The translations under genes and the position numbers were made by a program. The notes under the pieces were generated by a model. It saw only the letters and a list, made by a program, of their open reading frames with translations, was not told the DNA's origin and searched no databases. This document shows, in pieces, positions 1 to 64,000 of a stretch of DNA of 64,000 nucleotides (the stretch's first letter is position 1; each line of letters opens with the position of its first letter). The DNA comes from Piezodorus guildinii (lineage: Eukaryota > Arthropoda > Insecta > Hemiptera > Pentatomidae), in assembly GCA_023052935.1 (NCBI GenBank), contig CM041293.1:55044725-55108724 (forward strand), read 5' to 3'.

Positions 1-2
1 CA

Positions 3-2933
3 GGAAAAAGAAAAATACGAATGGTGATTGATTACAGGAAATTAAATCGAGAAACAACCCCGGATAAATTCCCCATTCCTAATATTGAAGACCTTTTAGG
101 CAAATTAGGAAAAGCGACGATATTTACAGCAATGGACCTTTGCTCAGGCTTCCATCAAATAAAAGTCGAAGAAAGTTCTATCCCAAAAACAGCATTTTCT
201 ACAGATCAAGGCCACTTTGAATTCCTTCGCATGCCATTTGGACTCAGTAATGCCCCAGCAACGTTTCAAAGAGCCATGAATATCATTTTTTCAGATTCTA
301 TTAACGTTTTAGTCTATATGGACGATATTATAATTTTTTCTGAAAATTACAAAGATCATTGGAAACATTTAGAAGAAACTCTTAAAAAGTTAGAAAAACA
401 TAACTTAAAGATTCAGCTCGATAAGACAGAATTTTGCAAGAAAGAATTGTTATTCCTCGGACATATTATCAGCGAACGCGGCATAGAACCTAATCCAGAA
501 AAGATAAAAGCAGTAAAAGATTTTAAACTCCCTAAAAATGAAAAAGAAATTAAAAGCTTTTTAGGATTAACTGGTTTCTATAGGAAAATGATACCAAATT
601 ACGCAAAGATAGCTTCCCCATTAACGAGATGTCTTCGAAAAGATCAAAAAGAAATCAAACCAGAGTTATATGAAAACGCTTTTGAGAAATTGAAACAACT
701 TGTATGTAGTAGCCCCATTTTGCAAATTCCAGATTTCAATCAGGACTTTTTCTTAACAACTGACGCAAGTAATTTCGCCATTGGTGCAGTATTAGCACAG
801 AAGAAAGATGGAAAAGAACTCCCTGTATGTTTTGCATCCAGAACACTTAATAAAGCAGAACAAAATTACTCAACAACGGAAAAGGAATGTTTAGCCATTA
901 TTTGGGCTTGCAATCATTTTCGACCCTACTTATACGGTAGAAAATTTTTCATATATTCAGATCACAAACCTTTAGAATATTTAAGAACGTGTAAAACACA
1001 GAACGCCAGATTAATTAGATGGAAATTATTGTTAGAAGATTTCGAATATGACATAAAATACATTGAAGGAAAGGCTAATAAAGTCGCCGATCATTTATCC
1101 CGTTACCCTATTGAAGAAAGGAAATTAAAAGAACCAGAATTTGATATTTTTCATACAGAAAATTCTCCTAATAACTATTCACAAGAAATCGTAGATTTAT
1201 TACAAGAAATGGGAATAGAAGAAACCCAAGAAGAAGCTAACAATGAAAACTTAGAAGGAATTAATAATGATGAAAACATAGAAGAAAATAATAATGGTGA
1301 ACACCAAGAAATAATTCAAGATGATATATCTTCTTTAGCAACGCAGCACTCCACAGAATCCTCCGATAACAGAATCTTAATAGTTGATGATAAATCTAGA
1401 CCAGTAAATGTTGAGAAAAATCAAATAATAATAAAAAAGGGACACGCGAAAATTCAACGCGAAACAATATTCAATAATAAGCAAAGAACAACAATTGAAT
1501 TTACTTGCCCTTATCATGAAAAAGATTTTGAAATAGAAGAAAAACTTTTAGAAATCTTAAGACCAAATATAACTTACGGCATATACTGCTCACCCATATC
1601 AGATTCTATAGAAAGTGAAAATAATTGGTATAATGCATTATTTAATAAAGTTGCATCACTCATTAGAGAAAAATTTCCCACAAATAGAATTAAAAGATAT
1701 TATAAACTATTGCCAGATGTAAAGAACACGGAAGACCAGAAATTACTTATCCTTGATTATCATATCGCCAAGACATGCCACAGAGGTATAAATGAAACAT
1801 ATTTAGTTTTGAAAACCAAATTTTATTGGCCCAATATGAAAGATCATATCACAGAAATTATAAACAAATGTGACACATGTGGAAAAGGCAAATACGATAG
1901 AAGACCTATAAAACAAAAATTTAAAATTACTCCCACACCTGAGAAACCCTTTACAGATTTAATGATTGATACCTTACACATGAGTAATTATTACATTTAT
2001 TTAATAGTAGATACTTTTTCCAAAAGAATATTTTCTTATTACGCAACGAGTTATAATGCCATAGAAAGCATGAAAGTATTGAAAAAATATTTAGCATATT
2101 TTCCAAAACCCCAAAAAATATCATGTGACAACGGAAGAGAATTCGACAATAACTTGTTTAAAGATTTTCTAAACTACTTAAATATTGAATTACATTATAC
2201 TACCCCCAATCACCCTAACTCTCTTGGATTGCTTAATCGAGCAAGCTCTTCGTTATTAGAAATTTTAAGACTTATAAACATAGAAAACAAAGATGATAAA
2301 GAGGAAGATAAGTTAGAGCAAGCAACGACAGCATATAATAATTCCCTTAATCAAGATCTTAAAATGACCCCTAACGAAATAACTTTCGGTATCACTAATG
2401 AAACTTATAATGAATCCCCGGAAATAAAAGAATATCTTGTTCATGAGTACCATCGGAAAATGAAGCAGCTTTTCGAAATAACTAAGAAAGGTATAGAACA
2501 AAATAAAGAGAGAAAAATAGGCAAGTTAAATGAAAATAGAGAAGACATAGAAATCCCGGAAGATGTGTATATAAAGAGACAACAGAAAAAGAAAATAGAT
2601 CCTAAATACGAAAAAGGAAAGTATGTTGATAAAAGATTTCAAAATAGAAATAAAGGTAGAAAGAAAAAACTCCACCCTGATCAAGTCAAACGACCGAAAA
2701 AGGTCACTAAGAAAAATAAATCAAATAATAATAATAATAAACCTAGTACAAGTCAAAAAAACCCAGAAATAACTGATGAAGATATTGAGAATGTCATAAA
2801 AGAAATAGAAACGTCTAATGTTACAGGAGTCAGCCAAGATGACTTTGAGTTCGACGACGAATTGTTTCAAGTATCTTCTGATCGCAGCGCTTACGGTTCA
2901 GATACAGACCCTGCTAATACAAGATTTATCTGA
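3..2933 (+). CDS. pol: Pol polyprotein (RT-RNase H-integrase) of errantivirus-like element, 5' partial
   Basis: The frame is open from base 3, so the Met at base 21 is internal and the true start lies off the window. Residues counted from that Met: the RT palm carries Asp39 (FTAMD) and the YMDD box at 99-102. RNase H carries Asp248 (TTDAS), Glu288 (EKE), Asp314 (SDHKP) and Asp357 (ADHLS). An acidic, Asn-rich linker lies at about 400-450. The integrase zinc finger has His581, His587, Cys617 and Cys620, and the core has Asp650 and Asp703. The third catalytic position, 35 residues after Asp703, is Asn739 where the family has Glu. The basic C-terminal tail ends beyond the start of the overlapping env frame. 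The protein would copy the element RNA to DNA and integrate it. The frame is otherwise intact over 970 codons, so this is a fairly young copy, but the Asn suggests integrase is not catalytic here. Confidence 0.93.
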   Translation, partial: GKRKIRMVIDYRKLNRETTPDKFPIPNIEDLLGKLGKATIFTAMDLCSGFHQIKVEESSIPKTAFSTDQGHFEFLRMPFGLSNAPATFQRAMNIIFSDSINVLVYMDDIIIFSENYKDHWKHLEETLKKLEKHNLKIQLDKTEFCKKELLFLGHIISERGIEPNPEKIKAVKDFKLPKNEKEIKSFLGLTGFYRKMIPNYAKIASPLTRCLRKDQKEIKPELYENAFEKLKQLVCSSPILQIPDFNQDFFLTTDASNFAIGAVLAQKKDGKELPVCFASRTLNKAEQNYSTTEKECLAIIWACNHFRPYLYGRKFFIYSDHKPLEYLRTCKTQNARLIRWKLLLEDFEYDIKYIEGKANKVADHLSRYPIEERKLKEPEFDIFHTENSPNNYSQEIVDLLQEMGIEETQEEANNENLEGINNDENIEENNNGEHQEIIQDDISSLATQHSTESSDNRILIVDDKSRPVNVEKNQIIIKKGHAKIQRETIFNNKQRTTIEFTCPYHEKDFEIEEKLLEILRPNITYGIYCSPISDSIESENNWYNALFNKVASLIREKFPTNRIKRYYKLLPDVKNTEDQKLLILDYHIAKTCHRGINETYLVLKTKFYWPNMKDHITEIINKCDTCGKGKYDRRPIKQKFKITPTPEKPFTDLMIDTLHMSNYYIYLIVDTFSKRIFSYYATSYNAIESMKVLKKYLAYFPKPQKISCDNGREFDNNLFKDFLNYLNIELHYTTPNHPNSLGLLNRASSSLLEILRLINIENKDDKEEDKLEQATTAYNNSLNQDLKMTPNEITFGITNETYNESPEIKEYLVHEYHRKMKQLFEITKKGIEQNKERKIGKLNENREDIEIPEDVYIKRQQKKKIDPKYEKGKYVDKRFQNRNKGRKKKLHPDQVKRPKKVTKKNKSNNNNNKPSTSQKNPEITDEDIENVIKEIETSNVTGVSQDDFEFDDELFQVSSDRSAYGSDTDPANTRFI

Positions 2934-4455
2934 CGGACCAGGAGCATCCATCGTACAAATTAATCCATCTTTTATAATTGAAGATTGGTACACATTTTTA
3001 CATTATAAGAATCTTACAAATTTAACAAGAGAAATTCAAACCCTTAAGATTAGCATTGACGTATTAACAATTAGTAATGAATATAAAACTTTGCATAATA
3101 TTATTGAACAAAAATATAACAAGATATTAGAAAAAATTAATCATATTGTAAATATAAATCGGAATAACCGATCAAAAAGAGGTTTAATTAACGGACTAGG
3201 CAATGCTATTAGTTGGCTCACCGGCAATATGGACGCCGATGACAAAGAAAAGTATGATAATATTTTAAATAAAATCGAGAGAAATATGTATCACATAGAG
3301 CATAATGAAAATGTTAGATTAGGATTAAATAAAGAATTAACATCTAAACTTAATAAAGAAATAATTGTTTTAAATAAATATAAGGATAGTATAGAAAAAA
3401 TAAATAATTTTACAGATTTAGCTCTTACTAAGTTAATGTATCATGATTTATTAGCCGTATTAGATTTAGTAGAAAATCAATTAAATGATATAGAATTTTC
3501 CTTAGAACAATGTAAATTAGGAATTACCCATCCAAGCATATTAACGACTAGAGAACTAGAACAATTAAACATACCGTTCGGAGAACCAATCACAGAAAAT
3601 GTAGAATTAAACTGGTTACTTAGCTCCACATTTTGTTCCCTATCAGATACAGGATTAATTTATTATTTTATTAAAATCCCTTTGAAATCATTGCCAAAAA
3701 CAACTTATTATGCTATGTCATATCCAGTTACAAGGAATAATAAAGTCATTACTCTAAAGATTAAAGAACAACTAATCATTAGATTTAAAAATTCGTTTTA
3801 CAATGGAAATTGTATTAAATTCAATAATCATCATTACTGTAAAGACATGATAGAGATTAAGGACAAATGTATTTTAGAATTATGTAAGAATATAGAATTA
3901 AATGATTGTAAAGCTGTAGAAATAAGAACAAACCCTATAATCAAACTTATACCCACATTACACCAATATTTAACCTTTAATATTAGCAATGTAACAACTA
4001 GTGTAACAAACACACAAATGTATCATCTACCATCTACTAGCCTCCTTAATCTTAATGAAAATGAGAAATTTGTAAATATAAATGTACACATTTCTTATGT
4101 TGACAATGTAAATATTCCTTTTATTTCCTATCATTCTGTTAATAATAAAACTATTGTATCAACAAATTTTACTTTTGAGGAATTACAACAAATAGACTTA
4201 AGTAATATAGAAATAGAAGAATTAGAACCTTATGATATAACTGTATCCCAATTTATTTCTTATATATTTTATGTAATATGTTTATATCTTTTATGCTATA
4301 ATCTTTATCGTCAGTATTGTAAACTGGAATTACTGTGTTCTAATCCTTCAAATGATAATCCAAGTACCCATCCTCAACCACCTGAATGTTTTGATGGCAG
4401 AGCCAGAGCTTGGTTTCAATATTTACAGAATAGACAAACCGTCCCAAATCCTTAA
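2818..4455 (+). CDS. env: Env-like (F-type) glycoprotein of errantivirus-like element
   Basis: This 545-codon ORF overlaps the end of pol by 116 nt in another frame. That is the usual errantivirus layout, where env is made from a spliced RNA, so the first Met here may not be the real start. Visible features are a hydrophobic N-terminal stretch at about 18-34 that could be a signal peptide, a furin-type RSKR site at 118-121 followed by a Gly-rich fusion-peptide-like segment (RGLINGLGNAISW), many N-glycosylation sequons (for example NLT, NFT, NVT), Cys residues in the C-terminal half, a transmembrane segment at about 478-497, and a 45-residue cytoplasmic tail. The RxKRG plus Gly-rich layout is typical of insect errantivirus env proteins, which are related to baculovirus F proteins. 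No internal stop is seen. Function in this copy is inferred only. Confidence 0.85.
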   Translation: MLQESAKMTLSSTTNCFKYLLIAALTVQIQTLLIQDLSDGPGASIVQINPSFIIEDWYTFLHYKNLTNLTREIQTLKISIDVLTISNEYKTLHNIIEQKYNKILEKINHIVNINRNNRSKRGLINGLGNAISWLTGNMDADDKEKYDNILNKIERNMYHIEHNENVRLGLNKELTSKLNKEIIVLNKYKDSIEKINNFTDLALTKLMYHDLLAVLDLVENQLNDIEFSLEQCKLGITHPSILTTRELEQLNIPFGEPITENVELNWLLSSTFCSLSDTGLIYYFIKIPLKSLPKTTYYAMSYPVTRNNKVITLKIKEQLIIRFKNSFYNGNCIKFNNHHYCKDMIEIKDKCILELCKNIELNDCKAVEIRTNPIIKLIPTLHQYLTFNISNVTTSVTNTQMYHLPSTSLLNLNENEKFVNINVHISYVDNVNIPFISYHSVNNKTIVSTNFTFEELQQIDLSNIEIEELEPYDITVSQFISYIFYVICLYLLCYNLYRQYCKLELLCSNPSNDNPSTHPQPPECFDGRARAWFQYLQNRQTVPNP

Positions 4456-4495
4456 ATTTAGAGTTCAGTGGGCTTCACTCTCATAAGGACGGAGG

Positions 4496-4795
4496 AGTCA
4501 CGCCACCATGAGGCCATAGTGCACCTGCAGATCACACCATATTCCTTGAATCTTATTCAGCAGTCCTATTAACCTATATATACCCTGTCCCTTCTCCCAG
4601 GGAACAGACACACACACTCTCTCTTCAAGTCCTCGCAGTAATTACGGTACGTAATCTATGTCAGATCTAGTATAGCCATATTGTTATTATCAAGATTGTC
4701 ATTATTGTCTTTTAAAGTGTTATTATCGATATTTTGTAACTTTTGAATAAATAAAATATTTTTTTTTTACAATAACGAGCACGAACACCAAAATT
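4496..4795 (+). repeat. 3' LTR of the errantivirus-like element
   Basis: It begins AGTCACG after a purine-rich tract (AAGGACGGAGG, 4485-4495) that would serve as polypurine tract, and ends ACCAAAATT. AG...TT ends are common in errantiviruses. It holds a TATA-like box (4575-4582) and an AATAAA signal near 4746-4755. The boundaries are inferred because the 5' LTR is not in the window. Confidence 0.6.
4575..4582 (+). promoter_or_regulatory. TATA-like box in 3' LTR
   Basis: TATATATA lies about 80 bp into the LTR and about 165 bp before the AATAAA signal, consistent with a U3 promoter. Confidence 0.4.
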
Positions 4796-4884
4796 AAGTA
4801 ACCCTTCCAGTCAGTAGATTTCGGTGAAAATATGGAATGAGATCGCAGATGAATTGTGGTCTTAAATTTGAATTTCTATTTTTA

Positions 4885-6312
4885 GATTATCCTATTAGAA
4901 AGATTCTATTAATTTGATTAGGTTATTTAGGAACATTCTCTTTTAATTATTCATTTAACATAATTAACGTTTCGGGGCTTAAACGCCTTATTTTCAAAAT
5001 TTTTATTCATCCACAAATAACAATTTAAAATTAAATTAATTTAAACATTCAACAACAATGAATATCACAATTAATTTATTCATAATCACACTATAATAAA
5101 TTAAAACAGTGGCATATCTCTACTTACTAGGGGTGAGCATAATCGAATGACGATTATCAGATCATTCGATTATCTCAATCATTCGAATTAATCGATTATC
5201 GGATTAATCGGTTTAGAGGAACGAATGATCATTCGAAATGAATTTCATAACGATAATCGAAGGATTATTAGGGGTTGGGATAGCTGAAAGACCTTCTTTT
5301 TTTTCTTCTTTTTTTTTAATTAATCGATCATTTATCGTTTATCTCTTTAATCTGTTTTGAGAAACGACTGATCTTTCGAACTGAGTATTTTAATGATGAT
5401 CGAGGGATTATAAAGGGTATGGGACAATGGAATGTTTTTTTTTTCTTCATCCCATAAATTTTATGGATATTTACATCTAGGCTGAGTAAGCTCAGCAACC
5501 ATAGGGAAGGGAATTGTGCAATATTGTCTTTCAGAATGCATATTAATCATTCGATTATTTAAATCATCGAAGTCCGATCATTCGATTATACCCACCCCTA
5601 CACTACTTACATAAAAACATCTCCTAATAATGTCAAATTTTTCGACTCTTTATTTAATTTAATAATGATCAAAACGGAATTTATGGAATTGGGATTTTGG
5701 AATGAATTTACATAACTAAAAAGTTAAATAATATAGTAAATTATAAATTGGATTCAAAGAAAATAAGCTATAAATATGCCGATATAATTAAAAAATTACA
5801 TTTTTGACTTAAAACAATAAATAATAGATAATAGTCATAACCTCCAACCATAAGTAATGTTTTGATGTTAGTATTTTGATATTTAAATATATATGCATTG
5901 GTATAAAGGTTGGCGAGTGGGAGTAAGTTTCAAACTTCAGTATACTCCTGGCCTTGTGTTAAACGTTGTAATAGAATATGGATATGTAAAAAATAATAAA
6001 ATTGTAACAATTAATAGATAAAAAATTGAGAAAAATGAAATGACCTTTATTAAATTAAATAAGGAATTTAAAAATTTGACAATATTAGGAGATGTTTTTT
6101 TGTAAGTAGAGATATAATACTGTTTTAATTTATTATAGTGTGACTATGAATTAATTAATTGTTATATTTATTGTTGTTCAATGTTTAAATTAATTTAATG
6201 AATAAAAAAATCTGAAGATGATGCGTATAAGCCCCGAAACGTTAATTATGTGTAATGAAGAATAAATGAATGATTATTAAAAGAAAAAAATGTTCCTAAA
6301 TAACCTAATTAT
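4885..6312. mobile_element. Long inverted-repeat (foldback) element inside R1
   Basis: About 210-bp imperfect inverted arms (about 4915-5125 and 6085-6305) share TAGGTTATTTAGGAACATT and AACGTTTCGGGGCTTA with their complements. TGAATTT occurs on both sides in R1 and is a likely target duplication. No transposase ORF. The right arm carries CTGAAGATG...CCGAAAC, a motif seen again in two other insertions of this window. Confidence 0.65.
5127..5603. mobile_element. hAT-like MITE nested in the foldback element
   Basis: Terminal inverted repeats AGGGGTGRGYATAATCGA are at both ends. CTACTTAC flanks the insert on both sides (two extra bases on the right), fitting an 8-bp hAT duplication. The empty site can be read from the opposite arm of the host foldback. 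Non-coding. Confidence 0.7.
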
Positions 6313-6500
6313 AAATGAATTTTCAGTTTCGTGCGACTTTTTACTTTTCACACTCACACTCATTCAGAACTTTTTATGCAACTTGGTTATTTGGATTCAG
6401 AGGACACTAAAGGTGTGTTTCCTTTGAAAATTGGAATTCAACAATTTTCACAATCGCAATACTTTCCTTACTATGTATTTCGTATATAGTTAAGTGGAAT

Positions 6501-7376
6501 TAAAAGAAGAGATTGAAGCATTATTATGTTGAAAGAATGTTTATTAATACTTTTTTAGTGTTTGTAAGAATTAAATTTTGAAAAAATTCTAATTAATTTT
6601 ATAAGTAGAGGTTGGTTGATCTGCCCCCCAACTTCTCATATTCTATCTACAGTTGAGAATAATTTCATCACTCAAAATAATTTTATTTATAGAAGAAATA
6701 TCAAGAACTTAATCCAACATATGATTATGTCTGCTTGTAAAAGAATAAAAAATCAGATATTTTCGTTGTTGAAACTTGTGATTTCACACTGTTAAAAAGC
6801 CAAGCTTAAGTGATATTTATATTGAACTCTATTGTGCAAAAATTAATTTACCTAATGAATCTATTCTGAATTTGGTGGTATTTACTTTATTTGACTAGCA
6901 TTATTATGAAATTAAAAAAATTGACCATATAGGATTTGGTGTCAAGTCTTGACGGTCGAAAATTAAATACCTTTTTTTTCATATAAATTAATATTTCTAA
7001 TTAACCAATGTCAAAAGATACACAAACTAATCAGGACATAGCTTCTACCATTGAAGAACTTACAAAATCAATATAAACAGCCATAAACAACAACACATCT
7101 CAATTTACATATAGGAAATCTCATGGCAACAAAATTGCCAAGTCATATTCGACCCTTATTTTCTTAAAAACGCAGAGCTAGAGCGAAGTGGCATAGAACC
7201 AGATACCCATCGGACAAAACCCATTACAGTAAACTGACTTACAAACTCAAGACAGAAATAAAAAAACTTAATTTTTCTCCATATACATCTTCCATCACTG
7301 TTCTTACTATTATATAGGTGATATATCAAGAATAGAATTATAAAAAAAAAAAAATTATCCTTTATCATTATTATAT
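6501..7376. other. AT-rich intergenic sequence, nothing recognised
   Basis: No ORF of note and no clear repeat end. The short frames here look random. Confidence 0.4.
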
Positions 7377-7525
7377 CAGGGGTACTCACTACCTTTGCTA
7401 TAGAATGCTATTTGTGTTATTTTGCTAAACCCGTCGAGTTTCTACAGTTATTTCCTGTATAAAATTGATAGGTTTAGCACAATAGCACAAATAGCATGCT
7501 ATAGCAAACGTAGTGAGTACCCCTA
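7377..7525. mobile_element. hAT-like MITE, about 149 bp
   Basis: Inverted terminal repeats of about 53 bp begin CAGGGGTACTCACTAC and differ at a few positions. The CAGGGGT end is hAT-like. Flanks are AT-rich so the duplication is not resolved. Confidence 0.75.
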
Positions 7526-7913
7526 ATATTATTATCATATGTTAAATTTCATTGATTCTTTGTATGGTAGTATTAAGAATATATATAATAAAAAAAAAAA
7601 AAAATTAAAAAGATATGAAGATCTTTTACTATTTTCGTTCCGGACGGCGATATATCGTACTATTATGTCGACAACGATAAAAAAAAAAAAAAAATTGCCT
7701 AAATCACATAACAGGAAAATTAAAAATTAAAGGATTTAAAACACCTGTGATTTCTTATAAGAATGTTCTTTTAGAATAATTACGATAAATTAAATTAAGC
7801 TGTTTCCTTATTCTTATTTAAGTTATGTATTTTGCTTTTCTTAATTATTTGAAACACTATGTCTTCATACACAGAGGGTTTTAAATTTAAATATTTTAAT
7901 TATATCTATTGAA
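7526..7913. other. AT-rich spacer with poly(A) runs
   Basis: Runs of A near 7590-7605 and 7679-7694 lie in low-complexity sequence. No gene or repeat end recognised. Confidence 0.4.
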
Positions 7914-8505
7914 CTCTGGTCCGCGCAACACGGGACTTTCTCATCCCTCCGTTATTTATATCAACTTAAGAATTTTTAAACAAATTTAGAAACAGAGATA
8001 AATTTTAAAGAATTATTTACATTGGATTTAAAAAAAAAACAAAAAAACATTTATTTTATTGAATAATCTATTATATTATTATCTACGACAGTTAGTTTGT
8101 TTTATCGGCTATACATCACTCTCCTCTAATTTTTAAGGGCATTTAAGCCCGTCCAATCCTACATCGATAAAGCAAGTTTAATCAAAATCGTTTGAGCCGT
8201 TTTTGAGAAAATCGTAAAAAAGTGTAGAATTCATGGTACTAAGTAGCCCTTCCAGTCAGTCGATTTTTATAAAAAATGAGCTGCTACGTCTCGGGAGTTA
8301 GGTTGTCTTAAATATTAAAATTGAGTTTCATACTACGTTTCATTTTCGTGCTGGACTTGTCACAAACAATCGGGCACATAGACCTATTTGCGGGACTTGG
8401 CCATTTGGACTCAGAGGACCCTAAAACATGTATTTCCGTCGAAAACTGGAATTCGAACATTTTCTCGATCGCAATTACCTATATATTTCATATATTTTAT
8501 TTTAT
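7914..8505 (+). repeat. R1 copy, forward, internally deleted
   Basis: Starts TCTGGTCCGCGCAACACGGGA (diverged R1 end), then the AACATTTATTTTATTG, CATCACTCTC, GGGCATTTAAGCCC and ACATCGATAAAGC blocks, then the end block with GGAATTCGAACATTTTC and CGCAATTACC. Confidence 0.7.
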
Positions 8506-9264
8506 TTTACAAGTAAAAAAGCGTCTTAAATCAAGCATAAAAATTTTTAAAACGTTTATACTATTTTATTTTTAATTTAATATTTTTTTTTTTTTAAGGA
8601 GATATTTATGCATTAAGATTTAAATAGGTTAAATAAAATATAAACACTACTATTTTAAAATAATTCTGTTCAAATTAAAGTAATTACATCGCTCGTTAAT
8701 TGACAGGGGTCTCATAAATGCCTAGTTATATTATTATATGAGAAAGATTTAGAAAAAATGTTATCTTATACACAAGGTTTTAAAAGGTAATATAAAGTCA
8801 ATAATAGGGAATAAACATATTACTGATTAACTATTTAATATAGTTATGTTATTTAATCTAAATCATATGTTTTCAATGAAAATGTATACACGTTTTTTTA
8901 AAAGCATCTTCAAATATTTCTTAAATTGAAGTATATATAATAGTATTTAAATTGATTTAAACATTCGAGGTAAGTGAAAGTCGTGTGTTGCCTGCACCAG
9001 ACTTTTACCTCTACGTTTATTTAAAAATTCAAAAAAACTATTCAAATTGATTTTAACCCCGGAGGTACGTGAAAGTAGTGTGTTGCGCGCACCAGATTTT
9101 CTAAATTTTATATGTCTCATATTTGTTAAATATCACTAAATAAGTCTAATGTATGTAAATATCACTAAATAATGTCAGGCCGACTGGACGTTTAATGTTA
9201 ACAGTTTAATAACTCTTAAGGGCACAATGTTGTATGTGACACAATGTCACAGAATAATAAAAAA
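8506..9264. repeat. R1 terminal sub-repeats in tandem
   Basis: Two R1-type ends follow each other (8968-9000 and 9061-9095), each GAGGTAMGTGAAAGT then GTGTTGC and GCACCAGA, about 93 bp apart. The rest is AT-rich with no recognised feature. Confidence 0.5.
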
Positions 9265-10035
9265 TCTGGTGCGGGCAACACACGACAAATTGAATTTCTA
9301 TAGAAACATGTGTTTTATTAAAAAATCTATTTTATTATTATCTAAAATAATCAGTTAGTTTTATCTTCATCTCATCACTCTCTATTAACTTCTAAAAGCT
9401 TGTGTATGAGATGTATTTTTTCTAAAATCATTAGCTTTCCAACGGTATATCATACATGTATATTACTGCTCTTATGTTCAAAAACGAAAAATTGCATTAA
9501 AAAAATATTTTTTCTGTTTTCTCCTTTAGTTGGGTATCGAATTTATTCAATTTATATATTTACCTGTTTTTCATCAGCGTTAACAAGATAATCTAGTTAT
9601 TATTATTGAATCTACAAAATTAAAGGTACTTTAGAAGAAGAAAATTTAAAATATCGGCATTTAAGCCCTGTCAGGCCATATTTATCCAAATAAAAGCTAC
9701 ATGATATTAAAGCCCATTAAATTTTACATCGATATAGCGAGTTTAATCAAAATCGTCGGAACCGTTTTCGAGAAAATCGAGAAAAAAAAAAAAAAAATGC
9801 ATGGTATAAAGTGCCTTTTCTGGTAAGCTCATTTTGATGAAAAAAGTTTTGTCACGTCTCGGGCGTATAGTTGTCTTAAATATGAAATTTCAGTTCCATA
9901 GGACTTACCGTTTCCGCCCGGGAGTCACCACACACACACACACCCTAAAACGTGTATTTCCGTTGAAAACTGGAATTCAAAAATTTTCACGATCGCAATA
10001 CTTCCCCTTACTATATATAGTAAGTGAAAGTAAAA
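9265..10035 (+). repeat. R1 copy, forward, nearly complete
   Basis: Runs from TCTGGTGCGGGCAACACACGA to the hairpin end CTTACTATATATAGTAAG and AAGTGAAAGT. It serves as a reference copy. The ORF at 9834-10100 recurs in reverse at 12991-13233 and is a by-product of the repeat, not a gene. Confidence 0.8.
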
Positions 10036-10671
10036 TTAGTTTTATTTCTTTTTTCATCTCATCTATTGTTCTTTACAATTATAGAGGAATTTTCACGTGA
10101 ATGTGTCTTTCAGCTGGAGTCTATTACCTTCCTCAAAGTTTTTATTATTTTTTATTACTAGAAAATGATCATTTCTATTAATGTCAGACATATAGCGAAG
10201 GTTATTTATTATTACTTTTTAAAATGAATTTCGGTTATAAAATCCGTATTTAAATAAATGTTTATAGAGATATAAAAAGTTTTATCCCTGGAGTTGAAAG
10301 CGGTGATATACTGGCTAATAATTAAACTGGGAATTGTAAAGGAGACTGCTATAACAAGAGCAAAACGAATGCAGGCGCCCTTGGTACCTCTGAGGACTGG
10401 ATTCAGTCACGACGGCCCCGTCTTCTCTCAGTCTTCATTTTATACCCTTCTTATAACTCCAATTTATTTTGGTGTTTCCCATCTACATCTTGTTCCGGAT
10501 AGCTATGCCTCTTCCGGTTATTGGACGAAGTCTAGATACCTATAATAATACTTCGCCATTCTGTCGACTAAGTAACATTTTCGAGATTTTCGCACTTTTT
10601 TCTAAGTAAATTGCCTTCCGAGAACGTTAAAAAAATTATGTCGATAATTTTTTTTATTTTAAATTCCATTT
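10036..10671. other. Spacer with a less AT-rich segment of unknown origin
   Basis: 10290-10560 is visibly richer in GC than its surroundings and holds an 83-codon frame (10294-10545) that I do not recognise. It may be an old insertion. No start context or homology supports a gene. Confidence 0.35.
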
Positions 10672-11571
10672 TTTACGTTCACTTACTATTTATAGTAAGG
10701 GAAAGTATTGCGATCGTGAAAATTTTCGAATTCCAGTTTTCAACGGAAATACACGTTTTAGGGTCTCCTGAGTCCAAATAACCAAGTCCCGCAAAAAGGT
10801 CTGTGTGTGTGTGTGTGTGTGTGTGTGGTAACTCCTGGGTGGAAACGAAAAGTCCTATGAAACTGAAATTTCATATTTAAGACAACTATACGCCCGAGAC
10901 GTTACAAAACCTTTTTCATCAAAATGAGCTTACCAGAAGAGCCACTTTATACCATGCATTTTGCACTTTTTATCGATTTTCTCGTAAACGGTTCCGACGA
11001 TTTTGATCGAACTCGCTATATCGATGTAAAATTTAATGCGCTTTAATATCGTGCCGGTATTATACTGATAAAAATGGTCTGACAGGGCTTAATTGCCGAT
11101 ATTTACTTAAAGTACCTTTAATTTTGTATATTTTATAAAAATAACCATATGATCTAGTTAGCATTGATAAATAACAGCTAAATATGCAAGTTGAGCAAAT
11201 TTAAAAAGCAACTAAAGGAGAAAACTGAAAAAATATTTTTTGAATGCAATTTTTCGTTTGTGAAGATAATAACAGTAATACACATGTGTAATATACCGTT
11301 GGGAAGCTTAAGATTTAAAAAAAAATATTATCTCATACACAAGCTTTTAAAAGTTAATAGAGAGTGATGAAATGAACATAAAATTAACTGTTCATTTTAG
11401 ATAATAATATAATAGATTTTTTAATAAAAAACATGTTTCTATAGAAATGTAATTTGATTTTTTCTTTAATGGTTTCACTTATTTTTATCTCTAACTGTAT
11501 TAGAAAATCCTTTCATTGATTTTAAAAATTGGGGTAAGTGAAAGTCGTGTGTTGCCCGCTCCAGATTTTTT
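10672..11571 (-). repeat. R1 copy, reverse, about 900 bp
   Basis: Starts with the head CACTTACTATTTATAGTAAG, holds a (TG)n tract at 10803-10828, and ends AAGTGAAAGTCGTGTGTTG, then CCCGCTCCAGA. Confidence 0.8.
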
Positions 11572-12090
11572 TTGTTTTTATTAAGCCTTACCTATCTAAA
11601 TTTTACGCAGATTGATTTAAAAACCGAATTATGTATATAAAAAATATAACTAAATTATCTAATTCTTCTATTTTTGGTTTATTATTTTCAATAATGAATC
11701 TTTGTAATCGACGAAAAAAAAAAAAAAAATACCCCCGCTCAAAATTTGAGAGCTTACGTTTCAAAAATCGTAGAATCCGCATAGCAAAAAAAATCGTTTG
11801 TCCTAATTGATAAATAAAGTAATACAAAAATTTCTTTTAGAGCCATTTGATAATAGAGAATTAAATTGTCGACAGAATGATAAAAGAATCATTTAAATTT
11901 TAACAAATAGGTTTACAACTAGCTGAGATATTGCGTTTTTAAATCAGCGGTAGGGATATGATATTATTCTTTGAATTATTGCCTTTCAACAGCTATATAA
12001 ACAGTTATACCTTAATATTGTTATTTGGAAATAATAAACCATTGTGTAATAATTTTCAGAGTTTTTGGTATCCGATTCCAAAACATCACT
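11572..12090. other. AT-rich spacer between R1 copies
   Basis: No gene recognised. The 74-codon minus-strand frame at 11603-11827 crosses a poly(A) run and looks spurious. Confidence 0.4.
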
Positions 12091-12998
12091 TTTTACTTTC
12101 GCTTACCTATGTATGGAATGTATAGTAAGAGAAAGTATTGCTGTTGTGATAATTTTGGTATTATAGATTTCAACGGAAATACACGTTTTAGGGTCTCCTG
12201 AGTTCAAATTATCAAGTCCTGAAAAAAGTGTGTCTGAGTCCAGCGCGTAAACGAAAAGTCCTATCAAACTGGAATTATCATATTTAAGTCAAATATACGC
12301 CCGAGATGTTACAGTGACTTTTTTTAATAAAATCAGCTAACCAGAAGAGGCACGTTATACCATGAACTTTGCAGGTATTTACGATTTAATGTGTATTTAC
12401 AGTAACGTATTTAAATTATTAAGAACAATAATATACATGTGGAATATACCGTCGGAAAGATTTTAGAAAAGAATATTATCTTATACACAAGCTTCTAAAA
12501 GTTAATAAAGAGTGATGAAAAGCCGATAAAACTAACTGATTACTTTAGATAATAGTATTATAGAATTTTCAATAAAACACATGTTTCTAAATAAAATTGG
12601 AGGCTGATGTCTACTTCACCACTATTTTATTGAAAAAAATATTCGCACTATGTTTCGGCTACAATGCCATCTTCAGGTGCAGTGGAACAACTTAGATTTA
12701 GTGTGGGTAGCTGCTTCCTAGTCAAAACCACATGACCAAATCTTTGACTAGGAAGCAGCTACCCACACTAAATCTAAGTTGTTCCACTGCACCTGAAGAT
12801 GGCATTGTAGCCGAAACATAGTGCGAATATTTTTTTCAATAAAATAGTGGTGAATTTTTGGTTCAATAAAATAGTAGACATCAGACTCCAATTTTATTTA
12901 TAAAAATTTGACCTTCACCTAAAAGAATCTACACCTTAGATACACATGTTTCTATAGAAATTCAATTTAATTAATTCCTTAATAATAGGTTCACGTAT
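12091..12998 (-). repeat. R1 copy, reverse, split by hairpin insertion
   Basis: R1 head at 12097 (CGCTTACCTATGTATGG), with the ACACGTTTTAGGGTCTCCTG and GTTACAGTGAC blocks. It is interrupted at 12590 and resumes at 12942 with the duplicated ACACATGTTTCTA. Confidence 0.75.
12590..12941. mobile_element. 352-bp insertion forming a near-perfect hairpin
   Basis: Arms 12615-12726 and 12743-12854 are exact reverse complements over 112 bp around a 16-bp loop. Outer arms continue with a 20-odd-base interruption on the right. A 13-bp direct repeat, ACACATGTTTCTA, flanks it (12577-12589, 12942-12954). A duplication of that length suggests target-primed reverse transcription rather than a cut-and-paste transposase. 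Each arm holds CTGAAGATGGC...GCCGAAAC. Confidence 0.8.
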
Positions 12999-13957
12999 TA
13001 CTTTCACTTACTATATATAGTAAGGGGAAGTATTGCGATCGTGAAAATTTTTGAATTCCAGTTTTCAACGGAAATACACGTTTTAGGGTCCCTTGAGTCC
13101 AAATAACCAAGTCCCACAAAAAGGTCTGTGTTTGTGTGGTAACTCCAGGGTGGAAACGGTGAGTCCTATGAAACTGAAATTTCATATTTAAGACAACTAT
13201 ACGCCCGAGACGTGACAAAACTTTTTTCATCAAAATTTGCTTACCAGAAGAGGCACTTTATACCATGCATTTTGCACCTTTTTTCGATTTTCTCGAAAAC
13301 GGTTCCGACGAATTTGATTAAACTTGCTATATCGATGTAAAATTTAATGGGCTTTAATATCATGTAAGTTTTATTTGGATAAAAATGGTCTGAAAGGGCT
13401 TAAATGCCGATATTTTAAATTTTCTTCCCCTAAAGTACCTTTAATTTTGTAGATTCAATAATAATAACTAGATTATCTTGTTAACGCTGATGAAAAACAG
13501 GTAAATATATAAATTGAATAAATTCGATACCCAACTAAAGGAGAAAACAGAAAAAATATTTTTTTTAATGCAATTTTTCGTTTTTGAACATAAGAGAGCA
13601 GTAATATACATGTATGATATACCGTTGGAAAGCTAAAGATTTTAGAAAAAATATCATCTCATACACAAGCTTTTAAAAGTTAATAGAGAGTGATGAGAAG
13701 AAGATAAAACTAACTGATTGTTTTAGATAATAATATAAAAGATTTTTTAATAAAACACATGTTTCTGTATAAATTCAATTTGATTAATTCCTTAATTGTT
13801 TCACGTATTTTTATCTCTAACTGTATTTGAAAATTCTTTCATAGGTTTTAAAAATAAAAGTAAGTGAAAGTCTTGTGTTGCCCGCACCAGATTTTTATCT
13901 CTAAATGTATTTGAAAACTTTCAAATCGATTTTAACAGCGGCGGTAAGTGATAATCC
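12999..13957 (-). repeat. R1 copy, reverse, with doubled terminus
   Basis: Head CTTACTATATATAGTAAG at about 13009, full body, first end at about 13861-13895, then a second end beginning GGCGGTAAGTG at about 13941. The tandem array starts inside this second end. Confidence 0.8.
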
Positions 13958-14158
13958 TGTGTTGCCCGCACCAGATTGTTTCCAGTTTAGTTATATTAAA
14001 ATCACAAACGAAATAAAAAGCTAGAGAAAGTTTTGCGATCGTTTTTGGATTTGCTGATTTTGTATTTTTAACACCAATCGATCTTTGGATCAGGCGAACC
14101 AAAATAACCTGGACCCGCAAAAATCTTTGCCAGCGTCTTGCGTTGCTAGCCTTAAAAT

Positions 14159-15365
14159 CTAGTGCCCGCAACACACGACTTTCACTTACCTATGAATATA
14201 TGAAATATATTATATGGAAGAGTATTGCGATAATGAAAATTTTTGAACTCCAGTTTTCAACGGAAATTCGCCCTTGAGTTGAAATAATCAAATCGCGCGA
14301 AAAGGCCTTAGATTTTCTTAAATAGTGCTTCAACGATTTTATTATACCCGGTGCGTCTATTATATTATATTATACCCTGTGTTTAGTTTCTTATAGCTCA
14401 AAATACGATAAGTTGTATACAATTGAAATGTCCTTTTTTTGAGGCATATATGCTTGGGATGTTTTAGTAACAACTTGTCGAACAGAAGTGACAAATTATA
14501 AGAATTACTTAAGACCTAGCATTTTTCACGATTTTCTCAAATACAGCTCGAACTACTTTGGTTAAACTCCTTATAGTCCGGACAATAGAGGTTGAGAAGG
14601 AGGCTTCACCCTACAAAAGGTGCGAAATTTAACTTTATTTTTAATTTGTAGTTTAGGACTATTAGATAGTTCTTGTCATCCCCACCGTTTTGATATGTCC
14701 GCCATCTTGAAAACCCGTCAAAAACTGTCACTTTTTTTTCGATTTTAAGGTGTATTTATAAACATTTAGACAACAAAATTTCTTATAGATTCGGTACAAT
14801 TTTTTTGTAGGTCCAAGCGTATTTGAGAAGGCGAAAATAGAGATTTGGCAAACTTTTTACTTTCGTTCCACTTTATGAAGCAAAAACAAGGTTAAGACTT
14901 GGTCTCAGCGAAACGTTTATAGGATAAAATTTGTACAGATTTTAATGGTTATTAAATTAAATAAACCTAAAAATCGAAAATTTTATTGGGAATAAACTAA
15001 AGGATAAAAACTTAATAAAGTGCCAAGTTTTTGACTGTTTTTTCAAGATTATGGAAGAAGCAGAAGGGTGGCTAGGGGATGACGAAAACTTCGATTAATC
15101 ACTAACTAATGATCCTAAACAATACCAACAAATATAATAAAATGACGCACCTTTTGTAGGATGAACTTCCTCTATTGACTGGGACCATTATCAATGTAAA
15201 ATTTAATTTGCTTTAAATTGTATTTTTAAAATTTAATATCAGTAATATATATATATATATATAAACTGATAATATACTACATATAATAGGTATATACTAT
15301 ATATAATTGGTTCTTAAATTGATTTTAACAGCGGAGGCAAGTGAAATTCGTCACTCACCAGATTT
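14159..15365 (-). repeat. R1 copy with both inverted ends, split by MITE
   Basis: Both termini are present: CTAGTGCCCGCAACACACGA at the left and AAGTGAAATTCGT...CACCAGA at the right. This shows that R1 has inverted ends. The MITE at 14583-15177 interrupts it. Confidence 0.7.
14583..15177. mobile_element. 595-bp MITE (copy 1)
   Basis: Inverted ends CAATAGAGG and ACAAAAGGTGCG lie within about 42 bp of each side. GTCCGGAC on the left and GACTGGGAC on the right may be a diverged target duplication. Non-coding. Confidence 0.75.
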
Positions 15366-17029
15366 TTTTTATATCTGTCATAAGAAGAATTGTTTTTTTT
15401 TTTTTTTTTTAATTTTAAATCTGAGAATAAAAACAAATAGTAGGTATTCAACACTTTATTGATTCAAAACTCTTACTATATTAAAAGTATTTAGATTAGC
15501 TTTCCCATTATTTTCTCAAAGTAATTCTTTCATAAATAGTTGTCAAGTTTGTTTACTGTTTATTTCGATTTAAGTTACTAAACTTTATGATTCCCTACCT
15601 TGGTGGTGCATTAAATATTTTGCATGAAAACAAATGTACTGTTTTGTAAAAAAAAAAGCCGTCAATATTTAGAATGGAAATTGGAAAAAATAGTTGTTTC
15701 GACGAAAATAAATTTTATGTAAAGAAATATACAAGTAATAGCAATAAAATTAATTTGATCTTTATTTTTTGTTAATTGTATTAAAAATATATGTATATTT
15801 TACTAATATAAATTATTATATTATGCGGTTGATGCCGTTAACTATTAAAAACCGGTTAAAATTTGTATCGCATTCTCCTAAAGTGACTATAAACATGCAC
15901 ATTTTCTACTGAAATATGTTAATTGGTGAAAAGAAATTTTTTTTTTTAGGGTTTTGTGTTTCTGATTTTAACACTTTTATCTAAAACTTGAAAACATTTA
16001 AAAGAGTTAGAAAACTATATTTAATACTTACTTTTGGAAAAAAGAAAAAAACTGTTAGATGTATTTTTAACGACTATGATACAAGAATTATATTTTCTTT
16101 ATATTACAATATCTGTATATTTAAACAAATACATGAGATATGCTGATTTAAATAAATAAATAAAATCCCAATAACGTCATTCAAAAGCTCTTAACTGACA
16201 GTGGGCAATTTTTTATTTATTAATGTTTGCAGATTTGTGTTTACTGGTTTACGGTTGCCTTACATACTTACATAATGTTTACTCGTTCATATCATTTTTA
16301 AGACTTTTAATCCTTAAATCTCTCAACGTGTTCAAAGTCGATTGATACAAATATGTCGAAATATAAATTTCGAAAAAAAGGCCTTTGGTACCTTTTGGAA
16401 ATCAACGCCTCAATTCATGAACCTACAGAAAAACCTTCTTCAAACCTTTGGTACTTTCCAATATCCTGATTATCGTGACTTAACTCATTTTGCATTTCTG
16501 GATTACGATAGGAATCTTTGGAGGACTGGGTATCGGGACCAGGGCCGAAGGCATTCAACCTCTTGGTGTAATATTTCCTCTCTTGTGTCTCCTTGGAAAC
16601 ACAAAAAAAAAAAGAGAAAAGAAAAAAAATGCGCTATTGTTCTGAGAAGCCGGTCCAGAAGCCTGTTCTATCCCGATTTATACAAGAGGCTTCTTTTAAC
16701 TACCAATCCCTCTTCATAATGTTCTGAACCGGCCAGCGTCTGTATCTGTCTGCGCTTCAAGGTGCTAACTAGGAGGTCTTCTCCATTCTTGGGGATGGTC
16801 CTGTGAACCACGTCTCTTTTTACAGCTCATTTAATTCACCCCTAACCAAGTTTAGGTCATTAGTTAAGATTATAACTTTAGTTAATGTCATTGCAGAAAT
16901 TAAAATCTAGTGTTAGGAAGAAAACAACTTTCTGGTTTCAATCAATCGAGAAGTTTTAAATAATATTCAATTTTTTTTTTTAGATTAAGTACCAAATCAA
17001 TAGAAGTTATCATCTTTAACAAAACCATG
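15366..17029. other. AT-rich DNA of unknown content (copy 1)
   Basis: Poly(T) and (TA)n tracts, no recognised gene. The 125-codon frame at 16342-16719 crosses an A/G-rich run and is cut to 100 codons in copy 3 by a one-base indel, so it is probably not coding. 16342-16830 is less AT-rich and may be an unrecognised transposon fragment. Confidence 0.4.
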
Positions 17030-17300
17030 ATTTTATGTGGATAGAAGACTAGTCTACTGTTCCTCTGGTCTGGGTTCGAATCCCGGCTGTGTCAGAATAT
17101 AATTTATTCTATATATATAAACTCGGCCCACTCGACTGTATGGAGACCCTCCTGGGGCATACCCAGCCTCTAAAAACTGTATACCTGGCTGAGTGTGATC
17201 TCGGCCTAATCACCTCATTGCACGGCCGTTGGTCTAAAAACAGCACGATTCTTTATATGTACTGATCTCAAGACCCTTCATGGGTTGGAGAGACACAGGT
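17030..17300 (+). repeat. tRNA-derived SINE-like repeat (copy 1)
   Basis: A Pol III B box, GGTTCGAATCC (17073-17083), is followed by a body (17120-17290) that matches the reverse strand at 51293-51480, including GACCCTTCATGGGTTG. The A box is not clear, so the 5' part may be eroded. Confidence 0.6.
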
Positions 17301-17324
17301 ATTCTTTTTTTTTTTCTTTTATTT

Positions 17325-17768
17325 ACCTATATGTGAAATATATATTTAGGGAAAGTATTGCGATCATGAAAATTTACGATTCCTGTATTTGACGGAATTA
17401 TATTTTTTTCGGGTCCCTCAAGGCCAGCCAACTAATGAAATCGTAGAGAAATGGTCTGTGTGTTTATGATAATTCTTGCACAAATCAACTATATAATTCT
17501 TGTGATCAAGACAACTATACGCCCGAGATGTTTATCCAACATTGTATTATTGTAAAAGTTAATCTTATGTATAAAAAATTGTAAAAGTTCGTGTGAAGTG
17601 GCAGTAACTTATTGCTGATTATTATTTTTGCCAATTTTATATTGTTATATTATTATCTTAAGCAGATTTTTCTAACGATACTGAATGAACTTTTTTTTTT
17701 ATAATAGTTCTTAAATTGACTTTAATATCCGATATAAGTGAATGCCGTGTGTAACCCAAACCAGATTT
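17325..17768 (-). repeat. R1 copy, reverse, shortened (copy 1)
   Basis: Head ACCTATATGTGAAATATA with GAAAGTATTGCGATC, end GATATAAGTGAATGCCGTG then ACCAGATT. Central part deleted. Confidence 0.65.
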
Positions 17769-18724
17769 ATTCAAATTTAGAATCAGTTAATCACAATTTA
17801 GGTAATAATTTTGATTTCGATACATTAATTTATATTGCTTCAATATAGGTTTTCATAACTTCCAATTGAGACGTTGATTTCCAAGAGGTACTAAAGGACA
17901 TTTTTTACGAAATTGATTTTTTTACTCATCATATAGTTTTATCTAAATTTTCTATTTGATTTTATCTAATGAACTCTCGAGTCCTTAAAAAACGCGATTT
18001 AAAAATGCAGTCATTTTTTAAGAGTACTAAATACGCAATAATTTTTGTTCCAAATCATTCTAAAAAAAATTATTTCATAACTTTAATATAATGTTATTAT
18101 TATAGTAAAAATATAATTCTAAATTTTAATGCAAATAAGTCCCAAATTAGCTAGTTTAATAATATAGTAATGAGAGATTTTCGCGCATCCTGTAAAATTT
18201 CCTAGAATGGATATAGTACCTTTTGGAAATCAACGCCTTAATTGTGTAGCACGCACATAACATATTCTTGCTATGTAAGATTTTAAAACTTAATTAATGA
18301 ATTATATCTATTTTAAATAAATCACCTTTGTCTCAAATGAATTATCATCTGTAATTTTTGATTTGCTGAGTATAAATATTTAATGGTTTATTGGATTTGA
18401 ATAATTCAGTTAAATGTGAACTTGAAACATTTCTCCTATTTTTCGTTGCAATGCTAACCATTGTCTCTTAGGTATTTTCATTTATTTTTCTGTTACTTTG
18501 AGAATTACAATATTTAAGTAATAAGGTTAATTTTCATCTCTCTGTGCTTTTGTTTCGCTATTATTTATTTATTATTATTAGTCAGGAGAGGAAACCCGCT
18601 GTTCTAGGCTTTCAATATTTATCTACTTATAAAATTGTTGATATCAATGTTTACCTTAAATGTAAACCTATGATACATGAAGTATAAATTAAAATAATTA
18701 ATTATTTCCATATTACAAAAGGAA
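17769..18724. other. AT-rich spacer (copy 1)
   Basis: No gene recognised. 18216-18238 repeats 23 bases found at 16388-16410, so part of this spacer derives from the same unknown repeat. Confidence 0.4.
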
Positions 18725-19020
18725 AAATCTGGTGCACGCAAAACTAGACATTCACTTACCTCTATAATTTTTATTAATTCAACAATTTTTAAACAAAAAT
18801 AAATTGTTAAAGAATTATTTAAATTGGATTTTAATAGAAACATGTGTTTTATTAAATAATCTATTATATTATTATTATTACAATCAGTTTGTTTTATCGG
18901 TTTTCATCACTCTCCGTTAACTTTTACAATAGTATATATAAGATAATATTCTTTCTAAAATCTGGCTTTCCAAAGACTTTTTTTTTTTTTTTTACTCAAA
19001 CTTGGGGAATCGATTTGGTG
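18725..19020 (+). repeat. R1 fragment, forward (copy 1)
   Basis: Starts AAATCTGGTGCACGCAAAACT, includes GAAACATGTGTTTTATTAAA and CATCACTCTCCG, and stops at a poly(T) run. The minus-strand 74-codon frame here is repeat-derived. Confidence 0.65.
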
Positions 19021-19129
19021 TCAAATAAACGGAATTCACCTTAATTTGTAGCTTTTAAATTCAAACGATTTTCGAGATTTTTTAAAAAACCTCTTTTCGA
19101 TTTTTTTTTTTAATAGTAAAATTTGGAAT

Positions 19130-19244
19130 TAATTAATGATAATTGTGTGAATGAGATCTTATATCACTATTACTAATGTTCATATAGAAACACATTGTAA
19201 TATATCTTAATAAATAAATATTATATTAAAAAAAAAAATAAATA
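19130..19244 (+). repeat. LINE-type 3' tail with poly(A) (copy 1)
   Basis: GTGTGAATGAGATCTTATATC...AATAAATATT followed by A-rich sequence. The same tail occurs at 50437-50530, so it is the 3' end of a retroposon family. Confidence 0.6.
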
Positions 19245-19707
19245 ACTAGGACTTCCATTTGACAAACGCCTATCATGGAATCCCCCCACTTGACTGAAAC
19301 GACAAGAAACTGCTCACCGCTTTTGGTTACTTCAGCACTTACTCGACAGACGCTCTAATTTCCACTTAACTACAAAATACTCATCTACATGACCATCATA
19401 AGACCTATCTGGACTTACGGGGTTGAGCTTTCGGGCTCGACTAAACCATCAAATTCTTCCCTTCTTCGATCCTTACAATCCAAAATCCTTCTAAAAATCC
19501 TAAAGGCTCCTTACTTCCTCACGAACAAGCTCATCCATAAAGATCTTAATATTCCTTATGTAGCTGATTTAGCCCGAACCAGGTACCAATCCTTCCATGA
19601 CAAACTCCACTCCCACTCTAACCCACTAGTTTCAATTCTAGCTTCCTCTTTCAATTCTCCGAGGCGTCTGAGAAGAAGATGGCCTCGAGACATTTTAGTT
19701 TAGATTA
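19245..19707 (+). pseudogene. Jockey-type LINE RT C-terminus, decayed (copy 1)
   Basis: The frame encodes the region after the RT palm: LGLPFDKRLSWNPP, a stop and two frame changes, then ILIYMTIIRPIWTYGVEL and a 104-codon run (19389-19703) with SLQSKILLKILKAP and NKLIHKDLNIPYV. This order is typical of the C-terminal end of Jockey-clade ORF2, which copies LINE RNA at the target site. It is 5' truncated and broken. Its 3' UTR and poly(A) resume at 23383-23510 beyond the inserted LTR element. Confidence 0.8.
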
Positions 19708-19884
19708 TGCTATGTTGAAAAGGTGTAAATTAATGTATAGAACAATTGAAAAAGAAAGAAAATACACTTATATTTGAACAGAAAAATAATTCACAAGAAA
19801 CGTAACACTCTAATTCCAACTGGTAACTTAACATATGTTTTCTTCTATATTTAATTCTTATTAATAATCAAAATAAACATAACA
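19708..19884 (-). repeat. 3' LTR (copy 1)
   Basis: 177 bp, plus-strand ends TGCTATGTTG and CATAACA. It differs from the other LTR at CGTAACACTC versus CGTAACGCTC. Confidence 0.9.
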
Positions 19885-21705
19885 ACTCTCCGCGGCTTAA
19901 TATAAAACGTAATCGGAGAGTGTGTTGGTCTTCTATGATGTCTTTGTGATCTGCGAAGAGGCGGGTTTTCTTGTTGACCGTCTACATCAGCTGCAGTTGC
20001 AGGACCGGCAGCTACAGGTTCAGGTTCAGGTTCAGGCTCAGTTGTTGAAGTCCCTTCTGCTGGTACAGTGGCACTGTTAGATGGTTGCCGGAGTTGTTTG
20101 TCCCAGAAGGTAATGGTATTACCGTTTTTCATACTTGGTGCTACCTCTTTAGAAGGGTGTACTCCTGGCAGTTCTGGTATGTATACCAGGCGCAATTGAT
20201 CTATGTGTCGCTTTAGAGTATACCCATCTCCGTCTAATATGATTAGATAATGTAATTTGCCAAATGTTTTTAGCACCGTTCCAAATCTCCAAGACGGCTT
20301 GTTGTTAGAGTACCATCTAGCTTGTACCCTGTCACCTATTTTAAGTTTTCGAACTTTTTTGTTTAAATACATTGTACTAGGTTTATCAAAACATCTAGGT
20401 GGTTTAAGAGCGTCTAATTTTATATTGATTCTTCTATTAAGATATAATTCTGCTGGTGACTTTCCACAAGCCAAAGGCGTCGAACGATATCGCAGCAGAA
20501 TTTCTTGTACTTTGGTCTGAAGGGGCAGTGTCAGTTTTGACATTGCCTTTAACTTACTTTTCAGAGTTTGGACATTCCTCTCTGCCAACCCATTTGTCGC
20601 TGGATGTCCCGGAGCTATAAACTTTTGTTTGATTCCCGCATTGAAACAAAATTTGATAAACCCTTCGCTCTTGAAAATTGATGCGTTATCGGAGACTAAT
20701 ATTCTTGGAAATCCATGAATGTAAAATATGGATTGAAGCAAATTGATTGTTCCTTGAGACGTAGGAGTTTCTCTTGTTAATCGGACTTCCACCCATCTTG
20801 ATTTCGCGTCCACCAGTACCAAAAAATAATGGTTTTCGTATGGTCCAGCGTAATCTATGTGAACTCTCTCGAAATTTTCTGTCGGCTCCTCCCAGGAATG
20901 GATTGGAGCCTTCTCCGGATTTTTCCTAACGCTGGCACATTCTGGACAAGACTTCACAAGCTTCTCAATTTCTTTGTCAATATTTTTCCAATAAACATAC
21001 CTTCTTGCTAGCTGTTTCATTTTCACTATACCTGTGTGTGTATGATGTAGTTCCTTTAACACCTCTTCTCGAAGAGCATGCGGTATTACAATCCGTTGAC
21101 CTTTGAAAATAATCCCATTTTGTAGATAATATTCTGAATCATAGCAATCCTTATTTAAAAGGTCGCATTTAATTTTTGACAACTCTTCATCTTTTGCTGT
21201 TTCCTCTGCTAGTGTTTTGTAATTCAATGATTCATTTGAAATGTTGTATACGAGTTCATTTGAAATTAAATCGACTTCTGTATTTATCTCTTCTTCGATT
21301 GATGTTGTGTCTTCCTGCAGTGGTGCTCTTGAAAGGTAGTCTGCATGGACATTTTCTTCAGCTGGACGATGTTGAATCTTGTAATCGAAATTGGTTAGCC
21401 ATGCTGCATATCTGAGTAATCTAGCAGAAGTCATTGCGGGTAGGTTTGTACTTTCATGAAAAATTCTACTTAATGGTTTGTTATCAGTTACTAAGGTGAA
21501 GGTTTTGCCAAATAAGAAATAATAAAATTTTTTCAAGGAAAATACTATGGCGAGTGCCTCTTTGTCCAACTGACTATAGTTCATTTCAGATTTTGAAAGA
21601 GACCTAGAAACAAATGCGATTGGTTTTTCTATACCTTGGACTACATGTGATAAAACACCTGCTAGGCCAGTTGGAGATGCGTCAGTGGCTCTTGTAAGAA
21701 TCTTT
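19851..21705 (-). CDS. pol: RNase H-integrase remnant of Pol (copy 1)
   Basis: The frame opens at 21705 just after a stop. Its first Met is at 21584, but RNase H homology already starts upstream (ATDASPTGLAGVL). Residues from that Met: RNase H Glu9 (DKEAL), Asp34 (VTDNKPL) and Asp82 (ADYLS). Integrase zinc finger is His180, His183, Cys213, Cys216, and its core is Asp244, Asp299 and Glu335, a complete D,D(35)E. A GPY/F-type C-terminal module lies at about 390-430 and a Pro-Glu repeat plus Arg-rich end follow. Protease and RT are missing. Expression would need a -1 frameshift from the preceding ORF or its own start. A one-base deletion near 19922 gives copy 1 a longer C-terminus than copies 2 and 3. 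Confidence 0.88.
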
Positions 21706-22681
21706 TAACCATATGGTAACTTGTTAAACCTTTGTTTCTTACCAATTTGTAAGTGTGCTTCATAAAGTCACACATCATCTCAGGAATTTGAGAGCTTGGG
21801 GTTATATTGTTACTATTTGTAAAAAACTTATGAACAAATTGACGTAAGCCAGGAACATTTCTCAATTTTTCTGTTACATTACTTACACTTCTTGGATTCA
21901 TATGAATTAATTTGCCCCCTACCTTATTTGTACCAGCTCTTAAAGATTGTAATCTCTTAGTAAGGAATGCATTCCAATGTGCCGGTTGAATATTCTTACA
22001 GATTGTTAGCAAAATGATATGAGCAACCATAAATGATATATCTAGAGGAACTGGAGGCCCTCCGACACTAGTATAGACAAAAGGAACCGCGGAAGCTACT
22101 AATTCTCCTTTTTTCTGTTCCAGAAATTCCATGTATTGTTCATTAAAATTGGGGTGAGCTGACAAGCAGCTTAAAAATAAAATCATTGGTTCGCAATTAT
22201 CATTTACAACCCAAGTCCCATTAGCGAAGCTTATAAATTTTGTCTTATAGACCCTCAAAGTATATTCATCAATCGGGTAAACAGCTCCATAACATGTAGG
22301 AGAAGCATCACAAATAGGTATTCTAGGCATTTCTGCATCACTAACAAATGGCCATATGGGGCAATTATGTTCATCTAATTGAACATTTGGATTCTTGTAG
22401 TACAAGATTAACAACTTTACATGGTAGCTTGTGATATAGTAACCTGCACTTTCACAAAGAACTGTGTAATATTGATTTGGAGTAATAGCTGCTTCTCCTA
22501 CAACTAGTTGAATACATAAAATTTTTACATTGGTTGAACTTTTATCTATATTTGGGTTTACAGTTAGAAATTGATTATTCTCCCCTACTCTCAAGTTAAT
22601 CATACATTCACGGTCCTCTATCACGGTTTCTATGATGTCTGCAGTTATCATATCCATATTATTAACTGCTTGCTGCTCCAT
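21662..22681 (-). CDS. Captured ORF of unknown family, possible viral nucleoprotein relic (copy 1)
   Basis: 339 intact codons sit where gag, protease and RT should be. The first Met (MEQQAVNNMD) follows an AT-rich leader. There is no CCHC knuckle, no protease motif and no capsid pattern I recognise. The centre is rich in hydrophobic helices (for example DISFMVAHIILLTICKNI) followed by a basic stretch (LTKRLQSLRAGTNKVGGK). Size, helical character and a long 5' leader fit a nucleoprotein from a non-segmented negative-strand RNA virus such as a chuvirus or relative, a group whose N genes are often found as endogenous copies in arthropods. This assignment is an inference by general character only. 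The last dozen or so codons run out of frame into the RNase H sequence and end at TAG. Confidence 0.7.
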   Translation of the reverse strand: MEQQAVNNMDMITADIIETVIEDRECMINLRVGENNQFLTVNPNIDKSSTNVKILCIQLVVGEAAITPNQYYTVLCESAGYYITSYHVKLLILYYKNPNVQLDEHNCPIWPFVSDAEMPRIPICDASPTCYGAVYPIDEYTLRVYKTKFISFANGTWVVNDNCEPMILFLSCLSAHPNFNEQYMEFLEQKKGELVASAVPFVYTSVGGPPVPLDISFMVAHIILLTICKNIQPAHWNAFLTKRLQSLRAGTNKVGGKLIHMNPRSVSNVTEKLRNVPGLRQFVHKFFTNSNNITPSSQIPEMMCDFMKHTYKLVRNKGLTSYHMVKRFLQEPLTHLQLA

Positions 22682-22901
22682 TTTGAATAAATATGATAGT
22701 GTAAAAATTTAGAAGTATAATTAATCACTAAAGTTGAAATGAGGAAAATGAATTGAATAAAATAATATCTAATGAATTTATTATGAACTACTAAATAAAT
22801 AAATTTAATAAAATCTAGCTAATAAAATAGAATAAACAAAATACTTGAATATAATTTATTAGTTCTAGACCAAATTCAACATTCAGTCTAAATTCAAATC
22901 A

Positions 22902-23187
22902 ATTTTCGAACAACGGATTGGTTGCGTACCATTACAGTGTAAATTGAGATTGCGTGAAAATGTAAAACCCGTATGTTTAAAATCAAGAGAATTGCCATTT
23001 GCTCTAAAAACCAAAGTAGAAGAAGAACTTAAAAATCTTGAAAGAGATGGAATCATAACACCAGTTCAGGTTAGTGATTGGGCATCACCGTTGGTTGTCA
23101 TACCAAAGCCCGATGGTTCGGTAAGGCTTTGTGTTGATTACAAAGTTGCTGTCAATCCACATCTCCTCTCAGCACATTATCCCATCC
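22902..23187 (+). pseudogene. Inverted RT N-terminal fragment of the same element family (copy 1)
   Basis: On the plus strand, opposite to the rest of the element: IFEQRIGCVPLQ, then KTKVEEELKNLERDGIITPV, SDWASPLVVIPKPDGSVRLC and VDYKVAVNPHLLSAHYPI. This is the fingers part of a Ty3/gypsy RT and stops before the catalytic Asp residues. It ends inside the primer-binding site, which shares TCCCATC with the expected RT sequence. Confidence 0.85.
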
Positions 23188-23196
23188 TCGTCGCCA
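23180..23196 (-). promoter_or_regulatory. Primer-binding site, tRNA-Ser type (copy 1)
   Basis: Plus strand TCCCATCCTCGTCGCCA equals the 3' end, with CCA, of arthropod-type tRNA-Ser(GCU) as I recall it. The minus strand TGGCGACGAGGATGGGA starts 4 bases inside the LTR, the normal place for a primer site, and fixes the element orientation as minus. Confidence 0.8.
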
Positions 23197-23200
23197 ATTT

Positions 23201-23377
23201 TGCTATGTTGAAAAGGTGTAAATTAATGTATAGAACAATTGAAAAAGAAAGAAAATACACTTATATTTGAACAGAAAAATAATTCACAAGAAACGTAACG
23301 CTCTAATTCCAACTGGTAACTTAACATATGTTTTCTTCTATATTTAATTCTTATTAATAATCAAAATAAACATAACA
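23201..23377 (-). repeat. 5' LTR (copy 1)
   Basis: 177 bp, same as 19708-19884 except one visible base. Followed by target duplication GATTA. Confidence 0.9.
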
Positions 23378-23382
23378 GATTA

Positions 23383-23510
23383 TCTATTGGAGTGCTGCAA
23401 ATGGGCAGTTTTTGTTCATGTCTTTTTCATGTGTTTTATCTAACAGCTAATTTACTAGATGTATTAATCAATACAGTTGTAAATAAATAAATAATAGATA
23501 GAGGAAAAAA
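23383..23510 (+). repeat. Jockey-type LINE 3' UTR, continued (copy 1)
   Basis: TCTATTGGAGTGC...GTAAATAAATAAATAATAG and a poly(A) tract continue the LINE relic across the LTR insertion. Confidence 0.65.
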
Positions 23511-24956
23511 AAAAAGAAATTAACGATGATTTTTTTTCTCTGATTTTCAGGAGTCAAAGGCATAAAAAAAAATATGATCATGTTTTTTAAGCGAAAAGCC
23601 AATTTTTAGTGGAAGAAAGAAATCTTAAATATATATTTTTTTTAACCTTTTTGAAAAGTGTCAATCATCGATTTGAAACCGATTTCAGAAAATGTCTTTT
23701 AAACTCTACTATATACAGTAATTTTTAATGAAGTTGAACAATATGAAAAAAAAACTTACTATTTTCTAAAATCTTGCATTTAACTCATATTTCTTATTAT
23801 ATTTGAAAAATGTGTAAACAATTCTTTCACTCCAAAAATTCATCATTCCATTTATTATAAAACATTTTCAATCATTTTACTACAACACGATTGGATAAAA
23901 GTTATGTTTTTGAAACACGCGCCAGGCTACTAGCGCTCTATAACGCCGTCTATTAAGTCACTATCAATCATATGTTCTAAGGTATTACTTGTCATCAGAG
24001 GTATTCTGTATATATTTTCCTCGGGAGGATGTATTTTCAGTAAAAAAAAAAATACATTTTTCTACGCATTTTTCGATAATGTATAAGTTTATGGAAAAAG
24101 ATCAGTTTTTATTTTTTTTTTCATATTGTTCCACTACTCCGAAAAATTCGAAAACAAATCTTCAGTTCAGAGGAGCATAAAAGACATTTTCTGACAAAAT
24201 TTGGTGTGACACCTTTTTTCGGAACTATCACGTTTAACCAAGATTCTAAACTTTGGTTGGATGCGGGTTATTTGATTTTCACCATTAAAACGTGGATTCT
24301 AGATATACTGTAGATTCCTTCTGGATGGGAGCCATCTTTTGCAAATCTCTTGGTGGGTGAAGTTCATTTAGTGAAAGCCCAAGTTGGGCTTGCGAACCTC
24401 CGAGTCGGCCTCGAGTCTCAGACGGCCATAAAAAATTTTATGACACATTTGATGAGCCAGTTTTAGGGAGTTCTCCTTCTCCCCCCACCATTCCCATTCT
24501 CTTTGCCATAAAACCGTTATTGAATTCGGAAACGGTTGGGTATCATCCCATTTAATAATTTTAAATTAAAGACAACTCTCAGTAATGGTTTGTTCACGTT
24601 TTTTTGTTGATCTTGGTGTTTTTTAAAGCTTGTTCGCGATCAGCGACTCCCTTTGATACAGTTAGTAAATATAAACCTGAAGATTCCATGCTAGTACCAT
24701 CCATCCTCTCCATACATTATTATATCAAATGACTACTGTCTGAGTATAAATATCCGAGTTCAGATTTAACATATTTTTTATCTACAGTACAAGAATGTTT
24801 TTTAGATAAATATTTATCTACAAAGTTGTAAAAGACAGTGTTAATTGACATATAGGGCATAAACTTAAGTGATCATTATACGTAAAATTTTAATCTTGTT
24901 ATATTATTTAATATAGAACTAATGATTCTAACGAAAATTAATACGATTCTTTACAC
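23511..24956. other. Unrecognised DNA (copy 1)
   Basis: AT-rich with a less AT-rich block at 24210-24500. No recognised gene, although the minus strand holds short open stretches. The 63-codon frame at 23989-24180 is not supported. Confidence 0.35.
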
Positions 24957-25472
24957 AGTTTACTTTAACTTACCTTTATATGAAATATATAGTAAGAAAA
25001 AGTATTGCGATCGAAAAAATTTTTGAATTCCAGTTTTCAACGGAAATATACGTTTTAGGGCCCTCTGAGTCCAAATAACCACACTCCGAAAAATGTTCTG
25101 TGTGTGTGTGTGTGTGTGGTAAGTCTAGCGCAAAAGCGAAAAGTTTTACGGATATGAAATTTCATATTTAATACAACTTTACGCCCGAGATGTTACAGTA
25201 GCTTTTTCATCAAAAACGGCTCTAACGATTTTGATTAAACACGCTGTATCGATGTCAAATTTGATGAGCTTTAATATGATATAGGTCACATTCTGATTGA
25301 TATAGTCTGACAGGGCTTAAATGTTGATTTCTTAAATTTTCTTCCTATAAACTGTCTTTAATTGTGTACATTCTAAAAGACTAACCATATCATCTTAATG
25401 ACATTGATGAAGTAGGCTAAATATACATGTTGGACGAATTTGATGACCTACTGAAGGTTAAAAGCGAAAAAC

Positions 25473-25526
<54 letters not shown>

Positions 25527-25662
25527 TATTAACAGTAATTTAGACGTATATAAATTGGAAAAAGAAATATTTCAGAAAAAATATTATTTATGCACCAAGT
25601 TGTAAAAGTTAATATAATGTGACGAATAGAGAATAAACCTATGTTTATGTGTAATAAACCTA
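24957..25662 (-). repeat. R1 copy, reverse, with 51-base poly(T) (copy 1)
   Basis: Head AACTTACCTTTATATGAAATA, (TG)n at 25100-25116, and the TGACAGGGCTTAAATG block. A run of 51 T occupies 25475-25525. The body is cut at the tandem-unit junction. Confidence 0.75.
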
Positions 25663-26287
25663 TGTGTTGCCCGCACCAGATTGTTTCCAGTTTAGTTATA
25701 TTAAAATCACAAACGAAATAAAAAGCTAGAGAAAGTTTTGCGATCGTTTTTGGATTTGCTGATTTTGTATTTTTAACACCAATCGATCTTTGGATCAGGC
25801 GAACCAAAATAACCTGGACCCGCAAAAATCTTTGCCAGCGTCTTGCGTTGCTAGCCTTAAAATCTAGTGCCCGCAACACACGACTTTCACTTACCTATGA
25901 ATATATGAAATATATTATATGGAAGAGTATTGCGATAATGAAAATTTTTGAACTCCAGTTTTCAACGGAAATTCGCCCTTGAGTTGAAATAATCAAATCG
26001 CGCGAAAAGGCCTTAGATTTTCTTAAATAGTGCTTCAACGATTTTATTATACCCGGTGCGTCTATTATATTATATTATACCCTGTGTTTAGTTTCTTATA
26101 GCTCAAAATACGATAAGTTGTATACAATTGAAATGTCCTTTTTTTGAGGCATATATGCTTGGGATGTTTTAGTAACAACTTGTCGAACAGAAGTGACAAA
26201 TTATAAGAATTACTTAAGACCTAGCATTTTTCACGATTTTCTCAAATACAGCTCGAACTACTTTGGTTAAACTCCTTATAGTCCGGA

Positions 26288-26882
26288 CAATAGAGGTTGA
26301 GAAGGAGGCTTCACCCTACAAAAGGTGCGAAATTTAACTTTATTTTTAATTTGTAGTTTAGGACTATTAGATAGTTCTTGTCATCCCCACCGTTTTGATA
26401 TGTCCGCCATCTTGAAAACCCGTCAAAAACTGTCACTTTTTTTTCGATTTTAAGGTGTATTTATAAACATTTAGACAACAAAATTTCTTATAGATTCGGT
26501 ACAATTTTTTTGTAGGTCCAAGCGTATTTGAGAAGGCGAAAATAGAGATTTGGCAAACTTTTTACTTTCGTTCCACTTTATGAAGCAAAAACAAGGTTAA
26601 GACTTGGTCTCAGCGAAACGTTTATAGGATAAAATTTGTACAGATTTTAATGGTTATTAAATTAAATAAACCTAAAAATCGAAAATTTTATTGGGAATAA
26701 ACTAAAGGATAAAAACTTAATAAAGTGCCAAGTTTTTGACTGTTTTTTCAAGATTATGGAAGAAGCAGAAGGGTGGCTAGGGGATGACGAAAACTTCGAT
26801 TAATCACTAACTAATGATCCTAAACAATACCAACAAATATAATAAAATGACGCACCTTTTGTAGGATGAACTTCCTCTATTG
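26288..26882. mobile_element. 595-bp MITE (copy 2)
   Basis: Counterpart of 14583-15177 with the same CAATAGAGG inverted ends. Confidence 0.75.
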
Positions 26883-28734
26883 ACTGGGACCATTATCAAT
26901 GTAAAATTTAATTTGCTTTAAATTGTATTTTTAAAATTTAATATCAGTAATATATATATATATATATAACTGATAATATACTACATATAATAGGTATATA
27001 CTATATATAATTGGTTCTTAAATTGATTTTAACAGCGGAGGCAAGTGAAATTCGTCACTCACCAGATTTTTTTTATATCTGTCATAAGAAGAATTGTTTT
27101 TTTTTTTTTTTTTAATTTTAAATCTGAGAATAAAAACAAATAGTAGGTATTCAACACTTTATTGATTCAAAACTCTTACTATATTAAAAGTATTTAGATT
27201 AGCTTTCCCATTATTTTCTCAAAGTAATTCTTTCATAAATAGTTGTCAAGTTTGTTTACTGTTTATTTCGATTTAAGTTACTAAACTTTATGATTCCCTA
27301 CCTTGGTGGTGCATTAAATATTTTGCATGAAAACAAATGTACTGTTTTGTAAAAAAAAAAGCCGTCAATATTTAGAATGGAAATTGGAAAAAAATAGTTG
27401 TTTCGACGAAAATAAATTTTATGTAAAGAAATATACAAGTAATAGCAATAAAATTAATTTGATCTTTATTTTTTGTTAATTGTATTAAAAATATATGTAT
27501 ATTTTACTAATATAAATTATTATATTATGCGGTTGATGCCGTTAACTATTAAAAACCGGTTAAAATTTGTATCGCATTCTCCTAAAGTGACTATAAACAT
27601 GCACATTTTCTACTGAAATATGTTAATTGGTGAAAAGAAATTTTTTTTTTTAGGGTTTTGTGTTTCTGATTTTAACACTTTTATCTAAAACTTGAAAACA
27701 TTTAAAAGAGTTAGAAAACTATATTTAATACTTACTTTTGGAAAAAAGAAAAAAACTGTTAGATGTATTTTTAACGACTATGATACAAGAATTATATTTT
27801 CTTTATATTACAATATCTGTATATTTAAACAAATACATGAGATATGCTGATTTAAATAAATAAATAAAATCCCAATAACGTCATTCAAAAGCTCTTAACT
27901 GACAGTGGGCAATTTTTTATTTATTAATGTTTGCAGATTTGTGTTTACTGGTTTACGGTTGCCTTACATACTTACATAATGTTTACTCGTTCATATCATT
28001 TTTAAGACTTTTAATCCTTAAATCTCTCAACGTGTTCAAAGTCGATTGATACAAATATGTCGAAATATAAATTTCGAAAAAAAGGCCTTTGGTACCTTTT
28101 GGAAATCAACGCCTCAATTCATGAACCTACAGAAAAACCTTCTTCAAACCTTTGGTACTTTCCAATATCCTGATTATCGTGACTTAACTCATTTTGCATT
28201 TCTGGATTACGATAGGAATCTTTGGAGGACTGGGTATCGGGACCAGGGCCGAAGGCATTCAACCTCTTGGTGTAATATTTCCTCTCTTGTGTCTCCTTGG
28301 AAACACAAAAAAAAAAAGAGAAAAGAAAAAAAATGCGCTATTGTTCTGAGAAGCCGGTCCAGAAGCCTGTTCTATCCCGATTTATACAAGAGGCTTCTTT
28401 TAACTACCAATCCCTCTTCATAATGTTCTGAACCGGCCAGCGTCTGTATCTGTCTGCGCTTCAAGGTGCTAACTAGGAGGTCTTCTCCATTCTTGGGGAT
28501 GGTCCTGTGAACCACGTCTCTTTTTACAGCTCATTTAATTCACCCCTAACCAAGTTTAGGTCATTAGTTAAGATTATAACTTTAGTTAATGTCATTGCAG
28601 AAATTAAAATCTAGTGTTAGGAAGAAAACAACTTTCTGGTTTCAATCAATCGAGAAGTTTTAAATAATATTCAATTTTTTTTTTTAGATTAAGTACCAAA
28701 TCAATAGAAGTTATCATCTTTAACAAAACCATGA
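26883..28734. other. R1 end and AT-rich DNA (copy 2)
   Basis: Counterpart of 15178-17029: R1 right end to about 27068, then unknown AT-rich sequence. The 125-codon frame at 28046-28423 is identical to copy 1 and not supported as a gene. Confidence 0.4.
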
Positions 28735-29005
28735 TTTTATGTGGATAGAAGACTAGTCTACTGTTCCTCTGGTCTGGGTTCGAATCCCGGCTGTGTCAGA
28801 ATATAATTTATTCTATATATATAAACTCGGCCCACTCGACTGTATGGAGACCCTCCTGGGGCATACCCAGCCTCTAAAAAACTGTATACCTGGCTGAGTG
28901 TGATCTCGGCCTAATCACCTCATTGCACGGCCGTTGGTCTAAAAACAGCACGATTCTTTATATGTACTGATCTCAAGACCCTTCATGGGTTGGAGAGACA
29001 CAGGT
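28735..29005 (+). repeat. tRNA-derived SINE-like repeat (copy 2)
   Basis: B box GGTTCGAATCC at 28777-28787. One extra A against copy 1 after AGCCTCTAAAAA. Confidence 0.6.
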
Positions 29006-30945
29006 ATTCTTTTTTTTTTTCTTTTATTTACCTATATGTGAAATATATATTTAGGGAAAGTATTGCGATCATGAAAATTTACGATTCCTGTATTTGACGG
29101 AATTATATTTTTTTCGGGTCCCTCAAGGCCAGCCAACTAATGAAATCGTAGAGAAATGGTCTGTGTGTTTATGATAATTCTTGCACAAATCAACTATATA
29201 ATTCTTGTGATCAAGACAACTATACGCCCGAGATGTTTATCCAACATTGTATTATTGTAAAAGTTAATCTTATGTATAAAAAATTGTAAAAGTTCGTGTG
29301 AAGTGGCAGTAACTTATTGCTGATTATTATTTTTGCCAATTTTATATTGTTATATTATTATCTTAAGCAGATTTTTCTAACGATACTGAATGAACTTTTT
29401 TTTTTATAATAGTTCTTAAATTGACTTTAATATCCGATATAAGTGAATGCCGTGTGTAACCCAAACCAGATTTATTCAAATTTAGAATCAGTTAATCACA
29501 ATTTAGGTAATAATTTTGATTTCGATACATTAATTTATATTGCTTCAATATAGGTTTTCATAACTTCCAATTGAGACGTTGATTTCCAAGAGGTACTAAA
29601 GGACATTTTTTACGAAATTGATTTTTTTACTCATCATATAGTTTTATCTAAATTTTCTATTTGATTTTATCTAATGAACTCTCGAGTCCTTAAAAAACGC
29701 GATTTAAAAATGCAGTCATTTTTTAAGAGTACTAAATACGCAATAATTTTTGTTCCAAATCATTCTAAAAAAAATTATTTCATAACTTTAATATAATGTT
29801 ATTATTATAGTAAAAATATAATTCTAAATTTTAATGCAAATAAGTCCCAAATTAGCTAGTTTAATAATATAGTAATGAGAGATTTTCGCGCATCCTGTAA
29901 AATTTCCTAGAATGGATATAGTACCTTTTGGAAATCAACGCCTTAATTGTGTAGCACGCACATAACATATTCTTGCTATGTAAGATTTTAAAACTTAATT
30001 AATGAATTATATCTATTTTAAATAAATCACCTTTGTCTCAAATGAATTATCATCTGTAATTTTTGATTTGCTGAGTATAAATATTTAATGGTTTATTGGA
30101 TTTGAATAATTCAGTTAAATGTGAACTTGAAACATTTCTCCTATTTTTCGTTGCAATGCTAACCATTGTCTCTTAGGTATTTTCATTTATTTTTCTGTTA
30201 CTTTGAGAATTACAATATTTAAGTAATAAGGTTAATTTTCATCTCTCTGTGCTTTTGTTTCGCTATTATTTATTTATTATTATTAGTCAGGAGAGGAAAC
30301 CCGCTGTTCTAGGCTTTCAATATTTATCTACTTATAAAATTGTTGATATCAATGTTTACCTTAAATGTAAACCTATGATACATGAAGTATAAATTAAAAT
30401 AATTAATTATTTCCATATTACAAAAGGAAAAATCTGGTGCACGCAAAACTAGACATTCACTTACCTCTATAATTTTTATTAATTCAACAATTTTTAAACA
30501 AAAATAAATTGTTAAAGAATTATTTAAATTGGATTTTAATAGAAACATGTGTTTTATTAAATAATCTATTATATTATTATTATTACAATCAGTTTGTTTT
30601 ATCGGTTTTCATCACTCTCCGTTAACTTTTACAATAGTATATATAAGATAATATTCTTTCTAAAATCTGGCTTTCCAAAGACTTTTTTTTTTTTTTTTAC
30701 TCAAACTTGGGGAATCGATTTGGTGTCAAATAAACGGAATTCACCTTAATTTGTAGCTTTTAAATTCAAACGATTTTCGAGATTTTTTAAAAAACCTCTT
30801 TTCGATTTTTTTTTTTAATAGTAAAATTTGGAATTAATTAATGATAATTGTGTGAATGAGATCTTATATCACTATTACTAATGTTCATATAGAAACACAT
30901 TGTAATATATCTTAATAAATAAATATTATATTAAAAAAAAAAATA
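29006..30945. other. R1 fragments, spacer and LINE tail (copy 2)
   Basis: Counterpart of 17301-19244: R1 reverse copy to about 29473, AT-rich spacer, R1 forward fragment about 30430-30725, and LINE-type tail with poly(A) about 30835-30945. Confidence 0.55.
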
Positions 30946-31412
30946 AATAACTAGGACTTCCATTTGACAAACGCCTATCATGGAATCCCCCCACTTGACT
31001 GAAACGACAAGAAACTGCTCACCGCTTTTGGTTACTTCAGCACTTACTCGACAGACGCTCTAATTTCCACTTAACTACAAAATACTCATCTACATGACCA
31101 TCATAAGACCTATCTGGACTTACGGGGTTGAGCTTTCGGGCTCGACTAAACCATCAAATTCTTCCCTTCTTCGATCCTTACAATCCAAAATCCTTCTAAA
31201 AATCCTAAAGGCTCCTTACTTCCTCACGAACAAGCTCATCCATAAAGATCTTAATATTCCTTATGTAGCTGATTTAGCCCGAACCAGGTACCAATCCTTC
31301 CATGACAAACTCCACTCCCACTCTAACCCACTAGTTTCAATTCTAGCTTCCTCTTTCAATTCTCCGAGGCGTCTGAGAAGAAGATGGCCTCGAGACATTT
31401 TAGTTTAGATTA
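30946..31412 (+). pseudogene. Jockey-type LINE RT C-terminus, decayed (copy 2)
   Basis: Same stop and frame changes as copy 1, with the 104-codon run at 31094-31408. The shared lesions show that decay preceded the 11.7-kb amplification. Confidence 0.8.
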
Positions 31413-31601
31413 TGCTATGTTGAAAAGGTGTAAATTAATGTATAGAACAATTGAAAAAGAAAGAAAATACACTTATATTTGAACAGAAAAATAATTCACA
31501 AGAAACGTAACACTCTAATTCCAACTGGTAACTTAACATATGTTTTCTTCTATATTTAATTCTTATTAATAATCAAAATAAACATAACAACTCTCCGCGG
31601 C

Positions 31602-33411
31602 TTAATATAAAACGTAATCGGAGAAGTGTGTTGGTCTTCTATGATGTCTTTGTGATCTGCGAAGAGGCGGGTTTTCTTGTTGACCGTCTACATCAGCTGC
31701 AGTTGCAGGACCGGCAGCTACAGGTTCAGGTTCAGGTTCAGGCTCAGTTGTTGAAGTCCCTTCTGCTGGTACAGTGGCACTGTTAGATGGTTGCCGGAGT
31801 TGTTTGTCCCAGAAGGTAATGGTATTACCGTTTTTCATACTTGGTGCTACCTCTTTAGAAGGGTGTACTCCTGGCAGTTCTGGTATGTATACCAGGCGCA
31901 ATTGATCTATGTGTCGCTTTAGAGTATACCCATCTCCGTCTAATATGATTAGATAATGTAATTTGCCAAATGTTTTTAGCACCGTTCCAAATCTCCAAGA
32001 CGGCTTGTTGTTAGAGTACCATCTAGCTTGTACCCTGTCACCTATTTTAAGTTTTCGAACTTTTTTGTTTAAATACATTGTACTAGGTTTATCAAAACAT
32101 CTAGGTGGTTTAAGAGCGTCTAATTTTATATTGATTCTTCTATTAAGATATAATTCTGCTGGTGACTTTCCACAAGCCAAAGGCGTCGAACGATATCGCA
32201 GCAGAATTTCTTGTACTTTGGTCTGAAGGGGCAGTGTCAGTTTTGACATTGCCTTTAACTTACTTTTCAGAGTTTGGACATTCCTCTCTGCCAACCCATT
32301 TGTCGCTGGATGTCCCGGAGCTATAAACTTTTGTTTGATTCCCGCATTGAAACAAAATTTGATAAACCCTTCGCTCTTGAAAATTGATGCGTTATCGGAG
32401 ACTAATATTCTTGGAAATCCATGAATGTAAAATATGGATTGAAGCAAATTGATTGTTCCTTGAGACGTAGGAGTTTCTCTTGTTAATCGGACTTCCACCC
32501 ATCTTGATTTCGCGTCCACCAGTACCAAAAAATAATGGTTTTCGTATGGTCCAGCGTAATCTATGTGAACTCTCTCGAAATTTTCTGTCGGCTCCTCCCA
32601 GGAATGGATTGGAGCCTTCTCCGGATTTTTCCTAACGCTGGCACATTCTGGACAAGACTTCACAAGCTTCTCAATTTCTTTGTCAATATTTTTCCAATAA
32701 ACATACCTTCTTGCTAGCTGTTTCATTTTCACTATACCTGTGTGTGTATGATGTAGTTCCTTTAACACCTCTTCTCGAAGAGCATGCGGTATTACAATCC
32801 GTTGACCTTTGAAAATAATCCCATTTTGTAGATAATATTCTGAATCATAGCAATCCTTATTTAAAAGGTCGCATTTAATTTTTGACAACTCTTCATCTTT
32901 TGCTGTTTCCTCTGCTAGTGTTTTGTAATTCAATGATTCATTTGAAATGTTGTATACGAGTTCATTTGAAATTAAATCGACTTCTGTATTTATCTCTTCT
33001 TCGATTGATGTTGTGTCTTCCTGCAGTGGTGCTCTTGAAAGGTAGTCTGCATGGACATTTTCTTCAGCTGGACGATGTTGAATCTTGTAATCGAAATTGG
33101 TTAGCCATGCTGCATATCTGAGTAATCTAGCAGAAGTCATTGCGGGTAGGTTTGTACTTTCATGAAAAATTCTACTTAATGGTTTGTTATCAGTTACTAA
33201 GGTGAAGGTTTTGCCAAATAAGAAATAATAAAATTTTTTCAAGGAAAATACTATGGCGAGTGCCTCTTTGTCCAACTGACTATAGTTCATTTCAGATTTT
33301 GAAAGAGACCTAGAAACAAATGCGATTGGTTTTTCTATACCTTGGACTACATGTGATAAAACACCTTGTAGGCCAGTTGGAGATGCGTCAGTGGCTCTTG
33401 TAAGAATCTTT
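31602..33411 (-). CDS. pol: RNase H-integrase remnant of Pol (copy 2)
   Basis: Open from 33411, first Met at 33290 (562 codons from there). It has the same RNase H and D,D(35)E residues as copy 1. It lacks the one-base deletion of copy 1 and ends HFSDYVLY just inside the 3' LTR boundary. Copy 3 has the same end, so this is the likely original C-terminus. It is the best-preserved of the three. Confidence 0.9.
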
Positions 33412-34387
33412 TAACCATATGGTAACTTGTTAAACCTTTGTTTCTTACCAATTTGTAAGTGTGCTTCATAAAGTCACACATCATCTCAGGAATTTGAGAG
33501 CTTGGGGTTATATTGTTACTATTTGTAAAAAACTTATGAACAAATTGACGTAAGCCAGGAACATTTCTCAATTTTTCTGTTACATTACTTACACTTCTTG
33601 GATTCATATGAATTAATTTGCCCCCTACCTTATTTGTACCAGCTCTTAAAGATTGTAATCTCTTAGTAAGGAATGCATTCCAATGTGCCGGTTGAATATT
33701 CTTACAGATTGTTAGCAAAATGATATGAGCAACCATAAATGATATATCTAGAGGAACTGGAGGCCCTCCGACACTAGTATAGACAAAAGGAACCGCGGAA
33801 GCTACTAATTCTCCTTTTTTCTGTTCCAGAAATTCCATGTATTGTTCATTAAAATTGGGGTGAGCTGACAAGCAGCTTAAAAATAAAATCATTGGTTCGC
33901 AATTATCATTTACAACCCAAGTCCCATTAGCGAAGCTTATAAATTTTGTCTTATAGACCCTCAAAGTATATTCATCAATCGGGTAAACAGCTCCATAACA
34001 TGTAGGAGAAGCATCACAAATAGGTATTCTAGGCATTTCTGCATCACTAACAAATGGCCATATGGGGCAATTATGTTCATCTAATTGAACATTTGGATTC
34101 TTGTAGTACAAGATTAACAACTTTACATGGTAGCTTGTGATATAGTAACCTGCACTTTCACAAAGAACTGTGTAATATTGATTTGGAGTAATAGCTGCTT
34201 CTCCTACAACTAGTTGAATACATAAAATTTTTACATTGGTTGAACTTTTATCTATATTTGGGTTTACAGTTAGAAATTGATTATTCTCCCCTACTCTCAA
34301 GTTAATCATACATTCACGGTCCTCTATCACGGTTTCTATGATGTCTGCAGTTATCATATCCATATTATTAACTGCTTGCTGCTCCAT
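33347..34387 (-). CDS. Captured ORF of unknown family (copy 2, extended)
   Basis: Identical to copy 1 through ...LTHLQLA. Here the TAG stop reads TAC (GGCCTACAAGG instead of GGCCTAGCAGG), adding seven codons (YKVFYHM) before the next stop: 346 codons. The overlap with the RNase H frame grows to 65 nt. The change also alters the overlapping RNase H codon. See copy 1 for the family discussion. Confidence 0.7.
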   Translation of the reverse strand: MEQQAVNNMDMITADIIETVIEDRECMINLRVGENNQFLTVNPNIDKSSTNVKILCIQLVVGEAAITPNQYYTVLCESAGYYITSYHVKLLILYYKNPNVQLDEHNCPIWPFVSDAEMPRIPICDASPTCYGAVYPIDEYTLRVYKTKFISFANGTWVVNDNCEPMILFLSCLSAHPNFNEQYMEFLEQKKGELVASAVPFVYTSVGGPPVPLDISFMVAHIILLTICKNIQPAHWNAFLTKRLQSLRAGTNKVGGKLIHMNPRSVSNVTEKLRNVPGLRQFVHKFFTNSNNITPSSQIPEMMCDFMKHTYKLVRNKGLTSYHMVKRFLQEPLTHLQLAYKVFYHM

Positions 34388-34607
34388 TTTGAATAAATAT
34401 GATAGTGTAAAAATTTAGAAGTATAATTAATCACTAAAGTTGAAATGAGGAAAATGAATTGAATAAAATAATATCTAATGAATTTATTATGAACTACTAA
34501 ATAAATAAATTTAATAAAATCTAGCTAATAAAATAGAATAAACAAAATACTTGAATATAATTTATTAGTTCTAGACCAAATTCAACATTCAGTCTAAATT
34601 CAAATCA

Positions 34608-34893
34608 ATTTTCGAACAACGGATTGGTTGCGTACCATTACAGTGTAAATTGAGATTGCGTGAAAATGTAAAACCCGTATGTTTAAAATCAAGAGAATTG
34701 CCATTTGCTCTAAAAACCAAAGTAGAAGAAGAACTTAAAAATCTTGAAAGAGATGGAATCATAACACCAGTTCAGGTTAGTGATTGGGCATCACCGTTGG
34801 TTGTCATACCAAAGCCCGATGGTTCGGTAAGGCTTTGTGTTGATTACAAAGTTGCTGTCAATCCACATCTCCTCTCAGCACATTATCCCATCC
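34608..34893 (+). pseudogene. Inverted RT N-terminal fragment (copy 2)
   Basis: Same as 22902-23187, ending in the primer site at 34886-34902. Confidence 0.85.
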
Positions 34894-35083
34894 TCGTCGC
34901 CAATTTTGCTATGTTGAAAAGGTGTAAATTAATGTATAGAACAATTGAAAAAGAAAGAAAATACACTTATATTTGAACAGAAAAATAATTCACAAGAAAC
35001 GTAACGCTCTAATTCCAACTGGTAACTTAACATATGTTTTCTTCTATATTTAATTCTTATTAATAATCAAAATAAACATAACA

Positions 35084-36660
35084 GATTATCTATTGGAGTG
35101 CTGCAAATGGGCAGTTTTTGTTCATGTCTTTTTCATGTGTTTTATCTAACAGCTAATTTACTAGATGTATTAATCAATACAGTTGTAAATAAATAAATAA
35201 TAGATAGAGGAAAAAAAAAAAGAAATTAACGATGATTTTTTTTCTCTGATTTTCAGGAGTCAAAGGCATAAAAAAAAATATGATCATGTTTTTTAAGCGA
35301 AAAGCCAATTTTTAGTGGAAGAAAGAAATCTTAAATATATATTTTTTTTAACCTTTTTGAAAAGTGTCAATCATCGATTTGAAACCGATTTCAGAAAATG
35401 TCTTTTAAACTCTACTATATACAGTAATTTTTAATGAAGTTGAACAATATGAAAAAAAAACTTACTATTTTCTAAAATCTTGCATTTAACTCATATTTCT
35501 TATTATATTTGAAAAATGTGTAAACAATTCTTTCACTCCAAAAATTCATCATTCCATTTATTATAAAACATTTTCAATCATTTTACTACAACACGATTGG
35601 ATAAAAGTTATGTTTTTGAAACACGCGCCAGGCTACTAGCGCTCTATAACGCCGTCTATTAAGTCACTATCAATCATATGTTCTAAGGTATTACTTGTCA
35701 TCAGAGGTATTCTGTATATATTTTCCTCGGGAGGATGTATTTTCAGTAAAAAAAAAAATACATTTTTCTACGCATTTTTCGATAATGTATAAGTTTATGG
35801 AAAAAGATCAGTTTTTATTTTTTTTTTCATATTGTTCCACTACTCCGAAAAATTCGAAAACAAATCTTCAGTTCAGAGGAGCATAAAAGACATTTTCTGA
35901 CAAAATTTGGTGTGACACCTTTTTTCGGAACTATCACGTTTAACCAAGATTCTAAACTTTGGTTGGATGCGGGTTATTTGATTTTCACCATTAAAACGTG
36001 GATTCTAGATATACTGTAGATTCCTTCTGGATGGGAGCCATCTTTTGCAAATCTCTTGGTGGGTGAAGTTCATTTAGTGAAAGCCCAAGTTGGGCTTGCG
36101 AACCTCCGAGTCGGCCTCGAGTCTCAGACGGCCATAAAAAATTTTATGACACATTTGATGAGCCAGTTTTAGGGAGTTCTCCTTCTCCCCCCACCATTCC
36201 CATTCTCTTTGCCATAAAACCGTTATTGAATTCGGAAACGGTTGGGTATCATCCCATTTAATAATTTTAAATTAAAGACAACTCTCAGTAATGGTTTGTT
36301 CACGTTTTTTTGTTGATCTTGGTGTTTTTTAAAGCTTGTTCGCGATCAGCGACTCCCTTTGATACAGTTAGTAAATATAAACCTGAAGATTCCATGCTAG
36401 TACCATCCATCCTCTCCATACATTATTATATCAAATGACTACTGTCTGAGTATAAATATCCGAGTTCAGATTTAACATATTTTTTATCTACAGTACAAGA
36501 ATGTTTTTTAGATAAATATTTATCTACAAAGTTGTAAAAGACAGTGTTAATTGACATATAGGGCATAAACTTAAGTGATCATTATACGTAAAATTTTAAT
36601 CTTGTTATATTATTTAATATGAACTAATGATTCTAACGAAAATTAATACGATTCTTTACA
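35084..36660. other. LINE 3' UTR and unrecognised DNA (copy 2)
   Basis: Counterpart of 23378-24956: LINE 3' UTR to a poly(A) at about 35210, then unknown sequence. No gene supported. Confidence 0.4.
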
Positions 36661-37176
36661 CAGTTTACTTTAACTTACCTTTATATGAAATATATAGTAA
36701 GAAAAAGTATTGCGATCGAAAAAATTTTTGAATTCCAGTTTTCAACGGAAATATACGTTTTAGGGCCTCTGAGTCCAAATAACCACACTCCGAAAAATGT
36801 TCTGTGTGTGTGTGTGTGTGTGGTAAGTCTAGCGCAAAAGCGAAAAGTTTTACGGATATGAAATTTCATATTTAATACAACTTTACGCCCGAGATGTTAC
36901 AGTAGCTTTTTCATCAAAAACGGCTCTAACGATTTTGATTAAACACGCTGTATCGATGTCAAATTTGATGAGCTTTAATATGATATAGGTCACATTCTGA
37001 TTGATATAGTCTGACAGGGCTTAAATGTTGATTTCTTAAATTTTCTTCCTATAAACTGTCTTTAATTGTGTACATTCTAAAAGACTAACCATATCATCTT
37101 AATGACATTGATGAAGTAGGCTAAATATACATGTTGGACGAATTTGATGACCTACTGAAGGTTAAAAGCGAAAAAC

Positions 37177-37229
<53 letters not shown>

Positions 37230-37365
37230 TATTAACAGTAATTTAGACGTATATAAATTGGAAAAAGAAATATTTCAGAAAAAATATTATTTATGCACCA
37301 AGTTGTAAAAGTTAATATAATGTGACGAATAGAGAATAAACCTATGTTTATGTGTAATAAACCTA
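36661..37365 (-). repeat. R1 copy, reverse, with 50-base poly(T) (copy 2)
   Basis: Counterpart of 24957-25662. The poly(T) run is 37179-37228. Cut at the junction to copy 3. Confidence 0.75.
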
Positions 37366-37990
37366 TGTGTTGCCCGCACCAGATTGTTTCCAGTTTAGTT
37401 ATATTAAAATCACAAACGAAATAAAAAGCTAGAGAAAGTTTTGCGATCGTTTTTGGATTTGCTGATTTTGTATTTTTAACACCAATCGATCTTTGGATCA
37501 GGCGAACCAAAATAACCTGGACCCGCAAAAATCTTTGCCAGCGTCTTGCGTTGCTAGCCTTAAAATCTAGTGCCCGCAACACACGACTTTCACTTACCTA
37601 TGAATATATGAAATATATTATATGGAAGAGTATTGCGATAATGAAAATTTTTGAACTCCAGTTTTCAACGGAAATTCGCCCTTGAGTTGAAATAATCAAA
37701 TCGCGCGAAAAGGCCTTAGATTTTCTTAAATAGTGCTTCAACGATTTTATTATACCCGGTGCGTCTATTATATTATATTATACCCTGTGTTTAGTTTCTT
37801 ATAGCTCAAAATACGATAAGTTGTATACAATTGAAATGTCCTTTTTTTGAGGCATATATGCTTGGGATGTTTTAGTAACAACTTGTCGAACAGAAGTGAC
37901 AAATTATAAGAATTACTTAAGACCTAGCATTTTTCACGATTTTCTCAAATACAGCTCGAACTACTTTGGTTAAACTCCTTATAGTCCGGA

Positions 37991-38586
37991 CAATAGAGGT
38001 TGAGAAGGAGGCTTCACCCTACAAAAGGTGCGAAATTTAACTTTATTTTTAATTTGTAGTTTAGGACTATTAGATAGTTCTTGTCATCCCCACCGTTTTG
38101 ATATGTCCGCCATCTTGAAAACCCGTCAAAAACTGTCACTTTTTTTTCGATTTTAAGGTGTATTTATAAACATTTAGACAACAAAATTTCTTATAGATTC
38201 GGTACAATTTTTTTGTAGGTCCAAGCGTATTTGAGAAGGCGAAAATAGAGATTTGGCAAACTTTTTACTTTCGTTCCACTTTATGAAGCAAAAACAAGGT
38301 TAAGACTTGGTCTCAGCGAAACGTTTATAGGATAAAATTTGTACAGATTTTAATGGTTATTAAATTAAATAAACCTAAAAATCGAAAATTTTATTGGGAA
38401 TAAACTAAAGGATAAAAACTTAATAAAGTGCCAAGTTTTTGACTGTTTTTTCAAGATTATGGAAGAAGCAGAAGGGTGGCTAGGGGATGACGAAAACTTC
38501 GATTAATCACTAACTAATGATCCTAAACAATACCAACAAATATAATAAAATGACGCACCTTTTGTAGGATGAACTTCCTCTATTGA
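37991..38586. mobile_element. 595-bp MITE (copy 3)
   Basis: Counterpart of 14583-15177 with the same inverted ends. Confidence 0.75.
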
Positions 38587-40434
38587 CTGGGACCATTATC
38601 AATGTAAAATTTAATTTGCTTTAAATTGTATTTTTAAAATTTAATATCAGTAATATATATATATATATATAACTGATAATATACTACATATAATAGGTAT
38701 ATACTATATATAATTGGTTCTTAAATTGATTTTAACAGCGGAGGCAAGTGAAATTCGTCACTCACCAGATTTTTTTTATATCTGTCATAAGAAGAATTGT
38801 TTTTTTTTTTTTTTTTTAATTTTAAATCTGAGAATAAAAACAAATAGTAGGTATTCAACACTTTATTGATTCAAAACTCTTACTATATTAAAAGTATTTA
38901 GATTAGCTTTCCCATTATTTTCTCAAAGTAATTCTTTCATAAATAGTTGTCAAGTTTGTTTACTGTTTATTTCGATTTAAGTTACTAAACTTTATGATTC
39001 CCTACCTTGGTGGTGCATTAAATATTTTGCATGAAAACAAATGTACTGTTTTGTAAAAAAAAAAGCCGTCAATATTTAGAATGGAAATTGGAAAAAAATA
39101 GTTGTTTCGACGAAAATAAATTTTATGTAAAGAAATATACAAGTAATAGCAATAAAATTAATTTGATCTTTATTTTTTGTTAATTGTATTAAAAATATAT
39201 GTATATTTTACTAATATAAATTATTATATTATGCGGTTGATGCCGTTAACTATTAAAAACCGGTTAAAATTTGTATCGCATTCTCCTAAAGTGACTATAA
39301 ACATGCACATTTTCTACTGAAATATGTTAATTGGTGAAAAGAAATTTTTTTTTTTAGGGTTTTGTGTTTCTGATTTTAACACTTTTATCTAAAACTTGAA
39401 AACATTTAAAAGAGTTAGAAAACTATATTTAATACTTACTTTTGGAAAAAAGAAAAAAAACTGTTAGATGTATTTTTAACGACTATGATACAAGAATTAT
39501 ATTTTCTTTATATTACAATATCTGTATATTTAAACAAATACATGAGATATGCTGATTTAAATAAATAAATAAAATCCCAATAACGTCATTCAAAAGCTCT
39601 TAACTGACAGTGGGCAATTTTTTATTTATTAATGTTTGCAGATTTGTGTTTACTGGTTTACGGTTGCCTTACATACTTACATAATGTTTACTCGTTCATA
39701 TCATTTTTAAGACTTTTAATCCTTAAATCTCTCAACGTGTTCAAAGTCGATTGATACAAATATGTCGAAATATAAATTTCGAAAAAAAGGCCTTTGGTAC
39801 CTTTTGGAAATCAACGCCTCAATTCATGAACCTACAGAAAAACCTTCTTCAAACCTTTGGTACTTTCCAATATCCTGATTATCGTGACTTAACTCATTTT
39901 GCATTTCTGGATTACGATAGGAATCTTTGGAGGACTGGGTATCGGGACCAGGGCCGAAGGCATTCAACCTCTTGGTGTAATATTTCCTCTCTTGTGTCTC
40001 CTTGGAAACACAAAAAAAAAAGAGAAAAGAAAAAAAATGCGCTATTGTTCTGAGAAGCCGGTCCAGAAGCCTGTTCTATCCCGATTTATACAAGAGCTTC
40101 TTTTAACTACCAATCCCTCTTCATAATGTTCTGAACCGGCCAGCGTCTGTATCTGTCTGCGCTTCAAGGTGCTAACTAGGAGGTCTTCTCCATTCTTGGG
40201 ATGGTCCTGTGAACCACGTCTCTTTTTACAGCTCATTTAATTCACCCCTAACCAAGTTTAGGTCATTAGTTAAGATTATAACTTTAGTTAATGTCATTGC
40301 AGAAATTAAAATCTAGTGTTAGGAAGAAAACAACTTTCTGGTTTCAATCAATCGAGAAGTTTTAAATAATATTCAATTTTTTTTTTTAGATTAAGTACCA
40401 AATCAATAGAAGTTATCATCTTTAACAAAACCAT
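38587..40434. other. R1 end and AT-rich DNA (copy 3)
   Basis: Counterpart of 15178-17029. The frame at 39751-40053 is cut to 100 codons by a one-base indel in the A/G run, arguing against coding. Confidence 0.4.
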
Positions 40435-40704
40435 GATTTTATGTGGATAGAAGACTAGTCTACTGTTCCTCTGGTCTGGGTTCGAATCCCGGCTGGTCAG
40501 AATATAATTTATTCTATATATATAAACTCGGCCCACTCGACTGTATGGAGACCCTCCTGGGGCATACCCAGCCTCTAAAAACTGTATACCTGGCTGAGTG
40601 TGATCTCGGCCTAATCACCTCATTGCACGGCCGTTGGTCTAAAAACAGCACGATTCTTTATATGTACTGATCTCAAGACCCTTCATGGGTTGGAGAGACA
40701 CAGG
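40435..40704 (+). repeat. tRNA-derived SINE-like repeat (copy 3)
   Basis: B box at 40479-40489. Two bases are missing after it (GGCTGGTCAG against GGCTGTGTCAG). Confidence 0.6.
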
Positions 40705-42648
40705 TATTCTTTTTTTTTTTCTTTTATTTACCTATATGTGAAATATATATTTAGGGAAAGTATTGCGATCATGAAAATTTACGATTCCTGTATTTGACGG
40801 AATTATATTTTTTTCGGGTCCCTCAAGGCCAGCCAACTAATGAAATCGTAGAGAAATGGTCTGTGTGTTTATGATAATTCTTGCACAAATCAACTATATA
40901 ATTCTTGTGATCAAGACAACTATACGCCCGAGATGTTTATCCAACATTGTATTATTGTAAAAGTTAATCTTATGTATAAAAATTGTAAAAGTTCGTGTGA
41001 AGTGGCAGTAACTTATTGCTGATTATTATTTTTGCCAATTTTATATTGTTATATTATTATCTTAAGCAGATTTTTCTAACGATACTGAATGAACTTTTTT
41101 TTTTATAATAGTTCTTAAATTGACTTTAATATCCGATATAAGTGAATGCCGTGTGTAACCCAAACCAGATTTATTCAAATTTAGAATCAGTTAATCACAA
41201 TTTAGGTAATAATTTTGATTTCGATACATTAATTTATATTGCTTCAATATAGGTTTTCATAACTTCCAATTGAGACGTTGATTTCCAAGAGGTACTAAAG
41301 GACATTTTTTACGAAATTGATTTTTTTACTCATCATATAGTTTTATCTAAATTTTCTATTTGATTTTATCTAATGAACTCTCGAGTCCTTAAAAAACGCG
41401 ATTTAAAAATGCAGTCATTTTTTAAGAGTACTAAATACGCAATAATTTTTGTTCCAAATCATTCTAAAAAAAAATTATTTCATAACTTTAATATAATGTT
41501 ATTATTATAGTAAAAATATAATTCTAAATTTTAATGCAAATAAGTCCCAAATTAGCTAGTTTAATAATATAGTAATGAGAGATTTTCGCGCATCCTGTAA
41601 AATTTCCTAGAATGGATATAGTACCTTTTGGAAATCAACGCCTTAATTGTGTAGCACGCACATAACATATTCTTGCTATGTAAGATTTTAAAACTTAATT
41701 AATGAATTATATCTATTTTAAATAAATCACCTTTGTCTCAAATGAATTATCATCTGTAATTTTTGATTTGCTGAGTATAAATATTTAATGGTTTATTGGA
41801 TTTGAATAATTCAGTTAAATGTGAACTTGAAACATTTCTCCTATTTTTCGTTGCAATGCTAACCATTGTCTCTTAGGTATTTTCATTTATTTTTCTGTTA
41901 CTTTGAGAATTACAATATTTAAGTAATAAGGTTAATTTTCATCTCTCTGTGCTTTTGTTTCGCTATTATTTATTTATTATTATTAGTCAGGAGAGGAACC
42001 CGCTGTTCTAGGCTTTCAATATTTATCTACTTATAAAATTGTTGATATCAATGTTTACCTTAAATGTAAACCTATGATACATGAAGTATAAATTAAAATA
42101 ATTAATTATTTCCATATTACAAAAGGAAAAATCTGGTGCACGCAAAACTAGACATTCACTTACCTCTATAATTTTTATTAATTCAACAATTTTTAAACAA
42201 AAATAAATTGTTAAAGAATTATTTAAATTGGATTTTAATAGAAACATGTGTTTTATTAAATAATCTATTATATTATTATTATTACAATCAGTTTGTTTTA
42301 TCGGTTTTCATCACTCTCCGTTAACTTTTACAATAGTATATATAAGATAATATTCTTTCTAAAATCTGGCTTTCCAAAGACTTTTTTTTTTTTTTTTACT
42401 CAAACTTGGGGAATCGATTTGGTGTCAAATAAACGGAATTCACCTTAATTTGTAGCTTTTAAATTCAAACGATTTTCGAGATTTTTTAAAAAACCTCTTT
42501 TCGATTTTTTTTTTTAATAGTAAAATTTGGAATTAATTAATGATAATTGTGTGAATGAGATCTTATATCACTATTACTAATGTTCATATAGAAACACATT
42601 GTAATATATCTTAATAAATAAATATTATATTAAAAAAAAAAATAAATA
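40705..42648. other. R1 fragments, spacer and LINE tail (copy 3)
   Basis: Counterpart of 17301-19244, same order of repeats, no gene. Confidence 0.55.
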
Positions 42649-43110
42649 ACTAGGACTTCCATTTGACAAACGCCTATCATGGAATCCCCCCACTTGACTG
42701 AAACGACAAGAAACTGCTCACCGCTTTTGGTTACTTCAGCACTTACTCGACAGACGCTCTAATTTCCACTTAACTACAAAATACTCATCTACATGACCAT
42801 CATAAGACCTATCTGGACTTACGGGGTTGAGCTTTCGGGCTCGACTAAACCATCAAATTCTTCCCTTCTTCGATCTTACAATCCAAAATCCTTCTAAAAA
42901 TCCTAAAGGCTCCTTACTTCCTCACGAACAAGCTCATCCATAAAGATCTTAATATTCCTTATGTAGCTGATTTAGCCCGAACCAGGTACCAATCCTTCCA
43001 TGACAAACTCCACTCCCACTCTAACCCACTAGTTTCAATTCTAGCTTCCTCTTTCAATTCTCCGAGGCGTCTGAGAAGAAGATGGCCTCGAGACATTTTA
43101 GTTTAGATTA
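42649..43110 (+). pseudogene. Jockey-type LINE RT C-terminus, further decayed (copy 3)
   Basis: Carries the older lesions plus a one-base deletion (CGATCTTACAAT against CGATCCTTACAAT) that breaks the 104-codon run. Confidence 0.75.
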
Positions 43111-43299
43111 TGCTATGTTGAAAAGGTGTAAATTAATGTATAGAACAATTGAAAAAGAAAGAAAATACACTTATATTTGAACAGAAAAATAATTCACAAG
43201 AAACGTAACACTCTAATTCCAACTGGTAACTTAACATATGTTTTCTTCTATATTTAATTCTTATTAATAATCAAAATAAACATAACAACTCTCCGCGGC

Positions 43300-45109
43300 T
43301 TAATATAAAACGTAATCGGAGAAGTGTGTTGGTCTTCTATGATGTCTTTGTGATCTGCGAAGAGGCGGGTTTTCTTGTTGACCGTCTACATCAGCTGCAG
43401 TTGCAGGACCGGCAGCTACAGGTTCAGGTTCAGGTTCAGGCTCAGTTGTTGAAGTCCCTTCTGCTGGTACAGTGGCACTGTTAGATGGTTGCCGGAGTTG
43501 TTTGTCCCAGAAGGTAATGGTATTACCGTTTTTCATACTTGGTGCTACCTCTTTAGAAGGGTGTACTCCTGGCAGTTCTGGTATGTATACCAGGCGCAAT
43601 TGATCTATGTGTCGCTTTAGAGTATACCCATCTCCGTCTAATATGATTAGATAATGTAATTTGCCAAATGTTTTTAGCACCGTTCCAAATCTCCAAGACG
43701 GCTTGTTGTTAGAGTACCATCTAGCTTGTACCCTGTCACCTATTTTAAGTTTTCGAACTTTTTTGTTTAAATACATTGTACTAGGTTTATCAAAACATCT
43801 AGGTGGTTTAAGAGCGTCTAATTTTATATTGATTCTTCTATTAAGATATAATTCTGCTGGTGACTTTCCACAAGCCAAAGGCGTCGAACGATATCGCAGC
43901 AGAATTTCTTGTACTTTGGTCTGAAGGGGCAGTGTCAGTTTTGACATTGCCTTTAACTTACTTTTCAGAGTTTGGACATTCCTCTCTGCCAACCCATTTG
44001 TCGCTGGATGTCCCGGAGCTATAAACTTTTGTTTGATTCCCGCATTGAAACAAAATTTGATAAACCCTTCGCTCTTGAAAATTGATGCGTTATCGGAGAC
44101 TAATATTCTTGGAAATCCATGAATGTAAAATATGGATTGAAGCAAATTGATTGTTCCTTGAGACGTAGGAGTTTCTCTTGTTAATCGGACTTCCACCCAT
44201 CTTGATTTCGCGTCCACCAGTACCAAAAAATAATGGTTTTGTTATGGTCCAGCGTAATCTATGTGAACTCTCTCGAAATTTTCTGTCGGCTCCTCCCAGG
44301 AATGGATTGGAGCCTTCTCCGGATTTTTCCTAACGCTGGCACATTCTGGACAAGACTTCACAAGCTTCTCAATTTCTTTGTCAATATTTTTCCAATAAAC
44401 ATACCTTCTTGCTAGCTGTTTCATTTTCACTATACCTGTGTGTGTATGATGTAGTTCCTTTAACACCTCTTCTCGAAGAGCATGCGGTATTACAATCCGT
44501 TGACCTTTGAAAATAATCCCATTTTGTAGATAATATTCTGAATCATAGCAATCCTTATTTAAAAGGTCGCATTTAATTTTTGACAACTCTTCATCTTTTG
44601 CTGTTTCCTCTGCTAGTGTTTTGTAATTCAATGATTCATTTGAAATGTTGTATACGAGTTCATTTGAAATTAAATCGACTTCTGTATTTATCTCTTCTTC
44701 GATTGATGTTGTGTCTTCCTGCAGTGGTGCTCTTGAAAGGTAGTCTGCATGGACATTTTCTTCAGCTGGACGATGTTGAATCTTGTAATCGAAATTGGTT
44801 AGCCATGCTGCATATCTGAGTAATCTAGCAGAAGTCATTGCGGGTAGGTTTGTACTTTCATGAAAAATTCTACTTAATGGTTTGTTATCAGTTACTAAGG
44901 TGAAGGTTTTGCCAAATAAGAAATAATAAAATTTTTTCAAGGAAAATACTATGGCGAGTGCCTCTTTGTCCAACTGACTATAGTTCATTTCAGATTTTGA
45001 AAGAGACCTAGAAACAAATGCGATTGGTTTTTCTATACCTTGGACTACATGTGATAAAACACCTGCTAGGCCAGTTGGAGATGCGTCAGTGGCTCTTGTA
45101 AGAATCTTT
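43300..45109 (-). pseudogene. pol: RNase H-integrase remnant with nonsense codon (copy 3)
   Basis: Same as copy 2 but a two-base change turns a Tyr codon into TAA at 44239-44241 (plus strand TTTTGTTATGG instead of TTTTCGTATGG). The stop falls just after the first catalytic Asp of integrase (HIDYAGP), so the zinc finger is separated from the rest of the core. Pieces: 44242-45109 and 43300-44226. Confidence 0.85.
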
Positions 45110-46085
45110 TAACCATATGGTAACTTGTTAAACCTTTGTTTCTTACCAATTTGTAAGTGTGCTTCATAAAGTCACACATCATCTCAGGAATTTGAGAGCT
45201 TGGGGTTATATTGTTACTATTTGTAAAAAACTTATGAACAAATTGACGTAAGCCAGGAACATTTCTCAATTTTTCTGTTACATTACTTACACTTCTTGGA
45301 TTCATATGAATTAATTTGCCCCCTACCTTATTTGTACCAGCTCTTAAAGATTGTAATCTCTTAGTAAGGAATGCATTCCAATGTGCCGGTTGAATATTCT
45401 TACAGATTGTTAGCAAAATGATATGAGCAACCATAAATGATATATCTAGAGGAACTGGAGGCCCTCCGACACTAGTATAGACAAAAGGAACCGCGGAAGC
45501 TACTAATTCTCCTTTTTTCTGTTCCAGAAATTCCATGTATTGTTCATTAAAATTGGGGTGAGCTGACAAGCAGCTTAAAAATAAAATCATTGGTTCGCAA
45601 TTATCATTTACAACCCAAGTCCCATTAGCGAAGCTTATAAATTTTGTCTTATAGACCCTCAAAGTATATTCATCAATCGGGTAAACAGCTCCATAACATG
45701 TAGGAGAAGCATCACAAATAGGTATTCTAGGCATTTCTGCATCACTAACAAATGGCCATATGGGGCAATTATGTTCATCTAATTGAACATTTGGATTCTT
45801 GTAGTACAAGATTAACAACTTTACATGGTAGCTTGTGATATAGTAACCTGCACTTTCACAAAGAACTGTGTAATATTGATTTGGAGTAATAGCTGCTTCT
45901 CCTACAACTAGTTGAATACATAAAATTTTTACATTGGTTGAACTTTTATCTATATTTGGGTTTACAGTTAGAAATTGATTATTCTCCCCTACTCTCAAGT
46001 TAATCATACATTCACGGTCCTCTATCACGGTTTCTATGATGTCTGCAGTTATCATATCCATATTATTAACTGCTTGCTGCTCCAT
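45066..46085 (-). CDS. Captured ORF of unknown family (copy 3)
   Basis: 339 codons, same protein as copy 1, ending at the TAG that copy 2 has lost. It stays intact although integrase is broken and the 5' LTR is gone in this copy. See copy 1. Confidence 0.7.
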   Translation of the reverse strand: MEQQAVNNMDMITADIIETVIEDRECMINLRVGENNQFLTVNPNIDKSSTNVKILCIQLVVGEAAITPNQYYTVLCESAGYYITSYHVKLLILYYKNPNVQLDEHNCPIWPFVSDAEMPRIPICDASPTCYGAVYPIDEYTLRVYKTKFISFANGTWVVNDNCEPMILFLSCLSAHPNFNEQYMEFLEQKKGELVASAVPFVYTSVGGPPVPLDISFMVAHIILLTICKNIQPAHWNAFLTKRLQSLRAGTNKVGGKLIHMNPRSVSNVTEKLRNVPGLRQFVHKFFTNSNNITPSSQIPEMMCDFMKHTYKLVRNKGLTSYHMVKRFLQEPLTHLQLA

Positions 46086-46305
46086 TTTGAATAAATATGA
46101 TAGTGTAAAAATTTAGAAGTATAATTAATCACTAAAGTTGAAATGAGGAAAATGAATTGAATAAAATAATATCTAATGAATTTATTATGAACTACTAAAT
46201 AAATAAATTTAATAAAATCTAGCTAATAAAATAGAATAAACAAAATACTTGAATATAATTTATTAGTTCTAGACCAAATTCAACATTCAGTCTAAATTCA
46301 AATCA

Positions 46306-46528
46306 ATTTTCGAACAACGGATTGGTTGCGTACCATTACAGTGTAAATTGAGATTGCGTGAAAATGTAAAACCCGTATGTTTAAAATCAAGAGAATTGCC
46401 ATTTGCTCTAAAAACCAAAGTAGAAGAAGAACTTAAAAATCTTGAAAGAGATGGAATCATAACACCAGTTCAGGTTAGTGATTGGGCATCACCGTTGGTT
46501 GTCATACCAAAGCCCGATGGTTCGGTAA
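46306..46528 (+). pseudogene. Inverted RT fragment, truncated (copy 3)
   Basis: Matches 22902-23124. Ends at KPDGSV where the tandem array stops. Confidence 0.8.
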
Positions 46529-47700
46529 TCCGGTATCCGAATGCCATGTTCCTATCGAAATCCAAGTTCTTGAATTGATTTTAACAATGGGGCTGAGTGA
46601 AAATAGTGCGTTGATACAATTTTTGATACCTTGAAACACAATTGAAAAATATTTTCTACAATATAACAGAAGAACACTGCAACTTATCTACATAGTGGTT
46701 TAGTATTTCCAAATAACTTTATTAGGGTATAACTGTTCAAATAACTATTTATAGGCAATTAACTGAAAATCAATAAATAATTAAAAGGAAAAGCGCAAAC
46801 ACCACTGCTAATTTTCTCTATGTGTACTAAACATAAGGCCCTTTGATGGGTCGTAGAGGATTGTTGTTTTTTATAAATATATTTTTTTTATGACCGAGTA
46901 CTATCACGGCAGTCACTTATCGCTATCAGCACTATTTGGTTTTCTTACACCTACTTCGATTTTGAGCCAATAAAGATGTTTCTCGGACTAGGGAATAAAT
47001 AAGGATTGAAGCCCCCGGCACCGAGAAGCGAACTCTCAATTATTTTATTCCAAATTTTTCAAGTCATCTGGTTACAGCAACCACACACTTATGACAGCCA
47101 TGGTGTGGAGAACTCTTGAGCGACCTCAGACGGAGCCGATTCGATTCCGGTTTTGTCAGCTTCTCGAATGAACTTCGACCTTCCCATTCCAGTCAGAATA
47201 ATGTTTTAGCCTCTAGTCTGTCCTAAATGGAGTATAAGTATTTCCTGGTTATTATCCTTTTTTATCAATTTTTTCTTTACGCCATATTTGCTTTTTACAA
47301 AGACTCTGCTTGCCATATCCATCTTTGATGATGATTTCTTGCAGAAGGAACCCGCTGTGATAGCCAAAAGCACTGGATTATGACTCAAATTGGTGCTTTG
47401 GGACGGTGCTTATTGCGGCTGCTAAGGGTTTCCTGCTAGTGACAGACTGGCGCAGCACCTGCTCTGCTCTGGCAGATGCAGCCTCCACCCCCGGCGTGGG
47501 AAAATCCTCAGGCAAGGTGCCTTATCACATCTTAAGGAAAGCTGTTTCATCCCCATCGCACAATCCGTTATCCGCGCTTTGGAGCCATGCACGACCGTTG
47601 AGGATCTTATTGTGTTATTCTTCATAAATCTCCTTAGACCAAAAGTCTACTAAGAATTCTTCTTTCAAATGATGTAGTTTATTCAACATTTAAAGATTTA
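46529..47700. other. Array flank with R1 end and SINE-like pieces
   Basis: 46570-46620 resembles an R1 end (TTGATTTTAACAATGG, GAGTGAAAATAGTGCG). A B-box-like GATTCGATTCC occurs near 47139. 47340-47640 is clearly less AT-rich, with open frames on both strands (73 and 67 codons), neither recognised. Confidence 0.4.
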
Positions 47701-47707
47701 TTGAAAA

Positions 47708-48730
47708 AAAATCTGGGTCTCTCAGTACACCACTTTCACTTATCTCTGTTAAAATTAATATAAGAATTTTAAAATACATTTAGAGATAAAAATATATTGT
47801 TAAATAATTAATTAAATTGAATTTCAATAAAAACATGTGTTAGATTTGTGGCGGTCGTGAAAAACTGCGATACGTGGAGTTTTTGATATAACTCCAGTTT
47901 TTCTCCCTCAGACCGTCTCCTACGTCGTGTCATATTGGTTAAAGAAATTTCAGGTGGAAAGAAAGCTGTATGTTATAACTTTATTTTCGGTATTGCGTAA
48001 AGTTTAAGTCGCTCACCTGTGAAATGAATGATTTTTACTTAATCACTTATTTACAACCGCCACAGATATTAAATTATATTTTTCTCTCCAATTATCAGTT
48101 AGTTTTATCGGCTTTTCATCACTCTTTATTAAGTTTTCCATTTACATGTATTAGATAATATTTTTTTATAAAATATTTAACTTTCCAACTGTATATTATA
48201 TATCTATGTCGATATTCTTGCGTTCAAATACACAAAAATTGAATAAAAAATATATCTGCAATTTTCTCCTTTTGTTTTTTATAAAATTCGCCCAACTCGC
48301 ATATTTAACATTTTTTTTTTTGAGTCTATAAAATAATAAGTACTTAGAGGAAAAAAATTAAAATATCGGTATTTAAGCACTTTCAGAGTATTTCAATCAC
48401 AATGCAATCTACATGATCTTAAAGCCCAGTAAATTTTACATCGATATAGCGAGTTTAATAAAAAAAGTCATTAGAGTCGTTTTCGGGAATATCGTAAAAA
48501 GTTGCAAAATGCTTTGTATAAAGTGTTCCTTCTGGTTAGCTGATTTTTATGAAAAAGTTGCTGTAACATCTCAGGCATAGAGTTATCCTAAATATGAAAT
48601 TTCAGTTTTGTACGACTTTTAGTTTTTGTGCTATTTGGTCATTTGTATTCAGGAAACCCTAAAACGTTTATTACCAGTGATAACTCAAAAGCAATATTTC
48701 ATATATAGGTAAGTGTAAGTAAAAAATGTG
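47708..48730 (+). repeat. R1 copy, forward, split by a 218-bp MITE
   Basis: Starts AAATCTGGGTCTCTCAGTAC, continues after the MITE with AATTATCAGTTAGTTTTATC and CATCACTCTTTATT, and ends with TTTCATATATAGGTAAGTG. Confidence 0.7.
47847..48065. mobile_element. MITE with TGTGGCGGT ends
   Basis: Inverted ends TGTGGCGGTCGT and ACAACCGCCACA. AGATT on the left and AGATA on the right are a possible short duplication. Non-coding. Confidence 0.65.
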
Positions 48731-48894
48731 ATGATGGATAAATAGTTGACCGTAGTTTTCTATCTTATATTCTTTACAAGGAGAAGTCGGTTGTTGGTGC
48801 AATATGTGAAGTACTTCAGTTTAGGGACACCAATTTATTTGGGCCATTTTCCGGGCTCTGATAACATCTAGTTTTGAAAATCAATTTATTTAGA

Positions 48895-49690
48895 AAAAAA
48901 TCTGGTGCGGGCGAAACATGGCTTTCACTTACCTCTGTTGATAAAATCAATTTAAGATTTTCTAAATAATTTAGAGATGAAGAAAGATTAAGGAATTAAT
49001 TACATTGAGTTTCGATAGAAACACATGTTTTACTAAAAATAATTATTATATTATTATTATGTACAGAAATCAGATAGTTGTATACGCCTTGCATTAATTT
49101 CCGATGTTACACATCCATATTAGTGTTTTTATGTTCAAAACACATAGACTACATCAAACAAATATTTTTCCTCTTTTTTCCCTTTGTTTAACTTTATTAT
49201 TAAGCCTTTTTTTTTAATCCTAAATTGTTGAAATGTTCAATTTTTTTTATTAACTTAATTTGAATCTACAAAATTAAAGGTACTTAAGAGCATGAAAAAA
49301 AATTAAAGCCCTGTCAGACTATTTTATTCAGAATGAAACCTTAATGATAGTAAAGCCTATTAAATTTCACATCGATATAGCGAGTTTATTTATCAAATTT
49401 TTTAGAGTCGTTTTCAAGAAAATCATATATAGGTTCATTATGCATAGTATAAAGTGACCCTTCGGGTTGGCTGATTTTGATGAAAAAGTTATCATATAAT
49501 GTCAGTTTCGTATTTAATTTTCGTGCCTGTCTGACCACACACGCACACGCTCAAATAGATCAGGTGACTTGTTTTTTTGACTCAAGGGATCCTAAAACGT
49601 TTATTTCCGATGAAAACAGGAATGCGAAAAGTTTAGGATGGCAATACTTTTCCTTGATATGTATTTCATATATAAGTAAGTGAACATATT
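48895..49690 (+). repeat. R1 copy, forward
   Basis: Runs from AAATCTGGTGCGGGCGAAAC to CATATATAAGTAAGTGAAC with the usual internal blocks. Confidence 0.7.
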
Positions 49691-50100
49691 TGCGCACAAT
49701 AATTAATTGAGCTTAGGCACCATTTCTTAACTTAACGTCATCTTCTAGAACTTTATATTTTAGGTAACTTTTTTATAATATATCTCTAGCTTTCCAACTG
49801 TATACAATACATCTACATATATTGTTTCTCTTATAGTTTTAAAAAAATAATTTTTGTTTCCCTTTTCTCCTTTAGCTGATTATCAAATTTGTTCATTTGT
49901 TATGCTGAGCCGATGAAAAAAAATAAAGTATTTCTTAATATTTCAGTTTAATCTGGCTGGTATCCATATTCAGTTGTTCAGTCTTAGTAATATTTCATAT
50001 AATATGAAATATTTGTTTTATCTTTAAACATTTATATGATATCGAACTTAAAAAAAAAAAAATTAACAGCTTCATCAAAATTTTTTTTATTATTTGATAT
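49691..50100 (+). repeat. R1 fragment and AT-rich DNA
   Basis: 49765-49920 matches the R1 block with CTAGCTTTCCAACTGTAT and TTCTCCTTTAGCTGATTATC. The rest is not recognised. Confidence 0.5.
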
Positions 50101-50331
50101 TATTGCGCCCTAGCTCGGCCTCCACTGGCGCACCCAGTGACGCGGCTGAGTGCGAGGATCTTTTGGACTTCGCTTTTCCCTCTACAAGTGCAGGAAAAGG
50201 CCCAGTCTGGATTTCTTTTAGCAAATTGTTAATATTATATAAAGTTATGATTGCGTGAATGATGTTAATGTATTTATTGCTTCTAAATTTCATTTATTTG
50301 TATTTATCTTAATTATAGGCTGTTGTTTTTT

Positions 50332-50400
<69 letters not shown>

Positions 50401-50530
50401 TTATGTAATTTGATTCTAACATTGTATACTGTACATATTGTGTGAATGTGAACTCATATCACTATTACTAATGTTCATATAGAAACAAATTATAATATAT
50501 CTCTATAAATAAATATTAAAAAAAAAAAAT
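50101..50530 (+). pseudogene. LINE 3' end remnant with poly(A) tail
   Basis: A short open frame (about 50104-50257, PSSASTGAPSDAAECEDLLD..., ending KVMIA) precedes AT-rich sequence, a (TA)n tract (50337-50395) and the same 3' tail as 19130-19244 with poly(A). It looks like the 3' end of a non-LTR element. The family is not identified. Confidence 0.45.
50337..50395. repeat. (TA)n microsatellite
   Basis: About 29 TA repeats. Confidence 0.95.
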
Positions 50531-50949
50531 TATTTGAAATACTTTAAACATACTTTTACGACACCTTCTAGGTTTAGATTGGTCAATATGCATAATTTTC
50601 AGTTACTTAATCTTTCGAGTATTTATTTATTGGTTCCTGATTTTTGTTTTTAATGCAAAGTTCAAATAAAACATAACAATGACACTAGATACCTTTGGTG
50701 AGTCTTGTTTTAAGTACGTTTCCGGTATATGAATTCAAAATTATTGTTTATAAATTAATTCTTTAATTATTCTTATTACTATCTTACCTGAAAATTTTAC
50801 TATTCTCCAGGTATATGTACTATTATGTTCGATTTTAAATATATTAGCCTAGAAATATCTGCCCGCTTAATTTTAATATTTTCCTTTCTTTAAAAATAAA
50901 CTCCCAACTGTAAATTTACCCTAATTACTTTTAAAAAATGCATTTGTAT

Positions 50950-51235
50950 GGAAGGTCTCCCATGGTGCAGTGGCTTGCATAAAAGCCCTATATTGGGGCA
51001 TACCCAAGGCCATGGATTCAAACCCGATAGATAGCAGGCCCAAGGATTTTTTAAAGGGGAGTAAAAAATCCTTGTTTACGTCGTCGTAAAGCGATGTAAA
51101 TTGGTGGGCCTGAGCCTGTGCGATGTCAATTTCTCGTTAAGTCCTAAAACCTGAATAGGCAAAAGTTAGGATCATGTAGCATTGTCTGATTAGCCACATC
51201 AGCATAGAGTGGCGTTAAATTAATAATAAAATATA
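50950..51235 (+). repeat. tRNA-derived SINE
   Basis: Pol III A box TGGTGCAGTGG (50963-50973) and B box GGATTCAAACCC (51014-51025) at tRNA-like spacing, then a non-tRNA body and an A/T-rich tail. Confidence 0.75.
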
Positions 51236-51289
51236 ATATATTTTTTTGTGAGATTTTTCTAAAGACAAATAATAAAATAAACAAAAAAA

Positions 51290-51560
51290 ACCTGTACCAC
51301 TACAACCCATGAAGGGTCTTGGGCTCAGTACATATAGAGATTCGTACTGTCTCTAGGCCAACGGCAGTGCAATAAAGTTAGGCCTTAATCACGCTCAGCC
51401 GCCAGGGTTTTCCTCAATTATTTTGGGTGCCCACTTTATAGAGGCTTGGTCTGCCACAGGAGGGTCTGAAGGAGGGATGGAGTTCCATAGGATTGAGGAT
51501 TGAATGAGAAAGGATCTGTCGAAATGTACATTCGGTGGGCCGGAAATTATGGAGTGAATG
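51290..51560 (-). repeat. SINE-like repeat, reverse, same family as 17030
   Basis: The reverse strand carries GACCCTTCATGGGTTG, GCACTGCCGTTGGCCTA and CACAGGAGGG-type blocks matching 17140-17290 in the same order. Confidence 0.65.
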
Positions 51561-51719
51561 TATATTTTGTTTCATTCTCGTCGCCAACTAATATGTATTA
51601 TATTATAACTGGAAGCTATGGAGTGAATCTGTATTTTATAAATCAGAACGCATAGAAACTATCAACACCTACTTATATTTGAATTAATAATCAGATGTGT
51701 AAATATGTGGGTAGGTTAC

Positions 51720-51912
51720 TTCCGAACCAGTGTTGCCACAGTTGAACAAATTTTGTTTTACGTTTTTGAAAAATATATTTTTCAACCATATAGGATAGTG
51801 ATAAAAACTATATTATCATTTAAGTTGGACCAAATAACAGATACTTACGAAGTTTGATAAAAGTCGGTTCAGTAATTTCAGAGTTTATCACGAACAAATA
51901 TTGTGACACGAG

Positions 51913-51945
<33 letters not shown>
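51720..51945 (+). repeat. RTE-like LINE 3' tail ending in (TA)n
   Basis: AAAGTCGGTTCAGTAATTTC, TTATCACGAACA, then (TA)n at 51916-51945 resembles the conserved 3' end of RTE-clade LINEs, which often end in a short tandem repeat. Confidence 0.45.
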
Positions 51946-51947
<2 letters not shown>

Positions 51948-53299
51948 GTTTAGATAAATCACCTATCCTAAATACACTTTACCCACGTATATGTCATTAA
52001 ATCCTCTAATGGAAGTCTATCGTCAGGTTGAAAATTTGTAAAATCTAGTAATGTATTTTTATGTCATGTTATGACGTATGTGTCATTACATCCTCCCGTT
52101 GTGGTCTATTTCAAATTAGCAAACTTCAAAGACTCTTACTGAGTATCTTCACTTCGTTATCACCTATTTTTGGAAAAATCAAGTTAACATCCAGTATTCT
52201 TTGAATCAGCAAATTCCTACGTTTGTGGTAAGATGGTCAATCTTCACATCATAAGTAATTTTATTGATTTATGTTGCCACAATTTAATAACAAGGTCATT
52301 TTAATATAAACTAAAATTTAAGCTACTTTATATATTACATTAAAATTACATTTTTCTATAAAATAATTACCAAGCAGCCATTGGTTACTGTCGCCATGTT
52401 TAATAACAAGGTACTTCTATTATTAAGTTAGCTTTAAGCTACATATATCCTACAAATAAAAAAAAATGTTTACATAAATTACTTTTCTTAATTACACTTT
52501 ACCGACGTATGTGTCAATACATCCTCCCATGGTAGTATATCTACAGGTTATAAATTACAATAACTCTCAATGAGTTTCTGTACTTCGTTATCAGCAATAT
52601 TTTGGGAAAATCGAGTTAACATCCAGTATTCTTTGAATCAGCAAATTCCTACGTTTGTGGTAAGATGGTCAATCTTCACATCATAAGTAGTTTTATTGAT
52701 TTATGTTGCCACAATTTAATAACAAGGTCATTTTAATATAAACTAAAATTTAAGCTACTTTATATATTACATTAAAATTACATTTTTCTATAAAATAATT
52801 TCCAAGCAGCCATTGGTTACTGTCGCCATGTTTAATAACAAGGTACTTCTATTATTAAGTTAGCTTTAAGCTACATATATCCTACAAATAAAAAAAAAAT
52901 GTTTACATAAATTACTTTTCTTGATTACACTTTACCGACGTATGTGTCAATACATCCTCCCTTAGTAGTATATCTTCAGGTTATAAATTACAATAACTCT
53001 CAATGAGTTTCTGTACTTCGTTATCACCTATTTTTGGAAAAATCAAGTTAACATCCAGTATTCTTTGAATCAATTTGTATCAAATTAGCAAACTTCAAAG
53101 ACTCTTACTGAGTATCTTCACTTCGTTATCACCTATTTTTGGAAAAATCAAGTTAACATCCAGTATTCTTTGAATCAGCAAATTCCTACGTTTGTGGTAA
53201 GATGGTCAATCTTCACATCATAAGTAATTTTATTGATTTATGTTGCCACAATTTAATAACAAGGTCATTTTAATATAAACTAAAATTTAAGCTACTAAT

Positions 53300-53354
<55 letters not shown>

Positions 53355-54136
53355 TGTTTAGATAAATCACCTTTTCTAAACATATTTTACCTACGTATGT
53401 GTCTTGACATCCTCCGCTAGTCGTCTATTTCCAAGTTGAAAACTTCAAAGACTCTTACTGAGTTTCTTTACTTCGTTATCACCGATTTTTGGAAAAATCA
53501 AGTTAACATCCAGTATTCTTTGAATCAGCAAATTCCTACGTTTGTGGTAAAATGCAGTTCTACAAACAAGAAACTCATCACACATGACATCCAGTAATGG
53601 TCAATCTTCACATCATAAGTAATTTTATTGATTTATGTTGCCACAATTTAATAACCAGGTCATTTTAATATAAATTAAATTTAAGCTACAAATATCAAAT
53701 ATATATATATATAATTGTTTAGATAAATCACCTTTTCTAAATATACTTTACCCACGTATGTGTCATTACATCCTTCCCTAGTCGTCTATTTCCAAGTTGA
53801 AAACTTCAAAGACACTTACTGAGTTTAAGTTCTTTGTTATCAACATTTTTTTGGAAAAATCAAGTTAACATCCAGTATTCTTTGAATCAGCAAACGCCTT
53901 CGTTTGTGGTAAAATGCAGTTCTACAAACAAGAAACTCATCACACATGACATCTAGTGATGGTCAATCTTCACGTCATAAGTAATTTTATTGATTTATGT
54001 TGCCACAATTTAATAACAAGGTCATTCTAATATAAACTATAATTTAAGCTACAAATATTTTATATATATATATTGTTTAGATAAATCACCTTTTCTAAAC
54101 ATATTTTACCTACGTATGTGTCTTTACATCCTACAA

Positions 54137-54181
<45 letters not shown>

Positions 54182-54537
54182 TGTTTAGATAAATCACCTT
54201 TTCTAAACATATTTTACCTACGTATGTGTCTTTACATCCTCCCCTAGTTGTCTATTTCCAAGTTGAAAACTTCAAAGACTCTTACTGAGTTTCTTTACTT
54301 CGTTATCACCAATTTTCGGAAAAATCAAGATAACATCCAGTATTCTTTGAATCAGCAAACACCTACGTTTGTGGTAAAATGCAGTTCTACAAACAAGAAA
54401 CTCATCACACATGACATCTAGTGATGGTCAATCTTTATGTCTTAAGTAATTTTATTGATTTATGTTGCCAGTTTAATAGCAAGGTCATTTTAATATAAAC
54501 TAAAATTTGAGCTACTAAATATATATTATATAAAATA

Positions 54538-54568
<31 letters not shown>

Positions 54569-57500
54569 ATAAATTGTTAGGTAAATCACCTTTTCTAAAT
54601 ATACTTTACCCACGTATGTGTCATTACATCCTTCCCTAGTCGTCTATTTCCAAGTTGAAAACTTCAAACACTCATACTGAGTTTCTTTACTTCGTTGTCA
54701 CCAATTTTAGGAAAATCAAGTTAATATACAGTATTCTTTGAATCAGCAAACTCCTACGTTTATGATAAAATACAGTTCTACAAACAAGAAACTCATCACA
54801 CATGACATGTAGTGATGGTCAATCTTCATGTCTTAAGTAATTTTATTGATTTATGTTGCCACTATTTAATAACAAGGTCATTCTATTTAAACTATAATTG
54901 AAGCTACAAATATCATATATATGTAAAAAAAAAAATATTTTTTAGTTAAATCATCTCTTCTAAATACACTTTCCCACGTATGTGACATTACATTTTCTAA
55001 TGGAAGTTTGTCGTCAGGTTGAAAATTTTGATGTCTTATAATATATTTTTATGCCATGTTATGACGTATGTATCCTCCCGTAGTCTTCTATTTCGAAGTT
55101 GAAAGTTTCAAGACTCCTAATGAGTTTCTGTACTTCGTTACTAACAAATTTTGTAAATCAAGTTAACATCTAGTATTCTTTGAATCAGCAAACTTCTACG
55201 TTTATGGTAAAATGCAGTTCTACAAATGAGAAACTCATAACTCTTGCAATGAAGTGACCAGCGGTCAAGCTTCTCATCATAAGTATTTTTATTTAACAGT
55301 TCAGAAGCCGTGTATTCTAGTGTCCCACAAGAACACTCTGTCTAGAATTGCAGGAATGTCTAAGGGTAATGTAAACCAGAAATCTGTAATCTTGCTATTA
55401 TTTTTGGTATTTATTAAGGCCTTTTTATGAAAAAGATGGTTCAATATTCCAGGCATCATAAATTAATCTTGCTATAAAATATCAGTTTTATGTAAGTTTT
55501 ATTTATAAATGTATTGCTATATTTTTTTATTTCGTTTCATTTTCGTTATATATATTTTTATTTCCTGTTATGACGTATGTGTCATTACATCCTCTAATGG
55601 TAGTCTTATCTTAAGGCTGAAAATTTCAAAGACTCTTAATGAGTTTATGTGCTTTTTTTACAAATATTTCTTGGAAAAAAATCAAGTTAACATCCAGTAT
55701 TCTTTGAATCAGCAAACTCATACGTTTGTGGTAAAATGCAGTTCTACAAACAAGAAACTCATAACCACACGACATTAAGTGACCAGCGGTCAAACTTCTC
55801 ATCATAAGTATTTTTATTTAACAGTTCAGAAGCCGTGTATTCTAGTGTCCCACAAGAACACTCTGTCTAGAATTGCAGGAATGTCTAAGGGTAATGTAAA
55901 CCAGAAATCTGTAATCTTGCTATTATTTTTGGTATTTATTAAGGCCTTTTTATGAAAAAGATGGTTCAGTATTCCAGGCATCATAAATTAATCTTGCTAT
56001 AAAATATCAGTTTTATGTAAGTTTTATTTATAAATGTATTGCATATTTTTTTATTTCGTTACATTTTCGTTATATATATATTTATTTCCTGTTATGACGT
56101 ATGTGTCATTACATCCTCCAATAGTCGCATATTTCCAAGTTGAAAATTTCAAAGACTCCTAATTAATCGTCCTTATTAATATATCTTTTTTATGTAATCT
56201 TGTTACACATTAACATAGCTACCTTAGAAAATTCTTTTGCGATAAAATTAGCAATGGAAAAATTTCAATATCGTTATATTTTCCTTTTATATAGTTTTAT
56301 TTCATGTTACGACGTATGTGTCATTAAATCCTCTAATGGTAGTCTTATCTTCAGGCTGAAAATTTTCAAGACTCTTAATGAGTTTCAGTCCTTTTTTTCA
56401 AATATTTTTTGGAAAAAAATCTAGTTAACATCCAGTATTCTTCGAATCAGCAAACTCATACGTTTGTGGTAAAATGCAGTTCTACAAACAAGAATCTCGT
56501 AACCACATGACATCTAGTGATGGTCAATTTTCACGTCATAAGTAATTTGATTGATTTGTGTTGCCACAGTTTAATAACAAGGTCATTCTAATATAAACTA
56601 AAATTTAAGCTACAAATATTATATATATAAAAAAAAATTGTTTAGTTAAATCATTACTTCTAAATACACTTTCCCACGTATGTGTCATTACATTTTCTAA
56701 TGGAAGTCTATCGTCAGGTTGAAAATTTTGATGTCTCATAATATATTTTTATGTCATGTTATATATTCCACATTCCATGTGTCATTACATCCTCCCGTAT
56801 TCTTCTATTTTGATGTCAAATTTTCAAAGACTCCTAATGAGTTTTTGTACTTCGTTACTAACAATTTTTGGAAGAATCAAGTTAACATCCAGTATTCTTT
56901 GAATCAGCAAACTCATACGTTTGTGGTAAAATGGAGTTCTACAAACGAGAAACTCATAACTCATGCCATGAAGTGACCAGCGGTCAATGTTCTCACAATA
57001 AGTATTTTTATTTAACAGTTCAGAAGCCATGTATTCTAGTGTCCCACAAGAACACTCTGTCTAGAATTGCAGTAATGTCTAAGGATAATGTAAACCCGAA
57101 ATCTGTAATCTTGCTATTATTTTTCTTATTTATTAAGGCCTTTTTATGAAAAAGATGGTTCAGTACTCCAGGCATCATAAATTAATCTTGCTATAAAATA
57201 TCAGTTTTATGTAAGTTTTATTTATAAATGTATTGCATATTTTTTTATTTCGTTACATTTTCGTTAAAAATATTTTTATTTCCTGTTTTGACGTATGTGT
57301 CATTACATCCTCTAATAGTCGCATATTTCCAAGTTGAAAATTTCAAAGACTCCTAATTAATCGTCCTTATAATATATCTTTTTTTATGTAATCTTGTTAC
57401 ACGTTAACATATCTACCTTAGAAAATTCTTTTGCGATAAAATTAGCAATGGAAAAACTTCAATATCGTTATATTTTCCTTTTATATAGTTTAATGTCATG

Positions 57501-59150
57501 TTACGACGTATGTGTCATTACTTCCTCTAATGGCAGTCTTATCTTAAGGCTGAAAACTTCAAAGACTCTTAATGAGTTTCTGTGCTTTTTTACAAATATT
57601 TCTTGGGAAAAAATCAAGTTAACATCTTGTATTCTTTGAATCAGCAAACTCCTACGTTTGTGGTAAAATGCAGTTCTACAAATGAGAAACTCATAACTCT
57701 TGCAATGACGTGACCAGCGGTCAAGCTTCTCATCATAAGTATTTTTATTTAACAGTTCAGAAGCCATGTATTCTAGTGTCCCACAAGAACATTCTGTCTA
57801 GAATTGCAGTAATGTCTAAGGGTAATGTAAACCCGGAAGCTGTAATCTTGCTATTATTTTTGGTATTTATTAAGGCCTTTTCATGAAAAAGATGGTTCAA
57901 TACTCCAGGCATCATAAATTAATCTTGCTATAAAATATCAGTTTTATGTAAATTTTATTTTTTAGTGTATTGCATATTTTTTTATTTCGTTACATTTTCG
58001 TTATATATATTTTTATTTCTTGTTATGACGTATGTGTCATTACATCCTCCCGTGGTCGTCTATTTCCAAGTTGAAAATTTCAAAGACTCCTAATTAATCG
58101 TCCTTATAATATATCTTTTTTATGTAATCTTGTTACACATTAACATAGCTGCCTTAAAACATTGTTTTGCGATAAAATTAGCAATGGAAAAATTTCAATA
58201 TCTTTATATTTTCCTTTTATATAGTTTTATATCATGTCACGACGTATGTGTCATTAAATCCTCTAATGGCAGTCTTATCTTAAAGCTGAAAATTTTCAAG
58301 ACTCTTAATGAGTTTCAGTCCATTTTTTAAAATATTTTTTGGAAAAAAATCAAGTTAACATCTAGTATTCTTTGGAACACCAAACTCATACGTTGATGGT
58401 AAAATGCAATTCTACAATTGAGAAACTCATAACTCTTGCAATGAAGTGATATTATTTTTGGTATTTATTAAGGCCTTTTTATGAAAAAGATGGTTCAATA
58501 CTCCAGACATCATAAATTAATCTTGCTATAAAATATCAGTTTTATGTAAGTTTTATTTTTTAGTGTATTGCATATTTTTTTTATTTTGTTACATTTTCGT
58601 TATATATATATTTATTTCTTGTTATAACGAATGTGTCATTACAGCCTCCCGTAGTCGTCTATTTCCAAGTTGAAAATTTCAAAGACTCCCAATTAATCGT
58701 CGTTATAATATATCTTTTTTATGCTACTTTTTTTTAAACACATTAACATATCTACCTTAAAACATTCTTTTGCGATAAAGGGTACGTTGGAAAATTTTTA
58801 GCATCTTTATATTTTCCTTAGGTATGTTTTTATGTCATGTAATGACGTATGTATCATTACATCCTCCCGTAGTCGTCTATTTCCAAGTTGAAAATTTCAA
58901 AGACTCCTAATGAGTTTCTGTACTTCGTTACTAACAAATTTTGTAAATCAAGTTAACATCCAGTATTCTTTGAATCGGCAAACTTCTACGTTTATGGTAA
59001 AATGCAGTTCTACAAACAAGAAACTCATAATACTTGACATTTAGTTATCAGTGCTCAGTCTTCTCATCATAAGTAATTTTTTTTAACAGTTCAGAAGACA
59101 TGTATTCTACTTCCCCATTTAACATCCTCTGTCTAGAATCGCAGCAATGT
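51946..59150. repeat. Complex satellite array with two monomer types
   Basis: A core phrase (AACATCCAGTATTCTTTG and variants) recurs 15 times from 52187 to 58956 at spacings of about 105-740 bp. Type A monomers (about 350-465 bp, 52.0-54.9 kb and again at 56.5 kb) include TTATGTTGCCACAATTTAA and often (TA)n. Type B units (55.2-59.1 kb) include AACAGTTCAGAAGCC and GAAAAAGATGGTTCA and give repeats of about 524 and 737 bp. Short frames here repeat with the monomers and are not supported as genes. Confidence 0.92.
53303..53351. repeat. (TA)n tract inside satellite
   Basis: About 24 TA repeats in a type A monomer. Shorter tracts occur at 54143-54177 and 54541-54562. Confidence 0.9.
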
Positions 59151-60000
59151 CTAAGGGTGGTGATGAAAACCTGAAATCTGTAATCTAGCCATTATTTTGG
59201 TATCTATCAACGTCTTTTCTTTAAGTAGATGGTTTAATACTCTAAGCTTCATTGATTAATCTTCGCTATTAAATATCAGTCTTATGTAACTTTTATTTTT
59301 AAACACATTAACTGAGTGACATTAAAACTTTTTTTGCTATGAAATTATTGGAAAGTTTTTTAATATTGTTACATTTTCATATAAGGTTTGCTGATGTGTT
59401 ATAAAAACATTTGTATGTGGTTACAAAATTTAAATAGCACAATTTTGTTTCGGCCTAACGTTTTTCAAAAAGAATTATTTTTTTTTTTAATTCTTAAGTT
59501 ATTTTAGTATACACATTTTTGGAATTTCGTTTATATATCTTGATAAAACGGCTATCAATTGTAGTTCTGTATTATGTTGTTATTTCATCTATATTATTTG
59601 CCATAATTAAATCCAATGTGGTGTTTAAGAAATAAACTAAAGGCTTTGATGCTTCTTGAGAATAGTCTAGATTGAAATTTCCACTAATGGGTAATCTAAT
59701 AGGTATAAGTTTAGGTGAGATGTGAATGGCAACGTTTATGATGAGTAGTGCATTTTCCTCTTCACGTTTTGCATCTCATTACTTACCTATAGCTTTATAA
59801 TAATAATAACAATTTTGTGTTTCATAATTTTTTATCTTTTTCTTCTGTATAATTCACCACTACCTACATACACTCACACTTTAAAGCAAAAATGTAAAAC
59901 AAATGATTATTTAAATAATAACTACCATGACGTACCAATAATAACTATTAAAAACTATTCAATAATTTACTAATAATAATAATAACAAATATTACATTTA
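59151..60000. other. AT-rich spacer after the satellite
   Basis: Degenerate satellite-like words fade out by about 59350. No gene seen. Confidence 0.4.
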
Positions 60001-60560
60001 AATTGAAAGTAGTAAACACAGTGACACAGCAGTCAAGTGCAGCTGACTGTATCGTTCTCGCTCGGGTACACTCGTCGGTCCCGAGTTCACCCGATCGAGC
60101 CTTTCAGCTCAGGGCGTGACAGATTAGCCTCACTCACAGCCTACAAACAATCTGTGTTTAGTGCGTCAAAAGAAGTTTACATTAAAAAAAAGGGAGGTTC
60201 TCTCTGCGTTTTAAGGACTACCAGTTTGGATTATATGGAATGTGTATGTTAAGTTTGATGACCGCATACAGTTTGGTTTCAGGTAAGGTTGCGTTTTACA
60301 TTTTTGGTGGTAGAGTGACCTCTGCCGGAACAACTTGTCTTCCTCTTATTGAGGAATAGGAGGCCTGCCTGTAGGTAGCTTTGTAAAGAAAAATGACTGC
60401 TACCTCGCTTTGCATAAGATAGGCCGCAGGTAGGCGCTGATTTTCTTTCAGAAATGATCACCATTGGTTCCGGTACAGTCAACGTCTTAATTGATGCGCT
60501 TTTTCTTAAACGCAAGGATTTTGGTGGTGGAGTCGCTATGTAGTGATATGCTAAAGCCTA
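60001..60560. other. Less AT-rich block, possible exon or old insertion
   Basis: 60030-60130 is rich in CpG and GC. A splice-donor-like CAGGTAAGG follows at about 60281. Frames of 71 (plus) and 78 (minus) codons are not recognised. It could be a 5' exon with promoter or an unknown transposon fragment. Confidence 0.3.
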
Positions 60561-61430
60561 ATGTATTTTTTTGTTAGAGACATAAGTCCGCGTTACACGA
60601 TGATCGACACAATCAAGTAAAGTAATAGAAAGATGAGAGTAGATCGCACGATAATTTTTAATGAAGCCGGATAATAAAGCCAAATATCTATATATTTTTT
60701 ATTTAAAAAAATTCTTGATTAAGTCACATCGGAACAAACACTTGTAATATACACATTTTTAATGAATATTTTTTTATAAATTATTTATTAATATTTACAA
60801 CTGTATTGTACAACACATGTAGTAAATAGGCTTAAACAAGACATGTAGAGAAGCTACCCAGCGGCAGCACTCTATTTTTTTTTTTTTAAATTAAAAAAAC
60901 GTTATTATAAGATAATTGAAGTCCATCAACTTTATATTGATTTAAAAATAACCTTATGATTCCATAGACTGTCCGAAGCTTTGCAAAATCATAATCATAA
61001 GACTTTATAATGGTAAAATTTCCTTTTAAGTTAATTAAAAGTTAAACTCTTTTATATTTTTATTATTCTTTTTGGCATCTATTTTTTGGGTTCAATTTCT
61101 GTTACTTTATGTCCTTTTTTCAACTAAGTTCATTATTTTTTTCTTGTGTTGATAATTTTATTATATTCTTTATTAGTTTTTATTAGCCTGTCTTATGAGG
61201 CGGCGCCTCCCACCGGTATTTATTTTCATATCCATGTTATATGTCATTTACAAGAGAAAAAAAAAATAACTGCCCTTCGATTCATACTTACTGGCAGAAA
61301 TATGAGGTTGGGATAAAATAATCGCACGAGTTACACAAAATGTAAAATAAGCGCTCTCTTGACTTTTAGCAATCGTACAACTCGGATACAGGTCTTAATA
61401 GACAATAATCCATAAAACGCAGCAGAAAAT
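60561..61430. other. AT-rich spacer
   Basis: No gene or repeat end recognised. Confidence 0.4.
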
Positions 61431-62329
61431 CAAATGCAGAAATTGCAGATCGTCGCCTTTACGTTTTAATAAATTTTTCAAAAACTGCTCAAACGTTTTT
61501 TATTAAACTCTCTATAAATTAATATTAAGTAATGGTATTAGGCTTCATTTATTGGAATAGTCTGACCGGGCTTAAGTGCTGCCGATATTTTATGTTCCCC
61601 TTTAAAATACTTTTAATGTTTTAGACTAAAAATAGTGAAACATATCATTTTATATGAATTTTTTAAAAACGGCTAAATATGCAAGTAAAACGGATTCCAC
61701 GTCCAACTAAAGGAGTAAAGAGAAAAAATATTTTTTAGTATAATATACATGTATAAGGATACTGTTGGAAAGCTGAATATTCTATAAAAAAATTTATCTT
61801 AGAATAGAATAAAAAAAAAAATTATTCTGGGACAATGTCCCTTAAGAATAACAATTATGGAAAAATTAATAAATTAAAACTGGCCAAAAACAAAATATAA
61901 CTACAATTAAATAACATAAGATTGAAGAAAAGAAGAAATTATCATAGTCCCATCTTTATTTACAAACTCTAGAAATAAATAAATAAGAATAAACATAAAA
62001 TGTAAGTTTTACATCTCATTAAAGTAAGTGCATTAGAGTAAAATTCGCCTTACATAAGTTGGCATAATAAAACTTAGCTTACATCAGACTGAAGAGAAAG
62101 GGGAGGAGGGATTGAAACGATGATAGGGAAGGAGCATGAAGGATGTTTGAAGATAAAGTATTCTTATACACAAAGCTCTAAAAAGTAATGCAGAAAGACC
62201 AAAAGAGAATAGACTTACTTGAGTGATTATTCCAGATAATAATTTCTATTGTTGGATTATTTAATTAGAAAAACACATTTCCAAAGACTGAAAATAAATC
62301 TTAAAACTTATTAAAACCCTCACTTTAGT
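61431..62329 (-). repeat. R1 copy, reverse, diverged, split by an insertion
   Basis: Blocks GTCTGACCGGGCTTAAGTG and AAAGGAGTAAAGAGAAAAAA are present. About 61805-62155 is a foreign A-rich segment with TATCTTA on the left and TATTCTTA on the right as a possible duplication. R1 then resumes with ATACACAAAGC. Confidence 0.55.
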
Positions 62330-63290
62330 TTTTCGAAAATTTTCGAATTCCACTTTTCTACGTAAATAAACGTTTTAGGGTATCCTGAGTCCAAATAACC
62401 AAGTCCCGAGAAGGACAAGTCATACGATACTGAAATTTCAGATTTAAAAAAAACTGTACAAGAGATATTACAGCAACTTTTTCACTAAAATGTGCTGTCC
62501 GGTAGTGCTACTTTTTACCATGCATTTTGCACCTTTTTACGATTTTCTCAAAATCAGCTTTATCGATTTTGATTAAACTCGCTATATCGATGTAAAATAT
62601 AGTGGACTTTAATACCATTTAGGTCTCATTCTAATTGAAATATTCTGGAGGGGCTTAAATGCCGATAGTTTAAATTATTTTATTCTGAAGTACCTTTAAT
62701 TTTGTAGATTCTATAAAAATAACCATATCATCTGATTAGCGTTGCTAAAAACGGCTAAATATATAAGTTGAAGGAATTCGATAACCAAGTAAAGGAGAAA
62801 AGAGCAAAAATATTTTTGTTTCCATCCACCCACCATGCGCCCTGATGATGACCCACAAAGGGGGTCGAAACGTTGGCAAACAATAAATAGTTGAAACTAT
62901 TTAGTTGTTTCGTTTAATGACCGCCACCCGGACTAATTCCTTCCAGTAATTCTCAACGGTCAACTAATTACATCCACAATGACAAAAATATTTTTAATGC
63001 ATTTTTTTTGTTTTTGAAATTAAGAACAGTAACATAAATGTATAATTTACCGTTGGAATGCTAAATATTTTAGAAAAAAATATTATCTTAACACAAGATT
63101 GTAAAATTAGAAATAGTGATGAAAAGCCGATAAAACTAAATTGTTATTTTAGATAATAATGTAATAGATTTTTTAATAAAACACTTGTTTCTATAGTATT
63201 TCAAATTAATTAATTCTTTAATGGTTTAACTTATGTTTATCTCTAACTGTATTTTAAAATTCTTTAATCGATTTTATCAACGGAGGATAG
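62330..63290 (-). repeat. R1 copy, reverse, split by a 170-bp insertion
   Basis: Runs from TTTTCGAATTCCACTTTTC through ACGTTTTAGGG, CGCTATATCGATGTAAAAT and GGGGCTTAAATGCC to ATCAACGGAGGATAG. Interrupted at about 62819-62985. Confidence 0.75.
62819..62985. mobile_element. Short insertion with long target duplication and CTGATGA...GAAAC motif
   Basis: CAAAAATATTTTT (left end) and ACAAAAATATTTTTAA (right end) flank a foreign segment of about 167 bp and look like a target duplication of about 12 bp. It contains CCTGATGATGACCC, a short loop, then GGGTCGAAACGTT, which can form a stem. Confidence 0.55.
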
Positions 63291-64000
63291 TATTTTTTTT
63301 TTATATTAATAATTGTTTTATATTCCTGATATTAATAGGATGTTTCATAATATTTTTACGGTAATCACCTCTTCCTTGTAAATATATTCTTTATAAATTT
63401 AATTATTTACTTTACTCTTTCCCTAAGAGAGGTAGTAGGCTAGACTACTAGAAAGGACCTTGATGAACGACCTAGGAGTAGATCCAACTGAAAGTGAGAT
63501 TGAGGTGGGCTGTTGACTTGGGCTAGGAATGCAAAAGGAAGTGTTATGGGACCGGTTGTGGTATCTCCTCACTGGGGCACTGTGCCTTCCACTCTCGCCT
63601 TCTTCCAGCTCCAATATTATTTAATATGTTTTTTATAAGCGCACCAATGCGATTTAAAACGTCTAAAAAGATGGTTAGTTATTCTATTCTATTCTATTCT
63701 ATAATTCCTAAAAATACATGTGTAATATTGGATTAAGGCTTGGATAATAGTCGTTGGATAGGATAGTGTATAGAAGATTGATAGCACCAATGTCAACTTT
63801 TTTGGTCCTCTTAGCTTACCATTATTGTTATTAACTTATTATATTCGTTAATTTGTAAATATATATAAATTAATTGTAGGCGAATCGTAGTTAATATCTA
63901 CTTGGAATTAAAGGGTTCGCTAAACCTATTATTGTTATAATATCCAGAAGTGCTCAAAGAATTCCTAAAAAAAGAATAAGTTGAACAATTGTGTATAAAT
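63291..64000. other. AT-rich spacer with unknown less AT-rich block
   Basis: 63420-63615 is less AT-rich and has a 63-codon minus-strand frame that is not recognised. A TTCTA pentamer microsatellite lies at about 63677-63703. No supported gene. Confidence 0.35.

Follow-up and report, generated by a model that had tools for sequence, protein, structure and literature searches.

A defective Ty3/gypsy element with an apparently captured, likely viral gene in the genome of Piezodorus guildinii

Results

Architecture of the element

The window, by which we mean the whole 64,000-nt stretch of contig CM041293.1 that was analysed, contains a chimeric LTR element on the minus strand. The features of the element, and the units of the tandem array in which it lies, are as follows.

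19708-23377, minus strand: chimeric LTR element
19703..19707, no strand: target-site duplication (TSD) GATTA, left copy
19708..19884, minus strand: 3′ LTR, 177 bp; identical LTRs at other genome sites
19851..21584, minus strand: ORF for RNase H (from an internal ATG) and integrase
21662..22681, minus strand: 339-codon ORF as now read
21687..21690, minus strand: point where the putatively captured gene meets RNase H, over a 4-nt microhomology (AGCC)
21687..22681, minus strand: virus-like coding sequence of foreign origin, putatively captured, with the first 331 codons (the gene has 466 codons at C2:58.03 Mb)
22682..22871, minus strand: 190-nt AT-rich leader, starting GGTCTAGAAC
22872..22877, minus strand: 6-nt filler GAATTT
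22878..23185, plus strand (its sense strand): 308 bp of RT sequence from the family itself, inverted
23179..23196, minus strand: primer site, 18 nt matching tRNA-Ser(GCT)
23201..23377, minus strand: 5′ LTR, 177 bp
23378..23382, no strand: TSD GATTA, right copy
13958..25662, no strand: array unit 1, contains the element
25663..37365, no strand: array unit 2, element at 31413-35083
37366..46528, no strand: array unit 3, cut within the inverted RT piece, no 5′ LTR

The LTRs, the GATTA duplication and the primer site had been named in an earlier note on this DNA, and all are present at exact coordinates, with one mismatch between the two 177-bp LTRs. The RNase H-integrase, which that note called intact, has Pfam matches to RNase H, H2C2 and rve, and the integrase of array copy 2 has the D-35-E spacing, but the first ATG of the frame lies only at the middle of RNase H, and a 1-nt gap between copy 1 and copies 2 and 3 alters the C-terminal end of the integrase (577 versus 562 codons). 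Gag, protease and most of RT are indeed missing from the place now held by the 339-codon ORF, but the proposed replacement is incomplete, as the N-terminal part of RT persists in the inverted piece. This piece is 99.35% identical to positions 2042-1735 of the element at locus L036 and matches Ty3 RT (E 2.8e-5); together with RNase H-integrase it makes up the pol remnants. The window element is thus a defective derivative of its Ty3/gypsy family.

The 339-codon ORF far exceeds the longest stop-free run (157 codons) among 1000 simulated 3.5-kb sequences. It was described as intact, and the frame is open, but the foreign gene within it is cut: the last eight codons are out-of-frame RNase H, and the join falls within the first of these. 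As described, the ORF bears no Gag or zinc-knuckle signature, with no Retrotrans_gag match in Pfam and neither a CCHC nor a DTG/DSG motif in a motif scan.

The 11.7-kb array units are 99.85-99.88% identical, and the element is present three times in the window, its third copy ending at 46528. Because all three copies lie in this one near-identical array, we count them as one insertion; the locus would have been triplicated later, or the triplication may be an assembly representation.

Intact parents of the element

The host genome holds the parent, a young Ty3/gypsy family 4.7 kb long whose coding repertoire is ordinary: Gag, zinc knuckle, protease, RT, RNase H and integrase. Each of the five copies fetched has its two LTRs, is flanked by a 5-bp TSD and carries a 13-nt primer site, and three of the five retain a single 1412-codon frame; in L036, the only copy scanned, this frame matches Gag (Retrotrans_gag), zf-CCHC, protease, RT, RNase H and integrase. 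LTRs with a short TSD, the primer site and the RT-RNase H-integrase order of the intact copies identify the family as Ty3/gypsy (Metaviridae). Its integrase has 1178 relatives in the protein set, and the named ones among the 120 listed are mostly K02A2.6-like. The window element maps piecewise, at 99.3-99.5% identity to L036 and at 91% to the foreign gene's solo copy. Searching the host genome for LTR copies with and without the ORF, as the earlier note had proposed, yielded intact parents without it and a second LTR insertion carrying part of it. The position of the ORF where Gag is expected, and its sense orientation, might suggest the element's own diverged Gag without a zinc knuckle, but we reject this reading almost outright, since L036 has Gag and CCHC in frame with Pol, its map has no match to the ORF, and a relative of the gene stands free of LTR elements elsewhere in the genome.

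Joins and tRNA-derived bases

The primer site of the window element matches tRNA-Ser(GCT) over 18 nt, versus 13 nt in canonical family copies, and its last 7 nt, ATGGGAT, are common to the inverted RT piece. ATGGGAT and AGCC are the microhomologies at the window joins, while the filler GAATTT matches neither the parent element nor the solo gene copy. Beyond the canonical 13 nt, GGGAT is found in the window and in two sister elements, L039 and L041, the latter having copied 44 nt of the tRNA, all matching except base 19. The tRNA 3′ end has eight exact genomic matches (control, 0), and all four of the loci checked were called tRNA-Ser(gct) by ARAGORN. L039 and L041 have different joins, each with its own TSD; together with the extra tRNA-templated bases, this is what plus-strand strong-stop DNA would leave.

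A composite assembled by DNA rearrangement after integration is very improbable: the tandem array shows that the locus does rearrange, provided the assembly is correct, but such an origin fits poorly with tRNA-templated nucleotides past the canonical primer site and with the separately joined and separately duplicated L039 and L041. By contrast, the intact parents, the tRNA-derived joins in sister elements, the microhomologies, the TSD and the relative of the gene elsewhere strongly support capture of a foreign RNA by the LTR element during reverse transcription. A copy of foreign RNA between two LTRs, joined at a microhomology and flanked by one TSD, is also the arrangement that defines LTR-mediated retroposition.

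Source and identity of the foreign gene

The foreign gene has five matches in 1.2 Gb, namely three in the window array, L004/L040 and L005/L041. L040 (C2:58.03 Mb), 3 Mb from the window, keeps an intact 466-codon ORF outside any LTR element, on the minus strand at positions 4680-6080 of the locus, and this solo copy and the window leader have the same 5′ start, GGTCTAGAAC. Over 333 codons, the window and L040 genes differ by dS 0.248 and dN 0.018 (ratio 0.072). L041 is another LTR insertion of the family, in which the first 186 codons of the gene stand beside the copied tRNA. The CpG observed/expected ratio is 0.34 in the window copy of the gene, a value that none of 743 overlapping comparison windows reaches. 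The L040 ORF has 0.25, whereas its flanking DNA has 0.81-0.86 and the canonical element 0.85. Among the best candidates in the host assembly, the only ones scored, there was no close full-length source, which fits an exogenous source without naming it. The foreign protein has no match at E<=10 in a protein set with many insect proteins, a search that misses distant relatives. In light of the missing source, the low dN/dS, the CpG depletion, the lack of a relative in the protein set and the shared 5′ start, the RNA likely came from a virus, and the gene would point to a virus of the host that is probably undescribed.

A host mRNA, from an ordinary or a domesticated gene, would make the element an LTR-mediated host retrocopy. 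LTR elements are reported to produce such retrocopies (PMC5408686, PMC8232201), and the intact L040 ORF and the dN/dS of 0.07 between two copies are compatible with a host gene. We nevertheless regard a host mRNA as improbable, given that L040 is too divergent (dS 0.25) to be the close source, that no relative turned up in a protein set with many insect proteins, that the matched parts are free of introns, and that CpG is far under the host level.

If the gene is viral, the remaining question is which protein it encodes. Pfam, which need not cover arthropod nucleoprotein (N) families, gives no family for the 327-, 339- or 466-aa sequences. We compared structural models, all below pLDDT 45, with known folds. 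With the C-terminal model, measles and mumps N take ranks 1 and 2 in a Foldseek search of the PDB, with no significant E-value, and Mononegavirales N proteins account for 7 of the best 50 of 109 matches; in BFVD, named N/p40 proteins of Mononegavirales or Jingchuvirales account for 9 of the best 50 of 169. VIA-align, a second aligner, does not place N proteins above unrelated matches for these models. The fold comparison therefore only suggests that the protein is a negative-strand virus nucleoprotein. A viral gene of another kind, acquired by the same mechanism, is unlikely but a little less so than a host mRNA: no significant sequence or fold match names a family, but Mononegavirales N lead among the weak matches of the C-terminal model. 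The earlier proposal, capture of a negative-strand RNA virus N mRNA, thus stands firmly as to foreign RNA, probably as to virus, and as a suggestion as to N. Its mention of Jingchuvirales in particular finds no backing, this order supplying one of the nine N matches in BFVD.

A model for capture and spread

We consider it quite probable that a young Ty3/gypsy (K02A2.6-like) element and a foreign RNA, most likely a negative-strand virus nucleoprotein mRNA, gave rise to a chimeric cDNA. In this model, minus-strand DNA would copy the LTR, integrase and RNase H, change template at AGCC, entering the foreign RNA at codon 331, and continue to its 5′ end, as the join and the shared 5′ start suggest. 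Plus-strand strong-stop DNA tipped with tRNA sequence would then miss the normal primer-site complement, its last 7 nt pairing instead with the family RT sequence, and extension would yield the inverted RT piece; the join is visible, and the order of events is our proposal. The two 3′ ends would be joined via the 6-nt filler, and integrase would insert the product, generating the observed GATTA duplication.

Lacking Gag, protease and most of RT, the element could presumably move only in trans. The earlier note held that the ORF could spread with the element, and the part of the gene in L041 shows LTR-bounded copies at two loci, arising by re-copying or by a second capture. Whether L041 descends from a window-type chimeric RNA or records another capture of the same viral strain is an even call. 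Descent is favoured by the 99.45% identity of leader and gene over 729 nt, and by an integrase variant at column 931 common to the window and L041 and found in one of nine other copies (L045). On the other hand, L041 has no inverted RT piece, its joins differ from those of the window, it lacks three window-only substitutions (columns 79, 275 and 515), and a single sublineage that captured the gene twice in one infected germ line would leave similar copies. We put forward, more tentatively than the capture itself, that failed plus-strand transfer with tRNA-templated bases is a repeatable route of RNA-virus gene uptake, and that the defective nucleoprotein-bearing element was re-copied in trans.

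Discussion

The germ-line entry of genes of RNA viruses without a DNA stage has often been inferred from association with LTR elements. Here, the joins are readable because one genome contains the intact parents, two chimeras and a copy of the foreign gene that stands alone. The additional bases templated by tRNA are a searchable signature of aberrant strong-stop transfer, testable across genomes. If re-copying in trans is true, a viral gene has entered the retrotransposon life cycle.

In 2009, Geuking et al. reportedly described chimeric cDNA of a retrotransposon (IAP) and an arenavirus in mouse cells. Both that case and ours would involve copy-choice between an LTR element and the RNA of a negative-strand virus; theirs is said to come from infected animals or cells, whereas the window chimera, with its two LTRs and its TSD, is part of an assembled genome.

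LTR-mediated retroposition (Tan et al. 2016, as described in PMC5408686 and PMC8232201) is likewise said to proceed by template switching between LTR RNA and another RNA at microsimilarities, with an LTR-flanked product inserted by integrase. The sources described there are host mRNAs, whereas no source for the window gene turned up in the assembly and a virus is the probable one; moreover, the 5′ join of the window element would combine tRNA-tipped plus-strand strong-stop DNA with an inverted RT piece. In Aedes, RNA-virus sequences lie near Ty3/gypsy and Pao elements, AeBunya1 is embedded in a full-length Pao-Bel element, and template switching was proposed (PMC5497376); the evidence presented there is mainly enrichment and flanking, while intact parents allow the window joins to be followed base by base. 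Arthropod Jingchuvirales EVEs are flanked by Gypsy and BEL-Pao elements, two within complete transposon boundaries, and the authors saw no clear evidence that Gypsy elements had captured a glycoprotein (PMC10084718); the window element is a Gypsy chimera resolved at its joins. Finally, Anakin elements (PMC7642597) are BEL-Pao elements, which may be complete and likely autonomous, that carry a chuvirus glycoprotein. If our assignment is right, they resemble the window element in that an arthropod LTR element harbours a gene from a family of negative-strand RNA viruses, but the Anakin glycoprotein is additional, whereas the window gene stands in place of Gag, protease and RT in an element of the Ty3/gypsy kind that is defective.

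Structure of the chimeric element

The element at 19708–23377 (minus strand) of the window is a defective Ty3/gypsy LTR retrotransposon carrying a foreign 339-codon frame. The LTRs, GATTA duplication and RNase H-integrase described in the earlier note are all present, RNase H and integrase giving clear Pfam matches. The replacement of gag, protease and RT by an open frame lacking a CCHC motif likewise stands, except that RT is not entirely gone: 308 bp are kept, inverted, between the primer site and the leader, and match Ty3 RT (E 2.8e-5; 65% identity to a K02A2.6-like relative). The length of the frame far exceeds chance expectation.

Features of the window element, the array and the solo relative
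19708–19884 and 23201–23377, minus strand: LTRs, 177 bp, one mismatch
Both sides of the element: target-site duplication GATTA
21662–22681, minus-strand element: 339-codon frame, no Pfam family, no CCHC motif
13958–46528: array, 11.7-kb unit, 2.8 repeats, copy 3 truncated within the inverted RT sequence
L040:4680–6080, minus strand: solo gene (G000:C2:58.03 Mb), 466 codons, relative of the captured gene

The element recurs in the array, whose units are 99.88% identical over 20,879 aligned columns and 99.85% over 9,171. Since they differ mostly by 1-nt gaps, recent duplication or, in part, an assembly effect could account for the array; in either case the window holds one insertion only. Inverted and direct repeats of one family (~0.2–0.9 kb, 76–94% identical) flank the array on both sides (9286–13896 and 62335–63276), and diverged tandem or satellite-like repeats lie at 52073–59303, with periods of 362–432 bp where TRF reports them.

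The parent family

In the 1.20-Gb host assembly of 434 contigs, where the window lies at C2:55044725–55108724, the LTR query gave 40 scored matches among 137 candidates. Ten further elements were picked by eye from the match list and retrieved. All ten have both LTRs and a 5-bp target-site duplication. Five are 4.66–4.71 kb long, three of them keeping a single 1412-codon frame; the one copy scanned, L036, matches the Pfam families Retrotrans_gag, zf-CCHC, aspartic protease, RVT_1, RNase H and integrase, some below Pfam's own cut-off. The LTR pairs of these five differ by 0, 0, 0, 1 and 3 bases, which marks the family as young. Two members exceed the canonical 4.7 kb (L042, C2:48.45 Mb, 5.44 kb; L043, C7:3.50 Mb, 6.16 kb), and L038 is a simple deletion with no foreign part in the element map.

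The search for LTR copies with and without the frame, suggested by the earlier note, found both: the captured gene is absent from L036 in the element map and, judged by position in a six-frame search of the host assembly, from the intact copies, and part of it is carried by a second LTR insertion, L041.

Joins and tRNA-derived bases

Against L036, positions 1–194 of the window element are collinear, 193–500 are inverted RT (L036 2042–1735) and 1679–3670 resemble L036 2712–4704, while 507–1697 resemble the solo gene; these alignments run slightly beyond the true joins. The RT piece is followed by the 6-nt GAATTT and then the leader, and the captured gene meets RNase H at AGCC.

The primer site of 8 of the 10 retrieved elements comprises a 13-nt tRNA match (TGGCGACGAGGAT) followed by TAAAGTC. 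The window element, L039 and L041 continue past the 13 nt with GGGAT, like the tRNA. The tRNA 3′ end has 8 exact matches in the host, versus 0 for a reversed control, and all four loci checked among the eight are tRNA-Ser(gct). L039 (G000:C1:29446126–29448234, 2.1 kb) is a deleted family member in which the tRNA-templated primer site is fused directly to RNase H; the parent reads CGCATTTG at this join, so the GGG of L039 is tRNA-derived. It has a 580-codon open frame, and its LTRs are identical, indicating recent insertion. L041 (G000:C2:37768457–37770725, 2.27 kb) begins with 44 nt of tRNA-Ser(GCT) complement, followed by the leader and codons 1–186 of the captured gene and then integrase. 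Its sole tRNA mismatch, at base 19, lies opposite tRNA position 58. The methyl-A there is where plus-strand strong-stop synthesis usually ends.

The last 7 nt of the window primer site, ATGGGAT, also occur on the antisense strand of RT, where they offer a site for mispriming. The parent RT reads HYPIPR there, and YPI is found at the corresponding site in 12 of 17 relatives picked by motif search from 120.

Proposed mechanism

The joins, target-site duplication and tRNA bases are read directly from the DNA; the order of steps, the particle and the RNA polarity of the capture we infer. In a particle of the parent family, minus-strand synthesis would have switched from RNase H to a foreign RNA and copied it as far as its end. 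Plus-strand strong-stop DNA, tipped with tRNA sequence, would have mis-primed on RT sequence, the two DNA ends would then have met, and integrase would have inserted the chimeric product. Having no Gag, no protease and little of RT, the chimera would need help in trans to move. With one LTR difference in 177 bp, the insertion is too young for the open frame to be evidence of use.

Copies and origin of the foreign gene

The six-frame search with the 339-aa query found five places in the host assembly: the array (3), L040 (L004) and L041 (L005). The intact 466-codon frame of L040 is not within any LTR element of the parent family; it adjoins a non-LTR element that is truncated towards the end of the RT domain. 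The 204-nt leader of the L040 gene directly follows the cut, as if it too were chimeric, and 27 T follow the gene in the sense strand, a run that an mRNA origin leaves unexplained. The window and L040 genes are identical at 319 of 333 residues and 942 of 999 bases (dS 0.248, dN 0.018, ratio 0.072; Nei-Gojobori, own script, last two codons at or past the join). Both copies begin alike at GGTCTAGAAC despite having unrelated flanks, consistent with an RNA whose 5′ end was fixed; the L041 copy begins 16 nt further in. No close full-length copy able to serve as template was found in the host assembly by the six-frame search, making RNA from outside the assembled genome the simplest source.

CpG o/e is 0.34 over 21701–22895 (gene, leader and 24 nt beyond), lower than in any of 743 overlapping comparison windows; it is 0.25 in the L040 frame versus 0.85 in the canonical element. 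The nearest comparison window (0.37) lies over a presumably env-like frame in the 3′ part of a second gypsy-type element (window 3–4455, plus strand). The RT-RNase H-integrase frame of this element (976 aa, Pfam), open at the window start, is followed by the env-like frame, 545 aa and intact, with a furin-like RSKR-GLINGLG stretch, no Pfam match and chance-level PDB rows only.

L041 shows that the captured gene reached a second LTR insertion. Re-copying of the chimera and a second capture are about equally probable: the leader and gene of L041 are 99.45% identical to the window copy, and integrase variant 931, otherwise found only in L045 among nine other copies, is common to both, but the joins differ.

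Identity of the foreign protein

The earlier note had suggested a negative-strand virus nucleoprotein (N), which is the leading reading rather than a result. No sequence match was found in Pfam, PDB (one chance-level row) or IMG/VR, nor, with the window form of the protein as query, at E<=10 in a set of 5.8 billion proteins. The same set gave 1178 integrase relatives, and the 120 of them listed include named insect proteins; the lack of a match therefore speaks against a host gene or a common Gag. Because the search needs exact 5-residue words, it says little on a fast-evolving viral protein. AlphaFold models built from the sequence alone are of low confidence (pLDDT 33.5 for the full length and 43.6 for residues 178–320). 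With the 178–320 model, the top two PDB rows in Foldseek are measles and mumps N, with probabilities of 0.57 and 0.60 and non-significant E-values of 0.26 and 0.27. Mononegavirales N make up 7 of 50 PDB rows listed, and named N/p40 of Mononegavirales or Jingchuvirales 9 of 50 BFVD rows listed, one from an insect arli-related virus. VIA-align gave no confirmation of the resemblance.

Relation to known systems

We found no report in the literature searched of a probable viral gene replacing gag-pro-RT in a gypsy element with joins resolved against intact parents, or of a tRNA signature common to three defective elements. The capture mechanism is LTR-mediated retroposition, and arthropod LTR elements are already known to contain or adjoin genes of RNA viruses, as in Anakin, Aedes integrations and Jingchuvirales EVEs.
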